In this document: positions 1 to 64,000 of the stretch, one piece after another
Numbering within the stretch: position 1 is the stretch's first letter
Layout of the letters: each line of letters starts with the position of its first letter
Made by a program: the position numbers and the translations under genes
Source of the DNA: Ignavibacteria bacterium
Lineage (GTDB): Bacteria > Bacteroidota > Ignavibacteria > Ignavibacteriales > Ignavibacteriaceae
Length of the DNA: 64,000 nt
Direction: 5' to 3'
NCBI GenBank assembly: GCA_030684555.1
Contig: JAUXVN010000013.1
Location: 62,001-126,000, forward strand
The notes under the pieces: generated by a model
Told to the model about the DNA's origin: nothing
The model's input: only the letters and a program-made list of their open reading frames with translations
Databases searched by the model: none

Positions 1-135
1 AACTGCTAAAGCACCAACACCTATCAGTATATTTCTCTTATGTTCATCAAAAACAGCAATCGCTTGATAATAAAATGTTACCAATCGATCTTCTTTCATT
101 TCTTTTCTCGAAAATTTTTTCTTCTGTCCTAACAT
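1..135 (-). CDS. TPR/YfgM-like membrane protein, N-terminal fragment
   Basis: The first 45 codons of a gene that runs off the left edge. The product starts MLGQKKKFSRKEMKEDR, a basic, lysine-rich cytoplasmic leader, followed by a short amphipathic stretch (FYYQAIAVFDEHKRN) and the start of a hydrophobic segment. This arrangement is typical of single-pass tetratricopeptide proteins of the YfgM type, which are common in Ignavibacteria and Bacteroidetes. No TPR is visible because only the N-terminus is present, so the family call is an inference from the leader alone. The start is the ATG complementary to 133-135. Confidence 0.5.
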   Translation of the reverse strand, partial: MLGQKKKFSRKEMKEDRLVTFYYQAIAVFDEHKRNILIGVGALAV

Positions 136-177
136 TTAGTTCACTACTCCGGTTTATTTAAGTTTAATAAATTAATT

Positions 178-1236
178 TTAATTCTTTTTTGATTCAATTC
201 TAATATGATTTGAGAAAATCCAGGCTTTATCACCAATATATACTTCCACCCTGTAAACACCCGGTTCATCAACTTCAAAAATTGATTGATGATTTTCCAT
301 CACACTGACACAAACACCATTTTTAATAATTTTTATCGTTCCTTTATGTCCGGGAAGATAAACTTTTAGTTTTAAACCTTTTTCAAATGGAGCGGTCTCC
401 CCCATTTGATAATTATGTCTTCCTTTAGAAGCAATAAAACGAAAACCGGTTGCATCACCATGATAATAATTTGAGACGAAACAATTTCCATCTCTTAAGG
501 AATTTAGAATAATTTCCTTGGTTGTAGTTATGCTTTCCGGATTTTGTTCATTTACAAAATTTCTATCTGTTAAAATATGAGTTCTTATTGATTTGAACAA
601 TACTTTATAGGGAAAAACTTCAACTTCTACAAATCCGAGAACATTAACTTTGTGTGCGTGCGCATCAATTCCGCCGATGCCAATTACTTTTCTTTTAAGA
701 CTTAATTTATCCCACAGTTCAAGTGTCTCGATAGGAGGAGCAATTATTGTTTTTAAAGGATGAAGAAAGGATTGATATTTATTTTGTTCGGTTAAATTTT
801 CCATCCACTCTGACATGTGATTCCAAATTTCAATTCCTGTAAAATCTTCAGTATCCCATTCTGTCCATGGATACGGAGGATGCTCTTTCATTGAATTTCT
901 TTTTTCATGGGGATGTGCCAGGAAACCTATTCCACCGGCTTTTTTCACTCTTTTAACATAATCTTTTGCCGGGAGGCGAGTTGAAAAAGTTTCATTAATT
1001 CCCAAAGCGATGTAATGATTTTTATTTTCTTTATCATTTATTTCGCAGCCGACAAGCATGAATGTTTTACCATAAAAACCTTCGAATCCTTCTTGAAGGG
1101 CGCGCAGAGTATTATGATCTGTCAGGACAATAAAATCGAGTCCAACCTCATTTGCAATTTCAGCAATTTCACCTGCATCGCCTGAGCCATCAGAAAAATT
1201 AGAGTGCATGTGAATTGCACCTACATATTCATTCAT
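178..1236 (-). CDS. PHP-domain metal-dependent phosphoesterase-like protein
   Basis: A 352-residue protein whose N-terminus carries the PHP metal site: AIHMHSNFSDG (residues about 7-17), the LTDHN motif near residue 38, LAHPHE near residue 106 and a late GGIDAHAH near residue 188. These histidines and aspartates are the usual ligands for a three-metal centre in PHP phosphoesterases. The last 80 or so residues look like a beta-sandwich extension (EPGVYRVEVYIGDKAWIFSN), as seen in PHP proteins of unknown substrate. There is no signal peptide. It stands alone between a TPR gene and an outer-membrane protein gene, so context does not reveal the substrate. The ATG at 1236 is the only plausible in-frame start near the HxH motif. 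Confidence 0.85.
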   Translation of the reverse strand: MNEYVGAIHMHSNFSDGSGDAGEIAEIANEVGLDFIVLTDHNTLRALQEGFEGFYGKTFMLVGCEINDKENKNHYIALGINETFSTRLPAKDYVKRVKKAGGIGFLAHPHEKRNSMKEHPPYPWTEWDTEDFTGIEIWNHMSEWMENLTEQNKYQSFLHPLKTIIAPPIETLELWDKLSLKRKVIGIGGIDAHAHKVNVLGFVEVEVFPYKVLFKSIRTHILTDRNFVNEQNPESITTTKEIILNSLRDGNCFVSNYYHGDATGFRFIASKGRHNYQMGETAPFEKGLKLKVYLPGHKGTIKIIKNGVCVSVMENHQSIFEVDEPGVYRVEVYIGDKAWIFSNHIRIESKKN

Positions 1237-1297
1237 TCGCTTTAGTAAATTTATTTATACAAAGATAGGAATAATGAAGATGGAATAAAAATAACAT

Positions 1298-1330
1298 AAA
1301 AAAGCCTGCCGGGCAATGGCAGGCTTTTTA
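1298..1330. terminator. Bidirectional rho-independent terminator
   Basis: A perfect 7-bp GC-rich stem (gcctgcc at 1304-1310 with ggcaggc at 1318-1324) and a 7-nt loop, flanked by an A-run on the left and a T-run on the right. It lies just beyond the 3' end of the outer-membrane protein gene that ends at 1353, and probably ends that transcript. Confidence 0.85.
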
Positions 1331-1352
1331 TTACAAAATAAAATTTAATTTA

Positions 1353-2003
1353 TTACCAGTAGAAAGCTAAAGTAAATAATCCCTGGCTTCCTGTACCAAT
1401 AGATGTTGAACTTCCCATTTTTGTAGTTGAAGTTATACCACCGGAGGTAATTGAATAGTCAGCACGTGATAAGCTGTTAAAACCGAGACGGTATTCTGCA
1501 GCAAGACTTACGTTATCATAAATATAATATTCAACACCTAATAAAGCATAAAGACTCAAATTTGTTCCGGCGTTGAAAGCAGGATCATCTTTGATAACTG
1601 TTTGAGAGCCGCCGTTGGCATAAGGACTTTTTTCTTCACTCGTAATAGACCGGAATCCAAATCCACCGCCAAAATAAGGGCTTAATTTACCAACTACCAT
1701 ATGATACTCAAATGCAGCACCAACACCAATTGTTGTTACTGATGATTCACCGTCATTACCGGCAGCTGCACCGGTCCATGGAGTAACACTTGATACCATT
1801 GCAAACTGTACAACACCGCGGACAGCCATTCTGTTGTTCAAATAATATTTAGCTCCAACACCACCATCGAATGCATTGGCTCTAAGTACACTTAAACCAT
1901 CAAATTGAAATAATATGGCTTTATTATCATCACTATTCTGTGCAAAGATATTTAAGTTTGCACTCATCACTAAAAGCAGGGCTGCTACTAATAGCTTTTT
2001 CAT
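1353..2003 (-). CDS. Outer membrane beta-barrel protein
   Basis: A 216-residue protein with a clear signal peptide (MKKLLVAALLLVMSANLNIFA, cleavage likely before QNSDD), followed by alternating hydrophobic/polar strands and glycine-rich turns. The C-terminus, FTLAFYW, ends in aromatics, as in a BAM-recognised beta-signal. Segments such as GVGAKYYLNNRMAVRG and LLGVEYYIYDNVSLAAEYR are typical of the small OmpA/OmpW-like barrels (outer membrane protein beta-barrel domain) common in Bacteroidota and Ignavibacteria. The function is unknown; it may be structural or a small porin. It is monocistronic, with a strong hairpin terminator just downstream. Confidence 0.75.
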   Translation of the reverse strand: MKKLLVAALLLVMSANLNIFAQNSDDNKAILFQFDGLSVLRANAFDGGVGAKYYLNNRMAVRGVVQFAMVSSVTPWTGAAAGNDGESSVTTIGVGAAFEYHMVVGKLSPYFGGGFGFRSITSEEKSPYANGGSQTVIKDDPAFNAGTNLSLYALLGVEYYIYDNVSLAAEYRLGFNSLSRADYSITSGGITSTTKMGSSTSIGTGSQGLFTLAFYW

Positions 2004-2176
2004 AACTAATCTCCAATAATGTGAAATATAAATTAACTACGTTCCAAAATTAAGAAGGTTATTAACTATAGTCAATAAATTCTTAATATTTGCTTTGTTC
2101 ATTTAAGTAATAAAGCAAAAAAAATCTTCTTAAAAAGAAAAGGATAAATAATGTTTTAGGAAGATGAATTTAATTT

Positions 2177-3082
2177 CTAGTTGTGAATGTTGGAATGGAT
2201 TTCATCATGGTGTTCAAACGGTTCCAGATGTGTAACTATATTCGCTTTAACAGTTAATTCATTTTTTAATTTAGATTCCAATTGTGTAGCAATTGTGTGA
2301 GCATTTTCTAGTAAAACTCCCTTAGGGAATAAAAGATGAAATTCAATCCAAACAACATCACCACTTTCTCTAAATCTTAGTTCGTGATAAACTAATCCCA
2401 ATTTTTTAGTTTCTTGATCAAGAATGGTTTTAATAAGGTTAGCTAAATTTTGGTCAACTTCATCCATCAAACCTTTAATAGATTGTCTTACTAAATTACC
2501 ACCTGACCAAAGAATGTTTATCCCTGCCAATATCGCTACTATTGGATCGAATGGCAGCCAGCCTGTCCATAATGTAAGTATCAAGCCACCAACCACTCCA
2601 AAACTTGTCCATGAGTCAGTTAGAACATGTTTTCCGTTTGCAACAAGAATAATAGAATTAGTTTTTTTTCCCTTCCAAACTAAAAATCCACCAAGTGCAA
2701 GATTGATAACCGATGCCCCCAAAGTAAAATATGTTCCCTGATCCAGATTTGAGATTTCAATTCCAAATATCAATCGCTTTATGGAAATAAAAATAATAAA
2801 TACAGCGGCGAAAATTATTAAAGCCCCCTCAAAGCCGGCAGAGAAATAACTAATTTTATGATGACCATAAGTATGCCCCTCATCAGCCGGTCTAAAACTG
2901 TACCACATACTGAATACTGCAAATCCAACTCCGATGATATGGATTATTGATTCTGCAGCATCCGATAAAATTGCAGTTGAACCCGTTATGCTATAAGCAT
3001 ACCATTTGGTAACTAACATCAAAATTCCAAATAGAAATGAAATTTGGATGGCAAACATTTGCGCTGGTTTATCTTTGTTCAT
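2177..3082 (-). CDS. Cation diffusion facilitator (CDF) family transporter
   Basis: A 301-residue membrane protein with about six transmembrane helices. The intramembrane metal site is visible as LSDAAESIIH in TM2 and HVLTDSWTS (the HxxxD motif) in TM5. The C-terminal cytoplasmic domain (from about residue 205) has the ferredoxin-like CDF fold with ARAs histidines (YHELRFRESGD, IEFHLLFP, VTHLEPFEHHDE). The family exports Zn2+, Fe2+, Co2+, Cd2+ or Mn2+ in exchange for protons. The His-rich C-terminus (EHHDEIHSNIH) could bind metal. It lies directly downstream of the multiheme locus with a 44-bp gap, so co-transcription is possible. The metal cannot be deduced. Confidence 0.9.
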   Translation of the reverse strand: MNKDKPAQMFAIQISFLFGILMLVTKWYAYSITGSTAILSDAAESIIHIIGVGFAVFSMWYSFRPADEGHTYGHHKISYFSAGFEGALIIFAAVFIIFISIKRLIFGIEISNLDQGTYFTLGASVINLALGGFLVWKGKKTNSIILVANGKHVLTDSWTSFGVVGGLILTLWTGWLPFDPIVAILAGINILWSGGNLVRQSIKGLMDEVDQNLANLIKTILDQETKKLGLVYHELRFRESGDVVWIEFHLLFPKGVLLENAHTIATQLESKLKNELTVKANIVTHLEPFEHHDEIHSNIHN

Positions 3083-3126
3083 AGCAGAATTATTTTTGTC
3101 CCATAAATAAAAATAAAGTTAAATAA

Positions 3127-4029
3127 TTAATCATCATCATGTTTCTCCCTTTTCTTCTTTTCACGCTCGTTTCGATTCTTCCCTTTGGCTTCATCTTCGT
3201 CTCCTGAACGATGGCATTTCACGCAGTTGATAAAATCGGATATTCCTTCTTTACGGTGTTTTTCAGCAATCCGAGCTGGCTGATGTTCATGACAATTATA
3301 ACATGTATAAAATTCGAAACTCTTCTGGACATCATGACACTTACTACAATCGGATGGATGATGTTTATCGAATCTGAAATATTCAGAGTGTTCAAAAGTA
3401 GACGGCTTCCATCCAGAAGTGGTATGACATTTAACACATAATATTTTTGAGGTTAGCCCTGCATGAAAATCGTCTTTAGGAATATTTGTAAAATGACAGG
3501 ATTCACAATCATTTTTATTCGAAGTAATTAGTTCATGTTTAAAAACTGCTGCAGTCCAAGTCTCAGTTGTATGGCATGAGACACAATTTTCAGAAATCCT
3601 ATTGTGAATTTTATCTATCGGCAATTTTTCTCGATGGCAGCTAACACAGTCATTTATTAATTGCACCGGTAAAACATTATGTCTGAAATTAAGTATTGCA
3701 TTTTCTTTTGATAATCCGTTATGCTCTGTATGACAATAATAACATTCAATGTTGTTAATAGATTTATGGAGTAAGTTCGTTTTAGGATTTTGGAATTGAA
3801 GAGTTAAACCTTCTACTGTTTTAATCCCAACTTCAGAGATATTATGACAATCTAAACATTTCTCTGTTGTTGGTCCAGAGCCAACAACATGACAGGCGAA
3901 ACAATTATTACGCAGTCCATCATGTCCTCTTACAAGAACACCCGGATTTACTGTGTAATAAGGAAATAGATAAATAGAAACTAAACCTAAAAGAATTGTT
4001 ATGGAAAAAAACATTCCGGTTCTATACAT
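3127..4029 (-). CDS. Membrane-anchored decaheme c-type cytochrome
   Basis: A 300-residue protein with one N-terminal transmembrane anchor (about residues 5-25) followed by ten CxxCH haem-attachment motifs (CFACH, CLDCH, CYYCH, two CVSCH, CESCH, CVKCH, CSKCH, CYNCH, CVKCH). No CxxCK or other catalytic-haem variant is seen, so it is predicted to carry electrons, not to be a reductase. The ATG at 4029 is chosen because GGAG lies six bases upstream and the start overlaps the stop of the preceding gene (ATGA); a longer reading from 4119 would overlap that gene by 91 bases. The last 25 residues are an alternating basic/acidic tail (KGKNRNEREKKKREKHDDD). Its immediate partner, a di-heme b-type membrane protein, suggests a quinol- or NADH-linked module delivering electrons to the periplasm. 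Confidence 0.85.
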   Translation of the reverse strand: MYRTGMFFSITILLGLVSIYLFPYYTVNPGVLVRGHDGLRNNCFACHVVGSGPTTEKCLDCHNISEVGIKTVEGLTLQFQNPKTNLLHKSINNIECYYCHTEHNGLSKENAILNFRHNVLPVQLINDCVSCHREKLPIDKIHNRISENCVSCHTTETWTAAVFKHELITSNKNDCESCHFTNIPKDDFHAGLTSKILCVKCHTTSGWKPSTFEHSEYFRFDKHHPSDCSKCHDVQKSFEFYTCYNCHEHQPARIAEKHRKEGISDFINCVKCHRSGDEDEAKGKNRNEREKKKREKHDDD

Positions 4030-4604
4030 CACCATCTCCACAAAAGAATAGTTATTATAATGTGAAGCAGGGCAAACGCAGCAAATATCATTGTAAGAGG
4101 CATGTGTACTTTCCTCCACTTCTGCATGGAATCAACTAAAAGAGAATTGAATAACAATTCTTTCTCCATCTCTTCAGTTGATAATGTTGAATCAATAAGT
4201 TCAGTCTTTTTTTTCTTCAAGCTCTCTTTAGCATTGTTGAGTAGATATTTTCCTGTTAAACCACTCGCAACAACTACTAACATTGAGAAGAGTGCAAGCC
4301 AGGGAATAACTGCATTAAAATGAATACCTCCATGAACTAATATCATTAATGCACCAAACCAACCAAGGAATTCGTGATTTTGCAAAAGTTTTTTTGGCGA
4401 ACCGGAACTGATTAGTTTTCTTTTACGAAGTGAATAAATGAATGAAAGTATAATCAGAAGTGTACCGACGAAACCTAAATATCTTCCAATCCAAACAAAC
4501 CCAAATTGATGGAAGATATAATCGATCAATATTGTTAAGATAATTAGAGTAATAAAAAGTAGGACTGAAGGAATTACTTTCGATATAACAAATTTTATAG
4601 CCAT
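4029..4604 (-). CDS. Di-heme cytochrome b-like membrane protein (short paralogue)
   Basis: A protein of about 191 residues with four predicted transmembrane helices. Two helices each carry a pair of histidines exactly 14 residues apart (H-x13-H): HEFLGWFGALMILVH and HMPLTMIFAAFALLH. That is the spacing that binds two stacked b-haems in four-helix-bundle cytochromes b. The same four histidines and spacing occur in the 289-residue protein encoded at 14427-15296, so the two are paralogues. The ATG at 4604 is preferred over an in-frame TTG four codons earlier because a GAG element precedes it by seven bases. Its stop overlaps the decaheme start, implying translational coupling and probably a physical complex. 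Confidence 0.7.
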   Translation of the reverse strand: MAIKFVISKVIPSVLLFITLIILTILIDYIFHQFGFVWIGRYLGFVGTLLIILSFIYSLRKRKLISSGSPKKLLQNHEFLGWFGALMILVHGGIHFNAVIPWLALFSMLVVVASGLTGKYLLNNAKESLKKKKTELIDSTLSTEEMEKELLFNSLLVDSMQKWRKVHMPLTMIFAAFALLHIIITILLWRW

Positions 4605-4688
4605 TAAAAATCTCAAAAAGTTAGAAACAAAAAATAGATAATTTATTTCTATTCTTATATTTATTTAATTGTTAAGTAAGTCGAAAAA

Positions 4689-5033
4689 TTAAATTTCTAA
4701 ATTAACCACTTCGAAACTACCGTTGCAAATATGACCGGTCAGAGTTATATATTCAGAATTTTCTATCCCAGCTGGCACCAGCAATGTTGTTTGGATTAAC
4801 ATTTCAGTACCGTTTCTATCCTCTACATAAAATTGGGTTCCGTTATCACTTCCCATTTTTTGAATTCCTTTTTCCATAACTAGTTTTACAACAATTTCTT
4901 TTTGAACATGGCTGTCGCGGTCATAATCAGCAAAAGAACCAAGTCCTTTGAATGGTGAAAAATAAAAGAAGTAGACACTTATTAAAACTATACTCAACAA
5001 TAATGGCAAAATTAAATTTTGTTTCTTTAGCAT
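4689..5033 (-). CDS. Membrane-anchored CcmE-like OB-fold protein
   Basis: A 114-residue protein with an N-terminal transmembrane segment (about residues 7-27) and a small beta-rich domain. The pattern of KEIVVKLVMEKGIQKMG, FYVEDRNGTEMLIQ and EYITLTGHICNGSFEVVNLEI resembles the OB-fold of the cytochrome c maturation haem chaperone CcmE. The C-terminal histidine/tyrosine motif (HxxxY) that binds haem covalently in CcmE is absent; the chain stops just after the last strand. It sits between the 34-heme cytochrome and a di-heme b-type gene, so a role in haem delivery or as an assembly factor is plausible. The resemblance is by eye only; a generic OB-fold protein is the alternative. Confidence 0.45.
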   Translation of the reverse strand: MLKKQNLILPLLLSIVLISVYFFYFSPFKGLGSFADYDRDSHVQKEIVVKLVMEKGIQKMGSDNGTQFYVEDRNGTEMLIQTTLLVPAGIENSEYITLTGHICNGSFEVVNLEI

Positions 5034-5071
5034 TACTTATTTCTCAGATATTTTGATAATTCAATGATTAT

Positions 5072-7651
5072 TTAATCCAAAACTCTTTTATTCATTATTT
5101 TGTCACTTGTCCCATTCGGATGACAATTAAGGCAAGCAATACTATTATATGAATAACCATTCACACCGTTGTGTTCGCTGTCCATTTTACTTTTTCTATG
5201 CTCATGACAATCAATACAAGAAAATGTTGTAAAGGTGTTTGGTGTTCGATGACAATCCGAACAAGAGTTCCATTCATTTCGATGTTCTCCAGAATAAATT
5301 GGGAAATACAATACATCATGGTTGAACGATGAGGGGGACCATCCATTTGTAGTGTGACAAACTATACAATCCGTTGGAAACAGTGCCGTTATATGATTCG
5401 GGTTATTTTGTGGATTCTGAAAATCAGATTGATGACATGAATAACAAATTTGAGGAGTGCCTACATAACCGTTAGCATGGCACGATTGGCAGCTTACAGT
5501 CGTGTGCCTGCCAGTCAAAGGGAACTCTGTATTATTATGGTTAAAAGTTGAAGGTGACCATCCATTTGTAGTATGACATACTAAACAATCTGTTGGGAAA
5601 TTTGCAGTCATATGATTGGGATCATTATCGGGATTTTGAAAATCTGCTTGATGACATGAATAACATTCTTGTGGAGTGCCTACATAACCGCTTGTGTGAC
5701 ATGCTTGGCAACTTACAGTAATGTGCTTACCTGTCAAAGGGAACTCAGTATTATTATGGTTGAACAATGATGGAGACCAACCATTTGTACTATGACAAAC
5801 TGAACACTCTGTAGGATAATTTGCAGTAATATGGTTGGGATCATTATTGGGATTTTGAAAATCTTGTTGATGACATGAATAACAGTCTTGTGATGTGCCT
5901 GTATATCCACTTGAATGGCATGATGCACAACTTACTGAAACATGTTTTCCGGTTAATGGGAATGCGGTTGTACCATGATCAAACTGTGCCGGCTGCCAAC
6001 CAACAGTCGTATGACATGTTTTACATTCCTGCGAAAAATTTGCAGTTATATGATTAGGATCATTATTAGGATTTTGAAAATCTTCTTGATGACAGGAATA
6101 ACAAACTTGTGATGTCCCTGTATATCCATTTGAATGGCATGATTCACAGCTTGTCGTGGTATGTTTTCCGGTCAACGGGAATGCAGTTACTCCATGATCA
6201 AACTGTGCCGGCTGCCAACCAGCAGTTGTATGACATGTTTTACATTCATGTGAAAAATTTGCAGTTATATGATTAGGATCATTATTAGGATTTTGAAAAT
6301 CATTCTGATGACATGAATAACAATCTTGTGATGTCCCTGTATATCCACTTGAATGGCATGATTCACAACTTACTGCAGTATGCTTTCCGGTTAATGGAAA
6401 TGCGGTTGTACCATGGTCAAACTGTGTCGGCTGCCAACCAACTGTTGTATGACATGTTTTACATTCTTGTGAAAAATTTGCAATTATATGATTAGGATCA
6501 TTATTAGGATTTTGAAAATCTTGTTGATGACATGAATAACAATCTTGTGATGTCCCTGTATATCCACTTGAATGGCATGATGCACAATTTACTGTACTAT
6601 GTTTTCCGGTTAATGGAAATGCGGTTATACCGTGATCAAACTGTGTTGGCAACCAACCATTCGTTGTATGACATGTTTTACATTCATGTGAAAAATTTGC
6701 AGTTATATGATTAGGATCATTATTAGGATTTTGAAAATCATTCTGATGACATGAATAACAATCTTGTGATGTCCCTGTATATCCGCTTGAATGGCATGAT
6801 GCACAATTTACCGTAGTATGTTTTCCGGTCAATGGAAATGCGGTTACACCATGGTCAAACTGGGCAGGCTGCCAACCATTAGTTGTGTGACATGTTTTAC
6901 ATTCCTGCGAAAAATTTGCAGTAATATGATTGGGAACAGTATTAGGGTTCTGGAAATCTTGTTGATGACATCCATAACAATCCTGATTTAAACCGGTAAA
7001 AGAGTTGGAAGAGTGGCATGCAGAACATTCATTTATTTGATGCCCATCGGTTAAAGGGAAAAAATCGTGAACAAATTTTCCCTCAGCCCATTGTAATCTA
7101 CTTATGGAATGACAATCTGAACAATCGATTGAAAATCCGGCACTTATATGATTGGGATCTACTGTTTTTTCAAAATCAGTTTTGTGGCAATCATAACATT
7201 CAATTCCTTTCGGCTCAAAGATTCTATCAGCATAACCCGAATGACATTGACTACAATCAGCCGACAAGTGACTTCCCAACAAAGGAAATCTTCCCCGCTG
7301 GTGCAATTCTGTTATGTTCGGAATAATCCATGTTGATGTGTTATGGCAAGTAGCACATTCTTTGCTGACACTATTTTGATGAATATCTTTATGACAACTT
7401 AAACAATTTTGTTCAGCTTTGTTGAATACCAATGTTTCATGACATGAATTACAACCTACCGTTTTATGTTGTCCGGTTAATTCAAATCCAGTCGAACTAT
7501 GATTAAACTTAATTGTTTCTGAAAGTGGGATCCATTGTAATTCAGAATGACAATCGGAACATTCTAGATTGAAGTTACTGCCGTGTGGTGATTGGGCATA
7601 AATACCAAATCCTAAGATTACAAATAACACGAAAACCAAAAAAATACGCAT
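5072..7651 (-). CDS. Giant 34-heme c-type cytochrome with tandem three-heme repeats
   Basis: An 859-residue secreted protein with a signal peptide (about residues 1-20, cleavage near YAQ|SPHG) and 34 CxxCH motifs. The architecture is an N-terminal nine-heme region (to about residue 241), seven repeats of exactly 73 residues, and a four-heme C-terminal cap. The first Cys of each unit is at residues 251, 324, 397, 470, 543, 616 and 689, with the cap starting at 762. Each repeat carries three CxxCH motifs plus three further histidines (FDH, GKH and PNH), enough for bis-histidine ligation of all three haems. There is no lipobox, no obvious anchor, and no CxxCK catalytic site. It is a paralogue of the 19-heme protein at 9424-10911, with near-identical ends. 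A 168-bp gap upstream may hold its own promoter, though I see no convincing boxes. The likely role is a periplasmic or extracellular electron wire. Confidence 0.9.
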   Translation of the reverse strand: MRIFLVFVLFVILGFGIYAQSPHGSNFNLECSDCHSELQWIPLSETIKFNHSSTGFELTGQHKTVGCNSCHETLVFNKAEQNCLSCHKDIHQNSVSKECATCHNTSTWIIPNITELHQRGRFPLLGSHLSADCSQCHSGYADRIFEPKGIECYDCHKTDFEKTVDPNHISAGFSIDCSDCHSISRLQWAEGKFVHDFFPLTDGHQINECSACHSSNSFTGLNQDCYGCHQQDFQNPNTVPNHITANFSQECKTCHTTNGWQPAQFDHGVTAFPLTGKHTTVNCASCHSSGYTGTSQDCYSCHQNDFQNPNNDPNHITANFSHECKTCHTTNGWLPTQFDHGITAFPLTGKHSTVNCASCHSSGYTGTSQDCYSCHQQDFQNPNNDPNHIIANFSQECKTCHTTVGWQPTQFDHGTTAFPLTGKHTAVSCESCHSSGYTGTSQDCYSCHQNDFQNPNNDPNHITANFSHECKTCHTTAGWQPAQFDHGVTAFPLTGKHTTTSCESCHSNGYTGTSQVCYSCHQEDFQNPNNDPNHITANFSQECKTCHTTVGWQPAQFDHGTTAFPLTGKHVSVSCASCHSSGYTGTSQDCYSCHQQDFQNPNNDPNHITANYPTECSVCHSTNGWSPSLFNHNNTEFPLTGKHITVSCQACHTSGYVGTPQECYSCHQADFQNPDNDPNHMTANFPTDCLVCHTTNGWSPSTFNHNNTEFPLTGRHTTVSCQSCHANGYVGTPQICYSCHQSDFQNPQNNPNHITALFPTDCIVCHTTNGWSPSSFNHDVLYFPIYSGEHRNEWNSCSDCHRTPNTFTTFSCIDCHEHRKSKMDSEHNGVNGYSYNSIACLNCHPNGTSDKIMNKRVLD
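5369..6901 (-). repeat. Seven tandem 219-bp coding repeats (three hemes each)
   Basis: Seven head-to-tail units of 219 bp, with no indels between them, encode residues 251-761 of the 34-heme cytochrome. The five units at the N-terminal end of the array are nearly identical at DNA level; the last two (5369-5806) are more diverged. Alternation of SQEC and SHEC before the first haem motif of successive units suggests that some duplication steps copied two units (438 bp) at a time. Confidence 0.92.
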
Positions 7652-7819
7652 TATAACCCAATCGACTTTAATCTTTTAAAATAACAATAGGAAATGTTCA
7701 CACTGAAACTACATTATTAAATTTCAAGAGTAAAAATATAATAAAACCTCTATTATGAAAAATTCCTCAATTCATTTTTAATAAATAGACAATTCATCAT
7801 CTTACACTAATCTTAACAA

Positions 7820-9427
7820 TTAAAATCTAGTATTTATTTCTATAAAAAATCTATAATTAATATTTCTCTCCGAATTTATCATCTCTGCATTTAATGAGAG
7901 GAACGACTTTCCAAAGAGTTGCTGCGTTATATCAAAACCAAACAAATTTTGAGATATCGAAATATTGTTTTGGGATAATGTCCATGCAGTATTACTTGCA
8001 TATATAGACGTTGTTAATCGACCTTCAAAAAAAGGTTTACTAAATCGTGCTGAAATTATATTACCATTAGAAAAACTATTTAGAAGTCTTGAAAAATTTA
8101 ATGAAGCACTTCCCAGAAGGTATGGAACTTGAGACCATGTAACGTATCCATTATAGTTCGAAGAAGATTTTGTATCTCCTCCCATAAATCTATGACCGAA
8201 ATTTAACCCAATATAAACATCCCTCACAGGACGAACCGTTGCGCCAACTCTCAAGCCTTGTCTGGTTTCGTTCTCGTAAAGACTGTCAATAAAACTTTTG
8301 AAAGATTCAAGGTAAACAACGTTCTTTCTTGCATCGTAGGAAGCATTAAATGTTAACATTTTCGAAGCTGAAATTCTTGCACTGAAATAAAAACTGGTTA
8401 AGGATAACTCACTTTTGCGAATTCCCTTATTCATTGAGAAGAAATCCACTTCCGATGAAAAATTAATTTGTGTTAATGGAATGAAATCATTGTAATGTTG
8501 AAAATAGATAAATCTTCTATCGATGGAAGTTTTATACATCTGTTGAAAAAGTGCAAATGAGTTTGAGGTAAAACTTTTATTAATAGAATCATTTCTACTT
8601 AGAAAAAAACCGAATTGCGGAAGAATGTTAGTTGTACTATTGTTATCCCAATTCGGGCGTCTTCCTGCAATTATTCCCCCTTCAAAAAAAGAGAATTTAT
8701 GCTTGTAAAGTGCTCCATCAACTGCGCCTATATTTGAAACAGCATTATCTATAAATCTACCAACTGTAACCGATGATTTTTCATTGATGAGATATTTTAA
8801 TGAAAGGTCATAAATCCTAAGATGTTTGTTACTGCTTAACCGGAACTTATCCGGATCACTATTTTTGTAGGAATAAGTCATGTAATTATTGAATATTAAT
8901 TTTTTATCCATTAGTGCATCTGAATAATATGAGAAAGAGTAACGCCATCTTTGAAATGAATAATTACTGAATTCATTATTAAGTCCTGTATAAGATTGCA
9001 GCGAGAATCTTCCTCTTGATTGAGTAGTAATCCTTTTTTCCGATTTGATAATTTGAGAATTGAATTTCATCTTCGCTGCATTTATAGAATCTATCGATGA
9101 TGAATCTGGTAAAATTTTCTCAATCACTTCAACTTTGTTTTTTACTAAAGCAATCACGGTCTGGTTCATCACCAATTTAATATCTGATATATATTCTCCC
9201 GATACAGATTTGCTTGAGGTTTGCACTACTCTAACTACAGGTAACAATTTTTTATTCACTTCGGTAAAAAGTGTGTCCCCAATATTTATTCCAATAGTAG
9301 ATTCATAACCAACATAAATTTTTTGAATGCTAATAAAAGTAACTCTACCAGCAATTTTCTCTATGTTCGTTTGACTGAACATAATTATTGGTAAAAAAAT
9401 GAATAAAATTAATTTAATCCTTCTCAA
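7820..9427 (-). CDS. Outer membrane beta-barrel (putative porin of the cytochrome conduit)
   Basis: A 535-residue protein with a signal peptide (MRRIKLILFIFLPIIMFSQ) and a small N-terminal domain (about residues 25-105, SH3/flagellar-P-ring-like strands). The remaining 380 or so residues are amphipathic beta-strands with aromatic girdles (RWRYSFSYYSD, YNGYVTWSQVPYLLGSASL), ending in FIEINTRF, a C-terminal Phe. No haem motif is present. The start overlaps the stop of the 19-heme gene by 4 bases (ATGA), so the two are translationally coupled. Placement between two multiheme cytochromes mirrors porin-cytochrome conduits (MtrB/PioB/OmbB-type), but I see no specific sequence signature of those families. 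A specific sheath for a cytochrome is therefore an inference from context. Confidence 0.7.
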   Translation of the reverse strand: MRRIKLILFIFLPIIMFSQTNIEKIAGRVTFISIQKIYVGYESTIGINIGDTLFTEVNKKLLPVVRVVQTSSKSVSGEYISDIKLVMNQTVIALVKNKVEVIEKILPDSSSIDSINAAKMKFNSQIIKSEKRITTQSRGRFSLQSYTGLNNEFSNYSFQRWRYSFSYYSDALMDKKLIFNNYMTYSYKNSDPDKFRLSSNKHLRIYDLSLKYLINEKSSVTVGRFIDNAVSNIGAVDGALYKHKFSFFEGGIIAGRRPNWDNNSTTNILPQFGFFLSRNDSINKSFTSNSFALFQQMYKTSIDRRFIYFQHYNDFIPLTQINFSSEVDFFSMNKGIRKSELSLTSFYFSARISASKMLTFNASYDARKNVVYLESFKSFIDSLYENETRQGLRVGATVRPVRDVYIGLNFGHRFMGGDTKSSSNYNGYVTWSQVPYLLGSASLNFSRLLNSFSNGNIISARFSKPFFEGRLTTSIYASNTAWTLSQNNISISQNLFGFDITQQLFGKSFLSLNAEMINSERNINYRFFIEINTRF

Positions 9428-10911
9428 TCTAATCCTAATCTCTTTAAATGAATTGGTCTATCTTCCCTTCCATTGGGATGGCAGGTGAGACATGCATTGC
9501 TGTTATATGAATATCCACTCACACCGTTATGTTCACTATCCATTTTAGTCTTCCGATGCTCATGACAATCAATACACGAGAATGTAGTAAAGTCATTTGG
9601 GGTTCTATGGCAATCGGTGCAGTTTGTCCATTCGTTTCGATGTTTGCCTGAGTATATCGGAAAATATAAACCGTCGTGATTAAAGGTTGATGGTGTCCAG
9701 CCATTAGTTGTATGACATGATAAACATTCGGTAGGAAAATTTGAAGCAATGTGATTCGGATTGTTTGTTGTTCGTTCATAATCCGACCTATGGCATGTAT
9801 AACAATCAAGTGCGGTACCTGAATAACCGCTCGAATGACATGATTGGCAACTAACAGTTGTGTGTTTGCCGGTTAATGGAAACTGAGTTGTATTATGATC
9901 GAAAGTCGCCGGTTCCCAGCCATTTGTTGAATGACATGATTTACAATCCTGTGAAAAATTTGCTGTAATATGATTTGGATCGTTTAAAGGATTTTCATAA
10001 TCAGAACGGTGACACGAATAACAATCAATTGCAGTTCCGGAATATCCTCCTGAATGACACGATTGGCAACTCGCTGAAGTATGTTTTCCGGTTAAGGGAA
10101 ATCGTGTTATGTTATGATCAAAAGTGGCAGGTACCCATGAATTTATTGAATGACATGCTTTACAATCCTTCTCAAAATTAGCAGTTAGATGTTCTGGATT
10201 TGCAGCACTCACATAATCGCTTTTATGACATTCATAACAATCTTTAGAAAGTCCAATAAAACTGGACTGAGAATGACATAAAAAACAATCATTAATTTTA
10301 TGTCCACCAATCAACGGGAAAATATCATGAACAAAACTTGAATTAGTCCAGGCTACTTGATTAATCGAATGACATAATTTACAATCTGTGCTAAGACCTA
10401 CTGTTTTGTGGTTTGGATTTACTGTATTAGCATAATCAGTTTTGTGACAATTATAACAGTCAACATTTAATGGTTCGAATACTCTATTAGAATAACTTAA
10501 ATGACACTGACTACAATCTGCAGCGAGGTGACTCCCTACTAACGGGAACCTGCTTCTCTGATGCATTTCTGTTATGTTTGAAATATTCCAACTTGCTGTG
10601 TTATGACAATCTGCGCAATCTTTACTTACACTATTCTGATGAATATCTTTATGACAACTCAAACAACTCCGCTCACCGTTTGAAAAAACTAAAGTTTCGT
10701 GGCATGATATACAATTTAAAGTTTTATGTTGTCCGGTTAATTCAAAAACGGTTGTGTTATGTTGAAATTTTATATTTGCAGATATGGGAGTCCATTCTTT
10801 TTCTGAATGACACTCAGAACAATCTAATTTAAAACTACTCCCATGTGGAGATTGTGGAAAAACAATTCCAATAAAAGAAAAAACTAATATGATGTATGGC
10901 AAAATGCGCAT
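9424..10911 (-). CDS. 19-heme c-type cytochrome (short paralogue of the 34-heme protein)
   Basis: A 495-residue secreted protein with a signal peptide and the same mature start (QSPHGS) as the 859-residue paralogue. It has 19 CxxCH motifs: nine in the N-terminal region, two 73-residue three-heme repeats (first Cys at residues 250 and 323), and a four-heme cap starting at 396. The length difference to the paralogue is 364 residues, one less than five repeats. Extra FDH, GKH and PNH histidines per repeat support bis-His ligation. Its start codon lies inside the last 28 bases of the 20-heme gene, and its stop overlaps the start of the barrel gene. This tight coupling suggests it is the partner of that barrel. 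Confidence 0.9.
   Translation of the reverse strand: MRILPYIILVFSFIGIVFPQSPHGSSFKLDCSECHSEKEWTPISANIKFQHNTTVFELTGQHKTLNCISCHETLVFSNGERSCLSCHKDIHQNSVSKDCADCHNTASWNISNITEMHQRSRFPLVGSHLAADCSQCHLSYSNRVFEPLNVDCYNCHKTDYANTVNPNHKTVGLSTDCKLCHSINQVAWTNSSFVHDIFPLIGGHKINDCFLCHSQSSFIGLSKDCYECHKSDYVSAANPEHLTANFEKDCKACHSINSWVPATFDHNITRFPLTGKHTSASCQSCHSGGYSGTAIDCYSCHRSDYENPLNDPNHITANFSQDCKSCHSTNGWEPATFDHNTTQFPLTGKHTTVSCQSCHSSGYSGTALDCYTCHRSDYERTTNNPNHIASNFPTECLSCHTTNGWTPSTFNHDGLYFPIYSGKHRNEWTNCTDCHRTPNDFTTFSCIDCHEHRKTKMDSEHNGVSGYSYNSNACLTCHPNGREDRPIHLKRLGLD
9727..10164 (-). repeat. Two tandem 219-bp coding repeats (three hemes each)
   Basis: Two adjacent 219-bp units encode residues 250-395 of the 19-heme cytochrome. 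They have the same period and motif layout as the seven-unit array in the paralogue at 5072-7651. Confidence 0.85.
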
Positions 10912-12473
10912 TTAAAATCAGCTAATTTGTAATTAATAAATATTATTCCATTTTTTTCAGCAGGTTTATGACAACTATTACATTCAAGTTTACTGTGAGC
11001 ACCACTCAAATTAAACCTTGTTTTATCGTGATTAAATTTTTCCGGTTTCCAATTATCGAACGTATGACATTTTTCACAAACAGTAACACCATTTTCAGAA
11101 AATTGTCCAATGTGAATGTCTTTATGGCAGCCTTCACATTTTTTATCAACTGATTCGAAGACTATTTTTTTGCCGTCATAATCCTGTTTTACATGGCAGT
11201 CAATACAGTTTTTTGCTGCATGTTTTCCTAATAATGCAAATCCTGTCAATTTGTGTTCAAAAGTTACAATATTCCAACCTTCTACGCCATGACACAGCGC
11301 ACAATTGTTGTTAATTAAATATTTTTCTTTCAACTCTGTTTTGTGAATATTTTCATGACAATCGATACAATTATTTCCTTGTTTATCAAAAGTCCAAATC
11401 TCATTCTTCAGATGACAATTACTACATGGAAGAGCTAAATGTTTTCCGGTCAGTGGAAATTTCGTTTTTTGATGTTCTTCTAAAGTGAATAACGAGGGTG
11501 TAAATCCTTCCACTGTATGGCATACCGAACATTCCCCTTTATTTTTATGATTTGCAAATTCAGTTTTGTGATAATCTGAATGACAATCTGAACAATTTTG
11601 GTGTTTCAACTTTGCGGTTAAATTAGTTTTATGACACGTTGAACATTCAACCTGGATATGTTTACCAAGAAGCGGAAAGATTGTTTTGTTATGATCAAAG
11701 GATGATTTATTGATGTCATGAAAACTATTGGTATTATGACATTTGGTGCAATCATTCCCAAATTTTCCGTTGTGAACATCTTTATGACAAGAAAGACAAC
11801 TCGAAAAGTTTATACCTTTAAAAGTCTGAAAATCTTTTCCGTTTTTTTTCTCCTTTGTATGGCATTTTATACATTCAGTATCTTTATGCTTCCCGGTCAA
11901 GTTAAATTTAGATTTTGTGTGATCAAAATTAACTGCTGGTTTGAAGGAATTAAACCCATGACATGAAGAACAATCACTCCCCAAAGTTTTTTGATGATAA
12001 TCAACATGACATGAAAGACAGTTTTGCTCTAATCCTAAAAAAGTAAATTTTCTTTTTTTTAGTTTTGAATCAGAAATATTTTTTGATGTATGACATTTTT
12101 CGCAGTCTGTTTCTTTGTGTTTTCCTTTCAGCTCGTAACCGGTTTTAATATGATCGTAATTGTTTTTATCGAACCGAATTATCTTGAAATTTCTACCATG
12201 GTGCTCACTATGACAATCCCAGCATTCCTTATTCTTAATCTCATTTGAAGAATGATAACCTCTTCCTTTATTAATCAAATTTTTAAGTTCAACATGACAA
12301 TTAAGGCATTTAGATTTTTCAACTTTTTCACCAAGCTGATGACAATTGGTACAATTGCTCAATCCTTCAAGCTTTGCGTGTGCTTTTGATAAATCGCCCG
12401 GAGAAATTTGACTGTAAATTTCAAAAGAAGAAATAAGTAGGATCAAAAAAATAATTCTAATAATATTTATCAT
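10884..12473 (-). CDS. 20-heme periplasmic c-type cytochrome
   Basis: A 529-residue protein with a signal peptide (MINIIRIIFLILLISSFEIYSQ) and 20 CxxCH motifs, spread to the very C-terminus (CAFCHTSY). Recurrent GKH, FDH and DYH/DIH histidines between the motifs could provide sixth ligands. The architecture is looser than in the 19- and 34-heme proteins: repeats of about 65-75 residues are visible but are interrupted by lysine-rich loops. No CxxCK site is present. Its start overlaps the stop of the Fe-S/FAD oxidoreductase by 4 bases. The lysine richness and position suggest a soluble periplasmic carrier between the inner-membrane module and the outer-membrane conduit; that order is inferred from gene order only. 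Confidence 0.87.
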   Translation of the reverse strand: MINIIRIIFLILLISSFEIYSQISPGDLSKAHAKLEGLSNCTNCHQLGEKVEKSKCLNCHVELKNLINKGRGYHSSNEIKNKECWDCHSEHHGRNFKIIRFDKNNYDHIKTGYELKGKHKETDCEKCHTSKNISDSKLKKRKFTFLGLEQNCLSCHVDYHQKTLGSDCSSCHGFNSFKPAVNFDHTKSKFNLTGKHKDTECIKCHTKEKKNGKDFQTFKGINFSSCLSCHKDVHNGKFGNDCTKCHNTNSFHDINKSSFDHNKTIFPLLGKHIQVECSTCHKTNLTAKLKHQNCSDCHSDYHKTEFANHKNKGECSVCHTVEGFTPSLFTLEEHQKTKFPLTGKHLALPCSNCHLKNEIWTFDKQGNNCIDCHENIHKTELKEKYLINNNCALCHGVEGWNIVTFEHKLTGFALLGKHAAKNCIDCHVKQDYDGKKIVFESVDKKCEGCHKDIHIGQFSENGVTVCEKCHTFDNWKPEKFNHDKTRFNLSGAHSKLECNSCHKPAEKNGIIFINYKLADFKCAFCHTSY

Positions 12474-13807
12474 TTTCGATGAGACAACAATGCCTCTCCA
12501 AATTTTTTAGTAATAGTAATTCCGGTTTTCTCAAGAAACTGGGTGGGTAGTTCACCTCCGGCAAAAATATAGACCAGATCATTCGTCAGTTTAATAGACT
12601 CTTTTGTTACTGAATTTTCTAACAGAACTAAATCATCTTCAATCTCAATAACGTTTGTGTTAAATAAAATATTGACTAAACCCTGTTTTCCTGCATGAAG
12701 AATACGTTCATTGTTTTTAGGTTTTATTCGTGCAAAATTAGCAGCTCTATAAGAAAGAGTTACATCATTAGAATTTTCTGCAAGCAATAATGCCGATTCA
12801 ATTGCAGAATCACCACCGCCAACAACCAATATTTTCTTCTTGTTTATTAATTCAGGTTCCAACAAACGATAATAAACATTTTCCTTTTCCTCTCCTTTAA
12901 CACCAAGTTTGCGCGGTGAGCCTCTTCTGCCGATCGCTAAGAGGATTGAAGAAGCCGTATAGTTTTTTTTATCTGTAAAGAGAGTAAAAACATCCTTTTC
13001 TTTTTCAATTGCAGTTACTTTTTCTAACTCATTAATGCTAATAATATTTTTTTCGAGAACTGATTTCCATATAGAGATAAGTTCCGCTTTTGAAGTTTCG
13101 GTTAATTTAATTTTACCCCAAAGCGGGAGTTCCATTGGTGAAGTCATAACAATTTTATCCCGTGGAAAATTGGAGACTGTTCCACCAAGACTCTCCTGTT
13201 CGATAATTTGAAATTTCAAATTGTGCTTCTTTGCATTTAGAGCAGCAGAAATTCCGGCTGGACCCGCACCGACGATAATCAAATCATTTTCTGCATTTGA
13301 TTTTTTCGGTAGCTTTTTGACAATATAATTAACTGCTTGCTTTCCCTGTTCAACGGCATTCTTAATCAAACCCATCCCACCAATTTCACCTGCAATAAAA
13401 ATGAGCGGAACACTAGTTTCAAATTCAGAACTTACATGTGGAAGTTCAACTCCGCGTTTCTCGGTTCCAATACATAAAGTTATTGCTTGAACAGGGCAAG
13501 CATGAAAACATGCACCATGTCCAACACATCTTGAAGCATTTATTACTGCGGCTTTACCGTTTCTCCATCCAAGTATATCTTTTTCCGGACATGCTTCAAT
13601 ACATGCACCGCTTCCGATACAAGAATTTATATCAACAACAGGATGAAGAGATACGGGTTCATAAAATCCACCTTCTTTCGCCTTCATTATTTTCTGCTCT
13701 GTAATGGAAGTGCGCTTTGCTGTCTTTTTGAGGTATCTCCAAAAAATGACGATAACTACTATAGCTGTTATGACGTATGCTGCAATATTTTCAATTAAAA
13801 CTTCCAT
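12470..13807 (-). CDS. Membrane-anchored ferredoxin-FAD-NAD(P)H oxidoreductase
   Basis: A 445-residue protein. Residues about 5-24 form one transmembrane helix followed by KKTAKR, placing the rest in the cytoplasm. Next comes a ferredoxin-like domain with two motifs, CIGSGACIEACP and CVGHGACFHACP. Then follows a thioredoxin-reductase-like flavoprotein fold with an FAD site (VGAGPAG, about residue 177) and an NAD(P) site (VVGGGDSAIE, about residue 330). Both ferredoxin motifs lack the second cysteine of the usual CxxCxxCxxxCP (Ser and His occupy that place), so the cluster type is uncertain. It is encoded 3 bases after the TPR gene and overlaps the 20-heme gene. The likely role is exchanging electrons between NAD(P)H and the membrane/cytochrome chain. 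Confidence 0.82.
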   Translation of the reverse strand: MEVLIENIAAYVITAIVVIVIFWRYLKKTAKRTSITEQKIMKAKEGGFYEPVSLHPVVDINSCIGSGACIEACPEKDILGWRNGKAAVINASRCVGHGACFHACPVQAITLCIGTEKRGVELPHVSSEFETSVPLIFIAGEIGGMGLIKNAVEQGKQAVNYIVKKLPKKSNAENDLIIVGAGPAGISAALNAKKHNLKFQIIEQESLGGTVSNFPRDKIVMTSPMELPLWGKIKLTETSKAELISIWKSVLEKNIISINELEKVTAIEKEKDVFTLFTDKKNYTASSILLAIGRRGSPRKLGVKGEEKENVYYRLLEPELINKKKILVVGGGDSAIESALLLAENSNDVTLSYRAANFARIKPKNNERILHAGKQGLVNILFNTNVIEIEDDLVLLENSVTKESIKLTNDLVYIFAGGELPTQFLEKTGITITKKFGEALLSHRK

Positions 13808-13810
13808 AAA

Positions 13811-14416
13811 CTATAAACGATCTATTGAGGTTGAAGCTAATTGTGCGGTAGGTGTTTCGGGATATTTTTTAATTATTTCCTGCCAGATTTTTTTTGCTTT
13901 ATCTTTATCACCTTTAGCGGCGAAAATTGCACCAAGATTGTATTCAGCTTGTTCATCATTTTTATCAAAAGATAAAATTCGATTCGTGAATTCTTCAGCT
14001 TTGATTAAGTCTTGATTATTGAAGTATATTATTGATAAGTTGAATAGAACATCTTTTCTTTTGGAATTAATTTTCAATATTTGGTCGTAATACTGAATAG
14101 CTTCAAGCGGTTTATGACCTTCATTTAGAAGGTCAGCATATTGGCGCATAGACAAAGTATCTTTTGGATTTGATTCAACTTTTAATTTTAGATCCGCTAA
14201 TTGTTTGCGAAAATTCTCATTTACATTCGCCCTTGTTGGAGTTTCGGCATTCCCCAGGTTTTTATGTACATCGTCCATCGGCATTTGTTTCTCCTCAATC
14301 GAACTGAGTGGAGTTGATGTTTTCTCCTTTTCAAATTGAGTTACAAGAATGACACCAACAACCAGAATTAAAAAAAATGCCGGATAAAATATTTTTGTTG
14401 AAAATTTAAAATTCAT
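13811..14416 (-). CDS. Membrane-anchored TPR protein of the cytochrome operon
   Basis: A protein of about 201 residues. The ATG at 14416 is chosen because AGGAG lies six bases upstream; an earlier in-frame ATG at 14449 would overlap the preceding gene. An N-terminal transmembrane segment (FFLILVVGVILV) is followed by a charged linker and three to four tetratricopeptide repeats (e.g. ALEAIQYYDQILKINSKR-like, AEEFTNRILSFDKNDEQA, AKKIWQEIIKKYPETP). The layout resembles CcmH/NrfG/CycH-type TPR proteins that present apocytochromes to haem lyase, and its operon encodes cytochromes, so a scaffolding or maturation role is plausible. The alternative is a generic complex-assembly factor. Confidence 0.7.
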   Translation of the reverse strand: MNFKFSTKIFYPAFFLILVVGVILVTQFEKEKTSTPLSSIEEKQMPMDDVHKNLGNAETPTRANVNENFRKQLADLKLKVESNPKDTLSMRQYADLLNEGHKPLEAIQYYDQILKINSKRKDVLFNLSIIYFNNQDLIKAEEFTNRILSFDKNDEQAEYNLGAIFAAKGDKDKAKKIWQEIIKKYPETPTAQLASTSIDRL

Positions 14417-14426
14417 AATTAACTCC

Positions 14427-15296
14427 TTAAAAAATCCATTTATATCCAAAAAGAATCGTTACTCCAACGTGGATTAACATAATAACGAACATCGTAATTG
14501 CAAAAGGCAGATGGAATATATGCCAATATCTAAAAAGCCGATGCATCAATTTTAAGTGCTGAATTCTTCTGGACATTATTAATCTTTCTTTTAATCTGTT
14601 TATAGTTTCAACAACTTCAATTTTACTAAGTCCTTTTTCTGTTTTCAGTATAGATTTTATCGACCTTAATAATTTCCGAATCTGAAACATATCTCTAACT
14701 ATGAATATTAAACTGTTTACCGCCGTAATATTCCGATATCTTTCCCCTGATAAATATGAATCTACTTTAGACCTAATATCATTATTTAGATTTATGCTTG
14801 ATGTAAAACTTTGTTCTAATTGATTTTGAAGTTCTTCTAAGTCAATCTCTTTTCCTTGAATGGTTCGAGGAATCTGAATGTAAATAAATCTACCGATCAC
14901 ACCACTCAAAACTACTGCAACCATACTCCAAAAACTTATTGAGACTATTCCGCCAAATTTAAATGCCGTATGAAACAATACAAGCAATGGTCCAACACTG
15001 CACAAAAACATATGGAACTCTAACCAATTCTTTAAATAGCCGAATGAAAACAAAACACGCATTCTTTTACGAATCATATAAACAGAAACTCCAATGATCA
15101 TCATCAGAGTACCGATTATTCCTAACCCGTGACCGATATAACCACTTGGCTTTAGCAAATCATGTTTAATATCAAACGGACGCTCTTCCAATTGAAGTGA
15201 ATAGTAATCAACTCCATGATAAATCAGAAGAAATAGTGAGGTTATCCCTACGGCAAAAAATATTCCGATATAAATACGATGAAGAGTTTTATTCAT
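14427..15296 (-). CDS. Di-heme cytochrome b-like membrane protein (long paralogue)
   Basis: A 289-residue protein with about five transmembrane helices, first gene of the 12-kb cytochrome locus. Two helices carry H-x13-H pairs (HMFLCSVGPLLVLFH and HLPFAITMFVIMLIH), the geometry of a two-b-haem four-helix bundle. A cytoplasmic or periplasmic insertion of about 90 residues with coiled-coil character (about residues 145-245) separates the third helix from the last. The final 30 residues and the histidine layout match the shorter paralogue at 4029-4604. It could be a quinol dehydrogenase feeding the multihemes, or it could pass electrons from the adjacent NAD(P)H oxidoreductase. No family name is certain. 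Confidence 0.68.
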   Translation of the reverse strand: MNKTLHRIYIGIFFAVGITSLFLLIYHGVDYYSLQLEERPFDIKHDLLKPSGYIGHGLGIIGTLMMIIGVSVYMIRKRMRVLFSFGYLKNWLEFHMFLCSVGPLLVLFHTAFKFGGIVSISFWSMVAVVLSGVIGRFIYIQIPRTIQGKEIDLEELQNQLEQSFTSSINLNNDIRSKVDSYLSGERYRNITAVNSLIFIVRDMFQIRKLLRSIKSILKTEKGLSKIEVVETINRLKERLIMSRRIQHLKLMHRLFRYWHIFHLPFAITMFVIMLIHVGVTILFGYKWIF

Positions 15297-15418
15297 AGAT
15301 CTTATAATTGACAGTTATGATAAAAATTAGTGGTATGAAATTACAAGCAAGAAATGATATATACAAAAAGGAGAGAGCATATCTATTAATCATAATAAAT
15401 ATGCTCCCTTGAAATGTG

Positions 15419-15724
15419 TTACTCAAAAACTAATTCATATAAAGTGTTATATTTAGTTGTACCCGAAACTTTTAAATCTTCAATTTTTGATATTAAAATT
15501 GACATGCGTTCGTTCTCACCGTCATCATAATTATCATAAGCTTCTTTTGAGTTGAAGACGTAAACTTCTTCAAAATGATTTGCTTTACCTTTTACTTCGT
15601 AAACTGTATAACTTACTAAACCATCGGCTTTTAAAAAAGTACGCAACTCCTTAATCGCATTAAAATATTCTTCCCTATTAGAAGCATCAATTTCATATTG
15701 AACCGAAAAGATCACTTTACCCAT
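15419..15724 (-). CDS. Small ABM-like dimeric alpha/beta barrel protein
   Basis: A 101-residue protein with the beta-alpha-beta pattern of the antibiotic-biosynthesis-monooxygenase/dimeric alpha-beta barrel superfamily (VIFSVQYEIDASNREEYFNAI, VSYTVYEVKGKANHFEEVYVF, AYDNYDDGENERM). Members are haem-degrading enzymes, quinol monooxygenases or proteins of unknown role. No haem-ligating His can be singled out. It lies between dapF and the cytochrome locus on the same strand, 122 bp upstream of the first di-heme b gene. Confidence 0.55.
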   Translation of the reverse strand: MGKVIFSVQYEIDASNREEYFNAIKELRTFLKADGLVSYTVYEVKGKANHFEEVYVFNSKEAYDNYDDGENERMSILISKIEDLKVSGTTKYNTLYELVFE

Positions 15725-15745
15725 TTTATCTCCAACTATTTTTTA

Positions 15746-16615
15746 TTATAAATTAAAATCAATTAAACCTGTGAAATTTATTTCAGCAGGACCTGTTAAC
15801 GAAACATTACTATATTCATTATTATCAACTAAAAATTCAACTCTCAGAGTTTTACCTGTCACAGTTTCAATTGTAATAGGTGATTCAATGCCAAACAAAC
15901 TATTTGCGACTATTGCAGATGCAACTGAACCGGTGCCGCAGGCAAGAGTTTCATTCTCAACTCCCCTTTCGTAAGTGCGAATATTTATTTTACCCTCTGC
16001 AATACTGATAAAATTAACATTAACTCCATCGGGAGCAAAATCTGAAGAGTAACGGACTTCCTTTCCAATTTTGATTAGGTCCAACTCTTCTAAAGATTTA
16101 TAAAATGATTTTGGATTATTAACATCTCTCAAAATATCCGTCACTAAAATTACAACATGTGGTGAACCCGTATCAACAAATGATGCATTAATTAACTGTC
16201 CGTGTGCTTTAATTTTGAAGTTGAACTTTAGTTTATCTGGACTTCTTAGAAAAAACTTAACATTACCAGAGTTAATTAATTCACCTTTATAAACTAAATT
16301 ATTGCAAAGAAATTTAGTTTCGTTACCGAAATATTTTCCTTTAATGGAAGCAAACTTAATTGCACATCTTGCACCATTTCCACATAGTGAACCGAGAGAA
16401 CCATCAGAATTAAAATATTCCATGACAAAATCATATCCATCATCATTCCTTATGGTGATTATACCATCAGCACCAACACCAAATTGTCGGTTGCAAATTT
16501 TCTTGACAAATTCGGAAGTGACACTCAATCCCTCATTTTTTTCAAGATCAAAGAGAACGAAATCGTTCCCGGCGCCATTCATTTTGGTAAAAGAATATTT
16601 TTCCATGCCATGCAA
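15746..16615 (-). CDS. dapF: Diaminopimelate epimerase
   Basis: A 289-residue enzyme converting LL- to meso-diaminopimelate for lysine and peptidoglycan synthesis. The signature segments are NGAGNDFVLFD near the N-terminus, the first catalytic cysteine in LCGNGARC (about residue 78), the GSPHVV substrate loop and the second catalytic cysteine in ACGTGSVAS (about residue 225). Length is close to the family norm (about 270-280). The start may be three codons inside the listed one (MEKYSFTKMNGAG). It is separated by 21 bp from the small ABM-like gene downstream. Confidence 0.95.
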   Translation of the reverse strand: MHGMEKYSFTKMNGAGNDFVLFDLEKNEGLSVTSEFVKKICNRQFGVGADGIITIRNDDGYDFVMEYFNSDGSLGSLCGNGARCAIKFASIKGKYFGNETKFLCNNLVYKGELINSGNVKFFLRSPDKLKFNFKIKAHGQLINASFVDTGSPHVVILVTDILRDVNNPKSFYKSLEELDLIKIGKEVRYSSDFAPDGVNVNFISIAEGKINIRTYERGVENETLACGTGSVASAIVANSLFGIESPITIETVTGKTLRVEFLVDNNEYSNVSLTGPAEINFTGLIDFNL

Positions 16616-16818
16616 TTTAGTCTAATAAGTAGTCGTTTTCAATAAAATAATTTATGCGTATTTTTCTCTTCGTGTTAATTCGCATCTCTCAGATTGAAAT
16701 GAAAAGTTTAATAAATATCTGCTTTGATATTTGATAGATTTCTTATCTTTATAACGTAAGTTCTGTTCTTTCAGATAATAAAAATTATTCAAAAATATTT
16801 AAGTTAGTGAAGTGACTC

Positions 16819-17462
16819 ATGAAAAAATTTATTCCAAAGAGAATTATAGATTTCATAAACTGGCAAAGAATCAAATACATAAATAATAGTAAAAAGCAGA
16901 GAGAAAACGTTATTCTCGGTTGGAGTAATGGAGTTTATCCGGATTAACTCCTCACATAATAAAACAGGAAGTAATTAAAGAGTTTCAACAAAAATATTCT
17001 ATTGAAACATTTGTTGAGACCGGTACGTTTAGAGGGGAAATGGTTTATGCTCAGCGAAAATATTTTAAAAAGATTATATCAATTGAACTTTCCACCCAGC
17101 TATTTAATATCGCCAGGAAAAGATTTAAATATTATCCAAGTGTTGAAATTATAAATGGTGATAGTGCAGTTTCACTGGGAGAGATTGTTATTAAACTAAA
17201 AACACCTGCAATTTTTTGGTTAGACGGTCACTACTCAGGGTTTGAAACAGCAAAAGGTGACCTTGAAACGCCTATTAAAAAAGAATTGGAGTCAATACTT
17301 AAATCGGACATAGATCATATTATACTAATTGATGATGCAAGATTATTTATTGGGCAAAATGATTATCCCACTTTAGAAGGATTAAAAGAATTTATCCTTT
17401 CACTAAAAAATAGCCTATCTATTACAGTTAAGGATGATATAATTAGAATTCATAAAAGTTAA
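16819..17462 (+). pseudogene. SAM-dependent methyltransferase-like gene broken by a one-base frameshift
   Basis: An ATG at 16819 opens a frame (MKKFIPKRIIDFINWQRIKY...) that ends in a TAA at 16945-16947. The coding sense continues in the frame shifted by one base (PHIIKQEVIKEF, FVETGTFRGEMVYAQ) and runs to 17462. Restoring one G in ccgga at 16939-16943 would read Y-P-G-L-T-P-H-I without a stop. The downstream part has methyltransferase landmarks: VETGTFRGEM (nucleotide-binding loop), ISIELS, INGDS, FWLDGHYSG and LIDDARLFIGQNDYP. I assign it to an uncharacterised class I methyltransferase-like family found near polysaccharide genes. It is either a recent pseudogene or an assembly error. Confidence 0.75.
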
Positions 17463-17530
17463 AATGGTGGTTGGAGCATAGGCAATACATTGGTTTAATT
17501 GCTTATTATAACTGAAAAATAATATCAGAC

Positions 17531-18061
17531 TTAATTACAATACCGATTTTTCTCTAATGAATAAACGGTAAATTCATTCAAATCTTTTTCATATTTAAAA
17601 CCAAACTTTTCCATCAACTTGATTGATTTTATATTTTTAGCGGCAGTTTCTCCAATGATACAATTTAGATTAAGTTCATTAAATCCAAATTCCAGCACTT
17701 TCGGTAAGATTTCTATCATAATTCCTTTTCCTTGAAATTCAGGTAAGAGAGCAAAACCTATATCGGCTTGCACTCTATCACCGGAGAAATTCCAAAGACA
17801 AATTGTACCGACTAATTTCTGATTTTCTTTCTCGGTTATTCCCCAGTAAAACCAATCCAGTTTACTATTTTCATTTAATATTTTATTTATGAACTTTAAT
17901 GCGTCATCAGTAGATTCTGCTTTTTGAAGATCAAGAAATTCCAAGACTCTTTTATCCGAACGAAGAATAAATATCTCATTTACATCATCGGTGGAAAGTT
18001 GTTTAAGGCAATAATGCTCTGTTGTTAACTCTCGAAATTGATAATATTTTGCTTCATTCAT
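17531..18061 (-). CDS. GNAT family N-acetyltransferase (RimJ/RimL type)
   Basis: A 176-residue protein with the GNAT fold. Motif A is visible as ADIGFALLPEFQGKGIM (acetyl-CoA pyrophosphate loop QGKGIM), and the end of the fold as NIKSIKLMEKFGFKYEKDL, a classic RimJ/RimL C-terminal segment. Such enzymes acetylate ribosomal protein N-termini, other proteins or small amines; the substrate is unknown. It is monocistronic and transcribed divergently from etfB. Confidence 0.88.
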   Translation of the reverse strand: MNEAKYYQFRELTTEHYCLKQLSTDDVNEIFILRSDKRVLEFLDLQKAESTDDALKFINKILNENSKLDWFYWGITEKENQKLVGTICLWNFSGDRVQADIGFALLPEFQGKGIMIEILPKVLEFGFNELNLNCIIGETAAKNIKSIKLMEKFGFKYEKDLNEFTVYSLEKNRYCN

Positions 18062-18144
18062 TTGTAATCAAGAATAAATGTTTTGATTATCATAAGAAGT
18101 GTGATTATTTTTCATAAAATAATATAATCAATTACGGAGGAAAA

Positions 18145-18891
18145 ATGAAAATTGCGGTATGCGTCAGTCATGTTCCAGATACAGCAACTAAAATCAAAAT
18201 TGCAAACGATGCGCGAAATATTGATCCTATAGGTGTTTCTTTTATTCTGAATCCTTATGATGAATTCGCAATAGAAGAAGCACTAAAAACCAAAGAGAAA
18301 GTCGGTGGAGAAGTTATTGTATTAAGCGTTGGACCTGATACCAACAAAGAGACCATAAGAAAAGCCCTTGCAATGGGTGTTGATGAAGGTGTTCATCTTA
18401 AATACGATTCCTATCTCGACTCCTTTGGTGTTGCTAAAGCACTCGCAGACGAAATTAAAAATATTGGTGCTGAATTAGTTTTCATGGGTAAACAGTCAGT
18501 CGATTATGATAACGGAATTGTCGGCTCATTAACAGCAGCGATGTTAAATTTTTCTGTAATTACAGTATGTGTTACCTTCGATATTAACGGGAATGAAATT
18601 AGAGCTGAACGAGAAATTGAAGGTGGACGAGAAGTGGTTCAAACAACGCTTCCGGCTGTGATAACAACTCAAAAAGGATTAAATGATCCCCGCTATGCTT
18701 CTCTTAAAGGAATAATGACAGCTAAGAAAAAAGTAATTGCTGAAAAGAGTATTACTGCTGATCCGAATAGAGTCGAATTAGTAACTCTTAAAAGTCCTCA
18801 ACCAAAAAATCCGGGAAGGATAATTGGAACAGACGCATCAGCAGTTCCTGAATTAGTCAGATTATTAAAAGAAGAAGCAAAAGTAATTTAA
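18145..18891 (+). CDS. etfB: Electron transfer flavoprotein, beta subunit
   Basis: A 248-residue protein with the ETF alpha/beta N-terminal domain. Landmarks are CVSHVPDTATKIKI, NPYDEFAIEEAL, the AMP-binding region (VLSVGPD, ALAMGVDEGVHL), MGKQSVDYDNGIVGS and the late ...GRIIGTDASAVPELVRLL segment. A GGAGG Shine-Dalgarno lies 6 bases before the ATG, stronger than most in the window. It forms a heterodimer with the product of the gene 9 bp downstream, accepting electrons from acyl-CoA dehydrogenases and similar flavoproteins. Confidence 0.96.
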   Translation: MKIAVCVSHVPDTATKIKIANDARNIDPIGVSFILNPYDEFAIEEALKTKEKVGGEVIVLSVGPDTNKETIRKALAMGVDEGVHLKYDSYLDSFGVAKALADEIKNIGAELVFMGKQSVDYDNGIVGSLTAAMLNFSVITVCVTFDINGNEIRAEREIEGGREVVQTTLPAVITTQKGLNDPRYASLKGIMTAKKKVIAEKSITADPNRVELVTLKSPQPKNPGRIIGTDASAVPELVRLLKEEAKVI

Positions 18892-18900
18892 GGAGAAAAT

Positions 18901-19869
18901 ATGTCAAATATAATTTTAGTCTATCTTGAACAACGCGAAGGATTTATCAAAAAAGGATCATTCGAAGCGGTGTCAAAAGCAATTGAAATAGCACCATTGT
19001 TAGGAGCAGAAGTCAATGCATTAGTTATCGGTGACTCTATAAACAACAGTGATTCATTAAAAAAATATGGCTTAAATAAAGTTACATTCTATAAAAACAG
19101 CGAACTTCAAAATTATTCATCGTCAGCTTATGCAAAAATAATTGCCGATGCTGTAAAGAGCGTTAATGCAAATTATTTGATTATGTCAAATACAGCTTTG
19201 GGGAAAGACCTTGCCCCGCTTGTTTCAGTAGCTCTGAATGCAGGCTTAGTTGTTGATGCTGTTTCGCTTGAAATTGAGAATGGAGATTTAACAATTACAC
19301 GACCAATTTATGCAGGTAAAGCACTTGAATCAGTTTCGATTACTACAAATATAAAAGTTGTTTCACTACGCCCTAATGTCTTTAAAGCAATAGAAAATGA
19401 AGTCCCTGAAATTGAGATTTCAACTATAGAAGTCACCGATCCTGACCTTTCAAACAGAGTAGTTGAGTTAAAAAAATCAGAGGGTAAACTTGATGTAGCT
19501 GAAGCAGACATAATTGTATCTGGTGGAAGAGGATTAAAAGGACCCGAACATTTTGGTCTTATAGAGAATCTCGCAAAATCCTTGAACGCTGCCGTTGGGG
19601 CTTCACGAGCTGTTGTTGATGCAGGTTGGAGACCTCATAGAGAACAAGTTGGGCAAACCGGAAAAACTGTTACACCAACTCTTTATATTGCATGCGGTAT
19701 TTCAGGAGCTATCCAACATTTAGCAGGAATGTCGTCATCAAAGTATATTGTTGCTATTAATAAAGATAAAGATGCACCCATTTTTTCGGTAGCTGATTAT
19801 GGAATTGCTGGAGATCTCTTTGAGATTCTTCCTGTATTGACCGAAGAAATTAAAAAAGTAAAAGCATAA
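18901..19869 (+). CDS. etfA: Electron transfer flavoprotein, alpha subunit
   Basis: A 322-residue protein. The C-terminal FAD domain has the family signature: SGGRGLKGPEHFGLIE, AVGASRAVVDAGWRPHREQVG-like, GQTGKTVTPTLYIACGISG, and the end motif APIFSVADYGIAGDLFEILP. No N-terminal ferredoxin extension is present, so this is the conventional (non-bifurcating-specific) short form as far as length tells. It follows etfB by 9 bp and precedes a BFN-UVR gene by 12 bp, making a three-gene operon. Confidence 0.96.
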   Translation: MSNIILVYLEQREGFIKKGSFEAVSKAIEIAPLLGAEVNALVIGDSINNSDSLKKYGLNKVTFYKNSELQNYSSSAYAKIIADAVKSVNANYLIMSNTALGKDLAPLVSVALNAGLVVDAVSLEIENGDLTITRPIYAGKALESVSITTNIKVVSLRPNVFKAIENEVPEIEISTIEVTDPDLSNRVVELKKSEGKLDVAEADIIVSGGRGLKGPEHFGLIENLAKSLNAAVGASRAVVDAGWRPHREQVGQTGKTVTPTLYIACGISGAIQHLAGMSSSKYIVAINKDKDAPIFSVADYGIAGDLFEILPVLTEEIKKVKA

Positions 19870-19881
19870 GGAGTTTCTCAA

Positions 19882-20475
19882 TTGCAAAAAGTTGAATGCG
19901 AAATATTAGGGCTTTCGGCAAATCCATCTGCAGGCGGCGTACATGCACTTCTGTTAAAAGAAGTTTTTGGACAGCGGCGTATTCCTATTCTCATCGGAGC
20001 ATTTGAAGCGCAGGCAATTGCAATGGAACTTGAAGGAATGAAGCCGCCTCGTCCCCTCACACATGATCTTATAAAAAACTTGATTGAAAACCTGGGAGCA
20101 ACAATTTTACATGTTGAAATTACAGATTTAATTGATAACACTTATCATGCAAAAATAGTATTAGATATTTCAACTTTAACAAATGAAGTTGATTCTCGCC
20201 CTAGTGATGCTATTGCTGTTGCTCTGCGTGCTCAAGTTCCTATATATGTGGCTGAATCAATTCTTGATCAGGCAGGTTTTACACCTATCAATGAACAAGA
20301 ACCAATTGATGATACTTTGGAGAATGAACCACAGAAAAATCCGGAGCCATTAAAAACTCGTGAAGCTAAATTAGCTGTTCTACAAAATCAGTTAAGAGAA
20401 GCTATTGAAGCTGAAGAATATGAGCGAGCAGCCAAATTGAGAGATGAATTGAATAGACTTCAAGGACATAACTAA
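19882..20475 (+). CDS. Bifunctional nuclease (DUF151) family protein with UVR domain
   Basis: A 197-residue protein. Residues 1-135 form the BFN/DUF151 domain (LGLSANPSAGG, LLKEVFGQRRIPILIG, EAQAIAMELEG, DSRPSDAIAVALRAQVPIYV), related to plant and Thermotoga bifunctional nucleases. The last 40 residues are a UVR helical hairpin (LAVLQNQLREAIEAEEYERAAKLRDELNRL), as in UvrB/UvrC interaction domains. The start is TTG at 19882, eight bases after AGGAG; no nearby ATG is in frame. The BFN-UVR fusion is usual in Bacteroidota/Chlorobiota. The physiological role is not established. Confidence 0.88.
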   Translation: MQKVECEILGLSANPSAGGVHALLLKEVFGQRRIPILIGAFEAQAIAMELEGMKPPRPLTHDLIKNLIENLGATILHVEITDLIDNTYHAKIVLDISTLTNEVDSRPSDAIAVALRAQVPIYVAESILDQAGFTPINEQEPIDDTLENEPQKNPEPLKTREAKLAVLQNQLREAIEAEEYERAAKLRDELNRLQGHN

Positions 20476-20494
20476 AAAAATAATTCATTTTCAC

Positions 20495-20531
20495 AAAAAA
20501 AAAGAGACGAATAAATCCGTCTCTTTTTTTT
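20495..20531. terminator. Bidirectional rho-independent terminator between convergent genes
   Basis: An agagacg stem (20503-20509) pairs with cgtctct (20518-20524), extended by A-run/T-run pairing on the flanks, with an 8-nt loop. It separates the etf operon (plus) from the NSS transporter (minus) and can serve both. Confidence 0.9.
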
Positions 20532-20549
20532 ATCGAAATCAAATAAACC

Positions 20550-22106
20550 TTAAATAATCTGTTCGACTTCTTTCCTCTTCCAAGCAGTTTTTACAAGAAA
20601 GAATAATCCAATACAAATTAAGACCATCAATCCTCTTGCCCCCCAGATGTAGGGGATGTTTTCAGGTTTAGCCTTAGTGAGGAGTAATGTTGGAATAGCA
20701 TCATTCACAAACCACCAACCCATAACGGTAATTAAAACAAGTGGAGTTACATATTTCATTATATAATAGAAGATACGCGGAATTTTTATATCACCACCTG
20801 AATTCATTTCTTCCCAGGCTTTTTCACTATCAAAAACCCACATAAATAAAACAGTTTCTATAAATGCAAAAACAACCAATCCGAATGTACCTGCCCAATA
20901 ATCCATTTCATCAAGGAACCCGTATTTCAAAAAGAAAACTACAAATTGGACTGCAACAAATACAACCACAGCTAATAATGCTACAGCTTTTTTTCTTGAC
21001 ATCCCTAATTCGTCTTCAAGAAATGCAATGACAGGTTGTCCCATTGCGACCGAGGAAGTAATTCCCGCAAAAAATAAAAGTAAAAACCAAATAAACCCGA
21101 AGAATTCACCAAAAGGAATTTGCCTGAATATCAAAGGCATTGAGACAAAACCCAAATCAAATGCTCCCCCCATTGCAATCTGTGTTGTTACCGCAACACC
21201 AAAAAAAGCTACTGCCGCAGGGATAGCGATTGATCCACCTAAAACTACTTCGGCAAATTCATTGGTCGCTGATGTTGTTAATGCTGATAATGCAATGTCA
21301 TCTTTGGGTTTGAGATAACTTGCGTATGCATGTATTGTTCCCATCCCAACAGATAAAGTAAAAAATATTTGTCCGGCTGCTGCCAACCAAACAGAGGGAT
21401 TCGATAGAAGTGAAAAATTTGGATTCCATATAAATGCGAATCCATTTAATACAGAATTATCAGGTTGACTTGGATCCGGTGTACCAAGGGTTAATACTCT
21501 TATTGCTAATATTGTTGCAAAAATAAAAAGTAAGGGCATTGCAATTTTTGCAAGTTTCTCAATCCCTTTTGAAATCCCTTTGTACAATACCCAAAAGTTT
21601 ATTGAAAATGTAATCAGTAAAAAAACGTATGAAGTCAAAATTGAAGAAAAGTCACCTACAGATCTGCCTTGGTAACTATAAAGAAAATCTCTCATTGAGT
21701 CAAAAGTGTTTTCTCCAAAATACATTTTCGTAATTGAAAAAAAACTAAACCCAAGTGTCCATGATTCAATGTAAGTATAATAAATCATTATCACTAAAGA
21801 GATGAATAATCCGAGAGTTCCCAAATATTTAGCCGCTGGATTTTTCCATAATCTTTCAAACATTCCGGGTGCGCTTCCATGTCCAAATTTTCCACCGTGT
21901 CTCCCAATTCCCCATTCAATCCACATAAGTGGAATCCCGAGGATTAGAAAAAAAATAAAATAAGGAATCATAAATGCACCACCACCGTTTTGCGCAGCTT
22001 GAACAGGAAACCGTAGAAAATTTCCAAGACCAACTGCATTTCCAGCAACAGCAAGAATCAGTCCGATACGACTACCCCATTGTTCCCTATCTTTTTTTTC
22101 TGTCAT
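20550..22106 (-). CDS. Sodium-dependent transporter, NSS (SNF/LeuT) family
   Basis: A 518-residue protein with about 12 transmembrane helices. TM1 carries the Na+/substrate-site signature NAVGLGNFLRFPVQAAQNGGGAF, followed by GIPLMWIEWGIGRHGG. A broken TM6 is seen around GQIFFTLSVGMGTIHAYASY, and TM8 around ITSSVAMGQPVIAFLEDELGM. NSS members import amino acids or related solutes with Na+. The substrate cannot be told from sequence by eye. It is transcribed with, or just after, the dicarboxylate/amino-acid symporter 53 bp upstream. Confidence 0.93.
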   Translation of the reverse strand: MTEKKDREQWGSRIGLILAVAGNAVGLGNFLRFPVQAAQNGGGAFMIPYFIFFLILGIPLMWIEWGIGRHGGKFGHGSAPGMFERLWKNPAAKYLGTLGLFISLVIMIYYTYIESWTLGFSFFSITKMYFGENTFDSMRDFLYSYQGRSVGDFSSILTSYVFLLITFSINFWVLYKGISKGIEKLAKIAMPLLFIFATILAIRVLTLGTPDPSQPDNSVLNGFAFIWNPNFSLLSNPSVWLAAAGQIFFTLSVGMGTIHAYASYLKPKDDIALSALTTSATNEFAEVVLGGSIAIPAAVAFFGVAVTTQIAMGGAFDLGFVSMPLIFRQIPFGEFFGFIWFLLLFFAGITSSVAMGQPVIAFLEDELGMSRKKAVALLAVVVFVAVQFVVFFLKYGFLDEMDYWAGTFGLVVFAFIETVLFMWVFDSEKAWEEMNSGGDIKIPRIFYYIMKYVTPLVLITVMGWWFVNDAIPTLLLTKAKPENIPYIWGARGLMVLICIGLFFLVKTAWKRKEVEQII

Positions 22107-22159
22107 ACAAATCTCCAGTTAATAGAAGTTATTATTACTCAAAACTAATATAAGTTGAT

Positions 22160-23695
22160 TTAAATCGAAGAAGCTTTTATCTCTAATTTCTCTTTTTCGG
22201 AAGTTGCAATAACCGCTGCCGCAACTGTATCACCCGTAACATTAACTACAGTTCTGCACATGTCCAAAATTCTATCAACTCCTAAAATAAGTGCGATTCC
22301 TTCTTGTGGAATTCCGACTGAGCGAAGTATTATTATTAACATGATTATTCCAACTCCCGGGACAGGAGCAGTTCCAATTGAAGCCAACACGGCAGTAAAA
22401 ACAATTGTAAGTTGCTGCATTAAATTTAATTCAAACCCAAAAACTTGAGCGATAAAAACAGCCGCAACACCTTGATATAACGCTGTTCCGTCCATGTTGA
22501 TTGTTGCACCAAGCGGAAGTACAAAACTTGAAACTGATTTAGAAATTCCAAGATTTTCCTGACAAACCTCCATTGTAACCGGTAAAGTTGCTGCACTTGA
22601 ACTTGTGCTGAAACCAATTGTTTGAGCTCTTCTAATTCCTTTAAAAAATTTCAAAGGACTAACTTTCACAAAGAATTTAATTATAATACCGTAAACCCCA
22701 ACTGTATGTAATATTAGTCCTGCAACAACAGCAAATGAATACCAGATCAATGTTCCGAGAATTTCAAAACCGAACTCACCAATAGTAGCGGCAATTAATG
22801 CAAAAACTCCAATCGGAGCGATTATCATTACATAATCAACAAGTTTTATCATTACCTCGCTCAATCCCTCGAAAAAATTTATTACGGGTTCAGCTTTTTG
22901 TCGATTAATTACAGTGAGGACTATTCCGACAGCAACTGCGAAAAAGACAATCTGAAGCATGTTACTATTTGCCATTGCATCAAACGGATTTTTCGGAATA
23001 ATATTTACTATTTCTTTGGTAATATCAAAGTCAAATTGAGTGTCAACTTTATCCTGCATATCTTCTTGATAAACAGACATTAAACGGTCTTTTGTATCTA
23101 CTGGCATTCTATTCCCAGGTTGAACAATATTTGCAAGCAATAAACCGATAGCTATGGCAAATGCGGTAGTCGAGATGTAAAAGAGTATTGTTTTACCCCC
23201 AATTCTTGCAAATTTTTTAATATCTCCGAGACTTGCTGCTCCCACAATGAGTGATGCAAGAACTAACGGAATTGCAATCATATTTAGCAAGCGGATAAAA
23301 ATGTCACCTATCCACTTAATGCTTGTGGCAATTGTTTTTTCTTTTGAAATTTTAGTGACAAATGATATTTGCTTCTCAGGATAAGAAATATCATCAATCA
23401 TTCCATTAATAGATACAATTTTTAGTTTGCTTTTCTCTTTTAATATCTTTTTGGATTGAGCAATAATTTCAAGTTGACTGTTTTTTGAATAAGAAAAAGA
23501 ATCGATTGAAGTTTCAGATTCTGAAATTAAGATTATTGATTCCCAATTTTTAAATTCTAAAGATTGCGTGGTGTTATCAACTTTTGAATTAATTATTAAC
23601 AGATTTGGGTTTACATGGAAAAAAGAACCAAATAGAGTTCCTGCAATAAGTGCTATCAATATTTGGTTGTGAAGTTTCGGTAGTTTTATTTTCAT
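22160..23695 (-). CDS. Dicarboxylate/amino acid:cation symporter (DAACS/GltP family) with an inserted periplasmic domain
   Basis: An about 511-residue transporter; the ATG at 23695 is preferred to the preceding in-frame TTG. The conserved transport core is clear: serine-rich HP1 (FSTSSSAATLPVTMEVC), NMDGTALYQGVAAVFIAQ, the GTAPVPGVGIIML-like HP2 region and a DRILDMCRTVVNVTGD motif. Family members are normally about 400-440 residues. Here roughly 85-90 extra residues (about 30-115) lie between the first helix and WIGDIFIRLLNMIAIPLV, forming beta-strand-like segments with many Ser/Lys. Such inserts occur in some Bacteroidota homologues. The likely substrate is glutamate, aspartate or C4-dicarboxylate with Na+ or H+. 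Confidence 0.92.
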   Translation of the reverse strand: MKIKLPKLHNQILIALIAGTLFGSFFHVNPNLLIINSKVDNTTQSLEFKNWESIILISESETSIDSFSYSKNSQLEIIAQSKKILKEKSKLKIVSINGMIDDISYPEKQISFVTKISKEKTIATSIKWIGDIFIRLLNMIAIPLVLASLIVGAASLGDIKKFARIGGKTILFYISTTAFAIAIGLLLANIVQPGNRMPVDTKDRLMSVYQEDMQDKVDTQFDFDITKEIVNIIPKNPFDAMANSNMLQIVFFAVAVGIVLTVINRQKAEPVINFFEGLSEVMIKLVDYVMIIAPIGVFALIAATIGEFGFEILGTLIWYSFAVVAGLILHTVGVYGIIIKFFVKVSPLKFFKGIRRAQTIGFSTSSSAATLPVTMEVCQENLGISKSVSSFVLPLGATINMDGTALYQGVAAVFIAQVFGFELNLMQQLTIVFTAVLASIGTAPVPGVGIIMLIIILRSVGIPQEGIALILGVDRILDMCRTVVNVTGDTVAAAVIATSEKEKLEIKASSI

Positions 23696-23888
23696 CAATT
23701 TATTCGGTTAATGATAATTGAAGTCTCTTGCAAAAATTAATAAATCAAGTTTACTTAAACAAACATAAAACGGAGAAAGAAACTGAATTATCATAACAAT
23801 TATTCATATCTTCCTCAATTCACTACTATCTTTGATATTAAACCTCATATCTTTAATTTGCACACAATTAATCCACAAAAGAATATTT

Positions 23889-26654
23889 ATGCAAAAGAAA
23901 AAATTAGTACTAATTGATGCAATGGCATTGGCTTACAAAGCTTATTTTGCCTTTTCCTCCAGACCTTTAATCACCAAAAATGGTGAACCAACTTCTGCAG
24001 TCTATGGCTTCATCACACAGCTAATAAAAATAATTGAAGATATTAAACCGGACTACATTGCAGTCGCTTCAGATTCAAAAGAAAAAACATTCAGGCATGA
24101 ACGTTACGATAAGTATAAATCCAATCGAGCAGAAATGCCGGACGATATGATTCCGCAAATAAAAAGAATTTATGAAATTATTGCAGCTTTCAATATTCCA
24201 CTTTACATGCTCCCCGGTTACGAAGCTGATGATATTATAGGAACTGCATCTGTAATTGCTGATAACTTAGATATTGAAACATTGATGATAACACCGGATA
24301 AAGATTATATTCAATTAATCACAGATAACGTGAGGTTAATCAAGCCCGGTAAAAGCGGTGATGAGTTGAACCTAATAGACAAAGAAAAAGTTTTACAAGA
24401 TTTTGGTTTTGACCCACCTTCAATGATTGACTATTTAGCCCTTATTGGTGATTCATCAGATGCAATTCCCGGAGTAAAAGGAATTGGACCAAAATCTGCC
24501 TTGCCACTAATTCAAAAGTATGGAACGATTGAAAACATTTATGAACACATAGAAGAAATTGATTCTAAATCGACAAAAACAAAATTGGAAATTTCGCGTA
24601 ATGATGCATTCCTTTCAAAGGAGTTGGCGACAATCCTCAAAAGTGTTCCACTTGAAATTGATATTCCATCCACAAAAAGGGTAAAACCCAATTTTGATTT
24701 ATTACAAAATATTTTTACTGAATTGGAATTCAAATCCCTTTTCAATCGGGTTCAGAATGCACTAAGGACAAGTGAAACAGAACCTGTTCAGCCTTTAATT
24801 TCAGAGGAGTTGAGTAAATTTGATAATTCAAAGGTTAACTACTCACTGATTGTTGAAACTGAATCAGCAAAAATACTTGCTTCAAAACTTTTATCTTCCG
24901 ACTTGTTTGTATTTGACACTGAAACTGATTCGCTTGATCATTTTACTCTTAATCTTGCAGGTGCATCATTTGCTGTTAAATCTGGTGAAGCTTATTTCAT
25001 TGCGATTAATCCACAAAAAACTAAGAAAGATTTTTTTACAAAAGAAGTTTCCGACAGGTTACCGATAAACGATTTTATTCAGATTTTCAAACCTGTTTTT
25101 GAAAATGAAAATATTAAGAAAGTTTGCCAAAACGGAAAGTTTGATATTTCAGTACTTAGAAGCATCGGTATTGAAGTAAAGAATTTTTATTTCGATACAA
25201 TGGTTGCAAGTTATGTTATCGACCCGGATCAACGCCATGGAATGGATGACCTTTCTGAAAAATACTTAAACTACAAACCAATTCCATTGACCGATTTAAT
25301 CGGATTAAAAAAGAATCCTGAAATTATTTTCGAAGCAAATGTAAACTCGCTCTCGGACTATTCATGTGAAGATGCTGACATAACTTATCGCTTATATGAA
25401 ATGCTTTCAAATCAAATTGAAAAAGATAATTTGCATAATGTAGCGTTCAATATTGAATTCCCCTTAATTGAAGTACTTGAAGATATGGAAAGAATAGGAA
25501 TTCGTGTTGACAAGAAAATGTTGAATGCACTAAGTAAAGATCTAGAATCTATGATGGATGAATATGCGAGAAATATTTTTAGTCATTCCGGGGAAACATT
25601 TAATATAAATTCACCTAATCAGATGCAAAAAATTTTATATGATAAACTCGGTTTGAAGACAGGTAAAAAGACCAAGACCGGGTTTTCAACCGATGCCCGA
25701 GCTCTTGAAAGTTTGAGAGGCGAACATCCGATTATTGATGCAATTCTTGATTATCGCCAGGTCACAAAATTAAAATCAACTTATGCCGATGCACTTCCGG
25801 CGTTAATTCATCCACTCACAGGGAGAGTTCACACTTCATATAATCAAACGGTCGCTTCGACTGGCAGACTTTCAAGTAATAACCCGAACTTGCAAAATAT
25901 TCCGATTCGTACCGAACTTGGAAAAGAAATCAGAAAAGCTTTTGTGGCAACTGATAATAATCATTTAATCTTGAGTGCCGACTATAGTCAAATTGAATTA
26001 AGAATTATGGCAAGTATGTGTAATGATGAAGCAATGACTAAGGCTTTTATTAACAAAGAAGATATTCATAGAGCTACAGCCGCTCTCGTTTTTGGTGTTT
26101 CGCCTGAGGATGTTACATCAGATATGAGACGCAAAGCTAAAGAAGTAAACTTTGGGATATTATATGGAATCGGCGCTTTCGGATTGAAAACAAGATTGGG
26201 AATCCTCCAATCTCATGCAAAAGAAATTATTGATAATTACTTCATGACTTTCAAAAATGTGAAGGCATTTATGGATAGCATAATTGTTTCCACGCGCGAA
26301 AAAGGTTACGCCGAAACTCTAACCGGCAGAAGAAGATATTTACGAAATATAAATAGCAGTAATTTTGTTGTTAAACAATTTGAAGAACGGGCAGCGATTA
26401 ATATGCCGATTCAAGGAACGGCAGCTGACATGATAAAAGTGGCTATGATAAATATTTACAGCGAATTGAATAAATCAAAATTAAAAACGAAAATGATTTT
26501 GCAGGTTCATGACGAGTTGGTATTTGACGTACCGAAAGAAGAATTAGCTGATGTTCAACCTATGATTAAAAGCTTGATGGAAAACGCCTTCCCATTGAAT
26601 GTTCCAGTAATTGCTGACACGGGCGTTGGAGATAATTGGCTTGATGCTCACTAA
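23889..26654 (+). CDS. polA: DNA polymerase I
   Basis: A 921-residue enzyme from the ATG at 23889 (MQKKKLVLIDAMALAYKAYFAF). The order of domains is a 5'-3' flap exonuclease (to about residue 290; GYEADDIIGT, TPDKDYIQL, GIGPKSA), a 3'-5' proofreading domain with intact acidic residues (FDTETDS, NGKFDISVL, YSCEDADITYRLYE), and a family A polymerase (DYSQIELRIMAS, RRKAKEVNFGILYGIG, QVHDELVFDVP). All catalytic motifs are present, so it is a full proofreading Pol I. Its stop overlaps the stop of hpnE on the other strand by four bases. Confidence 0.96.
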   Translation: MQKKKLVLIDAMALAYKAYFAFSSRPLITKNGEPTSAVYGFITQLIKIIEDIKPDYIAVASDSKEKTFRHERYDKYKSNRAEMPDDMIPQIKRIYEIIAAFNIPLYMLPGYEADDIIGTASVIADNLDIETLMITPDKDYIQLITDNVRLIKPGKSGDELNLIDKEKVLQDFGFDPPSMIDYLALIGDSSDAIPGVKGIGPKSALPLIQKYGTIENIYEHIEEIDSKSTKTKLEISRNDAFLSKELATILKSVPLEIDIPSTKRVKPNFDLLQNIFTELEFKSLFNRVQNALRTSETEPVQPLISEELSKFDNSKVNYSLIVETESAKILASKLLSSDLFVFDTETDSLDHFTLNLAGASFAVKSGEAYFIAINPQKTKKDFFTKEVSDRLPINDFIQIFKPVFENENIKKVCQNGKFDISVLRSIGIEVKNFYFDTMVASYVIDPDQRHGMDDLSEKYLNYKPIPLTDLIGLKKNPEIIFEANVNSLSDYSCEDADITYRLYEMLSNQIEKDNLHNVAFNIEFPLIEVLEDMERIGIRVDKKMLNALSKDLESMMDEYARNIFSHSGETFNINSPNQMQKILYDKLGLKTGKKTKTGFSTDARALESLRGEHPIIDAILDYRQVTKLKSTYADALPALIHPLTGRVHTSYNQTVASTGRLSSNNPNLQNIPIRTELGKEIRKAFVATDNNHLILSADYSQIELRIMASMCNDEAMTKAFINKEDIHRATAALVFGVSPEDVTSDMRRKAKEVNFGILYGIGAFGLKTRLGILQSHAKEIIDNYFMTFKNVKAFMDSIIVSTREKGYAETLTGRRRYLRNINSSNFVVKQFEERAAINMPIQGTAADMIKVAMINIYSELNKSKLKTKMILQVHDELVFDVPKEELADVQPMIKSLMENAFPLNVPVIADTGVGDNWLDAH

Positions 26655-27946
26655 CTTTTTATAGTTTGTATTATAGAGTCTGTTGCAATTTTAGCACTTA
26701 CAACAGCTCCTTCAATTGTTGATGGAAGTCCTGTGTTTATCCAATCCCCCGCAAGAAATAGATTTGCAATCTCAGTATTTGAGGAAGGTCTTTTTAACAA
26801 TATTTCTGTTGAAGGAACAAAAGTAGCTCTCTTCTCTTTGATTTTTTTGTAATCAATAATATTTGCATCTGTTAGATTTATATATTTTTTTAACTCCGAC
26901 TTCACAATGTTAAAAAGAGTTGTTTCGTCATAATTAATAATACTATCAGCATGACTTATAACTATTGTGATGTATTCTCCATGATCGAAAACCCAATGTA
27001 CCTGAGAATTTATCAATCCAATAAATGGATTTTTCATTTTAAAATCTTTTACCCATATGTGAAAAGTTAAAATTGAAGAGTATTTAATTTTATTAGCAAT
27101 GTCTATTATTGATTCGGGTAAACCTTTAATTTTAGGGATTGCGTGCGATGGAACGGCAAAAAGTATAAAATCAAAATCATCAATTTCTCTTTTATTAGTC
27201 TTTACAGAAACGACTTTATTTGACTTTATTACGATTTCATTTGCTGATTCAGATGTTAAAATATTTCCTCCAAAATCTGTTATATACTTGAGAGCATTTT
27301 CACAATACATCTTGCTAAGATCGGTAGAGGGAATAATAATTGTTGATGAGAAATTTCCTGTGAAAAACATTTGCTTCAATATCTTTGCAAATATTTTTGA
27401 GGAGGCATCATCTGAACTACAATTCAAAGCTCCAACAGCTATTATTTCCCAAAATGATTTTATTACATTCTCATTCTGTCCTTCACTTTTTAGCCATTCA
27501 CTGACACTTTCATCTCTCATTTTTGTGGGATTAATAAAAATTAATTTCGCACAAAATTTAATTATTGATATTCTTTCTTTAATTGAAACCGCACTGTATT
27601 TGAGAATAGCTATTAGAAGATTAATTGGATAAAAATATTTAGCTGCTTTTAATTGGTGGCTTATACCTTTCCTATCAATGTAACTTACTTTTAGACTCTT
27701 TTGAAAAGTCAAGTTATTTTCCGAATTGATAATATTTAAGAAATTGAGAGTCTCTTTATAACAACCCATAAGAATATGTTGTCCATTATCAAGAATGGAA
27801 TTTCTTTTGGAATCAAAAAAAGAATAGGCTTTTCCACCAAGTTTAGGAGAGGCTTCAATTAATTCGACTAAAAAATTTTGTTTTGATAAGTAAACTGCGG
27901 CGGCGAGTCCGGCAAAACCACCACCGACAATGAGGCATTTTTTCAT
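26651..27946 (-). CDS. hpnE: Squalene-associated FAD-dependent desaturase (hydroxysqualene dehydroxylase)
   Basis: A 431-residue amine-oxidase-fold flavoprotein with an N-terminal dinucleotide site (VGGGFAGLAAAVYLSK) and a C-terminal FAD segment (FLAGDWINTGLPSTIEGAV). It lies directly after hpnD and hpnC, which fixes its role: reduction of hydroxysqualene to squalene, the last step of the HpnCDE route from farnesyl diphosphate. Its start overlaps the hpnD stop (TAATG). The 3' end overlaps polA convergently. Confidence 0.93.
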   Translation of the reverse strand: MKKCLIVGGGFAGLAAAVYLSKQNFLVELIEASPKLGGKAYSFFDSKRNSILDNGQHILMGCYKETLNFLNIINSENNLTFQKSLKVSYIDRKGISHQLKAAKYFYPINLLIAILKYSAVSIKERISIIKFCAKLIFINPTKMRDESVSEWLKSEGQNENVIKSFWEIIAVGALNCSSDDASSKIFAKILKQMFFTGNFSSTIIIPSTDLSKMYCENALKYITDFGGNILTSESANEIVIKSNKVVSVKTNKREIDDFDFILFAVPSHAIPKIKGLPESIIDIANKIKYSSILTFHIWVKDFKMKNPFIGLINSQVHWVFDHGEYITIVISHADSIINYDETTLFNIVKSELKKYINLTDANIIDYKKIKEKRATFVPSTEILLKRPSSNTEIANLFLAGDWINTGLPSTIEGAVVSAKIATDSIIQTIKS

Positions 27947-28791
27947 TAATAAACTAAATTATATTTAGCCCAAACACCGAGCGATATTCCGACCTTCTCA
28001 ATTTTTGATATTGAAATATCTTTATTGAAAACATCATATTTGGCTTGAATGATCCGCTCAAGAATACGATAATATATATGCTGCATCGCTCTTGCTGCAA
28101 ACATTGAAGCTTTATCATCAAGGTTTAACATTTCAGTTGCGGAATCAAAGTAGAACTTTGCTCGATTAGCCTGGAATTCCATCAAATTTATAAAATGCAG
28201 ATTATATTTTGATGAAAGAAGATCCTCCTCTGAGTAGTGAAATTTTCGTAAATCTTCTTGCGGAAGATATATTCGATTATTTTTTGCATCCTTCGCAACA
28301 TCACGAATAATATTTGTCAATTGGAGAGCAATTCCTAAATTCTCGGCAAAAAGTTTTGCAGAACTATGTTTATACCCGAATATTTCAATGCACATTAATC
28401 CAACTGTAGATGCTGCACGATAGCAATAAGTTTTTAATTCTTCAAATGTTTCGTAACGATTTTTATGGAGGTCCATCTCCATTCCTTTTATCAAATCAAA
28501 AAAGTAATCAATCGGAATTTTAAACTGACTTATTGTTGAAGCGGTTTTATTCAATAAAGGAAATTCTGACTCATTATTAAATGCACGCTCAAATTCTATT
28601 CTCCATTTAACAAGCTGCTGGTACTTTTGGTCAGTAGAATCCATTCCTTCATCAACAATATCATCCGTCTTTCTGCAGAATGCATAGACAGTATTCATTG
28701 CATCCCTTTTGGGGGCAGGAAGAAGACTAAAAGCATAATAAAAACTGCTTTTACTTTTTTTCGATATTTCTTTTGCCGAATCGGATTTCAT
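27946..28791 (-). CDS. hpnD: Presqualene diphosphate synthase
   Basis: A 281-residue member of the squalene/phytoene synthase family. The two aspartate-rich Mg2+/diphosphate sites are RKTDDIVDEG (about residue 41) and DVAKDAKNNRIYLP (about residue 162), with LTNIIRDV before the second. The order in the hpnC-D-E cluster supports HpnD: condensation of two farnesyl diphosphates to presqualene diphosphate. The start overlaps the end of hpnC by 41 bases; MKSDSAKEIS is nevertheless the natural N-terminus because the fold starts shortly after (FYYAFSLLP). Confidence 0.92.
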   Translation of the reverse strand: MKSDSAKEISKKSKSSFYYAFSLLPAPKRDAMNTVYAFCRKTDDIVDEGMDSTDQKYQQLVKWRIEFERAFNNESEFPLLNKTASTISQFKIPIDYFFDLIKGMEMDLHKNRYETFEELKTYCYRAASTVGLMCIEIFGYKHSSAKLFAENLGIALQLTNIIRDVAKDAKNNRIYLPQEDLRKFHYSEEDLLSSKYNLHFINLMEFQANRAKFYFDSATEMLNLDDKASMFAARAMQHIYYRILERIIQAKYDVFNKDISISKIEKVGISLGVWAKYNLVY

Positions 28792-29641
28792 TTGTTAAAA
28801 CAGTTATTAAAATGGTGATAAAATCTTTCTTTGAAATTACTGGACGTTTATTAAAAACATCGTAATTATTTTTCTTAATTTTTTCAAGTATTGTTTCTCC
28901 CCCTTTAATAGTAAGGAGAATTTCATACTTGAACAGCCCTGAAAGGTATGGAATCAATTTATAACCGATATCGAAATATTCTTGAACTCGCTCTATCTGA
29001 AACTTTAAAAGTTTTTGAAAATTAATATTAATGACTGAATTCTGAATATCACTTTCGGTCACATTAAATTTGTCTAATTCCCCGATTGGAATATAAATTC
29101 TTCCTTTTTGATAATCAATTGTTATATCTTGATAAAAATTCGTCAATTGAAGAGCTGTACAAATATTATCAGAATAAATATTTGCTTCTTCTTCTCTGAC
29201 ATTAAATAGCTGTAATAATAATCTTCCAACCGGATTTGCTGAACGGCTGCAATATTCGAGGACTTCTTCATGGGTTTGATAACGTGTAACCTTTATATCT
29301 TGAATAAATGCAGAAATTAAATCAAGAAATAATTTTATATCAAGCCTATGAGTTGATATTGTGCTGTAAAGTGCAGCATCGTAATCAGCTTCAAATTTTT
29401 GATTAATCGTATCAAGAAATCTTAGTTCAAATTTTTCTAACGAGGTAATTCTTTCTTGCGAAGTGTATTCCCCCTCATCTGCCAAATCATCAGCAAATCT
29501 TGCAAACCAATAAATTATTGCAATATCTTTTCTTAACTCTTTTGGAATTAAAAAAGATACAACAGGAAAATTTTCATAATGAGTTTTTGCAAAATGAAGA
29601 GCTTTTTTATAAGCGATAGATATGTTAAATTTTTCTGCCAT
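28751..29641 (-). CDS. hpnC: Squalene synthase HpnC
   Basis: A 296-residue trans-isoprenyl diphosphate synthase. The motifs are WFARFADDLADEG (first Asp-rich site, about residue 50) and LTNFYQDITIDYQKGRIYIP (second site, about residue 168). In the HpnCDE pathway HpnC converts presqualene diphosphate to hydroxysqualene. It is the first gene of the cluster, starting 7 bp downstream of tRNA-Leu. Squalene would feed hopanoids or related triterpenoids; no squalene-hopene cyclase gene lies in this window. Confidence 0.92.
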   Translation of the reverse strand: MAEKFNISIAYKKALHFAKTHYENFPVVSFLIPKELRKDIAIIYWFARFADDLADEGEYTSQERITSLEKFELRFLDTINQKFEADYDAALYSTISTHRLDIKLFLDLISAFIQDIKVTRYQTHEEVLEYCSRSANPVGRLLLQLFNVREEEANIYSDNICTALQLTNFYQDITIDYQKGRIYIPIGELDKFNVTESDIQNSVININFQKLLKFQIERVQEYFDIGYKLIPYLSGLFKYEILLTIKGGETILEKIKKNNYDVFNKRPVISKKDFITILITVLTNEIRFGKRNIEKK

Positions 29642-29648
29642 CTTAATG

Positions 29649-29732
29649 TGCCCGAAGGGGGACTCGAACCCCCATCCGCCAAAGCGAACTAGCTCCTGAA
29701 ACTAGCGCGTCTACCAATTCCGCCATCCGGGC
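29649..29732 (-). tRNA. tRNA-Leu (anticodon CAG)
   Basis: An 84-nt cloverleaf on the minus strand. The acceptor stem GCCCGGA pairs with TTCGGGC, and the discriminator is A. The D-arm contains GGAATTGGTAGAC, the anticodon stem-loop is CTAGT-TTCAGGA-GCTAG with anticodon CAG, there is a long class II variable arm, and the T-arm is GGGGGTTCGAGTCCCCC. CCA is not encoded. It lies just ahead of hpnC on the same strand. Confidence 0.95.
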
Positions 29733-29786
29733 ATTTTTACTATTTCAAAAATAATTAAAATTCTTTAGTCTTAAAACCTTTTAATA

Positions 29787-32018
29787 TTACCATCCGCTTC
29801 CCCTGTCTGTCTGAATAGTTCTTCCATTACTGTGAATAATACACGTTGGAGGTAAATTCTTTACATTAACTAAATCAGAAACCTTTGAGGGACAACTATC
29901 AGTTGCTAACCGCATTTCGCCGTTGTTAATTGATTCCTTACAAAACTGTCGGGATACAACTCCCTCAGGAAGTTTGAAGTATTCTAACGGAGGGTTAAAT
30001 TCTTTATAATATTCTGCCATAAATTTTGCCCAGATTGGCATCGCTGCTTTCGCGCCTTGCCCATACCAGCCGTTAAACTTAACCCTTCTATCATCAAAAC
30101 CAACCCAGGTACACCCTACCAGTTGTGGAGTATAACCGATAAACCAGGCATCTGCAAAATCTTGTGTTGTTCCGGTTTTACCTGCAGCAGGACGATGGAA
30201 ATAGCGTCTAACTCCACCACCCGTTCCATAGTTTAAAACATCCTGCATCATGTTAGCAATTATACCTGCCGTTTGCTGGGACATTGCTTCTCGAAATTCA
30301 GGTTTAAAATCCTCAACTGTAATTCCATTTCTATCTTCTATTCGTAATATTGATATTGGACTAACGTAAATACCTCCGTTGGCAAAAACACCAAACGCTG
30401 CGTTCATTTCAAGCGGTGAAATTTCTGCGGTTCCAAGTGCTATGGATGGGTATGGAGGAATTTCAGCTGTGATTCCCATTTTCCGTGCAAGTCTTACAAC
30501 CTGGTCAGGGGGAGCATATTCGCCTATTGTTAATCTGCCTGCAATTACGTTTACTGATTTAGCAAGTGCTTCCCGTAATGTCATAAATCCACCATATTCC
30601 GCATCTGCATTTGATGGTGACCAACCGTTATGATCAAATTTTTGATTCAATAAAGCAAATGCAGGGTAAAATCCATTATCTACTGCCATTGCATAAATTA
30701 TTGGCTTAAAGGATGAACCGGGTTGACGCTTGATTTGAGTTACATGATTTAATCCATAGAAGAATTCCTGATTCTCACCACCAACCAATGCGCGAATCTC
30801 GCCATTATGAGGGTCGGCTACTACGAATCCGGTTTGAATAGTTCCCTCGATTTTTTTGACTGAATCTATAAATGAATTGTCCTTTGATAATTTTTCATAC
30901 AATAAAGCTCTTTCAGAAGGAGTACCTTCTCTATACTCTTGTGAAGTTTTGATAGCTTTATCAACGAGAGCTGTTACTATTTTTTGATTTCTATCCCAAT
31001 TCCAATTTTTATTAAAAACTTGTTGATATTCTTTTAAATGTTCTGATGCAACTTTATTTGCAATCCTCTGCATTCTAAGATCAAGAGTAGTATAAATATT
31101 TAGTCCATCTCTATAAAGATCATAACCGTACTTTTCAGACATGGCGGACATTTGTTGACGAATATATTCCATGAAATGAGGAGCTTCACTGCTCAACTTA
31201 ATAGTGTTTCCACCAGCGAGTTTTATCGGTTCATCTATTAAACTTCTGTATTTTTCTTCAGATAAATAACCGGGTTCAATCATGTTGTATAAAACAAGAT
31301 TTCTTCTTCTCAAAGCATTTTCGGGTCTTCTAACAGGATCATAAAATACGTGTGATTTCAGAAGAGCTACAAGTAAAGCTGATTCTGTTATTGTTAAATC
31401 TTTTGCATTTTTATCAAAGTAGGTTTTAGCTCCCGTTTCAATCCCATAAGCACTCTTCCCTAAAAAGGAGACATTCAGATACAACTCTAAAATTTCTTTC
31501 TTCGTATAAGTACGCTCTATTTGGATAGCTGTAATCCACTCACGAATTTTTCTAACAGCGGTATCGAATGCATTTTCCTTAGTCCCTTTTAGCGAATAGA
31601 GATTTTTTGCCAATTGCTGTGTTAGAGTACTTGCTCCTTCTCGAGAGAAAGTGAAAACATTTTTTACCATAGCTTTAATAAAACGATCAACATCAACTCC
31701 CCAATGGTCAAAGAATTTTCGATCTTCGGTTGCAATTAAGGCTTCAATAAAGTGTTTTGGAATGCTGTCATAATCAGTTTCTATTCTGTTTTCAATGTAG
31801 AATTGTCCGAGCAATTCACCATCAATTGTGTAAACTTTACTTGCAAGTTGAGGTTTTGGATTTTCTAATTCAGATAATGAAGGTAACCCGCTAATGATGT
31901 AATACATCAACGCTGAAAAAATTAAGAAAAAAATGATACCAATTGAGACGAAAAAACCCGGGTGTCTCGAGATAAACGACTTTGGCTTTGCTTTATTTAT
32001 TTTTGAATTAGTGCTCAT
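29787..32018 (-). CDS. Penicillin-binding protein 1A (bifunctional class A)
   Basis: A 743-residue peptidoglycan polymerase with a short cytoplasmic tail and one transmembrane helix (about residues 22-45). The glycosyltransferase domain GT51 has ATEDRKFFDHWGVD (catalytic Glu) and GASTLTQQLAKNLY. The transpeptidase domain has the active-site serine in GSSFKPIIYAMAVDNG, the SVNV (SxN) motif and the KTGTTQDFADAWF (KTG) motif. The C-terminus has two cysteines (FCKES, DSCPS), possibly forming a disulphide. It is encoded 1 bp after lpxH on the same strand. Confidence 0.93.
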   Translation of the reverse strand: MSTNSKINKAKPKSFISRHPGFFVSIGIIFFLIFSALMYYIISGLPSLSELENPKPQLASKVYTIDGELLGQFYIENRIETDYDSIPKHFIEALIATEDRKFFDHWGVDVDRFIKAMVKNVFTFSREGASTLTQQLAKNLYSLKGTKENAFDTAVRKIREWITAIQIERTYTKKEILELYLNVSFLGKSAYGIETGAKTYFDKNAKDLTITESALLVALLKSHVFYDPVRRPENALRRRNLVLYNMIEPGYLSEEKYRSLIDEPIKLAGGNTIKLSSEAPHFMEYIRQQMSAMSEKYGYDLYRDGLNIYTTLDLRMQRIANKVASEHLKEYQQVFNKNWNWDRNQKIVTALVDKAIKTSQEYREGTPSERALLYEKLSKDNSFIDSVKKIEGTIQTGFVVADPHNGEIRALVGGENQEFFYGLNHVTQIKRQPGSSFKPIIYAMAVDNGFYPAFALLNQKFDHNGWSPSNADAEYGGFMTLREALAKSVNVIAGRLTIGEYAPPDQVVRLARKMGITAEIPPYPSIALGTAEISPLEMNAAFGVFANGGIYVSPISILRIEDRNGITVEDFKPEFREAMSQQTAGIIANMMQDVLNYGTGGGVRRYFHRPAAGKTGTTQDFADAWFIGYTPQLVGCTWVGFDDRRVKFNGWYGQGAKAAMPIWAKFMAEYYKEFNPPLEYFKLPEGVVSRQFCKESINNGEMRLATDSCPSKVSDLVNVKNLPPTCIIHSNGRTIQTDRGSGW

Positions 32019-32019
32019 T

Positions 32020-32754
32020 CTATTCCCAATCTACAATCCTAAACTGATTATTTTTAAATTCCCCGTAGCATGGTTTATCAAGCCAGGAACCTAAATTAAT
32101 ATAACTACCATTTTTATATTTTATATTTTGTCGTTGATGAAGATGTCCGAACAAAACATATTTTGCTCCTTCATCAATTTTTTGCTGAGCGGCTTTTAAT
32201 AAACCGTCACTTTCTCCATAATTTTTTTCAGATGTATATTCGCGGCTTGATTTGCTTGTTCCACTCGCAATTTTGATTCCGATATCAGGATGAAGAAAAG
32301 AATATAATTGTTGAATCGTTTTATTTCGAAACACTTTCTTCAAGATTTTGTAACCTAAATCATTTTGAACCAATCCGTCACCATGAGCAATATAAAAAAT
32401 AGTCTCGTTTAACTTGAAGAATTTTCCATCTTCATATAACTTCACACCGATTTCACTTTCAAAGAAATCACGATGCATAAAATCATGATTACCAATTAGA
32501 TAGTGAATTAAAATTCCCTTTTCAACAAGGTCTTGTAAAGCAGTTAATGTTCTGAAAAAACCTTTTTGGTAAACTCTTCTATATTCAAACCAGTAGTCAT
32601 ACAAATCACCGACAATAAAAATCTCATCGGCTGTTTCCCCTAATAAATAAAGGAGTTCGACAAGCTTTCTTTCTTTTTTCTTTTCGATTGAAGCTTCTTG
32701 CAGACCGAGATGTATATCTGATATAAAGTAATAAGTTTTATCCACAATAATCAA
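32020..32754 (-). CDS. lpxH: UDP-2,3-diacylglucosamine diphosphatase (LpxH-like)
   Basis: A 244-residue calcineurin-like metallophosphoesterase. The metal-binding motifs are present in order: SDIHLG, VGDLYDYWFEY, IGNHDFMHRDFF, AHGDG and FGHLHQRQN. The length and the YDYWFEYR signature match LpxH, which hydrolyses UDP-2,3-diacylglucosamine to lipid X in lipid A synthesis at the cytoplasmic face of the inner membrane. It overlaps the end of the M1 peptidase gene by four bases. Together with lptF/lptG further on, it supports an LPS-bearing outer membrane. Confidence 0.88.
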   Translation of the reverse strand: MIIVDKTYYFISDIHLGLQEASIEKKKERKLVELLYLLGETADEIFIVGDLYDYWFEYRRVYQKGFFRTLTALQDLVEKGILIHYLIGNHDFMHRDFFESEIGVKLYEDGKFFKLNETIFYIAHGDGLVQNDLGYKILKKVFRNKTIQQLYSFLHPDIGIKIASGTSKSSREYTSEKNYGESDGLLKAAQQKIDEGAKYVLFGHLHQRQNIKYKNGSYINLGSWLDKPCYGEFKNNQFRIVDWE

Positions 32755-34439
32755 TATTTAGTTTTTGATATATACGTAATAGTTGCAAGCAGCCAGTTCT
32801 CCGGATCAAGGATTACATTAACCGGTTTATTTTTTAACTTAAAGATAAATGATTGTTCTTTTTTATCAATATAAATTTCTTCAATTCTATTGTTACTTTT
32901 ATCATCAAAATGAAATTCAACATCAAGAGGGAATTGATATTCCTTTTCTAATGTCTGCTGACTTACAAATAATTTCAATTCAAATTCATCATTTTTCTTT
33001 TCAACGCTCCAGTTATAATCAATTAGAAGTTCTCCTTGATCTGAAAACAGCCATTGATTAAAAAAAGCAGATAGGTTTTTTCCTGATACTTTTTCAGCTG
33101 TCTTGATAAAGTCCTCAGTTGAGGTTGAAGAATATTTGTACAAATTATAATAAATTTTCATTAGAGGGAAAAAAGTTGAATCACCAATTTCTTTTCTTAA
33201 CATGTGAAGAATCCATGCCCCTTTATTATAAACCAATCCGCTAAAAAGTTCATTCGGATTATAAACTGTTCCGGAATAGTGATTTTTTATTTTCTGAATA
33301 TCACTTATTCTCGCCGATGCACCAAATTTCCATTCATTATAGAGCACTTCTGAATAAGTTGAAAAACCTTCATTCAACCAGATATCTTTCCATGATTTAA
33401 CTCCAACCGAATTCCCCCACCAACTGTGTGCGAGTTCATGAAGCAGCATATCATTAAAAAACTTTTTTCCTGTAATAAAATTAGAACCAATTCCGGTTAT
33501 AGTTTGGTTTTCCATCGCTCCCATTTGCCACAAAAATACGGCTATCCCATACTTCTCATTCATAAATGGATATTCACCAAATGTTGAACTAAGAAATTTC
33601 AACATTTCAGAATGTTCCTCGAAATCAATTTTTGCATTTTCTTCCTGCCCCGGTAATACATAATAATTGAGTGGTAATGTATCGCCGCTTACAGAAATAT
33701 ATTTATCGTTGAGTAATGTGTAGTTCGATGAGTAAACAGAAATTAAATAAGTTGAAATAGGATAAAAGGTTTTATAATAAAAACTCTTTGTTGAACTTGT
33801 TTCATTAACTTCAATCAGCTTTCCGTTAGAAATTGAAATTTTATCTTTATCGTTTGTAATTCTGATATCAAGAAACGCTTTATCAGTCGGAATATCATTA
33901 CATGGGAACCATGACGAAGCATATTCCGGTTCGTTAATTGTATACACAAGTGATTGGTTGTTTATAGTACCAAAAACAAATCCCGACAATCCGACTTTCT
34001 TTGGAGTACCTTCATAACTTATGGAAATCATAACCGTATCTAAAAAATATTCCATCTTCTTAATTGAAAGTTGTTTTCCACTATGATTAAACTGGGTTTC
34101 TATTTCATTTACTTTAAGCGAAGAGATTTTAAGATTATCATAAAAATTCAATTCGATTGACTTCAAATCTTTTTCAAGTAAATGGATTGTAATTGTCACA
34201 TTTGCTTTCAATAACTTTGCAGCATGATTCAATTCTAAATTCATATTGTAATGCAGCACATCAATTGCGTATTGATTATCTCTTATATAACCGGAATCAT
34301 TTCTCCCTAAATCAGTGACATTTGTAAAACTATATTCATCAACTATTTTTGCAGAATAGCTCAGAACTAAAAACGTTGTATATGAAAATAGAAATGAAAC
34401 CACAATAAAATATTTATGATATTTCGAAATCTTGCTCAT
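32751..34439 (-). CDS. M1 family aminopeptidase-like metallopeptidase
   Basis: A 562-residue protein (ATG at 34439, TGATG overlap with the upstream E1 gene). The N-terminus is a signal peptide or anchor (YFIVVSFLFSYTTFLVLSY). The M1 catalytic set is intact: GAMENQT exopeptidase motif, zinc site HELAHSWWGNSV and the third ligand in WLNEGFSTYSE, 18 residues later. The C-terminal domain is beta-rich. It is smaller than PepN-like enzymes (about 850-900) and resembles periplasmic M1 peptidases of Bacteroidota. Confidence 0.92.
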   Translation of the reverse strand: MSKISKYHKYFIVVSFLFSYTTFLVLSYSAKIVDEYSFTNVTDLGRNDSGYIRDNQYAIDVLHYNMNLELNHAAKLLKANVTITIHLLEKDLKSIELNFYDNLKISSLKVNEIETQFNHSGKQLSIKKMEYFLDTVMISISYEGTPKKVGLSGFVFGTINNQSLVYTINEPEYASSWFPCNDIPTDKAFLDIRITNDKDKISISNGKLIEVNETSSTKSFYYKTFYPISTYLISVYSSNYTLLNDKYISVSGDTLPLNYYVLPGQEENAKIDFEEHSEMLKFLSSTFGEYPFMNEKYGIAVFLWQMGAMENQTITGIGSNFITGKKFFNDMLLHELAHSWWGNSVGVKSWKDIWLNEGFSTYSEVLYNEWKFGASARISDIQKIKNHYSGTVYNPNELFSGLVYNKGAWILHMLRKEIGDSTFFPLMKIYYNLYKYSSTSTEDFIKTAEKVSGKNLSAFFNQWLFSDQGELLIDYNWSVEKKNDEFELKLFVSQQTLEKEYQFPLDVEFHFDDKSNNRIEEIYIDKKEQSFIFKLKNKPVNVILDPENWLLATITYISKTKY

Positions 34440-36418
34440 CAATATTCTAACAATTTCTTCAATTTATTTTTAAATCTTTCTTTAGGTAAGAATTGATGTT
34501 CAAGTTCTATTGAAAATGGTACGGGTGTATCAAGACTCGCCTCCCGCATAACAGGAGCATCAAGAAATTCGAAACAATTTTCAGAAACATAAGCAGCAAT
34601 TTCACCGCCGATGCCGCCTGTTAAGCAATCTTCATGAAGTATTAAACACTTCCCTGTTTTTTTTACACTTCTTTCAACAGTTTCCTTATCCCATGGAAGC
34701 AATGTTCGCAAATCAATTAAATCACATGAGATATTATCAATCGAGCGAATTACATCTTCTGCCCAATGGACACCCATCCCGTAAGTAATTATTGTTATAT
34801 CATTTCCTTCATGAACTAATCTTGCTTTACCAATTTCTTGAGTATAATAATCATCCGGAATAATATCATGCATCGAACGGTATAATACTTTATGTTCAAA
34901 GAAAAGTACAGGATTAGGGTCTTCAATTGAAGCGAGGAGAAGTCCCTTTGCATCAAAAGGATTACTTGGATAGACTATTTTTAAACCTGGTGTGTGTGTA
35001 AACCATGCTTCGTTTGATTGCGAATGAAAAGGTCCAGCGCCAACACCACCACCAGTTGGCATACGAACAACTACATCAACATTTTGTCCCCATCTATAAT
35101 GAAGTTTTGCAAGGTTGTTAACAATTTGATTAAACCCGCTTGTAACAAAATCTGCAAATTGCATCTCGACAACAGCTTTTCCACCTTTAATTGAATAACC
35201 CATTGCGGCACCAAGAATTGCAGATTCACAGAGCGGAGTATTTCTAACCCTTGCTTTACCATACTGATTAACAAACCCATCAGTAACTTTAAATGCTCCC
35301 CCATATTCAGCAATATCCTGCCCCATTAATACAAGTTCCGGATATTTTTCCATCGCCATTGAAAGGGCATCAGTAATAGAATTAATGAACCTTTTTTCGC
35401 TCTTAAGTTCAGAAATTGGATAAACTATTTCAGGCTTGTGTATTTTATAAACATCATCAAGCTCCTCTTTTAGATTGGGAATTATTTGTGGCTCGTCTTC
35501 AGATGCATCCCAAGCTTCATTTATTTCGATATCAATTTCTTTTCTAATCTCTTGAATTGAATTCTCATTCAGTAATTTTTCATTAATGAGGTATTGTTCA
35601 AAATTTGCAATAGGATCTTTTGTTTTCCATTCTTCAAAAAGTTGCTTAGGAACATATTTTGTTCCGGATGCTTCTTCATGTCCCCGCATTCTAAAAGTTC
35701 TGGCTTCAATCAAAATTGGACGGGGTTCTTCTCTAATCAATTCAGCATAATGCTTTATCGTTGAATAAACTTCCAAGATATTGTTCCCATCGATAGAAAT
35801 AGATTCTATCCCGTAACCGGGTCCCTTATCTGCAATCGATTTACATTTGAATTGTTCATTTGACGGAGTTGATAATCCGTAACCGTTATTTTCAATAATA
35901 AATATTACCGGCAAATCCCACACAGCAGCTAAATTAACACCTTCGTGAAAATCGCCTTCACTTGTGCCGCCATCACCGCTAAACACTATGGTAGCTTTTT
36001 TTTCTTTATTGATTTTGTTGTAGAGTGCGATTCCATCAGCAACCGCAAGCTGTGGACCAAGATGTGAGATCATTCCGACAATGGAATGTTCAATAGAACC
36101 AAAGTGAAATGAACGATCACGTCCTTTAGTAAATCCGTTTTTCTTCCCTTGAAACTGCAAGAATAATTTTTGTAATGGAATTTTACGTCCTGTAAATACT
36201 CCGAGGTTGCGAATTAAGGGAAGAACAAATTCATCCGTTTGTAAAGCACTAATTGCACCTACAGAAATAGCTTCTTGTCCAATACCGGAGAACCACTTGG
36301 TTATCTTTCCTTGACGTAAAAGTTTTAGCATTTTTTCTTCTATCAATCGAGGATAAAGAAGACCTTTATAAAGTTCAATAAGTTTTTTATCTGAAATGTC
36401 TAATCTGTTAAAAACCAT
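34439..36418 (-). CDS. 2-oxoacid dehydrogenase E1, fused alpha and beta subunits
   Basis: A 659-residue protein. Residues 1-320 are the E1-alpha part with the thiamine diphosphate motif (SGDGGTSEGDFHEGVN to IIENNGYGLS) and the phospholoop-like RDRSFHFGS. Residues about 335-659 are the E1-beta transketolase-like part (LMGQDIAEYGGAFKVTDG, RVRNTPLCESAILGAAMGYS, AGPFHSQSNEAWFTHTPGLK). Single-chain fusions of this size occur in Bacteroidota and Ignavibacteria, annotated as branched-chain 2-oxoisovalerate or pyruvate dehydrogenase. No E2 or E3 gene is adjacent, so the substrate is undetermined. It is in an operon-like run with the M1 peptidase and an aldehyde dehydrogenase 30 bp upstream. Confidence 0.92.
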   Translation of the reverse strand: MVFNRLDISDKKLIELYKGLLYPRLIEEKMLKLLRQGKITKWFSGIGQEAISVGAISALQTDEFVLPLIRNLGVFTGRKIPLQKLFLQFQGKKNGFTKGRDRSFHFGSIEHSIVGMISHLGPQLAVADGIALYNKINKEKKATIVFSGDGGTSEGDFHEGVNLAAVWDLPVIFIIENNGYGLSTPSNEQFKCKSIADKGPGYGIESISIDGNNILEVYSTIKHYAELIREEPRPILIEARTFRMRGHEEASGTKYVPKQLFEEWKTKDPIANFEQYLINEKLLNENSIQEIRKEIDIEINEAWDASEDEPQIIPNLKEELDDVYKIHKPEIVYPISELKSEKRFINSITDALSMAMEKYPELVLMGQDIAEYGGAFKVTDGFVNQYGKARVRNTPLCESAILGAAMGYSIKGGKAVVEMQFADFVTSGFNQIVNNLAKLHYRWGQNVDVVVRMPTGGGVGAGPFHSQSNEAWFTHTPGLKIVYPSNPFDAKGLLLASIEDPNPVLFFEHKVLYRSMHDIIPDDYYTQEIGKARLVHEGNDITIITYGMGVHWAEDVIRSIDNISCDLIDLRTLLPWDKETVERSVKKTGKCLILHEDCLTGGIGGEIAAYVSENCFEFLDAPVMREASLDTPVPFSIELEHQFLPKERFKNKLKKLLEY

Positions 36419-36448
36419 AGAAAATAATTAATTCCGTACTTATGATTA

Positions 36449-37813
36449 TTATTTAATAAAAATTGTCTTAATGTTAACAAACTCTTTTATTCCAAAGGGA
36501 GATAATTCTCTTCCGTAACCGGATTCATTAATCCCTCCGAAAGGTAAACGAGGATCAGATTTTACGAATGTATTCACAAAACAAGAACCGGCTTTTATTC
36601 GATTCTTAGCGATGAACTCAGCATGTGCTACATCTTTTGAGAATACAGCAGCTCCTAATCCGAATACTGTATCATTTGCAATATTTATTGCATCCTCTTC
36701 ATCTTCAGCGATAATGACTGGAGCAACAGGACCAAATAATTCTTCATCGAATGCGGGCATTCCTTTTTTTACATTTACCAATAGAGTCGGAGGATAAAAA
36801 GCTCCTCTTCCTTCGGGTATAATTCCACCTAATAAAATTTTTGCACCAAGTGCAACACTCTTTTCTACCTGTTGATGAAGTTCTTCGCGTAATTCACTTT
36901 TAGCTTGTGGACCGAGATCGTTAGATTCATCAAAAGGATCGCCCATTTTTTTTGATGATAATTCTTCAAGAAAACGCTGGGTGAATTCTTCCGCAATTTC
37001 TTTCTCCACAATAAATCTTTTCCCTGCAATACAACTTTGACCAGCATTAATAAGCCGGGCAGTAACACAAGCTTTTACACTTTGTTCAATATCGGCGTCT
37101 CTTAGAATTATGTACGGATCACTGCCGCCTAATTCTAATACTGTTTTCTTCAATACATTTCCGGCTGTTGATGCAATACTCTTACCGGCGGGAGTGCTTC
37201 CTGTAAGTGTAACTGCTTTGATTCGTTCGTTTTCAATTACAGATTTCATATTTTTAGAGGAAACAAGAATTGTTCTGAATAAATCTTTTTCAAAACCAGC
37301 TTCATTAAAAATATTTTCAATTGCAAGAGCACAACCGGAAACATTTGAAGCATGTTTAAGAATTCCGCCATTACCCGCCATCAGATTTGGTGCTGCAAAT
37401 CGAAATACTTGCCAGAAAGGGAAATTCCACGGCATTACTGCTAATACTAATCCAATCGGGTTATAAGTTACGTAACTTTTTGAGGCATCTGTTTCAACGA
37501 TTTCATCTTTAAGAAAATCTTTTGCGTTATCTGCATAATAATCACACACCCATGCACATTTTTCAACTTCAGCTCGTGATTGAGAAATTGTTTTTCCCAT
37601 TTCAAGCGTCATCAATTTTGCAAATTCTTCTTTTCCCTCACGAAGAATTACTGAAACCTTTTTCATTTTAGCTGCACGTTCTTCATAACTGCTTAAAGAA
37701 TATTTTAAATAAGCTTTATGAGATGATTCTATTATTTCATAAACCTGTTCTTGTGGATATTCTTCATATGATTGTATTAATTCGTCATTAACAGGATTTA
37801 TAGATTGCAACAT
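36449..37813 (-). CDS. NAD(P)-dependent succinate-semialdehyde dehydrogenase-like protein
   Basis: A 454-residue aldehyde dehydrogenase. The fold markers are MPWNFPFWQVFRF (cofactor/oxyanion Asn), TGSTPAGKSIASTAG, the catalytic Glu in VLELGGSDPYII and the catalytic Cys in NAGQSCIAGKRFIV, with a late FGPVAPVI and LPFGGINESGYGRE. The length and GGSDPYII/SCIAGKR motifs match the short succinate-semialdehyde dehydrogenase subgroup (GabD1-like). The exact aldehyde is inferred from family resemblance only. A promoter may lie in the short gap after the phosphatase gene. Confidence 0.88.
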   Translation of the reverse strand: MLQSINPVNDELIQSYEEYPQEQVYEIIESSHKAYLKYSLSSYEERAAKMKKVSVILREGKEEFAKLMTLEMGKTISQSRAEVEKCAWVCDYYADNAKDFLKDEIVETDASKSYVTYNPIGLVLAVMPWNFPFWQVFRFAAPNLMAGNGGILKHASNVSGCALAIENIFNEAGFEKDLFRTILVSSKNMKSVIENERIKAVTLTGSTPAGKSIASTAGNVLKKTVLELGGSDPYIILRDADIEQSVKACVTARLINAGQSCIAGKRFIVEKEIAEEFTQRFLEELSSKKMGDPFDESNDLGPQAKSELREELHQQVEKSVALGAKILLGGIIPEGRGAFYPPTLLVNVKKGMPAFDEELFGPVAPVIIAEDEEDAINIANDTVFGLGAAVFSKDVAHAEFIAKNRIKAGSCFVNTFVKSDPRLPFGGINESGYGRELSPFGIKEFVNIKTIFIK

Positions 37814-37856
37814 CAGTTTGCCCTTTATAAATTATATAAGAATTCACTATAATCAA

Positions 37857-39089
37857 TCACTTAATTTTTTTTATTACGACGACCGTTTTATCGTCAGAAT
37901 ACTGTCCGTCTTTTTCAAATAGTATCACGTCCTCAACAAGAGATAATGCTATCTCGCGTGGAGAAAGTTTCCGTTTTTTAAGTAACAATTCAATTATTTT
38001 CTCTTCACCATAAAAATCATAATGTATATCAGCAGCTTCAGTTATACCATCAGAATAAATTAGGAGAATATCTCCTTTCTGAAAATTTATATTTTCTGTG
38101 GTATAAACAGCTTTTGGGGCGGGTCCAAGAACTGGACCTGTAGGATCAAGAAATTGGACTTCATCCTTTCCCTCTCTAAGAAATATTGGAGGGTTGTGCC
38201 CGGCATTTGAATAAATAAAAAGTCCGTTTTTATCCCTTGTAAGTTCACCATAAAAAAGAGAACTGAATCTATCATCACTAAATATTTGATTAACGAGACG
38301 GTTCATTCTCTTCATCATTGTAGAGATTTTTATTTCGAATGAAGTAGCCATTCTAAGAGCACCTGAAATGTACATTGCTTCAGCTGCAGCGCTTATTCCT
38401 TTGCTTGCAGCATCGCCAAGAACTATTCCCAAACGGTCTTTATCTTCTCCTATTTCAAGATAATCAAAAAAATCTCCACCAATAATTTCGGCAGGAATAG
38501 TTGCTCCGTATACTTCATAATCATAATAATTAAACTCATGCTGTGGTAAAATACTTTTTTGAAGTTCCCTTGCTCTATTTATATCCGCCTTAAGTGATTT
38601 TTGACTTGAAGCAGTCCGCCATTGTTTAATTTTTGAAGTTAATACAGTGGCTATAATATTTAATGAATATTTAAATTCAGACGTTAAATCAGTTGAATTA
38701 ACCGCTAATAAATATTCATAATACGCGAGTCCGTCTATTTTCGTGCGATTCCCCACTGCTGAAGCTGCATATTTGAAAATTCCTTTTTCCCTCAAAACAT
38801 GATTTGTTTCATGACCAAAAATTGTTCTTTCTTTAATGAACAGTTCAAATAACGGATAATCTTTTAGTGGGATTAAAAAATCTTCATTAATATGATCAAT
38901 ATTTCCATTTTGATAAACTAATCCGTAAGCTTTTTTCTCAGGTGATAATTTCCATATTCGTCCGCCACTAATTGCATTATTGTCATCTTGAATTAATTCA
39001 TTCAAGACCGAAATAAGCATTTCTTCCTCATTGGCGTACAATTGTGATGAGATTTTTTCTACTGTTTTATGAAGTTTTCTATGATACAT
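37857..39089 (-). CDS. PP2C/SpoIIE-type serine phosphatase
   Basis: A 410-residue soluble protein. Residues about 1-165 form a GAF-like sensory region, followed by a short linker helix (KADINRARELQKSILPQHEF) typical of RsbU-type regulators. The SpoIIE phosphatase domain has metal-binding aspartates in IIGGDFFDYLEIG, VLGDAASKGISAA, YSNAGHNPPIFLRE, LLIYSDGITEA and SDDKTVVVI. Such proteins dephosphorylate anti-sigma-factor antagonists; no STAS or RsbW-like gene is adjacent. It is transcribed divergently from the TPR kinase. Confidence 0.9.
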   Translation of the reverse strand: MYHRKLHKTVEKISSQLYANEEEMLISVLNELIQDDNNAISGGRIWKLSPEKKAYGLVYQNGNIDHINEDFLIPLKDYPLFELFIKERTIFGHETNHVLREKGIFKYAASAVGNRTKIDGLAYYEYLLAVNSTDLTSEFKYSLNIIATVLTSKIKQWRTASSQKSLKADINRARELQKSILPQHEFNYYDYEVYGATIPAEIIGGDFFDYLEIGEDKDRLGIVLGDAASKGISAAAEAMYISGALRMATSFEIKISTMMKRMNRLVNQIFSDDRFSSLFYGELTRDKNGLFIYSNAGHNPPIFLREGKDEVQFLDPTGPVLGPAPKAVYTTENINFQKGDILLIYSDGITEAADIHYDFYGEEKIIELLLKKRKLSPREIALSLVEDVILFEKDGQYSDDKTVVVIKKIK

Positions 39090-39357
39090 ATTTTCCAGAA
39101 TTTTTAAGTTTGTAATATAATGTAAAGTTGATTGGAATTAAATGAATAAGTGGTTCAACTCAATAAGAATGTGAAAAGGTATTTTCAAAATAAATATTTA
39201 GATTTTCATTATCAGTCGACTCAAATTTTGAGTATTTTGAAGTTAAACTCAAACAAATATTCTTCGATAATAGGAATGTTGTAAGAAGATTTCTTATTTT
39301 TCTTCTTATTAAAAAAATTACACTAAATAGCTTGAAATAAATGCGATCATTTTGTCC

Positions 39358-41400
39358 ATGATTAGTCTAAAAAAAATACTACTTATTTTATTTTTTATAT
39401 CCTCCAGCGCTATCACGGTTTTATTGCCTCAGGATAAATCACAATTACCTGATTCGTTATTAAATTCCTTGAATACCAAAGATGTAAAAGAAAAAATAAA
39501 AGTGTACACCGATATAATGATGTATTGCATCAGAGTTAAACCACAGGATGCGATTTTATACGGGAATGAGGCACTAAAACTCGCTAAAGATGAGAACTAT
39601 CGTAAAGGTGAAGCTGATATTTTATATGTATTTGGTGTAAGTCATCATGCCCAAAGTGAATACTCTGAAGCAATGGTTTACTTCAAAGCATCATACGAGA
39701 TTAGAAAGAGTGAAAATGATAATGTCGGTATAGGAGAATGTCTTAACAGGATGGGACTCATTTATAATGTGCAAGGAGATTATGAAAAAGCTCTCGACTA
39801 TTGCCTTCAATCGGTAAGAATCCTCGAAAATGAAAACGACAGTAAAGCTTTAGGAAGTGCCTACAACCATCTCGGTATTATTTACTATATCGTAAATGAT
39901 ATGCAAAAAGCTAAAGAAATAATGTTGAAGTCTTTGTCGTTTTGTGAAAGAATTAATGATGATTTAATCCTTGCCGTTTCTCATGAACATTTAGGAATAT
40001 TTTATATTAAAAAAAATGAATATGACAAAGCTCTTTTTCATATCAACAAAAGTAAAGAATTAAGAGAAGCTAAAAATGATTTGTTAGGATTATCAGGTTC
40101 TTATGATAACCTCGCAATAATTTATCGTAATTTGGAAAAATTCAAGGATGCAATAACCTATTTTCAAAAATCAATTGAACTTAAAAATAGACTTGAAAAT
40201 AAAAGAGGTATGGCTTCTTCTCTTGCGGGGATTGGGCTAACCTATTATAATATGGGTCAATATGAAAAAGGGTTAAACAATATGAAGGTGGCTTTTGAAA
40301 TCCGGAAAGAATTAAATGATAAACGAGGAATGGTTGCTTCGCTTATTAGATTAGCGGATATTTATGCGGCTATGGGAGATTTTAAAAATGCTTATGAATC
40401 AACAAATCTTTCAAAATCTTATAGTGACTCGCTTCTAAATGAACAAAAAAATAAGGCAATTGCTCAATTGCAAGAAGAATTTCAGACTGAAAGAAAAAGT
40501 AAGGAAATTTTATTGCTACAGAAAGAAAACACAATACAAAGTTACTTCCAGACTTTATTAATAATTCTCGCATTTGCATTGTCGATAATCACTATCTCAA
40601 TTTTTGTTGCTTATCGTTCAAAGAAAAAAACAAATGAGTTATTGGTAAAAAGTAATCAATTGATTACAGATCAAAAAGAAGAATTATATTTATTAAACAG
40701 CCAGCTTAAAGAATTAAATGCTACAAAAGATAAATTGTTTTCAATTATTGCTCATGATCTAAAGAGTCCTTTCCACGGATTAATGGGACTTTTACAGATT
40801 ATGCTTGAAGATATGAAAGAGTTGAGCCTTGAAGAAATCCGTGAATTTACTGAAGGGATGAGGGACTCTGTAAATCACATCTATAAGCTCCTTGAAAATC
40901 TATTGGAGTGGGCACTTTTCCAGAGACATATGATCGAATATAACCCTGTAGAAGTGAATCTATACGAGTGTGTGAATGATATTATTAATGCCCAAAAAAG
41001 CAGCTTCGTAAATAAATCTATTCAGGTAACTAATAATATTGCTAAAGATATTTCCTTTCAAGCTGATATTAATATGCTACACACAATTCTGAGAAATTTG
41101 TTTTCGAACGCTATTAAATTTACAGAAAGAAACGGCAAGGTTGAATTAAACTGCACAGAAAAGGACTCTTTAATTCAATTTAGCATTACAGATTCAGGAA
41201 TTGGAATCCCGGTCAATATGATTCCAAAACTATTTCATGCAGGAGAAAAGACTTCGAGACCAGGGACTGATGGAGAATCAAGCAGCGGACTTGGATTAGT
41301 TCTCTGTAAAGATTATATAGACAAACATAATGGAAAAATTTGGGTTGATAGTGAACCGGATATTGGAACAACTTTTTTCGTATCACTCCCAAAGGAATAA
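39358..41400 (+). CDS. TPR-containing membrane sensor histidine kinase
   Basis: A 680-residue protein from the ATG at 39358 (an in-frame TTG lies two codons earlier). A signal peptide (LLILFFISSSAITVLLP) is followed by a periplasmic region with about seven tetratricopeptide repeats (about residues 40-350). Next come one transmembrane helix (FQTLLIILAFALSIITISIFVAY), a coiled coil and the kinase core: H-box IIAHDLKSPFHGL, N-box LRNLFSNAIKF, G1 DSGIGIP and G2 GLGLVLCKDYI. No receiver domain or response regulator gene is adjacent, so it is an orphan kinase. The signal sensed by the TPRs is unknown. Confidence 0.93.
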   Translation: MISLKKILLILFFISSSAITVLLPQDKSQLPDSLLNSLNTKDVKEKIKVYTDIMMYCIRVKPQDAILYGNEALKLAKDENYRKGEADILYVFGVSHHAQSEYSEAMVYFKASYEIRKSENDNVGIGECLNRMGLIYNVQGDYEKALDYCLQSVRILENENDSKALGSAYNHLGIIYYIVNDMQKAKEIMLKSLSFCERINDDLILAVSHEHLGIFYIKKNEYDKALFHINKSKELREAKNDLLGLSGSYDNLAIIYRNLEKFKDAITYFQKSIELKNRLENKRGMASSLAGIGLTYYNMGQYEKGLNNMKVAFEIRKELNDKRGMVASLIRLADIYAAMGDFKNAYESTNLSKSYSDSLLNEQKNKAIAQLQEEFQTERKSKEILLLQKENTIQSYFQTLLIILAFALSIITISIFVAYRSKKKTNELLVKSNQLITDQKEELYLLNSQLKELNATKDKLFSIIAHDLKSPFHGLMGLLQIMLEDMKELSLEEIREFTEGMRDSVNHIYKLLENLLEWALFQRHMIEYNPVEVNLYECVNDIINAQKSSFVNKSIQVTNNIAKDISFQADINMLHTILRNLFSNAIKFTERNGKVELNCTEKDSLIQFSITDSGIGIPVNMIPKLFHAGEKTSRPGTDGESSSGLGLVLCKDYIDKHNGKIWVDSEPDIGTTFFVSLPKE

Positions 41401-41456
41401 ATTACGAGTTCAATAAGTTCAAATACCAACAAAATCCAACAAGTTAGCATAAAAAC

Positions 41457-41485
41457 AAAACCCTCAATCTTACTTTGAGGGTTTT
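41457..41485. terminator. Bidirectional rho-independent terminator
   Basis: A perfect 10-bp stem, aaaaccctca (41457-41466) with tgagggtttt (41476-41485), and a 9-nt loop. It lies downstream of both the sensor kinase (plus) and tmRNA (minus), and can terminate both transcripts. Confidence 0.88.
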
Positions 41486-41514
41486 ATATTAAAGAATTAT
41501 TACATTGCATTTTG

Positions 41515-41869
41515 TGGAGGTGGCGGGAGTCGAACCCGCGTCCGAAGCTATGCTTCAACGAACGTCTACACACATAGTCTGTCTTTTATTGTACGCTTTT
41601 CAATCTCCGGCAAACAGGATTTTGAAAAGTATATCTGATTTGTTTTCGCTTCGTTGCCTCAGACATTCAACTAAGCTATCCTATTTAAACGGCGTTCAAT
41701 TAAACTCCAACAGGAAAAAGAATAATGAACGGCTACCCTTTTATTAGGCAGCTAGGGCGTAATTAGATTCGCCAGTTATTTTTTTGTCCGAATTTTTAAC
41801 GTGATTTTCGGGAAACCACGATGTGCTGTTCGATGCATCATTAACCCCGTCGAAACCAATTTCACCCCC
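41515..41869 (-). ncRNA. ssrA: tmRNA (transfer-messenger RNA), tag GESNYALAA
   Basis: A minus-strand RNA of about 355 nt. The 5' end GGGGGTG pairs with the 3' CACCTCC acceptor strand; the tRNA-like T-arm is GCGGGTTCGACTCCCGC and the 5' part contains GGTTTCGACGGGG, the conserved tmRNA D-like segment. The tag frame (41773 down to 41744) reads G-E-S-N-Y-A-L-A-A followed by two TAA stops; the resume codon GGC is assigned by comparison with the E. coli tmRNA segment around its own resume codon. CCA is not encoded. It rescues stalled ribosomes with SmpB. Confidence 0.95.
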
Positions 41870-41885
41870 GAATAATTAATTGAGT

Positions 41886-42440
41886 TTATTTTTCCCACTT
41901 AATGTCGGGTTGGTTTGTTATTAAATTTTCATAACGGGAAAGAACAAATAATAGATCCGATAATCTATTGACAAATATAATGATATTAGGGTTAATATCC
42001 TCTACCTTTTGAAGTGATACAATTCGTCTCTCTGCACGCCTGCAAATGGTCCTGGCTAAGTGAAGTATCGCTGCTCCTTTTGTACCACCGGGAAGAATAA
42101 AATTTTTTAATTCTTCAAGTTTTGATTCAAAGAAATCAATCTGATTTTCAATAAATAGATAATCATCGGCTGAGATTCTTGGGAGTTGAAATGATTTGGT
42201 ATTTTTATCTAATGGTGTAGCTAAATCTGAACCTAATACAAATAGTACATTTTGAATTTTTTTAATGAGTTGTTTAAGTTCTTCGGAAGTTATCTCTGTC
42301 CCGGCAACTCCGAGTACAGCATTTAGTTCATCGGTTGTACCATAGGCTTCAATTCTTAAATCGTCTTTTGAAACACGAGCACCGCCAAAAAGTCCTGTTT
42401 CACCACTATCACCGGTTTTTGTATAGATTTTCAAATTCAT
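41886..42440 (-). CDS. Cob(I)yrinic acid a,c-diamide adenosyltransferase (PduO type)
   Basis: A 184-residue ATP:corrinoid adenosyltransferase. The ATP-binding N-terminus is YTKTGDSGETGLFGG, followed by EAYGTTDELNAVLG; the C-terminal helix holds ARTICRRAERRIVSL and NRLSDLLFVLSR, the family signature with the Arg and Asp active-site residues. It makes adenosylcobalamin, needed by enzymes such as methylmalonyl-CoA mutase or class II ribonucleotide reductase. No cobalamin riboswitch is evident in the 46 bp upstream. Confidence 0.94.
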   Translation of the reverse strand: MNLKIYTKTGDSGETGLFGGARVSKDDLRIEAYGTTDELNAVLGVAGTEITSEELKQLIKKIQNVLFVLGSDLATPLDKNTKSFQLPRISADDYLFIENQIDFFESKLEELKNFILPGGTKGAAILHLARTICRRAERRIVSLQKVEDINPNIIIFVNRLSDLLFVLSRYENLITNQPDIKWEK

Positions 42441-42486
42441 CCTTTATTTGATTACATCAGTTTAATATGTAAGAAAGGTTTGAAGT

Positions 42487-43581
42487 TCAAATAAGCGGGA
42501 ATTCTTTTATGTTTATTGTAATCTTTTCTTCATCATTGAGAATAGATAAAACATTCCCATTGCCAATATATCCTTTTTTAATATAACCGAGTCCTATCAT
42601 TTTACCTCGTTCACAATCACAGATTGAGGATGTAATAATACCCGCTTCAATCCCCTGTTCGTCAAAAACTTTCACTTCATGTTCCAGATTAATTTTCTTT
42701 TCGAATTCAATTCCGGCAATGAATTTTTGGACTTTATCATATGAATCAAGTCGAGCTATTACTTCCTGTCCTATGTAACAACCTTTTGTAAAACTGATTA
42801 TATGATTCAACTTTGCTTCAAGTGGATTGTATGAATCGTTTAATTCGGAAGATGAAAATATTCCTTCTTCAATAGAAAAAATTTTATAAGCATCATCGCC
42901 AACCAATTGAAAATCAAACAAACCTTTATTACTTAGTGCATAACTTATCAAATTAACTGCTTCGTTTTGTCGTAGTATAATTTTATAACTTGCCTCGTTG
43001 TGGCGATTGAGGTGTTTACAAACATATATATTCGAAATATCAAAGAAAATTTCCTTAACCGAATCCGGCTCTAAAGATTCAACTTGTTTTCCAAAAAGAA
43101 GTGTGATAAACGAATCTGCTTGAGGTCCTATCAATTCAATTACTACATATTCATTTTGAAGATTTTTAACATGAACATCATCCATTATTACGAATTTTTC
43201 AAGCCACCTTGTTAAAATTGAGGAAGTATTATTACCCCCCAACAAAAACTTCTTCTCCCCAACATTTACTATTTCGACTAAATCTAGAATCCTACCCTTA
43301 TCAGTAGTAAAAATTGTTTTAGTGATTTTTGTTGGAGGTAAATTTTTAAGATCATTTGTTGATACTCTATGGAGATAATCGAGTACATCTGCTCCAGTTA
43401 AAAGTATAATAGCATTATCGAATTGAATTCTCAATCCGACACCTCTTCTCAAAGCGTGGTATTCTTCTTTAACGGAAGTAAAATTTCTAAAAATTCTATT
43501 ACCGTTTAATTCTTCAGGGATATAACCATCTTTTACTAATGACTCTTTTAGCAAAGAACAATTTATTACTTCTTCAATCAT
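42487..43581 (-). CDS. ygfZ: YgfZ/GcvT-like folate-binding Fe-S cluster protein
   Basis: A 364-residue protein of the aminomethyltransferase fold. The diagnostic YgfZ motif KGCYIGQEVIARLD (about residue 258, with the conserved Cys) is present, together with VSTNDLKNLPP and FTTDKGRILDLVEI. It assists in maturation or repair of certain Fe-S enzymes with tetrahydrofolate. It sits 46 bp upstream of the cobalamin adenosyltransferase and 15 bp after a lipoprotein gene, probably in one transcript. Confidence 0.9.
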   Translation of the reverse strand: MIEEVINCSLLKESLVKDGYIPEELNGNRIFRNFTSVKEEYHALRRGVGLRIQFDNAIILLTGADVLDYLHRVSTNDLKNLPPTKITKTIFTTDKGRILDLVEIVNVGEKKFLLGGNNTSSILTRWLEKFVIMDDVHVKNLQNEYVVIELIGPQADSFITLLFGKQVESLEPDSVKEIFFDISNIYVCKHLNRHNEASYKIILRQNEAVNLISYALSNKGLFDFQLVGDDAYKIFSIEEGIFSSSELNDSYNPLEAKLNHIISFTKGCYIGQEVIARLDSYDKVQKFIAGIEFEKKINLEHEVKVFDEQGIEAGIITSSICDCERGKMIGLGYIKKGYIGNGNVLSILNDEEKITINIKEFPLI

Positions 43582-43596
43582 CTTAACTCCTAAATA

Positions 43597-44454
43597 CTAA
43601 AAAGGACGTGTTTGTTTTGGATTTCTAGTATTTACATAAAGACTATCTCTCCAAATAAATGTTACGGTATCAACTGATTTTACTTCAGAACCGGTATCAA
43701 CGTATAGATGCTCAATATAATCGGGATAATTATCATTATTTGCATCAATCATTTCTCTTAATGAATTTATGGTTTTATACGTCATAAGAAGATGGGGTTC
43801 CTCATTTAATCCGTTAATAAAAAAGAAATTATAATCAATATGACCTATTCCGATAGCATAATGAAAATTAACCCTCATGTAAGGAATTTTTTTTGCTTTC
43901 CATGTTTCTAATACCATGTAATTGAAGCCGGAATTATCAGGAACGAGGCTCTCCCATACTGTCTCCAGATTACCAGCATTACATCGCAATAGAGTAAGAT
44001 AAAAATAAGCCATACCAAGGGCAGTACTATCAAGGTTAAAAAAACTTTGATCATAACCGACAACATTCTTAAGTTCAACAACACGTTCATCAGCTTTTGA
44101 TTTTATAACCATGGAATAGATGTAGGAGGTATCCCTTTCTTTCCTATATAACAGAGCATTTCTGGGGACAGTATATGTATCAGGTTTATCCAATTCAACA
44201 AGATAACTTCCTTCAGGATAATTTTTAAGAATATATTCCATTACATCAATTGTATCGCAAGGGAATCTATTAACGGCTAATTTTTTTCTTCGCTCGATAT
44301 TAAATGCCTGTATATCACCATCCTTTTCAGGATTATATGCAATATCTTCCTGTCCTTCAGAAATTGCTCCCTCTTTTTTATCATCTCCACAAGAGATAAA
44401 CAGGAAAGAGAGTGATGCTACAATTATCAATATGATGATATAAATATTTTTCAT
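43597..44454 (-). CDS. Uncharacterised lipoprotein
   Basis: A 285-residue protein with an N-terminal lipoprotein signal (IIVASLSFLFISC, lipobox cysteine at about residue 22) followed by an acidic/lysine spacer (GDDKKEG). The mature domain has a mixed alpha/beta pattern (FPCDTIDVMEYILKNYPEGSYLVEL, LRCNAGNLETVWESLVP, LYVDTGSEVKSVDTVTF). I recognise no domain. It is conserved enough in reading to be a real gene and is closely spaced with ygfZ (15 bp) and the M20 peptidase (34 bp). It is likely anchored in the inner or outer membrane facing the periplasm. Confidence 0.7.
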   Translation of the reverse strand: MKNIYIIILIIVASLSFLFISCGDDKKEGAISEGQEDIAYNPEKDGDIQAFNIERRKKLAVNRFPCDTIDVMEYILKNYPEGSYLVELDKPDTYTVPRNALLYRKERDTSYIYSMVIKSKADERVVELKNVVGYDQSFFNLDSTALGMAYFYLTLLRCNAGNLETVWESLVPDNSGFNYMVLETWKAKKIPYMRVNFHYAIGIGHIDYNFFFINGLNEEPHLLMTYKTINSLREMIDANNDNYPDYIEHLYVDTGSEVKSVDTVTFIWRDSLYVNTRNPKQTRPF

Positions 44455-44488
44455 CTTAATGATTCCGATTAATTAACAAACAATTATT

Positions 44489-45853
44489 CTATTCAGCAAA
44501 ATAGCTTAAAAAATAAGCTGAACTCTTAATCCCCAAATGAAAATGTTTGAGATTAAAATGTTCATTGGGTGAATGAAGATTTTCAGAATTAAGTCCAAGA
44601 CCCATTAATACAGTCGGGGCATTTAATATTTTCTCAAACGTAGCCACAACCGGAATACTTCCCCCTTCACGCATATAAACAGTTTTTTTTCCGAAAGCAC
44701 TTTCCATTGCTTTGGATGCAGCTATTGTAGCTTTATGATCTAATGGGGTGAGTACCGGGAAACCACCATGTAAATTAGTCACCTTAACTTTTACGGATTT
44801 AGGAGCCAACTTTTTAAAATACGATTCGAAAAGTTTTGCTGATTTTTTGGGTTCTTGATTTGGGACTAATCTCATACTTATTTTCGCAGTTGCTTTAGAA
44901 GGGATAATTGTTTTTGCTCCAGCACCGGTAAATCCACCATATATTCCGTTACAATCTAAAGTCGGACGTGCCCAAATTCTTTCAAGGGTTGTAAATCCTT
45001 TTTCACCGGAAAGTTCTGCTACTTTAAGATCGGCAGCATATTTTTTCTCAGAAAAAGTTAATTTCTTAAAATTTTCTCTTTCCTGTTTTGTTAAAGGAAG
45101 TACATCATCATAAAAACCGGGGATTGTAATCTTTCCATTTTTATCGTGTAATTTACTTATCATTGATGCAAGTATATTAATAGGATTAGCAACAGAGCCG
45201 CCGTATGAACCTGAATGCAAATCGCGGTTTGGACCGGTAACTTCAACTTCAAGATAACTCAAACCACGTAAACCATATGTAAGTGTTGGTTGTCCAGGGG
45301 CGAATAGTGAAGTATCTGAAATTAATACAGAATCACATTTCAATAAGTCTTTATTCGCTTTTATAAATGGTTCAAGATGCGGGCTTCCAATTTCTTCTTC
45401 CCCTTCGATTAAATATTTTATATTTACCGGAAGGCTGCCAACAGCTTTGAAATATGCTTCAACACTTTTTATATGAACAAACAACTGCCCTTTATCATCA
45501 GTTGCACCTCTCGCAAATATTTTTCCATCTTTTATCGTAGGTTCAAATGGCGGACTTTTCCATAAATCAATTGGATCAACAGGTTGAACATCATAATGTC
45601 CATAAACAAGAACGGTCGGTTTACCGGGAGCACCAAGCCATTCGCCATAAACTATAGGGTGTCCTTCAGTTTTATAAATTTGAACTTTTTTAATTCCGGC
45701 TTCTTTTAATTTATCGGCAACAAATTTTGCACATGTTTGCATATCTCCTTTATTTTCTGGAGATGTACTTATACTTTTAATTTTTAAGAACTCAGTGAGC
45801 TGACTAACGTAACTATCATAGTTTTTATTTATATATGCGATTACTTTTTCCAT
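44489..45853 (-). CDS. M20 family dipeptidase
   Basis: A 454-residue metallopeptidase. Zinc-site residues occur in VYGHYDVQPVDP, FARGATDDKGQ, LIEGEEEIGSPHLEPF, SDTSLFAPGQPTLTYGLRG, and the late LHSPNEHF motif. A lid/dimerisation domain lies at about residues 190-340 (DLHSGSYGGSVANP). This is the CNDP-like dipeptidase subgroup (ArgE/DapE/ACY1 clan), cytoplasmic since no signal peptide is seen. It follows the phytase-like gene by 9 bp. Confidence 0.92.
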   Translation of the reverse strand: MEKVIAYINKNYDSYVSQLTEFLKIKSISTSPENKGDMQTCAKFVADKLKEAGIKKVQIYKTEGHPIVYGEWLGAPGKPTVLVYGHYDVQPVDPIDLWKSPPFEPTIKDGKIFARGATDDKGQLFVHIKSVEAYFKAVGSLPVNIKYLIEGEEEIGSPHLEPFIKANKDLLKCDSVLISDTSLFAPGQPTLTYGLRGLSYLEVEVTGPNRDLHSGSYGGSVANPINILASMISKLHDKNGKITIPGFYDDVLPLTKQERENFKKLTFSEKKYAADLKVAELSGEKGFTTLERIWARPTLDCNGIYGGFTGAGAKTIIPSKATAKISMRLVPNQEPKKSAKLFESYFKKLAPKSVKVKVTNLHGGFPVLTPLDHKATIAASKAMESAFGKKTVYMREGGSIPVVATFEKILNAPTVLMGLGLNSENLHSPNEHFNLKHFHLGIKSSAYFLSYFAE

Positions 45854-45862
45854 TTTGGTCTC

Positions 45863-46882
45863 CTAATTGTTTCTCTTGATTTTATAATTGTAAATAATTG
45901 GAATAAATTTTTTAAAATTTGCTACTTCTGAATCATTAAGTTTTTTCTGAATTTCTTCTGAAGGAATATAGAAACGTTTCCAAGGATCATCTATAATATA
46001 AGCATTCTCTTCATCATCTATAGTAATTGATTCTATAGCTGCAATATAAGACATATTAATGGTATTAGGAATTTTACTTTGAAACGGAAAAAGTTTCCAA
46101 TCAATAATATCAAGGTTCTCATCAAACTTTAATGAAAATATATTAAATCCATTCCTATCAACGCCCCAAAGCAAATTATCTTGTTTGTGCAAGCCACATA
46201 TTGTTCCAATACCGAATTTCTTAGTTGAAATTGTTTTAATGATATTTAAACTTTTTTTATCGACAATGTGAATCAATGTGCTATCGGAGAAGAAGAAACC
46301 ATTTGTCTGAAAACCTTCTAAACCTAAATAGATATAATTGTTATCAACGGCTAATCCTTCATAAGCTACATTATTTTCGAGATACTTTTCGAATAAATCT
46401 TGGGGTTGAATTTTTAACTCTTCAAAATCAATAATACTGTTTTGATAAATGGAGTTATTCTTAAATTTCACTTTAACAATTTTTGTTGTTGACTTTGGGA
46501 ATGGTTCATTACCTTCAATCGATAAATAGACATCTCCGGTAGATCGATCAAATGCAATTTCTTCAAAATCTTTTTTACTAAAACCTTCTAGATATTTCTT
46601 AGCCTTTTTACTGTAACTATAAGTTGTAAGTTCAACAATTTTGTTGTTTTTATAAACCATTCTGTGAATAGCGCCGGTATCATCTGCAAGCAGAAATATT
46701 CTCTGATCTCTCTTTGCTTCAATGAAACAAATTCCCGAGGTTTGATCTGAATATTTATCCCCGACTTTAATCCATTGCGGTGAATGTGGTTGTTGAACTA
46801 ATTTTGCATCAATTTGACCATTTAGATGAACTATTGAGAGTAGAGTAAAAATTATTAGATTTGTCAATTGTTTTATAAGCAT
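45863..46882 (-). CDS. Secreted phytase-like/esterase-like beta-propeller protein
   Basis: A 339-residue protein with a signal peptide (LIIFTLLSIVHLNGQ) and repeated propeller-blade segments (SGICFIEAKRDQRIFLLADDTG, FEEIAFDRSTGDVYLSIEG, YEGLAVDNNYIYLGLEG, GLHKQDNLLWGVDRNGFNIF). The blade motifs resemble esterase-like phytase/SdiA-regulated proteins, but no clear catalytic site is visible. It is co-oriented with the M20 dipeptidase. The function is not established. Confidence 0.6.
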   Translation of the reverse strand: MLIKQLTNLIIFTLLSIVHLNGQIDAKLVQQPHSPQWIKVGDKYSDQTSGICFIEAKRDQRIFLLADDTGAIHRMVYKNNKIVELTTYSYSKKAKKYLEGFSKKDFEEIAFDRSTGDVYLSIEGNEPFPKSTTKIVKVKFKNNSIYQNSIIDFEELKIQPQDLFEKYLENNVAYEGLAVDNNYIYLGLEGFQTNGFFFSDSTLIHIVDKKSLNIIKTISTKKFGIGTICGLHKQDNLLWGVDRNGFNIFSLKFDENLDIIDWKLFPFQSKIPNTINMSYIAAIESITIDDEENAYIIDDPWKRFYIPSEEIQKKLNDSEVANFKKFIPIIYNYKIKRNN

Positions 46883-47013
46883 AATCTAAATCTAATGATT
46901 ATCACATTATTTTTCAAAAATTGCGTTATTTTAGATAATCGGTTTTAACTTTTTTGAACAACCGGAATTAATCCGAATATTTTAATTAATCTTTTATCGA
47001 TTTTAACAAACGA

Positions 47014-48390
47014 ATGATTTTAATCTTTTACATCATACGGAATCACGCTGCCCCATTTCTTTTTTCGATGGGCACTTTGATGTTTATTTTCTTATTCCAA
47101 TTCCTAATGAAATTTGCTGACCGCCTTGTTGGTAAAGGGTTAGATACTTTTGTAATCATTCAGCTTATAATGTTTAATTTGGCTTGGATGGTTGTATTAG
47201 TTGTTCCAATGGCTGTTCTTGTAGCAACTTTGATGGCATTTGGCAGCATGTCGCAAAACAATGAAATCACGATAATGAAATCCTCCGGTATAAGTTTGTA
47301 CAAAATGCTGTTTGGTCCATTTATCTGCAGTATTATTGTTGCAGTTTTATTAATAATGTTTAATAACGATGTTCTACCGGATGCAAATCACCAAGCTAAA
47401 ATATTAGGACAGGATATCTCACAGAAAAAACCAACTCTCTCTTTAGTCCCGGGTGTTTTTTCTCAAGAAGTAAATAATTACGCAATTTTAATTAGACAAA
47501 TAGATCAGAATAGTAACAAACTAACAGATATTACTATCTATGATTATACAAATCCTTCAAAAATAAATGTGGTAACAGCACTTAAAGGAAAAATTTATTT
47601 TTCAAAAAATAATTCAAAACTTCTGATGGACCTGGAGGATGGAGAAATTCATGAAGCTGATGTTTCTCAGACAAGTTTATATAGAAAAATCAGATTTGAA
47701 CAACATAGAATTGCTATGGAAGCAGAACAGTTTTCATTCAAACAATCAACTCCCGGTGGACAGAGAAGTGATCGTGAACTCAGTGCGCAAGATATGTTAA
47801 TTGTTGTGGATAGTCTTTCAAAAATTAAATCCGGTATGGATTCTACATTTAAAAAAGATGCAAATAGAATTTTACTCGGAGATACTGCTGCAAAGCCATT
47901 CAACAGTCAATTAGCTGTAAGAAGTCTCGATTCAAAATACATACAAACAATTGAGCGAATTCGTGAAAGCAGAAACCAAATTTTATCAGCAGCCATGAGA
48001 TCTGAGTTTTATCAAAATGAAATAAATATGTTCATGGTAGAAATTCACAAAAAGTATTCAATACCTTTTGCTTGTTTAGTCTTTATACTTCTCGGTGCTC
48101 CACTCGGTGTAATGATAAGAAAAGGTGGATTTGGTATTGCCGCAAGTATAAGTCTTTTTTTCTTCTTGATTTATTGGGCATCATTAATTGGCGGGGAAAA
48201 ATTAGCCGACAGAGGAATTATCAGTCCTTTCTGGGGTATGTGGGCTGCAAATATTATTATGGGGATAGTCGGAATGTTTTTAACTTATAAAGTTGCTAAA
48301 GAATCTGTACACATTGATTTTGATTTCTTGAAAAAACTTATTCCTAAAAATCTACGTCCTTCTGAGGAAGATGCAAATGAAAATTCTTGA
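47014..48390 (+). CDS. lptF: LptF/LptG-type permease (first of pair)
   Basis: A 458-residue member of the YjgP/YjgQ family. The fold is three transmembrane helices (PFLFSMGTLMFIFLFQFLM, MVVLVVPMAVLVATLMAFG), a large periplasmic jellyroll region (about residues 130-320), then three more helices (FACLVFILLGAPLGVMIRKGG, near residue 350). The IPFACLVFILLGAPLG segment is a family hallmark. With the next gene it would form the inner-membrane LptF-LptG dimer that, with the LptB ATPase, extracts LPS to the transport bridge. The periplasmic part is about 90 residues longer than in LptG. Which gene is F or G is assigned by order only. Confidence 0.85.
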   Translation: MILIFYIIRNHAAPFLFSMGTLMFIFLFQFLMKFADRLVGKGLDTFVIIQLIMFNLAWMVVLVVPMAVLVATLMAFGSMSQNNEITIMKSSGISLYKMLFGPFICSIIVAVLLIMFNNDVLPDANHQAKILGQDISQKKPTLSLVPGVFSQEVNNYAILIRQIDQNSNKLTDITIYDYTNPSKINVVTALKGKIYFSKNNSKLLMDLEDGEIHEADVSQTSLYRKIRFEQHRIAMEAEQFSFKQSTPGGQRSDRELSAQDMLIVVDSLSKIKSGMDSTFKKDANRILLGDTAAKPFNSQLAVRSLDSKYIQTIERIRESRNQILSAAMRSEFYQNEINMFMVEIHKKYSIPFACLVFILLGAPLGVMIRKGGFGIAASISLFFFLIYWASLIGGEKLADRGIISPFWGMWAANIIMGIVGMFLTYKVAKESVHIDFDFLKKLIPKNLRPSEEDANENS

Positions 48391-49465
48391 CAAGTATATC
48401 ATCAAGCAGTTCATATCTACAATTTTATTTGGATTGCTGGCGTTTACTATGATTTTTGTAGTCGTGGATATGATGGAAAATTTAGATGATTTTATTGATC
48501 AGAATGTCCCGAGCTTGATGATATTTCAATACTATTTTGTCTTTAGTCCTGAAATTATAAAATTGATGACGCCTGTTGCAGTCCTCTTCGCCAGCCTTTT
48601 TACTGCGGGAAAAATGTCAAACTTAAATGAATTGACAGCAATAAAATCAAGTGGGATAAGCCTTTATAGATATATGATTCCGATGGTAATTGTAACAGTA
48701 TTTGTAAGTATATTCGCCGTCTATTTCGGAGGATTTGTTGTACCTGAAGCTAATCAATATAAGGCTGAAATTGAAAGAACATATCTAAAGAAAAATATAA
48801 TTTTTTCAGGAAGTAATATTTTCTTTCAAGATTCATTCAATAGAATCATAAATATTAATTTTTTTGATTCTCAGAATAATCAAGTTATCAAAGTAAACAT
48901 AAATACATTTGATAAGAATAATCTTTCAATAATGAAAGAACGAATTGACGCATCGCGTATGAAATATGATTCAGCTAAAAGTGCCTGGGTAGCTTACGAT
49001 GTGGTTAAACGTTATTTCAATTCTGAATCAGAACGAATTGAATATTTTGGAATACAAGATATGCCCGGATTAAATTTCAAACCGGAGGATTTAGCTACTA
49101 AACAACAAAAACCGGATGAAATGAATTTATCAGAATTGAGTAAATTAATTGATGATCAAATTAAAGCCGGAACTGATTCTAAGCGTGTTCAAATTGAGTA
49201 TTATACAAGATTCTCTTTTGCAATGGCAAGTATTGTAGTTGTACTTTTTGGACTTCCGTTAGCTGCGAATACAGATAAACGAAAAGGTGGTTTAGCTTTA
49301 CAATTCGGAATAAATATTTTAATTACTTTTATATATCTTGGATTGATGCAGATAAGCAGTGCCTTTGGTAAGAACGGGGCTTTGAACCCCATTCTTACTG
49401 CCTGGCTTGTTAATTTTCTATTTCTTGCAGGTGCTTTTATTAATCTATTTAGAGTTAAGCAATAG
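48377..49465 (+). CDS. lptG: LptF/LptG-type permease (second of pair)
   Basis: A 362-residue paralogue of the preceding permease, beginning MKILDKYIIKQFISTILFG, the usual LptG-like N-terminus. The ATG at 48377 is preferred because GAGGAAG precedes it by six bases; it overlaps the end of the upstream gene by 14 bases. Other features are the TM2 region LMTPVAVLFASLFTAGKMS, LTAIKSSGISLYRYM and the C-terminal SFAMASIVVVLFGLPLA. It acts with LptF and LptB in LPS export. Confidence 0.87.
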   Translation: MKILDKYIIKQFISTILFGLLAFTMIFVVVDMMENLDDFIDQNVPSLMIFQYYFVFSPEIIKLMTPVAVLFASLFTAGKMSNLNELTAIKSSGISLYRYMIPMVIVTVFVSIFAVYFGGFVVPEANQYKAEIERTYLKKNIIFSGSNIFFQDSFNRIININFFDSQNNQVIKVNINTFDKNNLSIMKERIDASRMKYDSAKSAWVAYDVVKRYFNSESERIEYFGIQDMPGLNFKPEDLATKQQKPDEMNLSELSKLIDDQIKAGTDSKRVQIEYYTRFSFAMASIVVVLFGLPLAANTDKRKGGLALQFGINILITFIYLGLMQISSAFGKNGALNPILTAWLVNFLFLAGAFINLFRVKQ

Positions 49466-49467
49466 AA

Positions 49468-50919
49468 TTAAAATTTCCACTTAGAGTCAAATGCAAATGA
49501 AACTCTCTTTGCACTATTCGGCATAAATAGTTGATGAAAATCCGGTGTGCCGCCGCTAAGTTCTAAAAATCCAAAGTCAAATGACCCGCCGGCTGCCCAG
49601 CCGAATTTATGGAAACCTCCAAATGAAAAACCAGTCCTAAAGGCTAAGATCCAATTCTTAGGAATCCATTCAGCACCGATTGATACACGCGGGGTTGTAC
49701 TATTTCTAATTCGATTATTAAACCCTTGATTGTAATCAGCGACAATTAATAATTGACCCGGGAAATTTGGTTTTGCTTTATCCAATTGATACGAAACACC
49801 AATGTGCAATGCTGTTGGAAGTGAAGTAGAAATAGAACCGATGTATTCAGCATCTTTCTGACCAAAAATTTTATCAGCTAAATCCTTGGTCTGATTTTCA
49901 TCAGAAAGATTTGTAATTACAATGACCGTATCCGTTTTGAATTGAGCGACATTCTGATCCCATTTTACACTGCCTAAATCTGTTAATGAAAACCCGATTG
50001 CCCATGCTTCATTAATCTTACCCCAAAAACCTAAATCAACTCCAAACCCGCCACCAGCTGGAGATGGGAATAATCCCGGAGAAGATTTTTTACCAAAAGA
50101 TGTGGAATCAAATCCATAAGCAACACCAAAATCATTTGAGAAAGATGAGTAAGCAAGAAAATCATTTTTGATTGTCAAAGCATTTTCTGGTCCGGTTGAA
50201 AATTGACTTTTCATTCGTTCAATGCCAGTATAGAAAAATCCGGAAACAAAATTAAATGAAATTCCTAAGTTAACCTGTTCAAACATCTTTGGTAAAATAT
50301 TAACAGTCCTCGCGTATGTGAACGCATATTTGCGTAACCACCATGCTTCTAATCCAGCATCATCAAAATTAAACTCATCCCCTTGAGTATTGCCATGCAT
50401 TATTAAATCAATTAAACCTCTCGGGAAAGTTAAATTGGAGCCGAAAACATCGCTAATTGCAAAACCAAATGCTCCCACTTTATCATTCGGTTTATATATA
50501 ACTGATAAGAGAGTGAAATTAATATCTGATTGGATGGTTCCTCCATCTGCAAATAATTCAGAGAGACGGTCTTTATCATCGGAATTTAAATATCGTCCGA
50601 CATCCTTACCATCGGCTCCAACTGTTTTTTCACCGAAGAAATAGTTATACTCATCAATAGTTATAAAATTAGAACCGATATTAAAACCAAGTTGAGGAGC
50701 CGGTAATAGTGTTCGCAGTTCCCACTTTTTTGTTAAATCTTTTTTATTCAAAATAGTCGCAGGGTTAGTTCCAATGCCATCCACACCTAATGAACTTGCG
50801 GTATAGGTACGTCCCATTGCAGTTGCCCTTGCGTCCGGCATACCAATTGATCCGGCAGATTGAGCAAATAAATGAATTGATAAAACAAATATTACGGCAG
50901 TTAATTTTAATAATTTCAT
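49468..50919 (-). CDS. Outer membrane beta-barrel protein (DUF5723/PorV-like)
   Basis: A 483-residue protein with a signal peptide (LTAVIFVLSIHLFAQ) and a mature start SAGSIGMPDARATAMGRTYTA, then IGTNPATIL, an N-terminus typical of PorV/FadL-like and DUF5723 outer-membrane proteins of Bacteroidota. The remaining residues alternate barrel strands and loops, ending in FAFDSKWKF with a terminal Phe. It is encoded 11 bp after the 701-residue lipoprotein, implying a functional pair at the outer membrane. Confidence 0.7.
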   Translation of the reverse strand: MKLLKLTAVIFVLSIHLFAQSAGSIGMPDARATAMGRTYTASSLGVDGIGTNPATILNKKDLTKKWELRTLLPAPQLGFNIGSNFITIDEYNYFFGEKTVGADGKDVGRYLNSDDKDRLSELFADGGTIQSDINFTLLSVIYKPNDKVGAFGFAISDVFGSNLTFPRGLIDLIMHGNTQGDEFNFDDAGLEAWWLRKYAFTYARTVNILPKMFEQVNLGISFNFVSGFFYTGIERMKSQFSTGPENALTIKNDFLAYSSFSNDFGVAYGFDSTSFGKKSSPGLFPSPAGGGFGVDLGFWGKINEAWAIGFSLTDLGSVKWDQNVAQFKTDTVIVITNLSDENQTKDLADKIFGQKDAEYIGSISTSLPTALHIGVSYQLDKAKPNFPGQLLIVADYNQGFNNRIRNSTTPRVSIGAEWIPKNWILAFRTGFSFGGFHKFGWAAGGSFDFGFLELSGGTPDFHQLFMPNSAKRVSFAFDSKWKF

Positions 50920-50930
50920 TGTTTAATCTC

Positions 50931-53036
50931 CTATGGTTTTATTCTATAATTAACGCCGCCAAAACCTTTAATACGAAGATCATCCTTTGTTTTGAACTTG
51001 ACAGGAAGATTTGAATTTCTACTCGTATTAAGTTTGATTAGAATTCGCATATATTTTGCTCTCGCTAATTTATCAGATTCGGCTTTTTCAGTTCTTATTG
51101 TAACAGTTTGAACTGTTTTTGTTGTCACATTTCCATTAGCATCTGTAACTCCACCGGGAACTGTGATTACTGAATCTTGATTTGAATATTTCGGTGGGAA
51201 ATACATCAAGAAGGTATTTGTGCTGTCATATAATCGCCCTGTAAATGAGACTGACACAGGAAGTCCGTTTGTCAAAACCAAATTCATTTCCAATGAGTTT
51301 ACATCGCGAATTGTTGATTGCTGGTCTGAATCAAATTCGACATCAATTGAATCTGTAAATTGTCCGCCACTTATCCCAAGGTCAAGCGGAAATTCTAATC
51401 GGGTATTACCGCTAACAAAACTCGTGTTAGTTACTAAAACTTGCTGGTATTTGGGATTTAGAGTTCCGCCACTATAAACAATAATAGAATCCGGAAGTTT
51501 TGTGAACCGCTTGAAGAAATTACTTACACTGTCGGGGTTTAACGTAATAATTGAATCAGTCTGAGTTATAATTGTATCAGACATTGTATTCTTGTTTAGA
51601 AATAGAAAACTCTTTTCACCAAGTGAGTTTTGCCCTTCAAGCCGACCGTTAATTTGGAAATTCAATATAGAGCCTGTTGAAGGTTTGAGTCGAAGTTCCA
51701 ATACCGGTTTATTAAAATTTAATTGAGTAAAACTAAATTTAGTCTCTAAATCTTTTGCGTCTAAAGCAATAGCTGAACGAACCACGTCTAAATTTGTTGG
51801 TTTTACTATTCCATCAAACTCTTTAATTACAAGAGAACTGAAATCAATTTTGGCTTCAAAATCATCACTACTCTTTATGTCCCTAAAATCAGTACTTGAT
51901 TTGGTAGTGAATGTAACTTTATAAATTATTTCATTAGTAGGAATACTATTTAGACTAGTAATTGAATAATCAGATAACGATAAATTATCAACAAACTTAA
52001 AATTTATTGTTTTTCTGTTCACATCTCTTGTCAAAGTATAAGATGTTCCTGCTGGATTTTTCAAATTAGGAATTTCTAATTTAATACTTGCATCTACATC
52101 AAGATTATTGTCCATAGCTATATTAAGAGTACCCTGATCAATTTTGGCAACTTTAATTTTTGTAGGTTTAGGAGAATCGGCTTCTATAAAAAATGAACTG
52201 TCAATTACGACTGGATTTTGTGCAGGAATTTTTGCCCGAGCTTCTGTTACTTGCAGATCATCAAATTTTGCATTGACAGAAAATGAATTTTGTGGAACCG
52301 TCACCAAATTTCCATTACTGCCAGACATTGATACAGTAGTTTCAAACTTCAATTGGTTTTTTACAGTAACACCCGCATTTAATGGAATTGCTGAAAAACT
52401 CCGTGTTGAGTTTGGCGGAATCACAAGTTGTGAGGTACTCTGTGCAATTATTTCATTGGGAGATGCAACGTTCTTTATTACAATTCCATTTATTGTTAAT
52501 GTTACATGTTGGGTGAAATTATTTTTAATTTCTACAGAGATTGTTCCCTGTTCAAAAACTGCTGTTTGGAATTGGGTTATTTCACTCAAATTTGAAGTTA
52601 CCGGTCTATTAGTTTCAGCAATAATTGGGACTTGAGCACCGGGAACTAAAATCTGCTGTGTCCAATCGAAACCAACAGCCGCCTCTACGGAATCACCTTG
52701 AATAGTAATTGTTCCAATTTCTTTAGAACTTGTTGTAGTGAATCCATCAACATTAAGTTTATCGCTGACTTCTATCTTCTCCACCTCTTTAATAGTACTA
52801 TAAACTAATAGTCCATCTCTTGTGTAATCGGGACTCAACATAGAAGTGTCCCTTTTAACCATATCCAAAACAGAATATGTTGAATCAATAAGAGGTAGAT
52901 TAAGCTCAATATCCCAACTCGGGGCGGTTGGTGATTTTACATCACACGAGGGGAGTAAAATTAAAACTGAAAATAGTATTGTAATACTTGCGAGTTTACG
53001 CACTGCGGAAGAATGTAAAAAGTACATATTTACCAT
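50931..53036 (-). CDS. Large lipoprotein of unknown function
   Basis: A 701-residue protein (start at 53036, or three codons later at MYFLHSSAV). The lipoprotein signal is clear: SITILFSVLILLPSC, followed by DVKSPTAPSWDIELNLPL. The mature chain is threonine/serine/asparagine-rich beta-sandwich material with recurring segments (VEIKNNFTQHVTLTINGIV, SVNAKFDDLQVTEARA, LDVDASIKLEIPNL). I recognise no enzymatic domain. It is probably surface- or periplasm-facing and partnered with the adjacent barrel. Confidence 0.65.
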   Translation of the reverse strand: MVNMYFLHSSAVRKLASITILFSVLILLPSCDVKSPTAPSWDIELNLPLIDSTYSVLDMVKRDTSMLSPDYTRDGLLVYSTIKEVEKIEVSDKLNVDGFTTTSSKEIGTITIQGDSVEAAVGFDWTQQILVPGAQVPIIAETNRPVTSNLSEITQFQTAVFEQGTISVEIKNNFTQHVTLTINGIVIKNVASPNEIIAQSTSQLVIPPNSTRSFSAIPLNAGVTVKNQLKFETTVSMSGSNGNLVTVPQNSFSVNAKFDDLQVTEARAKIPAQNPVVIDSSFFIEADSPKPTKIKVAKIDQGTLNIAMDNNLDVDASIKLEIPNLKNPAGTSYTLTRDVNRKTINFKFVDNLSLSDYSITSLNSIPTNEIIYKVTFTTKSSTDFRDIKSSDDFEAKIDFSSLVIKEFDGIVKPTNLDVVRSAIALDAKDLETKFSFTQLNFNKPVLELRLKPSTGSILNFQINGRLEGQNSLGEKSFLFLNKNTMSDTIITQTDSIITLNPDSVSNFFKRFTKLPDSIIVYSGGTLNPKYQQVLVTNTSFVSGNTRLEFPLDLGISGGQFTDSIDVEFDSDQQSTIRDVNSLEMNLVLTNGLPVSVSFTGRLYDSTNTFLMYFPPKYSNQDSVITVPGGVTDANGNVTTKTVQTVTIRTEKAESDKLARAKYMRILIKLNTSRNSNLPVKFKTKDDLRIKGFGGVNYRIKP

Positions 53037-53271
53037 CCAATTTATAAATGAGGGAAACAGAAAAAAGTAACAACAAGTCTGTTAACAAACCTTGTATTTA
53101 AAATAATTTTGTTAAGAACAGTTATTCATCAAATTAAAAATTCAATAAAATAAAGAAAGAGTCAACCTCACTAAGAATAATATTCAATTAGTTTGCCCAA
53201 ATTTACTAATTGATAATCAACAATTTATAATAACGGTATCTCTAAATTTGATTAAAGACACCCAAATAAAT

Positions 53272-53598
53272 TTAATTCACTTTTTCATTTTTTGTTAATG
53301 GTGCAAATCCAAAATGCTGTTCTTGTGGAGCATCTGAAGGGATTTCACCAAATCGCGATTCAAATTTTTCTATATTTTCTTTAAGTGCACGAAGTAACAT
53401 TTTCGCATGCTGCGGTGTAGTTATAATTCGTGCATGAACTCTGGCTTTCGGAACACCCGGGACAATTCTTGTAAAATCAATTACAAATTCAGCCGGTGAA
53501 TGTGTAATAATTGCAAGATTAGAATATATACCTTCAGCTTCTTTTTCACCAAGTTCAATATTGATCTGTTGTGGTTGAGCAGGATTATTTTGATTCAT
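53272..53598 (-). CDS. DUF3467 domain protein
   Basis: A 108-residue protein. The central segment (ELGEKEAEGIYSNLAIITHS, EFVIDFTRIVPGVPKARVHARI, PQHAKMLLRALKENIEKFE) is the DUF3467 fold, a small widespread domain of unknown role. The ends are low-complexity (Asn/Pro/Gln). It follows the TPR lipoprotein gene by 14 bp on the same strand. A 235-bp non-coding stretch (53037-53271) downstream shows no clear element. Confidence 0.88.
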   Translation of the reverse strand: MNQNNPAQPQQINIELGEKEAEGIYSNLAIITHSPAEFVIDFTRIVPGVPKARVHARIITTPQHAKMLLRALKENIEKFESRFGEIPSDAPQEQHFGFAPLTKNEKVN

Positions 53599-53612
53599 AT
53601 CAATTCTTTCAC

Positions 53613-54782
53613 TTATCGTTTTCTGAGTGTATCAGCAGTTTCAAATGCTTTTTGTGCTTTTTCGAGATTACCAAGTATTGAATATACTCTTCCGGTTAAT
53701 TCCCAAATACCCGGATCATCCGTTTTCTGTGCTAAGTATGATTCAAGATGAGGTAGAGCCAATTCATATTTCTTTTTAGCTTCAGTGCTCTCTTCTCCTT
53801 TTTCCTCAGCTATTTTACTAATTGAAGCACCCCATTTTACATATGTAACTGCAAGGTTATAATCTGCATTTAAATATGTGGGATCAATTTCCAATGCCTT
53901 TTCAAACTGTTCTGCAGCTTCAGCGAAATTGTTTCCCCCGAGCAAAAGTACACCATAATTATAACGATAATATTGGTTCATTGGTTCTTGCTGAACACCC
54001 GCTTTGAAAGCATCAATTGCTACATCAATTTTATTAGCCGCAATGTAAGCATTTGATAAAAAGAGTAAAATTTCTGAATCATTAGGGAAATTAGCTCTTC
54101 CTTTCTCAAGCACTTCAATTGATTGATTAAACAATTCTAAAGCTTCAACACTATCGGACGCAGCCTTTGATTCCCCATATTTACTCATTAAAGCATTCCC
54201 TTGATTGAAATAGATTTCGCCTAAAAATCTATATCCTTCAAGTGATGCTTCTAAAGAAATTAATTTCTTAAGTGGAATAATTGCTTCATCTAATTTTTGT
54301 TGATTAAGATAAACGAAGGACAAATTTTTATAAGTATCTGCTGAATCAGGTTCTAATTTAATTGCCTGATTAAAAGCATAAATTGATCTGTCATATTGAA
54401 TTTTTTGTGTATCGGCATCAACACTTTGCATTGCCCGATTGAAATAACTAACTGCTTTATTAAAATAATTTGCCCACTGAACTTTTTTCTGTGCAAGAAT
54501 TTCTTTTTCGAATTTTTTACTTATAGATAAAGAATTATTAAAGGCTTTAATTGTATTATCTACATCTTCTTTTTCTGAATGCACTAAACCCAATAGGTAA
54601 TAACCTTCATCACTTTTGGGATTTTTTTCTACTTCTTTGTTTAATACGTTAAGTGCTTTGTCCCAGTTCTTCTGATTGATATATAACTTAGCACTTGTGA
54701 TTTCAGTTGAAGCGCATTGAAAACCGGTAAATACCATTATCATAGCAAACAACAAAACTATCGGGAATAAGACTCTCTTCAT
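53613..54782 (-). CDS. TPR lipoprotein
   Basis: A 389-residue protein with a lipoprotein-type signal (LFAMIMVFTGFQC) and at least six tetratricopeptide repeats (AKLYINQKNWDKALNVLNKE, DEGYYLLGLVHSEKEDVDNTI, ADTYKNLSFVYLNQQKLDEAI, NYGVLLLGGNNFAEAAEQFEKAL). It is likely periplasm-facing and acts as a scaffold; partners are unknown. It is coupled to the DUF3467 gene. Confidence 0.85.
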   Translation of the reverse strand: MKRVLFPIVLLFAMIMVFTGFQCASTEITSAKLYINQKNWDKALNVLNKEVEKNPKSDEGYYLLGLVHSEKEDVDNTIKAFNNSLSISKKFEKEILAQKKVQWANYFNKAVSYFNRAMQSVDADTQKIQYDRSIYAFNQAIKLEPDSADTYKNLSFVYLNQQKLDEAIIPLKKLISLEASLEGYRFLGEIYFNQGNALMSKYGESKAASDSVEALELFNQSIEVLEKGRANFPNDSEILLFLSNAYIAANKIDVAIDAFKAGVQQEPMNQYYRYNYGVLLLGGNNFAEAAEQFEKALEIDPTYLNADYNLAVTYVKWGASISKIAEEKGEESTEAKKKYELALPHLESYLAQKTDDPGIWELTGRVYSILGNLEKAQKAFETADTLRKR

Positions 54783-54980
54783 TGATTCTCCTAAAAAAAA
54801 ATTATTTTTAATGATTGCTAAACTTACTTATTTGATAGCGGTAAGTCAAGAAAGCAGATATTTATATAAAGTTCACTTCCACCCTCTTAAATATCTGGTT
54901 GAACAAACCATACTAAAGACTCTTCCTCTCTTCTTCAATTGTTTTTACGCATCGAAAAGAATATCTTTGAACATTAAAAA

Positions 54981-56075
54981 ATGAGGTTAATTTTGACAAC
55001 TGAAAATATTATTCGTACGGTTCCGAAAGTTCTTTTACATGACCATTTGGATGGTGGATTGCGTCCCGAAACCATAATTGATCTTGCAAAAGATATTAAA
55101 TACAACGCCCTACCAACTAAAAATCCTAAAGAACTCGCTGAGTGGTTTCATCGTGGTGCAAATAAAGGAAATCTTGTAGAATATTTGCAAGGATTTGAGC
55201 ACACTTGCGCTGTTATGCAAACAAAAGAAGGACTTAGCCGTGTAGCTTATGAAATGATGGAAGATATGAAGAAGGACGGAGTTTGTTACGTAGAAACTCG
55301 TTTTGCTCCGGTATTTCATACGTCTAAAGGACTTTATATGGATGATGTTGTTAACGCTGTACTTGATGGACTCGAGCGAGGGAAAAAAGATTTTGGAGTT
55401 GGTTATGGATTAATCTTATGCGGTATGCGTAACATGAAAAACACTCTAGAAATTGCTGAACTTGCAGTTAATTTTAGAAATCAAGGTGTAGTAGGTTTTG
55501 ATTTAGCCGGTGAAGAAGGCGGTTACCCTCCTAAAAAACATATTGATGCGTTTCAATTTATTAAGAGAGCTAATTTCAATATAACTATTCATGCAGGTGA
55601 AGCATTCGGTAAAGAATCAATTTGGCAGGCAATTCAATGGTGCGGTTCTCATAGAATTGGTCATGGTACACGCATTCTCGAAGATCTTGTTTTTGATAAG
55701 GATGGAAATGTTGTTGGACTTGGTGAACTAGCACAATATATTCTCGATCAAAGAATTCCGATAGAAATTTGCCTTCTCAGTAATGTTCACACCGGTGCTA
55801 TCGATAAATTAGAAAATCACCCTTTCGAAAAACTTTATAAATTGAAATTCAGAGTCACAATTAATACAGATGACAGATTAATGAGTAATACAACTATGAC
55901 TAATGAATTTATGTTAGCCAAAAAGTATTTCAATTTGAGTCTTGATGATATTGAAAAATTGACTATTAACTCTATGAAGTCTGCTTTCATTAATTATGAA
56001 GAACGACTTAAATATATTTATAATGTTATTAAACCCGGTTATCAAAAAATGCGGGAGCAACTCTTATCACTCTAA
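54981..56075 (+). CDS. Adenosine deaminase family protein
   Basis: A 364-residue amidohydrolase. Zinc and catalytic residues are visible: LHDHLDGGLRP (the HxH pair), TIHAGEAFG (HAGE), GSHRIGHGTRI (catalytic His), LSNVHTGAID...HPF and TINTDDRLM (Asp pair). These are the adenosine deaminase signatures. An alternative TTG start at 54993, seven bases after GAGG, would give MTTENIIRTVPK. It forms a plus-strand run with a small unknown gene, hutU and serA, and functions in purine salvage. Confidence 0.9.
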   Translation: MRLILTTENIIRTVPKVLLHDHLDGGLRPETIIDLAKDIKYNALPTKNPKELAEWFHRGANKGNLVEYLQGFEHTCAVMQTKEGLSRVAYEMMEDMKKDGVCYVETRFAPVFHTSKGLYMDDVVNAVLDGLERGKKDFGVGYGLILCGMRNMKNTLEIAELAVNFRNQGVVGFDLAGEEGGYPPKKHIDAFQFIKRANFNITIHAGEAFGKESIWQAIQWCGSHRIGHGTRILEDLVFDKDGNVVGLGELAQYILDQRIPIEICLLSNVHTGAIDKLENHPFEKLYKLKFRVTINTDDRLMSNTTMTNEFMLAKKYFNLSLDDIEKLTINSMKSAFINYEERLKYIYNVIKPGYQKMREQLLSL

Positions 56076-56090
56076 TAATTACAGGAAATT

Positions 56091-56426
56091 ATGAAAAAAT
56101 CTTTTCAGAATTATAATTTCGAATTTGACAAAAACGAAAGAAAAATAATAAATACATTCTGCAAACAAGTAATTAAACAAACTGAAGGAAACCAGGATTA
56201 TTTTACTGAAACTCGTGCCTTTAAATCAATAATTGAAAAATTAAACGATGGAAGTGACACAGTAAAATTTACAAAAGATGAATTGATACGTCTTAAAAGA
56301 CAATTCTCCGAAAACATTAAATTTCTTAAAGAACAATCAACTAAAGGTTGGTTCTTCAAAAAATGGATGTATCGTTCAATGCATACACAATATTCATTAA
56401 TTTTTGATTCTCATTTCAAGGATTAA
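56091..56426 (+). CDS. Small hypothetical protein between adenosine deaminase and hutU
   Basis: A 111-residue soluble, charged, mostly helical protein with no recognised domain. A clear AGGAAATT-ATG start region and only 2 bp to the hutU start support it as a real gene. The Lys/Arg/Asp/Glu-rich composition resembles small regulatory or chaperone-like proteins. The final segment ([19 protein letters not shown]) is aromatic-rich. Confidence 0.6.
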
Positions 56427-56428
56427 AA

Positions 56429-58087
56429 ATGAACGAAAACAAATCTGAAATAAGAGCTCCACATGGTACAACTTTAAGTTGTAAAGGATGGATTCAAGAG
56501 GCTGCACTTCGTATGTTAATGAACAACCTGGATCCAGATGTAGCAGAAAATCCGTCAGAACTTGTTGTTTATGGTGGGATTGGCAAAGCCGCAAGAAATT
56601 GGGAATCTTATCACAAAATTGTCGCGAGTTTGCAAAATCTAGAAAATGATGAAACTCTTTTAGTGCAATCGGGAAAACCCGTAGCAGTTTTCAAAACACA
56701 TATTAATGCCCCAAGAGTTATAATTTCTAATTCTATGCTGGTTCCCCGTTGGGCAAATTGGGATGAGTTCAGACGCCTTGAACAACTCGGTTTAACAATG
56801 TATGGACAAATGACTGCAGGCAGTTGGATTTATATCGGGACTCAGGGAATTCTACAAGGGACTTATGAAACTTTTGCAGAATGTGGAAGAAAACATTTCA
56901 ATTCAGATTTATCCGGTAAATTCCTTCTCACAGCTGGATTAGGCGGGATGGGTGGGGCTCAACCACTTGCAGCCACAATGAACGGAGCAGCCTTTCTTGG
57001 AATTGATGTTGATGAATCAAGAATTAACAAACGTTTAGAAACCGGATATATCGACAAAAAAACTTCTTCTCTCGAAGAAGCAATTGATTGGGTTCTTAAT
57101 GCAAAAAAGGATAAAATTCCGTTATCTGTTGGACTGGTTGGTAATGCAGGTGAAATATTACCAAGATTATTAGAAAAAAATATTATCCCTGACATATTAA
57201 CAGATCAAACATCAGCTCACGATACACTTAACGGATATGTTCCGACGGGGATGTCTTTCGAAGATGCTTTACTTTTAAGAAAAAGTAATCCCGAAAAATA
57301 TATTCATCTTAGTAAGCAAACGATTGTAACTCACGTAAAAGCAATGCTTGAATTTAAAAACCGCGGTGCAATAACATTTGATTACGGAAACAATATTCGA
57401 GGTGAAGCAAAGGCAAATGGTCTTGAAAATGCATTTGATATACCCGGGTTCGTTCCCGAATATATTCGCCCTCTTTTCTGTGATGGGAAAGGTCCATTCA
57501 GATGGGCTGCCCTATCAGGTAATCCAAATGATATTTATGTAACAGATGAAGCAGTTAAAAATGCATTTCCGGAAAATAAAGCGTTAATTAATTGGATAAA
57601 TCTTGCCAGAGAGAAAGTTCATTTTCAAGGATTACCGGCTCGCATTTGTTGGCTTGGATATGGTGAACGAGCATTAATGGGAAAAATATTCAATAATCTT
57701 GTTGCAGAGGGAAAAGTCAGTGCTCCAATTGTGATAGGGCGGGATCATTTAGATTGCGGCTCAGTTGCTTCACCATATCGTGAGACAGAAAGCATGATTG
57801 ATGGAAGTGATGCAATTGCTGATTGGCCAATTCTTAATGCAATGTTAAATGCAATCGGTGGTGCAAGTTGGGTTTCAGTTCATCATGGTGGTGGTGTTGG
57901 AATAGGTAATTCAATACACGCCGGGATGGTGGTAGTCGCTGATGGTACAAAAGAAGCAGCAGAACGGTTGGAACGCGTATTAACTTACGATCCCGGAATG
58001 GGAATCGTACGTCACGCAGATGCAGGTTATCAAAAAGCAATTGATAATGCTAAAAAGTTTGATGTTCAAATACCAATGCTCAAATAA
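56429..58087 (+). CDS. hutU: Urocanate hydratase
   Basis: A 552-residue enzyme converting urocanate to imidazolone propionate with NAD+ as an electrophile. The family hallmarks are [62 protein letters not shown] and [18 protein letters not shown]. Length equals the usual 550-560. The other hut genes (hutH, hutI, hutG) are not in this window. It is encoded 2 bp after the small hypothetical gene. Confidence 0.95.
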
Positions 58088-58114
58088 AAAAATCAAAATC
58101 AAAAGGGTGAAATC

Positions 58115-59302
58115 ATGAAAGTATTAATAGCAGATAAATTTCCGGAAAAATATGTTCAACAAATTAAAGACCTTGGGTTAGACGTAATTTATTCCCCGCA
58201 ACTCGGTGAAAATGATTTACCGCAAGCAGCATCTGAAGTTGATATGATAGTTGTCAGGTCAACTGTAGTGAATGAGGAGGCAATTAAAAATGCAAAAAAC
58301 TTGAATTTAATTATTCGTGCCGGTGCCGGAGTTAATAATATTAATATCAAAGCTGCAAATCAAAAAGGTGTTTATGTAGCTAATTGTCCCGGGAAAAATG
58401 CAATTGCAGTTGCTGAACTTGCAATGGGACTCATCCTCTCTCTTGACAGACGTATTCCGGACAATGTTATCGATTTCAAAAACGGTGTTTGGAACAAAGG
58501 GGAATACTCAAAAGCTGAAGGATTATATGGTAAAAATCTCGGTATCATAGGTGTTGGAAACATCGGGAAAGAAGTTGCAAAACGTGCTCTTGCCTTTGGG
58601 ATGAACGTATATGGGAAAGACATTTCACGAATTGAAGGTGTGATGATAAAAGATTTTTCTGAAATGGATCAAATACTTCCGATGTGTGATGTTGTTTCTA
58701 TACATCTTCCATCAACGCCCGAGACAAAAAAATTATTTAATAAAGAAATGTTCGGTTACATGAAACCGGGTGCACTTTTAATAAATACTTCACGAGCAGA
58801 TGTTATTGATGAAGAGGCAATGATTGAAGCGATAAAAGAGAAAAAAATAAGAGTCGCCTTAGATGTTTTCAAAGGTGAACCTGAACAAAAATCCGGTGTA
58901 GTTGATAGTCAGCTTCGTGATATTCCGGGAGTTTATATTACACATCATATTGGTGCGTCAACAGAACAAGCACAAAATGCTGTAGCTGAGGAGACTGTTA
59001 AAATAATTAAGGATTATATGCACAGTGGTGTGATAGCTCACTGGGTAAATCGGGCTAAAATAACTGATGCTCATTATCAATTAGTAGTAAAACATTTTGA
59101 CCGACCGGGAGTTTTAGCTTCAATTCTTGATGTGATTCGTAAAGGTGATATAAATATTGAAGAGATTGAAAATATCATCTTTGAAGGAGGCGTTGTCGCA
59201 TGTTGCACAATGAAATTAGAAACCTCTGCAACCGCTGAGATGTTAAAACTTATGAATGAAAATCCAAATGTACTTAGTGTATCTCACATTTCATTAGATT
59301 AA
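58115..59302 (+). CDS. serA: D-3-phosphoglycerate dehydrogenase
   Basis: A 395-residue 2-hydroxyacid dehydrogenase. The NAD site is GVGNIGKEVAKRALAFG (about residue 143). The catalytic triad is visible as INTSRADVI (Arg), VFKGEPE (Glu) and THHIGASTEQAQ (His). A C-terminal ACT domain (about residues 320-395: QLVVKHFDRPGVLASILDVI) indicates serine feedback control. It commits 3-phosphoglycerate to serine synthesis. A strong terminator follows. Confidence 0.93.
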   Translation: MKVLIADKFPEKYVQQIKDLGLDVIYSPQLGENDLPQAASEVDMIVVRSTVVNEEAIKNAKNLNLIIRAGAGVNNINIKAANQKGVYVANCPGKNAIAVAELAMGLILSLDRRIPDNVIDFKNGVWNKGEYSKAEGLYGKNLGIIGVGNIGKEVAKRALAFGMNVYGKDISRIEGVMIKDFSEMDQILPMCDVVSIHLPSTPETKKLFNKEMFGYMKPGALLINTSRADVIDEEAMIEAIKEKKIRVALDVFKGEPEQKSGVVDSQLRDIPGVYITHHIGASTEQAQNAVAEETVKIIKDYMHSGVIAHWVNRAKITDAHYQLVVKHFDRPGVLASILDVIRKGDINIEEIENIIFEGGVVACCTMKLETSATAEMLKLMNENPNVLSVSHISLD

Positions 59303-59323
59303 AAATAACATTCATTTTAACTT

Positions 59324-59352
59324 AGGGTAACAAATTTTTGTTACCCTTTTTT
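59324..59352. terminator. Rho-independent terminator after serA
   Basis: The inverted repeat agggtaacaaa (59324-59334) pairs with tttgttaccct (59337-59347) and is followed by a T-run. It ends the adenosine deaminase-hutU-serA transcript and could also serve the convergent minus-strand gene that ends at 59351. Confidence 0.88.
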
Positions 59353-60109
59353 ATATAAACTTAGGTTCAATAATATTTTCAACTAATCCATGGAAATATG
59401 GAATTCGAATTAATTGATTAATCCCTTCAATATCCTGCTCTTCAAATTCAACTACACAAGAATTAAAATTTTCAATAATAAAATCCTTAGCAGTTTCTTT
59501 AATTTTTAAATTGAAATTACCTTCTTCACCAAGTGAATAAAAATTGTCTGAAATTCCTTTCATTGAGGTATTGAATTCACTCAATAGCGTATCCGATTTT
59601 GAAGCAAATATAAAATTCACATAAGGAGCTGAGATAAGTTCAACCATTTCTTCAGCAAAACTTAATCCGGTAACATAAATATCCGATTGAAAATTCTCAT
59701 CACCTACTAAAATGGTATTTTCAATAATTCTATCAGCATTAAAGTTTGATAAACTCACTTCAACTTCGATATTGTATAATTCAGAAAACAATATTTTTGC
59801 TGTTAAAGATTCAATCGATGAGACATCTCCGGATAGAAGAACCTTATCAACTTCATTTTCACCGGGTTTAAAGTAGATAAAAGAATTTGAAAGTGCACCG
59901 TCAAATGATAATCCTACTGAATTGGAGACAAACAAATCATTATGCTTAATTAAATCCATTGTAGGAATGAGCCCTATTGAATCTTCTTGTTCAACAAGTT
60001 TAGAAATCAATGCAGAAGGCATAAATTTTATTTTTGCCAGCATTGACTTTGGCATCGCATCTGCAATAATGTTGGTAAATATATTTGAAGGGAGATAAAT
60101 TGTAGACAT
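59351..60109 (-). CDS. MqnA/MqnD-like solute-binding-fold protein (tentative)
   Basis: A 252-residue soluble protein without a signal peptide. The segment SIGLIPTMDLIKHNDLFVSNSVGLSFDGALSNS has the pattern of the MqnA/MqnD family (a value-of-Pro-Ser/Thr loop followed by a glycine turn), which carries out steps of the futalosine menaquinone pathway. No other mqn gene is in the window, and overall similarity by eye is weak. It may be a distant homologue with another role. It lies between serA and the ribosomal operon. Confidence 0.35.
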   Translation of the reverse strand: MSTIYLPSNIFTNIIADAMPKSMLAKIKFMPSALISKLVEQEDSIGLIPTMDLIKHNDLFVSNSVGLSFDGALSNSFIYFKPGENEVDKVLLSGDVSSIESLTAKILFSELYNIEVEVSLSNFNADRIIENTILVGDENFQSDIYVTGLSFAEEMVELISAPYVNFIFASKSDTLLSEFNTSMKGISDNFYSLGEEGNFNLKIKETAKDFIIENFNSCVVEFEEQDIEGINQLIRIPYFHGLVENIIEPKFI

Positions 60110-60146
60110 AAAATTCCAGAAGATTATTCGTGAGTAATTTAAAACA

Positions 60147-60184
60147 TAAAGACCTTAAAGCTTAAACAAACTTCAAGGTCTTAT
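60147..60184 (-). terminator. Putative terminator of the rpsP-rplS operon
   Basis: On the minus strand AAGACCTT pairs with AAGGTCTT across an 18-nt loop, followed by TATGTTTT. It lies immediately downstream of rplS. The long loop and weak stem make the call moderate. Confidence 0.5.
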
Positions 60185-60200
60185 TCAATAAATTTTAGAA

Positions 60201-60545
60201 TTATTTTTTGCTTTTAATTCTTGCGGCTTTACCTGAAAGTTCACGTAAGTAATAAAGTTTTGCTCTTCTTACCAAACCTTCTTTTAGAAGCTCAATTTTT
60301 GCAATTTTTGGTGAATTAAAAGGAAAAATTCTTTCAACACCGACACCGCTAGACATTTTTCTAACGATGAAAGTTTTATTCTCCTGATTTCCACGAATGC
60401 TTATTACATCCCCTTCAAACGGCTGAATTCTCTCTTTATCACCTTCAATTACTCGAACGTGTACTTTAATATGATCACCTGATCGGAATTTTGGAAACTC
60501 CGTAGTTGCTTTAGTTTCAGGTAAAATTTCATTTAGACTTTTCAT
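60201..60545 (-). CDS. rplS: Large ribosomal subunit protein bL19
   Basis: A 114-residue protein of the 50S subunit, at the subunit interface. The characteristic segments are [53 protein letters not shown] and [22 protein letters not shown]. Length is typical (about 115). It follows trmD by 4 bp in the conserved rpsP-rimM-trmD-rplS order. Confidence 0.97.
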
Positions 60546-60549
60546 TATA

Positions 60550-61236
60550 TCACTCCGAAATATTATTTATCATTTTCCAATTTTCAGTTAAAACTTTTGA
60601 TTGTTCTTCTTCCCACTTTTTTATTGCAGCATGATTGCCGGTTAATAAAACTTCCGGGACATTCATTCCCCTATAGCTTGCAGGACGCGTATACTGTGGG
60701 GCTTCAATAGTATCACCATCCTGGAATGAATCATCAAGAGCTGAAGCACTATCATTCAGAACACCGGGAATCAATCTAACAATTGCATCAACAATCACCA
60801 ATCCAAGTAACTCACCCCCACTTAAGATGAAATTTCCGATTGAAATCTCATCGGTAGCAAAATATTCTCTAACCCGTTCATCAATCCCTTTATAATGACC
60901 GGTAACAATCAAAATATTTTCTGATAGAGAAAACTTATTAGCAATCTGTTGATTAAAAACTTTTCCTTTTGGAGATGTAAAAATGACGTTGTCATATTTT
61001 CTCTCCGACTGCAATTTTTCAATACAAGCAAAGAACGGTTCCGGTTTAAGCAGCATACCGGCTTTACCACCGAATGGCTTATCATCTATTTGTTTATGTT
61101 TGTCGTAAGCATAATCACGAAGATTATGAATAACGATTTCAACTTTTTTCTTATCTTGAGCTCTTTTGAGTATACTAAAGTTCAGTGGACTAAATAGAGT
61201 ATCCGGCACCGCTGAAATTAAATCAATCCTCATCAT
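60550..61236 (-). CDS. trmD: tRNA (guanine(37)-N1)-methyltransferase
   Basis: A 228-residue SPOUT methyltransferase that makes m1G37 in tRNAs, preventing +1 frameshifts. Key residues are visible in [15 protein letters not shown] (trefoil-knot SAM site), [18 protein letters not shown] and [24 protein letters not shown]. Two tandem ATGs (61236, 61233) are possible starts and both overlap the end of rimM; a longer reading from 61248 is less likely because TrmD proteins begin M-R-I-D. Confidence 0.95.
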
Positions 61237-61738
61237 AATAAAGCTCATCTCCCGGAGTAAGAACCATTATTTTTGTAATTGGGTCAAAACTCTCAATCAA
61301 ACTGATTAAAGCCGGGATCAAAATTTCGTTTCCTTTTTCATCATTAAGAACGTAAACATCATTTGCTGCTGTTCTCAACACATCAACAATTTTTCCAACA
61401 AGTTCATTGTTTCTAAAAACTTTAGAGCCCATCAAATCGTGTATAAAAAAGGTGTTTTCCGGAAGTGGGAAAACATTTTCTGAATCGACAAAAATATCTT
61501 TTCCTAAAAGCAAAGAACATTCTTCTTCAGAAAAGAAATTCTTGATTCGAATTGACCATGAACTTTTCTTTTTTCTAACTTCTTCTACGAATAATTCTTT
61601 TTTGTCACCAAAAAAATCGACATAGATTTTACCTAATTTCGAAAACCTATCAGAAAAATCAGAAAATGGTTCAATTTTTAAGAATCCATTTTTACCATCA
61701 AGGGCTGAAATTTTGGCTATTAGAAAAAACTCAGTCAC
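61223..61738 (-). CDS. rimM: Ribosome maturation factor RimM
   Basis: A 171-residue 16S rRNA processing factor. The N-terminal RimM domain is FFLIAKISALDGKNGFLKI to FFGDKKELFVEEVRKKKSSWSI; the C-terminal PRC-barrel part is DLMGSKVFRNNELVGKIVDV and EILIPALISLIESFDPITK. Length and gene position (between khpA and trmD) fit the family. It assists 30S head assembly. Confidence 0.92.
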   Translation of the reverse strand: MTEFFLIAKISALDGKNGFLKIEPFSDFSDRFSKLGKIYVDFFGDKKELFVEEVRKKKSSWSIRIKNFFSEEECSLLLGKDIFVDSENVFPLPENTFFIHDLMGSKVFRNNELVGKIVDVLRTAANDVYVLNDEKGNEILIPALISLIESFDPITKIMVLTPGDELYYDED

Positions 61739-61756
61739 AAAAAGAAGCTAAATATC

Positions 61757-61990
61757 TTAGTCTAAAATTTCTAAGATAGCTCTTTTACCATCCTTAGCGG
61801 CAATGGCAGTAAGCAAAGTTCTCATTGCTTGAGCCGTTTTACCTTGCTTTCCGATAACCTTGCCGATATCCTCAGGGCTAACTTTTAGCGAGAGGACGAT
61901 TTTCTTCTCTTCAGGATTTTTCTCTTCCACAGCAACGCTATCCGGATTGTCAACTAGATGTCTGGCAATAAATACGATAAATTCCTTCAT
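61757..61990 (-). CDS. khpA: KH-domain RNA-binding protein (KhpA)
   Basis: A 77-residue protein with one KH domain: the GxxG loop is in KVIGKQGKTAQAMRTLL, preceded by VSPEDIG. It is a conserved member of the rpsP-rimM operon. KhpA homologues bind RNA and influence cell-wall and division gene expression in other bacteria. It is separated from rpsP by 83 bp. Confidence 0.92.
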   Translation of the reverse strand: MKEFIVFIARHLVDNPDSVAVEEKNPEEKKIVLSLKVSPEDIGKVIGKQGKTAQAMRTLLTAIAAKDGKRAILEILD

Positions 61991-62073
61991 ATTAAGAAAC
62001 CTCCTATAATTCGAGCCTGGGAGCCTTTGGTATTATACACAGATGTAAAAACTTCCATAAAGAAGAGAGAAAA

Positions 62074-62511
62074 CTACTCTTCGGTTTTTACAGAAGTATC
62101 CTCAGAAGCAGCACCCTTAACTTCCGCTGTGCTTAGTTCTTTCTGAATCCCCTTAGTTCCTTTTTTCTGACCTTTTTTTGCTGAAGCAGCTTCTTTAGAA
62201 CTTTTCCAATTACCTACTTCTAAAGCAACTTGTTCTTCAGACAAACCTCTTTTAAGCAGTTCACGTTTAAGTGAAACACCTGCTTGACGAAACAAACTTC
62301 TTACTGTATCGGTTGGTTGAGCACCAACACTTAACCAGTATAAAGCACGATCTTCTTTAACTTGAATCGTGTGAGGATTTGTAAGAGGGTTGTACAATCC
62401 TATTGCTTCTATAAATTTACCGTCTCGTGGCGAACGGGCATCGGCTGCAATCACTTTATAAATTGGTTGCTTTTTCTTTCCCATTCTTCTTAATCTTAAC
62501 TTAACTGCCAA
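62074..62511 (-). CDS. rpsP: Small ribosomal subunit protein bS16 with C-terminal extension
   Basis: A 145-residue protein. The bS16 core occupies the first 85 or so residues ([57 protein letters not shown]). It is followed by a Lys/Ala/Glu-rich tail of about 55 residues ([15 protein letters not shown] to KTEE). Standard bS16 is 80-100 residues, so the tail is an extension, as seen in many Bacteroidota. It is the second gene of the operon, 25 bp after ffh. Confidence 0.96.
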
Positions 62512-62536
62512 GTTTGATAACCTCCGTATAACCTAT

Positions 62537-63868
62537 TTAATTGAATTTAAAATTCTTGTTATTCATCATTGCATTCTGAAAACCTTTTTGAGCAAATTTG
62601 CTCATCATTTTTTGCATCTCTGCAAATTGCTTTATTAGTTTATTAACTTCTTGAATCGAAGTTCCGCTTCCGCGTGCAATTCTTTTTCTTCTATTACCGT
62701 TCAACACTTTTGGTGAACGTCTTTCTTCTTTTGTCATTGAATTGATAATCGCTTCAATACGAACAAATGCTTTTTCATCAACATTTGCATTTTTCATTGC
62801 CGAGCTGATGCCGGGAATCATTCCAATTAGGGATGACAAAGAACCCATTTTTTTAATGAGCTTAATCTGCTTAAGAAAATCTTCAAAATCAAATTTATTT
62901 TTACGTAATTTTTCTTCGAGTTTATCAGCCTCAATATCGTCAAAGTGTGCTTGAGCTTTTTCGACGAGTGAAATTACATCACCTTTTCCGAGAATTCTTG
63001 AAGCAAGTCTATCAGGATGAAAAGATTCAACAGCATCAAGTTTTTCACCGTTACTGATAAACTTAATCGGTTTACCAACAACGCTTCTTATAGAAAGTGC
63101 ACAACCACCGCGTGAATCGCCATCCATCTTTGTAAGAACAATTCCATCAAAATCAACTTTATCATTAAATGACTTCGCTGAATTTACAGCATCTTGACCT
63201 GTCATGGAATCAACAACAAATAAAACTTCTTGTGGATTAGTTAATTGTTTTATATCGGCTACTTCGCCCATCAATTCTTCATCAACATGAAGTCGGCCGG
63301 CGGTATCTATAATTACAGTATCTAATCCATTTTCACGTGCAAAATTTAACGAATTTTCGGCAATTTTTCTTGCATTTTTTTCATCGAGTGAAAAAACGGG
63401 AATATTAATTGACTTCCCGAGCATTTTCAATTGATCAATAGCCGCCGGTCTGTAAATATCTGCAGCAACTAAAAGAGGTTTTCGATTGCTGTTTGAGAGC
63501 CGTTTAGCTAATTTTGCCGAAAAAGTAGTTTTACCTGAACCTTGCAAACCTACAATTAAAATTACAGTAACACCGGAAGCATTTATCTTTAACTCTGAAT
63601 GACTTCCTCCGAGTAGTTCTGTTAACTCATCAAAAATAATTCTTGTTATTAATTGTCCGGGGGTAATGGATGAGATTACTTCCTGACCTAATGCTTTTTC
63701 AGTTACTTTTTCAATGAACTCTTTTGCGACTTTATAATTTACATCGGCATCAAGTAAAACTCTTCTAATTTCTCTAAGAGTTTCAGTTACATTTTTTTCG
63801 GTAATTTTTCCTTGACCGCGAATTTTCTTTAAAGTAGCTTCAAGTTTTTGTGAAAGATCTTCTAACAT
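62537..63868 (-). CDS. ffh: Signal recognition particle protein Ffh
   Basis: A 443-residue SRP GTPase. The N domain is followed by the G domain with GLQGSGKTTFSAKLAKRL (P-loop), DTAGRLHVD, TKMDGDSRGG and the GEKLDAVESFHPDRLASRILG closing segment. The M domain (about residues 310-440) ends with the methionine-rich EMQKMMSKFAQKGFQ and the RRKRIARGSGTS RNA-binding signature. It targets nascent membrane proteins with 4.5S RNA and FtsY. Confidence 0.97.
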   Translation of the reverse strand: MLEDLSQKLEATLKKIRGQGKITEKNVTETLREIRRVLLDADVNYKVAKEFIEKVTEKALGQEVISSITPGQLITRIIFDELTELLGGSHSELKINASGVTVILIVGLQGSGKTTFSAKLAKRLSNSNRKPLLVAADIYRPAAIDQLKMLGKSINIPVFSLDEKNARKIAENSLNFARENGLDTVIIDTAGRLHVDEELMGEVADIKQLTNPQEVLFVVDSMTGQDAVNSAKSFNDKVDFDGIVLTKMDGDSRGGCALSIRSVVGKPIKFISNGEKLDAVESFHPDRLASRILGKGDVISLVEKAQAHFDDIEADKLEEKLRKNKFDFEDFLKQIKLIKKMGSLSSLIGMIPGISSAMKNANVDEKAFVRIEAIINSMTKEERRSPKVLNGNRRKRIARGSGTSIQEVNKLIKQFAEMQKMMSKFAQKGFQNAMMNNKNFKFN

Positions 63869-63880
63869 ATTTTGAAGCTT

Positions 63881-64000
63881 TTAAGATTTATCTTTAAGAG
63901 CATTTGCTCCGGAAACAATTTCCAAAATTTCTTTTGTAATGGAAGCTTGTCGTTGTTTATTATAAGTAATTTTTAATGTTCTAATTAATTCTTTTGCATT
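63881..64000 (-). CDS. atpG: ATP synthase F1 gamma subunit, C-terminal fragment
   Basis: The last 39 codons of a gene that enters from the right edge. The sequence [19 protein letters not shown] followed by [16 protein letters not shown] matches the C-terminal helix of AtpG, which forms the rotor shaft contacting the beta subunits. Its stop lies 12 bp before the ffh start, so ffh may be read through from the atp operon. Confidence 0.92.

What the first reader, a model, noticed from the sequence alone, without database searches (positions are those of the whole stretch)
3127..15296. A 12-kb electron-transfer locus encoding 83 predicted c-type haems
Ten co-directional genes with overlaps or short gaps encode four multiheme cytochromes (20, 19, 34 and 10 CxxCH), two di-heme b-like membrane proteins, a membrane-anchored Fe-S/FAD NAD(P)H oxidoreductase, a TPR protein, an outer-membrane barrel and a CcmE-like protein. 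The set could carry electrons from NAD(P)H or quinol to the cell surface. I see no MtrC/OmcB-type lipoprotein cytochrome, no NapC/CymA signature and no CxxCK catalytic haem, so the composition differs from the well-known conduits. The extracellular electron transfer role is an inference.
Basis: partly seen in the sequence, partly recalled or inferred. Interest (0 to 1): 0.93.

Follow-up and report, generated by a model that had tools for sequence, protein, structure and literature searches.

The report
Bacteroidota electron wire, expandable haem array
This bacterium has a conserved gene set that probably carries electrons from inside the cell to its surface along a protein wire that grows in steps of three haems; the same set is found across much of the phylum Bacteroidota and looks like a new version of a little-understood electron conduit called PCC3.

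Summary
It splits into two modules. The conserved core is a di-haem b protein (bA), often a TPR protein, a membrane-anchored Fe-S/FAD oxidoreductase, a 20-haem cytochrome, an 'array' cytochrome and a 22-strand outer-membrane barrel. The second module (bB plus a 10-haem cytochrome) stands elsewhere in relatives. The core recurs in Ignavibacteria, Bacteroidales, Saprospiraceae and on an Emticicia plasmid; all 96 loci with the other four core parts also carry the oxidoreductase. The partner cytochrome is nearly fixed at 20 haems (sometimes 23). The array varies from 10 to 70, but 97 of 102 complete arrays have 3n+1 haems, built from a 73-residue tri-haem unit. bA carries the motifs published for the inner-membrane protein of the proteobacterial PCC3 conduit. 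Best reading: a PCC3-type porin-cytochrome conduit with an added NAD(P)H dehydrogenase and an expandable tri-haem wire that exports electrons. Organisation and motifs are shown; direction, substrates and array location are inferred. Sequence homology to proteobacterial PCC3 could not be tested. New variant of a known kind.

The parts
14427..15296 (-). bA: 289-aa di-haem b-type inner-membrane protein, five TM, HX13H pairs at residues 95/109 and 262/276, SGxxG at 131
   Evidence: Four His invariant in 40 aligned homologues; both HX13H pairs and SGxxG in 142/142; AlphaFold pLDDT 82
13811..14449 (-). TPR protein with N-terminal membrane anchor; optional component
   Evidence: Pfam TPR families; present in 41 of 96 core loci
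12470..13807 (-). FAD: membrane-anchored NAD(P)H oxidoreductase, two Fe-S motifs plus YpdA/TrxR-like flavin domain without the thiol-active cysteine
   Evidence: Pyr_redox_3 1.4e-44 and Fer4 families; alignment A3; in 96/96 core loci; solved relatives Bdr/TrxR/FNR
10884..12473 (-). MHC20: 20-haem c-type cytochrome with signal peptide; probable periplasmic bridge
   Evidence: 20 CxxCH; 116 of 136 homologues have 20, 15 have 23
9424..10911 (-). MHC19: array cytochrome, 19 haems (3x6+1)
   Evidence: 19 CxxCH; tri-haem units
7820..9427 (-). Outer-membrane barrel: signal peptide, small N-terminal beta domain, linker, 22-strand barrel
   Evidence: AlphaFold pLDDT 87 with 22 long strands; Foldseek matches only outer-membrane barrels at the top; no Pfam match
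5072..7651 (-). MHC34: array cytochrome, 34 haems (3x11+1), second array copy placed after the barrel
   Evidence: 34 CxxCH; nine tri-haem units listed
5330..6982 (-). 219-bp tandem repeat inside MHC34, 7.5 copies, 84% match; one unit = 73 residues and three haems
   Evidence: Tandem Repeats Finder
4689..5033 (-).
   Evidence: No profile match; common in Ignavibacteria, not beside this operon elsewhere
4029..4616 (-). bB: shorter di-haem b protein, paralogue of bA; second module
   Evidence: HX13H pairs at 81/95 and 171/185 and SGxxG; paired with a 10-haem cytochrome in relatives
3127..4119 (-). MHC10: 10-haem cytochrome with N-terminal anchor (likely start 4035); second module
   Evidence: 10 CxxCH; partner of bB in relatives

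Best explanation
The core genes encode a PCC3-type porin-cytochrome conduit that exports electrons. NAD(P)H reduces the FAD of a cytoplasmic, membrane-anchored flavoprotein; its Fe-S centres pass electrons to bA, whose two b haems carry them across the inner membrane. The 20-haem cytochrome spans the periplasm and connects to the 22-strand barrel. The array cytochromes (19 and 34 haems) form the outer wire, whose reach depends on how many three-haem units it holds. The bB/10-haem pair is a separate inner-membrane-to-periplasm module that happens to lie next to it here. Shown: protein content, motifs, conservation, near-fixed 20-haem partner, 3n+1 stepping. Inferred: electron direction, haem incorporation, the place of each cytochrome, the acceptor.
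For: Conserved gene order in some 150 loci across Bacteroidota. Oxidoreductase in 96/96 core loci. bA motifs in 142/142 identical to those published for PCC3/PCC4 inner-membrane proteins. Predicted 22-strand barrel. Periplasmic-type partner near-fixed at 20 haems and arrays stepping by three. About 26 residues per haem, inside the PCC3 range of 22-39. The same genome also holds an MtrB-type porin beside a 10-haem cytochrome, so it is equipped for such chemistry.
Against: No expression or biochemical data. No lipobox or known surface-export signal seen on the arrays. bA model found no informative solved relative. PCC3 genes in Sideroxydans ES-1 were down-regulated on Fe(II), so even the prototype has no proven function. 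Carriers include bacteria known as aerobes, such as Emticicia (own knowledge).
Confidence: 0.62

Rival explanations
1. Quinone-linked conduit: bA exchanges electrons with the menaquinone pool, as He et al. proposed for PCC3, and the FAD protein is a side input or serves another purpose.
For: He et al. model for PCC3, whose clusters lack the flavoprotein. In several families FAD is divergent or after the barrel, not next to bA.
Against: FAD is present in 96/96 core loci and carries a membrane anchor and Fe-S motifs suited to feed a membrane haem protein.
Confidence: 0.22
2. Electron uptake: the conduit runs inward, taking electrons from Fe(II), minerals or partner cells to make NAD(P)H or feed respiration.
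For: PCC3 was first found in iron oxidisers; this genome has three genes of the COX1 oxidase family, so electron uptake linked to oxygen is conceivable.
Against: Reducing NAD(P)+ from iron is uphill and the b-haem path would run against the membrane potential (established bioenergetics). PCC3 genes fell on Fe(II) in ES-1.
Confidence: 0.12
3. Electron store: the arrays stay in the periplasm as a haem capacitor for redox buffering, and the barrel serves transport or assembly.
For: Array size varies widely, 10-70 haems; storage was suggested for PCC3; no surface-localisation signal was seen.
Against: A barrel is conserved in the same operon, and the partner cytochrome has a nearly fixed size, as expected of a span rather than a store.
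Confidence: 0.1

Closest known systems
PCC3 porin-cytochrome complex (He et al. 2017, PMC5566968; Gallionellaceae, PMC10734462)
   Same: Porin, very large cytochrome (median 34 haems), periplasmic cytochrome (median 21), ~300-aa five-TM inner-membrane protein with SGxxG and two WX3HX13H; 22-39 residues per haem
   Different: Here an Fe-S/FAD oxidoreductase is always present; hosts are Bacteroidota; array haem numbers step by three, while published Gallionellaceae numbers (10-18, 26-35, many values) do not; barrel has 22 strands, many PCC3 porins more
MtrCAB / MtoAB / PioAB
   Same: Barrel plus multihaem cytochromes crossing the envelope
   Different: Barrel has no MtrB_PioB match; cytochromes far below DmsE/MtrA and OmcA/MtrC cut-offs; no NapC/CymA-type protein
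Ignavibacterium album pcc cluster IALB_1838-1840 (PMC4245776)
   Same: Porin plus large multihaem cytochrome in the same class of bacteria
   Different: 14-haem cytochrome and its own porin as described; sequences not compared here
GSU1996-type tri-haem c7 repeat cytochromes of Geobacter
   Same: Tandem c7-like units of about 75 residues with three haems
   Different: No porin, b protein or flavoprotein in one conserved operon (own knowledge); similarity weak (TIGR04257 37.8 of 40 bits)
Short b-protein + cytochrome c3 pairs with 2Fe-2S reductases on proteobacterial plasmids
   Same: Small HX13H-type membrane protein beside a 7-haem cytochrome and a reductase
   Different: No barrel, no array, different reductase family

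Membership tests
PCC3 | Inner-membrane protein of ~300 aa, five TM, SGxxG, two WX3HX13H | tested here: met
   bA 289 aa, WLEFH and WHIFH, HX13H at 95 and 262, SGVIG at 131; 142/142 homologues have both HX13H and SGxxG. PCC4 proteins share these motifs, so they are not unique to PCC3
PCC3 | Large array cytochrome plus periplasmic cytochrome with about 21 haems, 22-39 residues per haem | tested here: met
   19/34 and 20 haems; about 26 residues per haem
PCC3 | Outer-membrane porin in the same cluster | tested here: met
   22-strand predicted barrel
PCC3 | Sequence homology to Sideroxydans/Leptothrix PCC3 proteins | not testable with these tools
   No proteobacterial centre could be set for genome search; no PCC3 among plasmids
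MtrAB / MtoAB | Barrel matches MtrB_PioB (PF11854) | tested here: not met
   No Pfam match at E<=1 for the barrel, while the same model finds another protein of this genome at 1.4e-64
MtrAB / MtoAB | Decahaem MtrA/DmsE-type cytochrome (TIGR03508) | tested here: not met
   MHC20 38.9 and MHC10 28.7 of 192.2 bits
MtrC/OmcA | OmcA/MtrC family model (TIGR03507) | tested here: not met
   30.2 of 209.3 bits. Pfam PF22113 (MtrC/MtrF domains II/IV) is above its cut-off in MHC19 and MHC20 (44.3 and 37.0 vs 30), which I read as shared haem spacing
NapC/CymA | NapC-type tetrahaem quinol dehydrogenase | tested here: not met
   No such Pfam or NCBIfam match above cut-off in the ten proteins
GSU1996 tri-haem nanowire cytochromes | TIGR04257 tri-haem domain | tested here: inconclusive
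   MHC34 37.8 bits, cut-off 40, five stretches; MHC20 to 3oue E=0.0096
Ferric reductase / NAD(P)H oxidase membrane domain | Ferric_reduct profile or solved-fold match for bA | tested here: inconclusive
   No profile match; fold searches uninformative; paired HX13H present
YpdA / thioredoxin reductase | Active-site cysteine(s) | tested here: not met
   GAGPAG in place of the YpdA Cys and no CxxC in the flavin domain; YpdA model 162.9 of 339.9 bits

The most novel reading that the evidence does not exclude
A phylum-wide NAD(P)H-to-exterior electron valve in Bacteroidota, including aerobes: a flavoprotein with a His-substituted Fe-S motif feeds two b haems and a fixed 20-haem bridge, and the surface wire lengthens or shortens by recombination of a three-haem unit, so that wire length is an evolvable, stepwise trait.
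Probability: 0.35. Interest if true: 0.86.

Novelty: new variant of a known kind. Interest (0 to 1): 0.74.

Why it matters
Bacteroidota are not usually counted among wire-making bacteria. A conserved conduit found from Ignavibacteria to Bacteroidales and Saprospiraceae would extend extracellular electron transfer through a major phylum and give the functionally unproven PCC3 type a candidate cytoplasmic electron source. The 3n+1 rule makes wire length a countable trait that can be tested against habitat, current and distance.

Tried and rejected
Nitrogen or sulfur oxyanion reductase: no CxxCK haem and no such family above cut-off. Thiol reductase role for the flavoprotein: active-site cysteines missing. 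HmcA, QrcA, ExtN and DmsE hits: all far below cut-offs. CcmE role for 4689-5033: no profile match, unlinked elsewhere. bA fold searches gave only long-helix coincidences; no ferric reductase stood out and one cytochrome bc1 chain was low in the list. Barrel and array searched against plasmids found only Emticicia. Literature searches for PCC3 with Ignavibacteria and for Saprospiraceae multihaem conduits returned nothing, but the library lacks most subscription journals. Promoter and terminator scans were no better than shuffles, so transcript ends are unresolved.

Full report
OBSERVATION. The four multihaem ORFs and their haem counts (20, 19, 34, 10; 83 in all) are exact, and no other ORF of 90 aa or more in the window has a CxxCH. 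Genes run on the minus strand from 15296 down to 3127. His counts allow two His per haem. The 10-haem gene most likely starts at 4035 (inference).

TWO MODULES. I searched bA against 391 genomes of the class: 108 have a match, a minority of them only partial or bB-type. I then read up to 20 kb around 80 of the hits. The recurring order is bA - (TPR) - FAD - 20-haem - array - barrel; in deeper families FAD lies after the barrel or divergently upstream. A complete copy lies on plasmid pEMTOL02 of Emticicia oligotrophica, next to ccsA. Of the 96 loci that hold bA, MHC20, array and barrel, all hold FAD and 41 hold a TPR gene. The bB + 10-haem pair is a separate module: in relatives it stands without barrel or flavoprotein nearby. 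The small 4689-5033 gene is a common Ignavibacteria protein that was not beside this operon where inspected. In the window the core carries a 19-haem array before the barrel; a second, 34-haem array follows the barrel after a 168-bp gap.

PROTEINS. bA has five hydrophobic stretches and two HX13H pairs (95/109 and 262/276) whose four His are invariant in 40 aligned sequences; both pairs, SGxxG and the C-terminal WX3HX13H are in 142/142 homologues. By charge distribution TM3 and TM5 run parallel, so one haem would sit near each membrane face (inference). The AlphaFold model (pLDDT 82) finds no informative solved relative. FAD has an N-terminal anchor followed by positive charges, which suggests a cytoplasmic body (inference). 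Its flavin domain is YpdA/TrxR-like but lacks the thiol-active cysteines. Fe-S motif I is CxxSxxCxxxCP in the window and CxxCxxCxxxCP in deeper families; motif II is CxxHxxCxxxCP with an invariant His (31/31; 95/95 that fit the pattern). The barrel is predicted with 22 long strands, a small N-terminal domain and a C-terminal Phe, and its fold matches outer-membrane barrels.

STEPPED HAEM ARRAY. Among 102 complete array cytochromes, counting Cx2-4CH, 97 have 3n+1 haems, from 10 to 70; with strict CxxCH it is 78. A binomial test against one third gives 6e-40; shared ancestry inflates this, but 18 different values obey the rule, so many separate changes kept it. In MHC34 the unit is 73 residues and 219 bp, 7.5 tandem copies at 84% DNA match; units within MHC34 (63% identity) resemble each other more than they resemble MHC19 units (50%). 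Over all arrays the difference is smaller (41% within, 37% between). The partner MHC20 has 20 haems in 116 of 136 and 23 in 15, many of these Saprospiraceae, again a difference of three. I read this as a wire that grows or shrinks by whole tri-haem units while the inner bridge is held to a fixed span (inference).

COMPARISON. He et al. 2017 (PMC5566968) described PCC3 in Proteobacteria: porin, extracellular cytochrome (median 34 haems), periplasmic cytochrome (median 21), and a ~300-aa inner-membrane protein with five TM, SGxxG and two WX3HX13H; 22-39 residues per haem. The core here meets each of these that I could test. It differs in the invariant flavoprotein, the phylum and the three-step rule: haem numbers listed for Gallionellaceae PCC3 arrays do not follow it (PMC10734462). 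Homology by sequence could not be tested, so I call it PCC3-type, not a proven member. It is not MtrB-type by profile; this genome has a separate MtrB-type porin beside a 10-haem cytochrome on contig C19.

MECHANISM. Most likely NAD(P)H -> FAD -> Fe-S -> two b haems -> 20-haem bridge -> barrel -> array -> external acceptor. Such a path would use up rather than build membrane potential, like an NAD(P)H oxidase, so a redox-balancing or overflow role is as plausible as respiration (inference). PCC3 function is unproven even in its first hosts: the genes were down-regulated on Fe(II) in ES-1, and both copies were expressed above the mean in strain CL21 without a tested role.

LIMITS. No expression or biochemical data; location of the arrays unknown; many genomes are metagenome bins; the literature search covered open-access papers only.

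Noticed in passing
window 12470-13807 (protein residue 97) and homologues: The second ferredoxin-type Fe-S motif has an invariant His in place of the second Cys (CVGHGxCxxxCP), and the first motif has Ser, Thr or Cys there depending on clade; a His-ligated or three-Cys cluster is possible.
   Followed up: partly
L139 (Emticicia oligotrophica pEMTOL02), 12899-24697: An aerobe's plasmid carries the whole core operon with a ccsA-type cytochrome c biogenesis gene directly upstream, which suggests horizontal spread with its own haem-attachment gene.
   Followed up: partly
G000:C19:1193-4635 (L265): A separate conduit in the same genome: a 302-aa 10-haem cytochrome next to an 841-aa MtrB_PioB porin (1.4e-64).
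   Followed up: partly
G000:C38 (L260, 5091-8860): Another multihaem cluster in the same genome: 6-, 12- and 4-haem cytochromes around a 429-aa ORF, possibly a further porin-cytochrome set.
   Followed up: no
L242, L243, L244, L247: A distinct related module in other Bacteroidota: a bA-like protein, a 10-haem cytochrome and flavoprotein-like genes without array or barrel.
   Followed up: no
L140, L141, L222, L224 (plasmids of Glaciecola, Spirosoma, Variovorax, Sphingomonas): Small b protein plus c3-type cytochrome plus 2Fe-2S/FAD reductase, often near copper or other metal genes or a NiFe hydrogenase; a porin-less cousin of the inner-membrane part.
   Followed up: partly
window 15419-16615: A 101-aa gene and a 289-aa gene lie upstream of bA; ORFs of the same two sizes precede bA in many Ignavibacteriaceae loci, which suggests vertical inheritance at one chromosomal site.
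   Followed up: no

Follow-up and report, generated by a model that had tools for sequence, protein, structure and literature searches.

A porin-cytochrome locus of an Ignavibacteria bacterium with repeat cytochromes that vary in three-haem steps

Genes of the locus

The window analysed here comprises 64,000 nucleotides of an Ignavibacteria bacterium contig (JAUXVN010000013.1, positions 62,001 to 126,000) and carries a gene set that, judged from its sequence, probably moves electrons across the cell envelope (Table 1). Both reading frames that an earlier note on this DNA had placed here, of 859 and 495 residues, were found at those sites on the minus strand; they encode two repeat cytochromes, A and B, whose genes flank that of a predicted 22-strand outer-membrane barrel. 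The operon order IMP-(TPR)-FeS/FAD-C-A/B-porin is kept in relatives, where IMP denotes the inner-membrane protein and C the constant-length cytochrome, which is the probable periplasmic partner. Two WX3HX13H motifs recur in 62 of 74 IMPs, and SGXXG in all 74. The nearest named relatives are Ignavibacteriaceae.

Table 1. Position and basis of assignment of the features at the locus (window coordinates)
Feature	Position	Strand	Basis
Decahaem cytochrome, 330 aa, one membrane helix	3127..4119	-	motif count, Pfam, helix prediction
Second, short IMP-like protein, 195 aa	4029..4616	-	two HX13H, SGXXG; 28% identity to IMP
Small protein, 114 aa, hydrophobic N-terminal stretch	4689..5033	-	ORF
A, long repeat cytochrome, 859 aa, 34 haem motifs	5072..7651	-	ORF, CXXCH count, Pfam Cytochrome_C7
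Four-haem C-terminal end of A	5075..5368	-	motif spacing, coordinates
Seven three-haem units of A, 73 residues (219 nt) each	5369..6901	-	TRF, unit alignment
Nine-haem N-terminal part of A	6902..7561	-	motif spacing, coordinates
Barrel (porin), outer membrane, 535 aa	7820..9427	-	AlphaFold2, matches to OM barrels
B, short repeat cytochrome, 495 aa, 19 haem motifs, n = 2	9424..10911	-	ORF, CXXCH count, unit comparison
Four-haem C-terminal end of B	9427..9726	-	coordinates
Two three-haem units of B, 73 residues each	9727..10164	-	unit comparison, coordinates
Nine-haem N-terminal part of B	10165..10821	-	coordinates
C, constant-length cytochrome, 529 aa, 20 haem motifs	10884..12473	-	motif count; conservation
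Flavoprotein, N-terminal membrane helix 3-21, 4Fe-4S domains	12470..13807	-	Pfam Pyr_redox, Fer4
TPR protein of operon	13811..14449	-	Pfam; neighbour also kept in relatives
IMP, inner-membrane protein, 289 aa	14427..15296	-	five hydrophobic helices, two WX3HX13H, SGXXG

Three-haem units in A, B and their homologues

A and B, with 34 and 19 CXXCH motifs, have the mature start QSPHGS in common, as the earlier note had observed, and share the nine-haem N-terminal part described there: motifs 1–9 are spaced identically (36, 16, 16, 34, 19, 25, 32, 16), at 59% identity over 253 columns. The last four motifs likewise show identical spacing (35, 15, 28), and the C-terminal ends are 72% identical (residues 688–854). 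The four-haem cap claimed previously stands as a common end; as a unique cap it was dropped, the 35/15/28 unit type also occurring inside longer homologues. Between the shared ends lie seven units in A and two in B, the values of n originally counted, each of exactly 73 residues. The unit had also been called exact, which holds for its length but not for its sequence. Units 4–8 of A are 84–92% identical to one another at the protein level and units 9 and 10 are 81% identical, while the units of A and the two of B share 62–67%. At the DNA level, 219-nt units within one gene reach 93% identity, and Tandem Repeats Finder (TRF) reported a 219-nt array at 5330–6982 with 7.5 copies and a score of 1695, which excludes chance.

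The length difference of 364 residues, one short of 5 × 73, was confirmed and could be broken down further into 5 × 73 + 1 − 2; the gap from motif 9 to motif 10 measures 26 residues in A and 25 in B, and the tail of B is two residues longer than that of A. The proposed formula of 9 + 3n + 4 haems fits the counts but is one possible cut, as motif spacing resolves each whole protein into three-haem units plus one terminal haem, or 3m + 1 overall (34 = 3 × 11 + 1 and 19 = 3 × 6 + 1). An AlphaFold2 model of A, based on an alignment of 27 sequences, gave values too low for use of the fold (pLDDT 52.4, pTM 0.21), a point against the conduit reading given below, in which the units may stack linearly. 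The A/B cytochromes have hydrophobic N-termini, and a lipobox was found in none of 105 A/B proteins.

The 105 distinct A/B homologues carry between 9 and 94 haems, and the 3m + 1 rule holds for 97. Under a strict CXXCH count, the rule held for 68 of 88 homologues; most exceptions carry CX3CH or CX4CH at an expected motif place, and including these forms raised the count to 83 of 88, a recount made after the exceptions had been inspected. A fairer test, with the counting rule fixed beforehand, used 17 further proteins from additional loci fetched by the porin profile, and 14 of these followed the rule; the three misses are a single 9-haem form, present in three genomes that belong to one family. 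Among the 88, the five exceptions comprise two paralogues at locus L064, in each of which one unit has lost a haem, a broken gene at L132, and genes with runs of N at L097 and L103, the L103 pair probably being a single gene broken by N. Decay of units, seen in the haem losses at L064 and in the 9-haem lineage, which is without the terminal haem, is an observation that speaks against a conduit function.

The tree requires no fewer than 51 changes in haem number but only 3 in phase. Because the unit spans 70–78 residues in other homologues, the quantum is three haems and not 73 residues; the earlier expectation of integral multiples of 73 thus fails in residues and survives as multiples of three haems. 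Growth by whole three-haem units, as first proposed, is borne out by these counts and by the existence of 13-haem forms (n = 0). Two species of one genus have 43 and 31 haems, a difference of one four-unit block, and at locus L060 most neighbours among 11 units are 60–70% identical. All 88 homologues have at least one non-motif histidine per haem, and the family median is 25.4 residues per haem. C has 20 haem motifs in 63 of 78 cases, 23 in seven and fewer in the remaining eight. In a search of titles and the opening lines of abstracts in the openly available literature, we found neither a published three-haem rule nor a report of this operon in Bacteroidota.

Likeness to PCC3 and other systems

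The AlphaFold2 model of the porin (mean pLDDT 82.7) has an N-terminal beta domain at about residues 22–96 and 22 strands from residue 137. It matches outer-membrane barrels, the best matches being barrels other than MtrB, which is absent among the matches listed. The porin gave no Pfam match. Its profile gave a chance-level match only against PDB sequences, a point that weighs against reading the locus as a conduit.

In layout the locus corresponds to PCC3, which has been described in Proteobacteria as a putative porin-cytochrome conduit (He et al. 2017, PMC5566968), and we liken the two by published description, layout and motifs. As described there, PCC3 pairs one extracellular with one periplasmic cytochrome, its cytochromes carry very many haems at 22–39 residues per haem (median 26), and its IMP has about 300 residues, five helices, two WX3HX13H motifs and SGXXG. 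In the window and in relatives, the barrel gene likewise adjoins a multihaem cytochrome gene, and the IMP of 289 residues shows five hydrophobic stretches and both motifs. With 34, 19 and 20 motifs, the cytochromes here qualify as haem-rich in the PCC3 sense: the very haem-rich cytochrome has 34 here against a published median of 34, the second has 20 against 21, and both sets combine few residues per haem with sequence repeats. The differences lie in the hosts, reported as Alpha-, Beta- and Gammaproteobacteria (PMC5566968) but Ignavibacteriota and Bacteroidota here, in a flavin/iron-sulphur gene within the operon, and in a barrel of 22 predicted strands compared with up to 42 regions in print. 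IMP matches on proteobacterial plasmids were rejected as PCC3 and belong to smaller operons instead; the Legionella match H5 was left out. For Gallionellaceae PCC3, conduction range has already been proposed in print to depend on haem number (PMC10734462), and the extracellular subunit described there takes haem numbers such as 10–16 and 18, unlike A/B, which vary in threes.

Resemblance to other systems is partial. A, B and C exceed the gathering score of 24.8 bits for PF14522 Cytochrome_C7 (116.6, 68.1 and 64.7 bits). Profile matches to GSU1996 (3ov0) were obtained, and like it and TIGR04257 (nanowire_3heme) proteins the repeats form a chain of three-haem c7-like domains; GSU1996, described as periplasmic, has 12 haems in four such domains (PMC10138318); A lies below the TIGR04257 cut-off (37.8 against 40 bits). 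MtrCAB, MtoAB and PioAB share the pairing of barrel and multihaem cytochrome genes, and MtrA with ten haems is near the 9–13 of short A/B forms, but A and B (27.4 and 31.8 bits), as well as C (38.9), fall under the cut-off of 192.2 for the DmsE family (TIGR03508). Large cytochromes of Burkholderiales and Anaerolineales also set a constant smaller beside a variable larger cytochrome, and their haem number varies among close relatives by insertion or deletion of CxxCH domains; a three-haem quantum is not among the features described in that account, which calls such variability an unexplored area of protein evolution (PMC7399161). The present operon family provides a clean rule for it: a three-haem quantum, a phase that is kept and a constant partner.

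A putative conduit and its alternatives

On the modules, the 3m + 1 rule, operon conservation, the barrel prediction and the IMP motifs, we consider it somewhat probable that the locus encodes a trans-envelope electron conduit of PCC3 type, with A/B threading the barrel and the repeats directed outward. The flavin/iron-sulphur protein and the b-haem-type IMP would exchange electrons with the cytoplasm or quinone pool, the 20-haem C would span the periplasm, and A/B-type cytochromes would pass through the barrel across the outer membrane. Their conserved nine-haem N-terminal part would sit on the barrel or periplasmic side while the repeats run outward; location, direction and threading are inferred, as is a reach set by repeat number. 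In this view each repeat is a three-haem unit of c7-like type that supplies one non-motif histidine for every haem, so that tandem duplication and deletion would lengthen or shorten the protein a whole unit at a time. A lineage-specific duplication may then have produced the 19- and 34-haem copies on either side of one barrel gene.

The near-constant C beside A/B forms of 9 to 94 haems suggests a fixed gap for the former and an open-ended one for the latter. The same range is unfit for a fixed gap and makes it improbable that A/B span the periplasm with the 20-haem cytochrome elsewhere, even though A/B have no lipid anchor, which also counts for the conduit, and a Gallionellaceae PCC3 cytochrome called periplasmic has 21, 24 and 27 haems, in steps of three (PMC10734462). 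Nor do we think it likely that the repeats mainly add redox capacity rather than reach, as a capacitor would. Such a role has been discussed for GSU1996 and large PCC3 cytochromes (PMC10138318, PMC7399161, PMC10734462), but the genes have a fixed place next to that of an outer-membrane barrel, in a conserved operon order, which conduction across the membrane fits better; storage and conduction are not mutually exclusive.

A stronger, though still minority, possibility is neutral drift, in which the tandem arrays would gain and lose DNA units freely, every count, zero included, serving equally well once the outer membrane is crossed. The lability of haem number, the 43- and 31-haem forms within one genus, the identity of up to 93% among 219-nt units of one gene and loci holding a 13-haem form alone are all consistent with drift. 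It sits less well with the preservation of phase and ligands across deep divergence, with long forms that persist without collapse despite diverged units, as at L060, and with a tendency of short and longer forms to pair in two-copy loci.

Two-copy loci usually combine a 9–13-haem form with a longer one, whereas the window has 19 and 34. A complete copy with at most 13 haems occurs in 12 of 16 multi-copy loci but in 6 of the 65 single-copy loci whose gene is complete, figures uncorrected for kinship, with loci distinguished by exact porin sequence only; four of the 16 include a cytochrome copy cut by an edge (L109, L124, L137, L156), and 3 of 87 porin loci have no A/B copy within the stretch examined. 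Duplicates that share their two ends could be rivals for a single barrel rather than links in the same chain, a possibility that counts against the conduit reading. Within that reading, we tentatively suggest, as a rather speculative extension, that C (20 or 23 haems) acts as a periplasm-sized fixed ruler beside an outward arm evolving in three-haem steps, the copies tending after duplication to specialise as a minimal 9–13-haem membrane plug and a longer arm, with unit number tuned to partner distance.

The forms of 9 to 94 haems constitute a natural length series that allows haem-chain length to be tested against electron-transfer reach or rate, and it includes named strains: Emticicia oligotrophica DSM 17448 has a form with 40 haems, and Hanstruepera and Mangrovibacterium have forms with 16.

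Modular architecture of the paired cytochromes

The long (A) and short (B) repeat cytochromes are both encoded by real ORFs (Table) and, as the earlier note had claimed, share a nine-haem N-terminal part and a four-haem end, with the same motif spacing across the first nine and last four haems. Between these conserved ends lie seven units in A and two in B, in agreement with the proposed repeat numbers. The unit itself, previously described as an exact 73-residue repeat, is exact in length (73 residues, 219 nt), but the sequences differ between units. The five A units adjoining the N-terminal part are 84-92% identical among themselves; the following pair share 81% identity, and comparison of A units with the two repeats in B gives 62-67%. 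The 364-residue difference between the proteins is indeed built on 5 x 73, the exact sum being 5 x 73 + 1 - 2. Because the close-identity group in A comprises exactly five units, these extra units may represent a later amplification. In a tree of the nine-haem part, A and B form a sister pair (SH-aLRT 89), pointing to a duplication that probably happened within the window's own lineage; the nearest named neighbour is an Ignavibacteriaceae MAG (L070).

Coordinates of the features (in the window unless a locus prefix is given)
Feature	Position	Strand	Length (aa)	Haem motifs
A, long repeat cytochrome	5072-7651	minus	859	34 (CXXCH)
B, short repeat cytochrome	9424-10911	minus	495	19 (CXXCH)
Three genes downstream of A	3127-5033			
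Most haem-rich homologue, Saprospiraceae MAG	L141:11224-18318		2364	94
Homologue with eleven 70-residue units	L060:10735-14964			58
Operon on Emticicia plasmid pEMTOL02	L148:8899-20697			
Porin relative interrupted by two in-frame TAG codons	L154:9456-10883			

A three-haem quantum among homologues

Read by motif spacing, each entire protein consists of three-haem units plus one last haem (3 x 11 + 1 for A, 3 x 6 + 1 for B), a form we denote 3m+1. From 122 A/B-like ORFs, 100 were clear of edges and 88 distinct, and 83 of these 88 carry 3m+1 haems, ranging from 10 to 94, when motifs are counted as CX2-4CH; strict CXXCH counting gives 68/88. The broader count was made after inspection of the exceptions, most of which had CX3CH or CX4CH at the expected haem place. 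A further set of 17 full proteins from 15 more distant regions yielded 14 at 3m+1, the remaining three being one nine-haem form, for a combined 97/105 (an Emticicia protein is additional). The expected integral modularity extends across homologues as a three-haem rule, but the 73-residue unit is true of the window's genome only, with 70-78 residues elsewhere. Where a porin locus holds one copy and its gene is complete, the rule is followed throughout (65/65).

Kinship does not account for this pattern. On the tree, which omits two of the 88 proteins (the second piece of a broken gene, L132, and the L103 protein, broken by N bases in the sequence), haem number must have changed 51 times or more among 82 rule-keeping rows, but phase (the remainder on division by three) only three times among all 86. 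Two species of one genus, with 43 and 31 haems, differ by exactly one four-unit block. Non-motif histidines number at least one per haem in 88/88 homologues, sufficient for possible bis-histidine ligation throughout.

In several lineages (L089, L105, L119, L076, L080, L049, L134, L142, L129, L041 and others), one haem site in the last units frequently reads CX3CH or CX4CH, so that strict counting misses a conserved haem there. Three genomes of one family (L162, L164, L166) have a nine-haem, porin-adjacent form without the terminal haem, each with a longer 3m+1 copy. The 94-haem homologue adjoins a 13-haem paralogue. In the 58-haem L060 protein, most adjacent units share just 60-70% DNA identity, which means that an extended array can be ancient.

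Constant partner and a putative conduit

The minus-strand gene run encodes, in order, an inner-membrane protein (IMP, 289 aa), a TPR protein, a flavin/4Fe-4S protein, the 20-haem cytochrome C, B, a porin and A. After A come genes for a small protein, for a short protein resembling the IMP and for a decahaem cytochrome that carries a membrane helix. In the IMP there are five hydrophobic stretches, a pair of WX3HX13H motifs and SGXXG. The porin had no match in Pfam or NCBIfam; its AlphaFold2 model is good (pLDDT 82.7, pTM 0.63) and shows a barrel of 22 strands from residue 137 onward, counted from the listed elements with one three-residue element omitted. A small beta domain at the N-terminus precedes the barrel. 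In structural comparison, the porin model matches outer-membrane barrels best, among them siderophore receptors and OprD-like porins, with Z reaching 18.8.

Whereas A/B ranges from 9 to 94 haems, C is nearly constant: among its 78 distinct full ORFs, 63 have 20 haems and seven have 23, and eight carry fewer motifs, some of them being two halves of a broken gene. More distant regions gave 20 in 12/13 and 23 in 1/13. Two or more A/B copies occur in 16/87 porin loci, and a complete copy of at most 13 haems is found in 12/16 multi-copy versus 6/65 single-copy loci. Relatedness is not corrected for in this comparison, and the 16 include broken or cut copies. With its pair of 19 and 34 haems, the window departs from this minimal-copy pattern.

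The gene set fits an electron conduit in which the IMP and flavin/iron-sulphur protein would act at the inner membrane, C would span the periplasm and A/B would pass through the barrel. A constant C beside a freely varying A/B would suit a fixed gap (the periplasm) for C and an open-ended space (outside) for A/B. Profile matches of A (3.4e-4) and C (2.7e-10) to GSU1996, a dodecahaem protein of four c7-like domains, make a c7-like chain plausible. The title of the GSU1996 structure paper gives 12 nm; by extrapolation, a similar rise would predict ~19 nm for B, ~34 nm for A and ~13 nm for a 13-haem form.

Similar known systems and distribution

The component set matches that of the proteobacterial putative conduit PCC3 (He et al. 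2017, PMC5566968), for which median haem numbers of 34 and 21, repeats and a molecular-wire proposal are described; Gallionellaceae PCC3 cytochromes (21/24/27 and 10-35 haems) were modelled as long and mostly linear, with an extended conduction range proposed (PMC10734462); insertion and deletion of CxxCH domains among close relatives is already published (PMC7399161); and lake metagenomes yielded putative novel PCCs in Bacteroidetes. Going by its components, we call the window's operon PCC3-like, not a PCC3 member. Titles and abstract openings listed by literature searches contained no three-haem quantum with kept phase, constant partner or short-plus-longer pairing for this operon.

The porin is present in 30/59 relatives, and its profile was positive in 27/296 genomes sampled from the phylum; all 79 named loci of one set are labelled Ignavibacteria, Chlorobiota, Bacteroidota or unspecified bacterium. 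In Emticicia oligotrophica DSM 17448 (complete plasmid record), the operon lies on a plasmid, with 23 haems in C and 40 in A, immediately downstream of the cytochrome c biogenesis gene ccsA, possibly a mobile conduit package. The L154 porin relative stands without an adjacent repeat cytochrome and looks decayed; the same genome has a second operon (L155). Downstream of A, the 114-aa protein, short IMP-like protein and anchored decahaem cytochrome, none matched as such in 30 regions from relatives, resemble an additional, smaller electron module of the inner membrane.

Follow-up and report, generated by a model that had tools for sequence, protein, structure and literature searches.

The window analysed here, 64,000 nucleotides of the genome of an Ignavibacteria bacterium (source assembly 4.34 Mb in 152 contigs), carries a gene in which a 219-bp repeat encoding three haem-binding motifs recurs in tandem. 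Such an array raises the question of whether its copy number changes, in what steps and how recently, and what a cytochrome built from a variable number of three-haem modules may do for the cell.

Results

Architecture of the modular cytochrome

The repeats lie within a single gene, MOD34, whose parts are as follows:

5072..7651, minus strand: MOD34, modular multihaem cytochrome, 859 aa, 34 CxxCH motifs, Sec-type N-terminus
7148..7651, minus strand: fixed six-haem head of MOD34, spacing 36-16-16-34-19-25, kept across homologues
6926..7147, minus strand: u0, first triheme unit, orthologous across species
5831..6925, minus strand: u1–u5, five 219-bp units, 87–91% identical, expanded in the lineage of the window
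5393..5830, minus strand: u6–u7, two 219-bp units, 81% identical to each other
5072..5392, minus strand: u8, fixed last triheme unit, with the last haem and the C-terminus
6663..6784, minus strand: 122-nt exact tract, copy 1, identical to 6225–6346 at a lag of 438
6225..6346, minus strand: 122-nt exact tract, copy 2, identical to 6663–6784

TRF gave a period of 219 over 5330–6982 (7.5 copies, 84% matches), together with an overlapping row of period 438. An earlier note on this DNA had described seven units in exact 219-bp register, and the register holds: the span 5369–6901 is exactly 7 × 219 bp in a single open frame. The seven units are real, but they belong to a larger series of nine triheme units, u0–u8, which follow the six-haem head and precede one last haem in a protein of 34 CxxCH motifs. 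Every Cys of MOD34 sits within a CxxCH motif, and each of the seven internal units spans 73 aa with its haems spaced 32-15-26.

MOD34 matched PF14522 (Cytochrome c7 and related) in six stretches with 116.6 bits against a gathering cut-off of 24.8, and came close to, but stayed below, the cut-off of 40 for the NCBIfam c(7)-type triheme nanowire domain TIGR04257 (37.8 bits). A PDB sequence search gave a single weak match, the nine-haem cytochrome 1duw, and an AF2 model of the 859-aa protein had a mean pLDDT of 54, too low for a fold search. Units u0–u6 contain no Met and every unit in the window has 3–4 His residues outside the motifs; across the homologues described below, at least three such His residues are present in 542 of 546 units. 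The His counts and the lack of Met in u0–u6 point to bis-His ligation of the MOD34 haems. A promoter scan around the gene found consensus matches at a frequency near chance (21, with 15.8 expected).

Divergence within the array

The five similar units had been called almost identical, which is an overstatement: in the register used in the earlier note they share 84–93% of their DNA sequence, and 87–91% in another register. The remaining two units of the seven share 80% identity with one another, and 65–73% with the five, in the first of these registers. Synonymous divergence (dS) among the five is 0.16–0.48, while dN/dS is mostly 0.12–0.23, with 0.46 for u2–u3. These units are thus well diverged and under purifying selection, and the array is not the product of a recent burst; a recent change in copy number finds no support in MOD34. 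In a tree of units, u1–u5 group together (bootstrap 94), as do u6–u7 (93), while u0 clusters with first units from other proteins (98) and u8 with their last units (100).

It had also been proposed, from the alternation of SQEC and SHEC before the first haem motif, that duplication proceeded partly in two-unit steps of 438 bp. A two-unit origin for the whole array of the window was rejected. A pattern separating u1, u3 and u5 from u2 and u4 occurs at 0 of 46 variable sites, and the Q codons of u1, u3 and u5 end in G, A and G; simple identity by descent therefore does not account for the SQEC/SHEC alternation. Units one apart (89.4%) resemble each other as much as units two apart (89.8%). What does stand from the proposal is one tract: the longest exact repeat in the array, 122 nt at a lag of 438, exceeds expectation in 5000 column permutations (mean 56, 95th percentile 74, P about 2e-4). 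We take this tract as evidence for one local event, which may have been a two-unit step or a gene conversion.

Haem number among relatives

Modular cytochromes were matched in 50 of 80 genomes of the family, and a search with the head alone matched 90 of 391 genomes of the class and 35 of 395 sampled from the phylum. The comparison of haem numbers was made between species, one genome per species, on 64 complete homologues drawn from fetched loci and named records. One modular gene was excluded from the counts because it is split into two overlapping ORFs with 16 and 23 haems (L061 9179–12095, genome G042), likely by a frameshift or an assembly error.

The 64 homologues carry from 15 to 70 haems, the largest being a protein of 1717 aa with 70 CxxCH motifs (L149, genome G336, from 6241 onward). 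Haem numbers of the form 7 + 3n (1 mod 3) were found in 47 of the 64, for which the binomial P of 6e-11 is only nominal because the homologues are related and thus not independent. Most of the others miss one motif in the tail; a wide gap stands at the end of 10 of the 12 homologues at 0 mod 3, where one motif is missing. The first unit has as its nearest neighbour the first unit of another protein in 58 of 64 cases, and the last unit the last unit of another protein in 53 of 64, whereas 197 of 436 middle units are nearest to another unit within the same protein. The ends, which match their counterparts across species, are therefore fixed, while the middle turns over. The cytochrome encoded beside the modular one, CYT20, behaves differently: it has 20 haems in 47 of the 56 loci with a complete partner, and the standard deviation of its haem number is 1.3, compared with 12.2 for the modular cytochrome.

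A change of copy number by whole three-haem units is thus strongly supported between species, and the same step appears within the window genome, where MOD34 and its paralogue MOD19 differ by five units (34 and 19 haems). The length of the modular cytochrome has therefore changed repeatedly in evolution.

Individual events can be seen in closely related genomes. The sister genomes G076 and G075 share 88.7% DNA identity over 7.9 kb, and their CYT20 and head sequences are 98% identical, yet their modular cytochromes have 31 and 43 haems, a difference of one four-unit block. Since G074, of the same genus, shows the double-block spacing, a loss of the block in G076 is the simpler reading, although divergence is also seen in the last units of G076. 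Steps of two units, doubtful for most of the window array, are clear in two relatives with 100% identical units two apart: u4 and u6 in L053, and u2 and u4 in L054, where u3 and u5 are also 95% identical. In other lineages the closest pairs of units lie one, three, four or seven units apart, as for u4 and u11 of L056 (97%). Change in unit number is episodic, since other pairs of species have kept theirs, with units corresponding one to one (G033 and G034, both 37 haems; G037 and G039, both 40 haems).

The gene cluster around MOD34

MOD34 is the last gene in transcription order of a cluster whose other members are:

14427..15296, minus strand: b-type inner-membrane protein, 289 aa, two WX3HX13H motifs and SGXXG
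13811..14449, minus strand: TPR protein
12470..13807, minus strand: FAD / 4Fe-4S pyridine-nucleotide-type oxidoreductase
10884..12473, minus strand: CYT20, 20-haem cytochrome, constant partner
9424..10911, minus strand: MOD19, paralogous modular cytochrome, 495 aa, 19 haems, four triheme units
7820..9427, minus strand: beta-barrel outer-membrane protein, 535 aa, AF2 pLDDT 83 and fold matches

The order of transcription is b-type protein, TPR protein, FAD/4Fe-4S oxidoreductase, CYT20, MOD19, beta-barrel and MOD34, and a similar order occurs in Ignavibacteria and in other Bacteroidota, among them Emticicia oligotrophica. The inner-membrane protein of the window and 34 of 34 relatives have two WX3HX13H motifs flanking SGXXG; a simple hydropathy scan of the b-type protein gave overlapping windows that merge into about five segments. 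No Pfam or NCBIfam profile and no viral contig matched the barrel. Its AF2 model (mean pLDDT 83) had outer-membrane receptors and porins as best fold matches, with Z up to 19.6, and neither MtrB nor OmbB was among the matches listed.

The modular gene is present twice in the window, flanking the barrel gene (19 and 34 haems, 5072–10911), and a relative has two modular genes side by side, with 32 and 20 haems (L057). In a named isolate, Emticicia oligotrophica DSM 17448, the cluster lies on the 100-kb plasmid pEMTOL02 (L165, NC_018749.1 76000–96000) and comprises CcsA, the b-type protein, FAD-FeS, a 23-haem and a 40-haem cytochrome, and the barrel.

Beyond MOD34, the window encodes a 10-haem cytochrome (3127–4119) whose ORF overlaps that of a membrane protein of 195 aa in which two HX13H motifs and SGXXG occur (4029–4616). 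This pair resembles the extra pairs of cytochrome and membrane protein noted by He et al. (PMC5566968). Between it and MOD34 lies a 114-aa ORF (4689–5033) that matched nothing in Pfam or NCBIfam and lacks a homologue in the fetched loci of the relatives.

Relation to known conduits

By gene content and motifs, the cluster looks like a PCC3 porin–cytochrome conduit. He et al. 2017 (PMC5566968) gave a pair of WX3HX13H motifs with SGXXG as the signature of the inner-membrane protein of PCC3 and PCC4, a protein with five transmembrane helices in PCC3. PCC3 combines a beta-barrel with two very haem-rich cytochromes, of which one is extracellular and the other periplasmic, with medians of 34 and 21 haems; the haem numbers in the window are 34 and 19, and 20. 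The repetition of haem motifs and an inner-membrane protein of about 300 aa with that signature are likewise shared with the PCC3 of these extracts, and haem number varies there too, from 10 to 35 for the outer cytochrome in Gallionellaceae (PMC10734462, in extract). There are also differences. The hosts of PCC3 named in the extracts of both papers are Proteobacteria, whereas clusters of the window type were found in Ignavibacteria and other Bacteroidota. In Proteobacteria, a search returned weak membrane-protein matches only. Clusters of the window type add the FAD/4Fe-4S oxidoreductase, and often the TPR protein, to the PCC3 set as it appears in those extracts, and the same extracts (PMC5566968, PMC10734462) hold no three-haem quantum and no fixed end units.

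Haem-rich cytochromes of Burkholderiales and Chloroflexi also vary in haem number, which their authors called an "unexplored area" (PMC7399161). There, as here, porins and partner cytochromes are near-identical while CxxCH domains are inserted or deleted in the larger cytochrome, but the genomes are few and from other lineages, and no rule of unit size or end conservation was given. The dodecahaem nanowire cytochrome GSU1996 (PMC10138318) is likewise a single chain of linked three-haem c7-like domains; it has four of them, each with one His-Met haem, whereas MOD34 has nine units and, with no Met in u0–u6, does not have a His-Met haem in each triheme domain. Borg-element multihaem cytochromes (PMC9879509) share fast-changing in-frame tandem repeats in extracellular cytochromes, but those repeats are T/P-rich and disordered and always leave functional domains intact, while the MOD34 repeat is itself the haem-binding domain.

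PCC3-like clusters and variation in haem number are thus already known (PMC5566968, PMC10734462, PMC7399161). What the present analysis adds is the quantum of three haems, the constancy of both ends and the occurrence in Ignavibacteria and Bacteroidota. In searches of the open-access literature we found no prior description of haem number changing by threes between fixed end units next to a partner cytochrome that stays constant, nor of this cluster in Ignavibacteria or other Bacteroidota, nor any paper on Emticicia together with a multiheme cytochrome.

Discussion

The array is probably the expandable middle of a large porin-conduit cytochrome, in which recombination adds or removes whole three-haem modules between fixed ends. 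The protein opens with a six-haem head and a first unit that are both fixed, continues with a variable number of three-haem modules of ~73 aa, and closes with a last unit and last haem that are likewise fixed. Modules may be gained or lost, singly or in blocks, by in-frame recombination between repeats (unequal exchange, slippage or gene conversion), a mechanism suggested by the whole-unit steps and the block copies. Haem number would then step by three, with the reading frame and the chain of haems left intact.

MOD34 itself is predicted to form a linear bis-histidine haem wire, placed on the outer side of the barrel, with electrons passing between the inner membrane and extracellular partners. 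From what is known of conduits, the route may run from the quinone pool or FAD/FeS through the b-type protein, CYT20 and the barrel to the modular cytochrome, in either direction. The number of modules may set reach or charge capacity. If the relation of about 27 haems per 200 Å (PMC7096707) holds, each module would span about 22 Å and members of the family roughly 110–520 Å. It is a further and, in our judgement, improbable step to suppose a length-tunable wire, a contingency locus at which cells or strains of one population differ in unit number and so in the reach of extracellular electron transfer.

A possible, although less probable, reading is that the modules store charge as a periplasmic or surface capacitor, their number being nearly neutral or tuning capacity and drifting by repeat recombination. 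The range of 15–70 haems beside a constant 20-haem partner fits weak selection on length, and a capacitor role has been stated for GSU1996 (PMC10138318) and suggested for large cytochromes (PMC7399161). Against this, almost all units retain their haem motifs, ligands and reading frame and dN/dS is low, which indicates that the units are not drifting freely, and some pairs of species hold their unit number constant. A recent or ongoing two-unit amplification of 438 bp in the window genome, with length variants in the population, is doubtful: the exact tract of 122 nt and the amplification at 100% identity in L053 and L054 favour it, but the dS values, the lack of alternating sites and the equal similarity at one and two units oppose it.

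Unit number could also be set, in the window and in many relatives, by collapse or expansion during short-read assembly. Many of the relatives' genomes are indeed fragmented, and several homologues end at contig edges. However, haem numbers of 22, 28, 34, 37 and 43 come from single-contig genomes, and the modular cytochrome on the complete Emticicia plasmid has 40. This variation speaks against collapse as the general cause. Random misassembly would give neither fixed ends nor whole-unit steps, and the units of the window can all be distinguished, with no exact repeat longer than 122 nt. As a general explanation, an assembly artefact is thus very unlikely, while collapse of extra identical units is possible in the window assembly itself.

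The family offers a clean system for the variation in haem number, the area described as unexplored (PMC7399161). It combines fixed ends, a three-haem step, a constant partner in the same cluster as internal control and 64 complete examples of 15–70 haems with sister genomes one block apart and a named carrier isolate, Emticicia oligotrophica. Whether wire length is under selection becomes directly testable in this family, and PCC3-like conduits are extended to Ignavibacteria and other Bacteroidota.

Follow-up and report, generated by a model that had tools for sequence, protein, structure and literature searches.

A predicted 22-stranded barrel as candidate outer-membrane sheath of a probable electron conduit encoded in one operon of Bacteroidota

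In the PCC3 conduits described by He et al. (2017, PMC5566968), a porin is combined with an inner-membrane protein (IMP) and two cytochromes, one of them periplasmic (median 21 hemes) and the other extracellular, with a median of 34 hemes and a maximum of 85. For PCC3 and PCC4, conduits of iron oxidizers, the same authors describe an IMP of about 300 residues with five helices, two WX3HX13H motifs and an SGXXG motif. The residue-to-heme ratio of PCC3 is low (22-39), and its description concerns Proteobacteria (PMC5566968). In the Gallionellaceae, 21-27 hemes are reported for the periplasmic protein and 10-35 for the outer protein (PMC10734462).

Bacteroidota are common in sediment, wastewater and lakes, and in the literature consulted no electron-transfer system made of a barrel and a wire is described for them. 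Earlier reports that touch on the subject come from humic lakes (unnamed conduits without homology to known ones in 'a number of Bacteroidetes', PMC6344600), from activated sludge (very large cytochromes in Saprospiraceae, PMC11495043) and from an anode (six cytochromes together with a barrel in one Bacteroidetes bin, PMC8258643). A description of the operon or the barrel presented here was not found in the open-access literature, the supplementary tables with the conduits of PMC6344600 lying outside the scope of the search.

The locus lies in a stretch of 64,000 nucleotides from an Ignavibacteria bacterium, which is called the window below (Table 1). We read its barrel as the outer-membrane sheath of an electron conduit encoded in one operon, and give this reading a probability of roughly three in four. 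The conserved gene order is IMP, Fe-S/FAD oxidoreductase, 20-heme cytochrome A, variable cytochrome B and barrel. From the IMP gene through the barrel gene, the six genes of the window are separated by -23, +3, -4, -28 and -4 bases, which makes a single transcript with coupled translation very probable. The CxxCH motifs number 20 in A, 19 in B, 34 in cytochrome C and 10 in the cytochrome of the second module.

Table 1. Position of the genes in the window and the basis on which each was assigned
Feature	Position	Strand	Basis
Outer-membrane barrel (predicted)	7820..9427	-	ORF calling, family alignment, AlphaFold2 model
19-heme variable cytochrome B	9424..10911	-	CxxCH count, heme spacing, family heme numbers
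20-heme cytochrome A	10884..12473	-	CxxCH count; heme number nearly constant in the family
Membrane-anchored 2[4Fe-4S]/FAD-NAD(P) oxidoreductase ('FdNOR')	12470..13807	-	Pfam, PDB relatives, N-terminal hydrophobic segment
TPR protein, optional member	13811..14449	-	Pfam; found in 34/80 loci
Di-heme b-type inner-membrane protein (IMP)	14427..15296	-	Two-helix WX3HX13H, with SGXXG between
34-heme cytochrome C, paralogue of B	5072..7651	-	CxxCH count, heme spacing, gene gap
Small membrane-anchored protein, 114 aa	4689..5033	-	Position only; OB-like by inspection only
Second small b-type cytochrome	4029..4616	-	Two HX13H pairs and SGXXG
10-heme cytochrome of the second module	3127..4119	-	CxxCH count

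An earlier, sequence-only reading of this DNA had reported that the barrel ORF overlaps the stop of the 19-heme gene by four bases, and the coordinates agree with this. It had also placed the barrel 'between two giant cytochromes'. The 34-heme gene is indeed found downstream, starting 168 bases after the end of the barrel gene. However, C is a paralogous add-on outside the conserved unit, and the conserved partners of the barrel are the upstream 20-heme and 19-heme genes. The position between two giants is thus a local accident. C was considered as the true partner of the barrel as well, and was rejected because of the 168-base gap and because an extra cytochrome behind the barrel occurs in few loci only (e.g. 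L188 and L194).

The 114-residue protein encoded beyond C has no match in Pfam or NCBIfam. Further on, the second b-type gene, which is shorter, overlaps the 10-heme gene by 91 bases. This pair (window 3127-4616) is possibly a second inner-membrane module beside the conduit.

The IMP of the window counts 289 residues and contains both W motifs as well as the SGXXG. In the family alignment, the histidine pairs and the SGXXG are invariant in all 19 rows; among 17 more distant copies, 6 lack the first W. The protein has two histidine pairs, as in a di-heme b cytochrome, and by inspection its hydropathy fits five helices. With its roughly 300 residues, five helices, two WX3HX13H motifs and SGXXG, it resembles the IMP described for PCC3 (PMC5566968). 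The oxidoreductase has one N-terminal anchor; as judged from Pfam and PDB relatives, it also contains two [4Fe-4S] motifs and an FAD/NAD(P) part like that of thioredoxin reductase. This combination makes it likely that the protein is linked to NAD(P)H or ferredoxin.

The two conserved cytochromes differ in their heme numbers, which were counted on distinct, complete copies, drawn from related and hence non-independent genomes. Of 93 copies of cytochrome A, 72 have 20 hemes and a further 15 have 23, whereas B ranges from 9 to 67 hemes (n = 88). For B, 68 of the 88 counts equal 1 modulo 3; automated ORF picking breaks some genes, and the few odd counts are probably artefacts. The mostly 10+3k heme numbers follow from the heme positions. 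The B protein is built from a 7-heme N-cap, triheme modules of about 73 residues and a 3-heme C-cap, so that k triheme modules are added to a decaheme core. Apart from a divergent 9-heme copy (L111), the smallest intact B proteins consist of the two caps, with 10 hemes. In the window, the 19-heme B and the 34-heme C have their first seven heme positions in common (31, 67, 83, 99, 133, 152 and 177). After the N-cap, the spacings of both repeat at about 32, 15 and 26 residues until the closing three hemes are reached, and C displays the same design with five triheme modules more. In some Bacteroidota of other classes (L104 and L111), a 9- or 10-heme gene of its own separates the barrel from a 34- or 38-heme gene, as though wire and decaheme core had been divided over two genes.

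Neither the cytochromes nor the IMP had an informative match among PDB sequences. The model of the 20-heme A was uninformative as well (pLDDT 79, pTM 0.41, no PDB match), a model without hemes being a poor test.

As in PCC3, a cytochrome with near-constant heme number (A, 20 or 23) is accompanied by a large and variable one (B, 9-67), the residue-to-heme ratios (means of 26.8 for A and 26.2 for B) fall inside the range of 22-39, and the porin gene lies alongside the cytochrome genes (PMC5566968). Based on the IMP motifs and on this pair of cytochromes, the locus would work like PCC3, and its inner parts probably belong to the PCC3 family. The suggestion of the sequence-only reading that the locus may represent an 'independent type' of conduit is consequently too strong, as the IMP and the pair of a 20-heme and a variable cytochrome fit the published PCC3 architecture.

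The barrel gene itself encodes 535 residues, from a TTG start to the terminal NTRF, and its product contains neither a cysteine nor a heme motif. A frame that stays open over this length, and of which 27 of the 58 other related genomes have a full-length homologue, is far above chance. The N-terminus is hydrophobic at residues 4-22 (signal peptide), and almost all family members share the C-terminal Phe. An AlphaFold2 model was built with 38 homologues (pLDDT 83.4, pTM 0.63). It consists of the signal helix, an SH3/OB-like all-beta domain (residues 22-96), a disordered linker (100-132) and 22 strands (137-534). The earlier description of a signal-peptide barrel with an N-terminal SH3-like domain and a C-terminal Phe is thereby borne out.

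Across the 38 homologues, 21 of the 22 strands are free of indels, and the length and strands of the barrel are the same whether B has 10 or 67 hemes. Assuming a shear of n+2, the geometry of 22 strands gives about 40 Å between backbones, compared to 47 Å for 26 strands; the strand count that had been proposed as a check thus predicts a barrel that is not too narrow. If both barrel ends are periplasmic, the outer loops measure 8.7 residues on average. The best conserved stretch of 25 residues within the barrel follows strand 13 (residues 363-387) and is a candidate contact with a conserved partner.

Comparison of the model with known structures returns several kinds of barrels. The best VIA-align matches are TonB-dependent receptor barrels (Z 19.4, rmsd 4.7, 329 residues), which are likewise 22-stranded. 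Pilus ushers come first in Foldseek, with low TM-scores, and AlgE exporters are also among the structural matches. MtrB is not among the 50 VIA-align matches listed, which excludes no relation. At the level of sequence, the barrel has no Pfam or NCBIfam match, and none of 26 family members matches any Pfam model at E 0.1, the MtrB/PioB profile (PF11854) included. Against the MtrB of its own genome, the barrel reaches an hhalign probability of 1%, in agreement with the earlier remark that an MtrB signature is missing. That genome encodes an MtrAB-like pair elsewhere (G000:C19:1-6569; L061, L201), a 10-heme protein of 302 residues followed by an MtrB_PioB protein of 841 residues. The profile of the barrel yields chance matches only among PDB sequences, and no relative was found in the viral collection.

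The distribution of the barrel was followed in 59 related genomes, its own included. It is present in 30 of them, full-length in 28 and as a fragment in two. The 20-heme A occurs in exactly the 28 genomes with a full-length barrel, and the other 31 have neither A nor a full-length barrel (Fisher 2e-17, with the kinship of the genomes ignored). Intact IMP is found in these 28 as well, and two more (G014 and G005) carry broken copies only. G014 has one of the two barrel fragments, adjoining the broken b-type gene; the unit therefore decays together. The decayed copies (L059, L060 and L100) comprise this locus, the second barrel fragment, which is found in G028, and, in G293, a barrel frame interrupted by two stops. 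Gain or loss can be observed within genera, the unit being present in G002 and absent from G030, for example. In a phylum-wide sample, 34 of 395 genomes, from several classes, encode the barrel.

The surroundings of the barrel were read in 48 barrel-seeded loci, of which one starts at a contig end, leaving 47 for assessment. In 46 of these, a cytochrome with at least 7 hemes lies on the same strand, at most three genes upstream of the barrel. The exception is L100, a cytochrome-free place in which the barrel frame contains two stops, so that homologues without cytochromes come down to one broken copy. In L058, the barrel occurs together with a 10-heme gene only. A second set comprises all 80 loci with both IMP and barrel, including IMP-fetched ones and some duplicates (L059, L060 and L100 were left out). 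Here the oxidoreductase is found in 80/80 and the 20-heme gene in 79/80. The pairwise identities of barrel, A and IMP in 65 loci correlate with Spearman coefficients of 0.82-0.86, which 0 of 500 shuffles reach. As a matter of sequence identity, this shows joint inheritance and not contact. Shared ancestry inflates both this correlation and the statistics on heme numbers. The sequence-only reading had put the barrel forward as candidate sheath for a cytochrome crossing the outer membrane; the width of the 22 strands and the obligatory linkage to cytochromes support this.

A copy of the operon from a cultured organism is located on plasmid pEMTOL02 of the type strain Emticicia oligotrophica DSM 17448. 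It encodes, in this order, an IMP, the oxidoreductase, a 23-heme and a 40-heme cytochrome and the barrel. The latter is 29% identical to the barrel of the window (E 2e-56) and is the sole plasmid match among 72,556 records. The plasmid operon (L065 8899-21483) is accompanied by a CcsA cytochrome c biogenesis gene and a GW-domain protein.

In the proposed conduit, the IMP would exchange electrons with quinone. Together with the membrane-anchored oxidoreductase, it would link the quinone or the NAD(P)H/ferredoxin pool to A. Cytochrome A would then cross the periplasm and pass the electrons on to B. The near-fixed heme number of A matches the fixed width of the periplasm, which suggests that A bridges this space, while B, with its free number of hemes, would reach outward. 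This match of heme count and span length is an argument and not a measurement. B, in its minimal form of 10 hemes, or its end, would be located inside the 22-stranded barrel, and any further triheme modules would extend outward as a wire. No other outer-membrane protein is encoded in the unit, and the barrel gene overlaps that of B by four bases; for these reasons the conserved part of B is expected in the lumen, and we somewhat favor it over A for this place. The barrel would insulate the heme chain within the membrane, and the SH3-like domain may dock the periplasmic cytochrome. What the analysis shows directly is the anatomy, the operon, the predicted fold, the constant co-occurrence and the modular heme numbers; the placing of a cytochrome in the barrel and its identity, the docking, the cell location and the direction in which electrons flow are inferred from these. 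Speaking against such a conduit, neither an evident lipoprotein cysteine nor a lipobox or other known export signal was seen on inspection of B, which leaves it with no accounted route to the outside.

The barrel could instead belong, as a remote relative, to the OmbB or PCC3 porins, and the locus would be the Bacteroidota branch of a known conduit family without a new type of barrel. This has to be taken seriously, although we lean against it. The IMP and the pair of cytochromes fit PCC3 (PMC5566968), OmbB-like porins have been reported by HMM in Ignavibacteria, and a Burkholderiales OmbB-like porin is described behind 24- and 49-heme cytochromes (both PMC7399161). The Pcc porins were predicted to have 18-22 strands (PMC4245776), a range that includes the 22 of the window barrel. 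However, up to 42 strands are given for PCC3 porins, by an older predictor (PMC5566968), against the 22 from AlphaFold2 here. The missing match in NCBIfam and Pfam points the same way, with the limit that these libraries may not include the OmbB/PCC3 porins.

It is unlikely that the barrel is an export channel, which would pass cytochrome B to the surface and not stay around it as a permanent sheath. The overlap of both genes and the lack of an export signal in B would suit such a channel, as would the ushers and AlgE exporters among the structural matches. However, c-type hemes are attached in the periplasm, so that the holo-cytochrome would need to pass. Moreover, a barrel that keeps its length and strands over the whole range of heme numbers in B fits a sheath at least equally well.

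A role as nutrient porin, solute transporter or TonB-dependent transporter of the ordinary kind, with a place in the operon by chance, is very improbable for the barrel in spite of its TonB receptor-like fold, given the absence of a recognizable plug domain (26 of 26 members without a Pfam match, and only about 75 residues of SH3/OB-like domain before the linker), the short inferred outer loops and the all-or-none co-occurrence with the 20-heme A.

The sheath remains the preferred reading. In its widest form it is tentative: the barrel family would be unrelated to all named conduit porins and would serve a complete line from the cytosol to the outside within one operon. This line would comprise an NAD(P)H/ferredoxin oxidoreductase, a di-heme b cytochrome, a 20-heme ruler of the periplasm and an outer wire made of a single chain. 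The reach of this wire would depend on how many triheme modules of 73 residues extend a decaheme core threading the barrel. For the Bacteroidota, the barrel provides a sequence marker of one such system, and the plasmid operon of E. oligotrophica DSM 17448 offers a cultured handle for experiments. With a near-constant 20-heme partner next to a modular 10+3k partner, it becomes testable what determines how long a cytochrome wire is.

When compared to MtrCAB, MtoAB and PioAB, the locus shares the principle of an outer-membrane barrel combined with multiheme cytochromes. Its barrel, however, has no detectable sequence similarity (by the hhalign comparison given above), is smaller, and is tied to a 20-heme and a variable cytochrome. 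In the Geobacter Pcc system (OmbB-OmaB-OmcB), the barrel is clustered with periplasmic and outer cytochromes too, and the 22 strands fall in the range given for its porins (PMC4245776). The heme numbers differ, its cytochromes having 8 and 12, and an IMP and an FAD oxidoreductase are unmentioned in that description (PMC4245776). The OetABI system of ANME-partner bacteria is likewise defined by neighborhood, with a barrel near multiheme cytochromes; compared by description, its gene content differs (PMC10553843).

Plasmids were also searched for PCC3 proteins to compare their porins, and only porin-less IMP modules were retrieved. These modules, on plasmids of Proteobacteria and Pontibacter (L066-L069, L198-L200), consist of a 2Fe-2S or FAD reductase, a b-type protein and a small cytochrome c3, some of them near heavy-metal, CcmA-I or hydrogenase genes. 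Their IMP is related to that of the window (21-24% identity, five plasmid matches), whereas they have no barrel and a small cytochrome only.

The oxidoreductase, present in all of the 80 loci, is absent from the published four-gene description of PCC3 (PMC5566968). Overall, the locus can be read as a conduit of PCC3-like design in Bacteroidota; its barrel is small and was set beside the PCC3 and OmbB porins by description only, and a pyridine-nucleotide oxidoreductase is built in.
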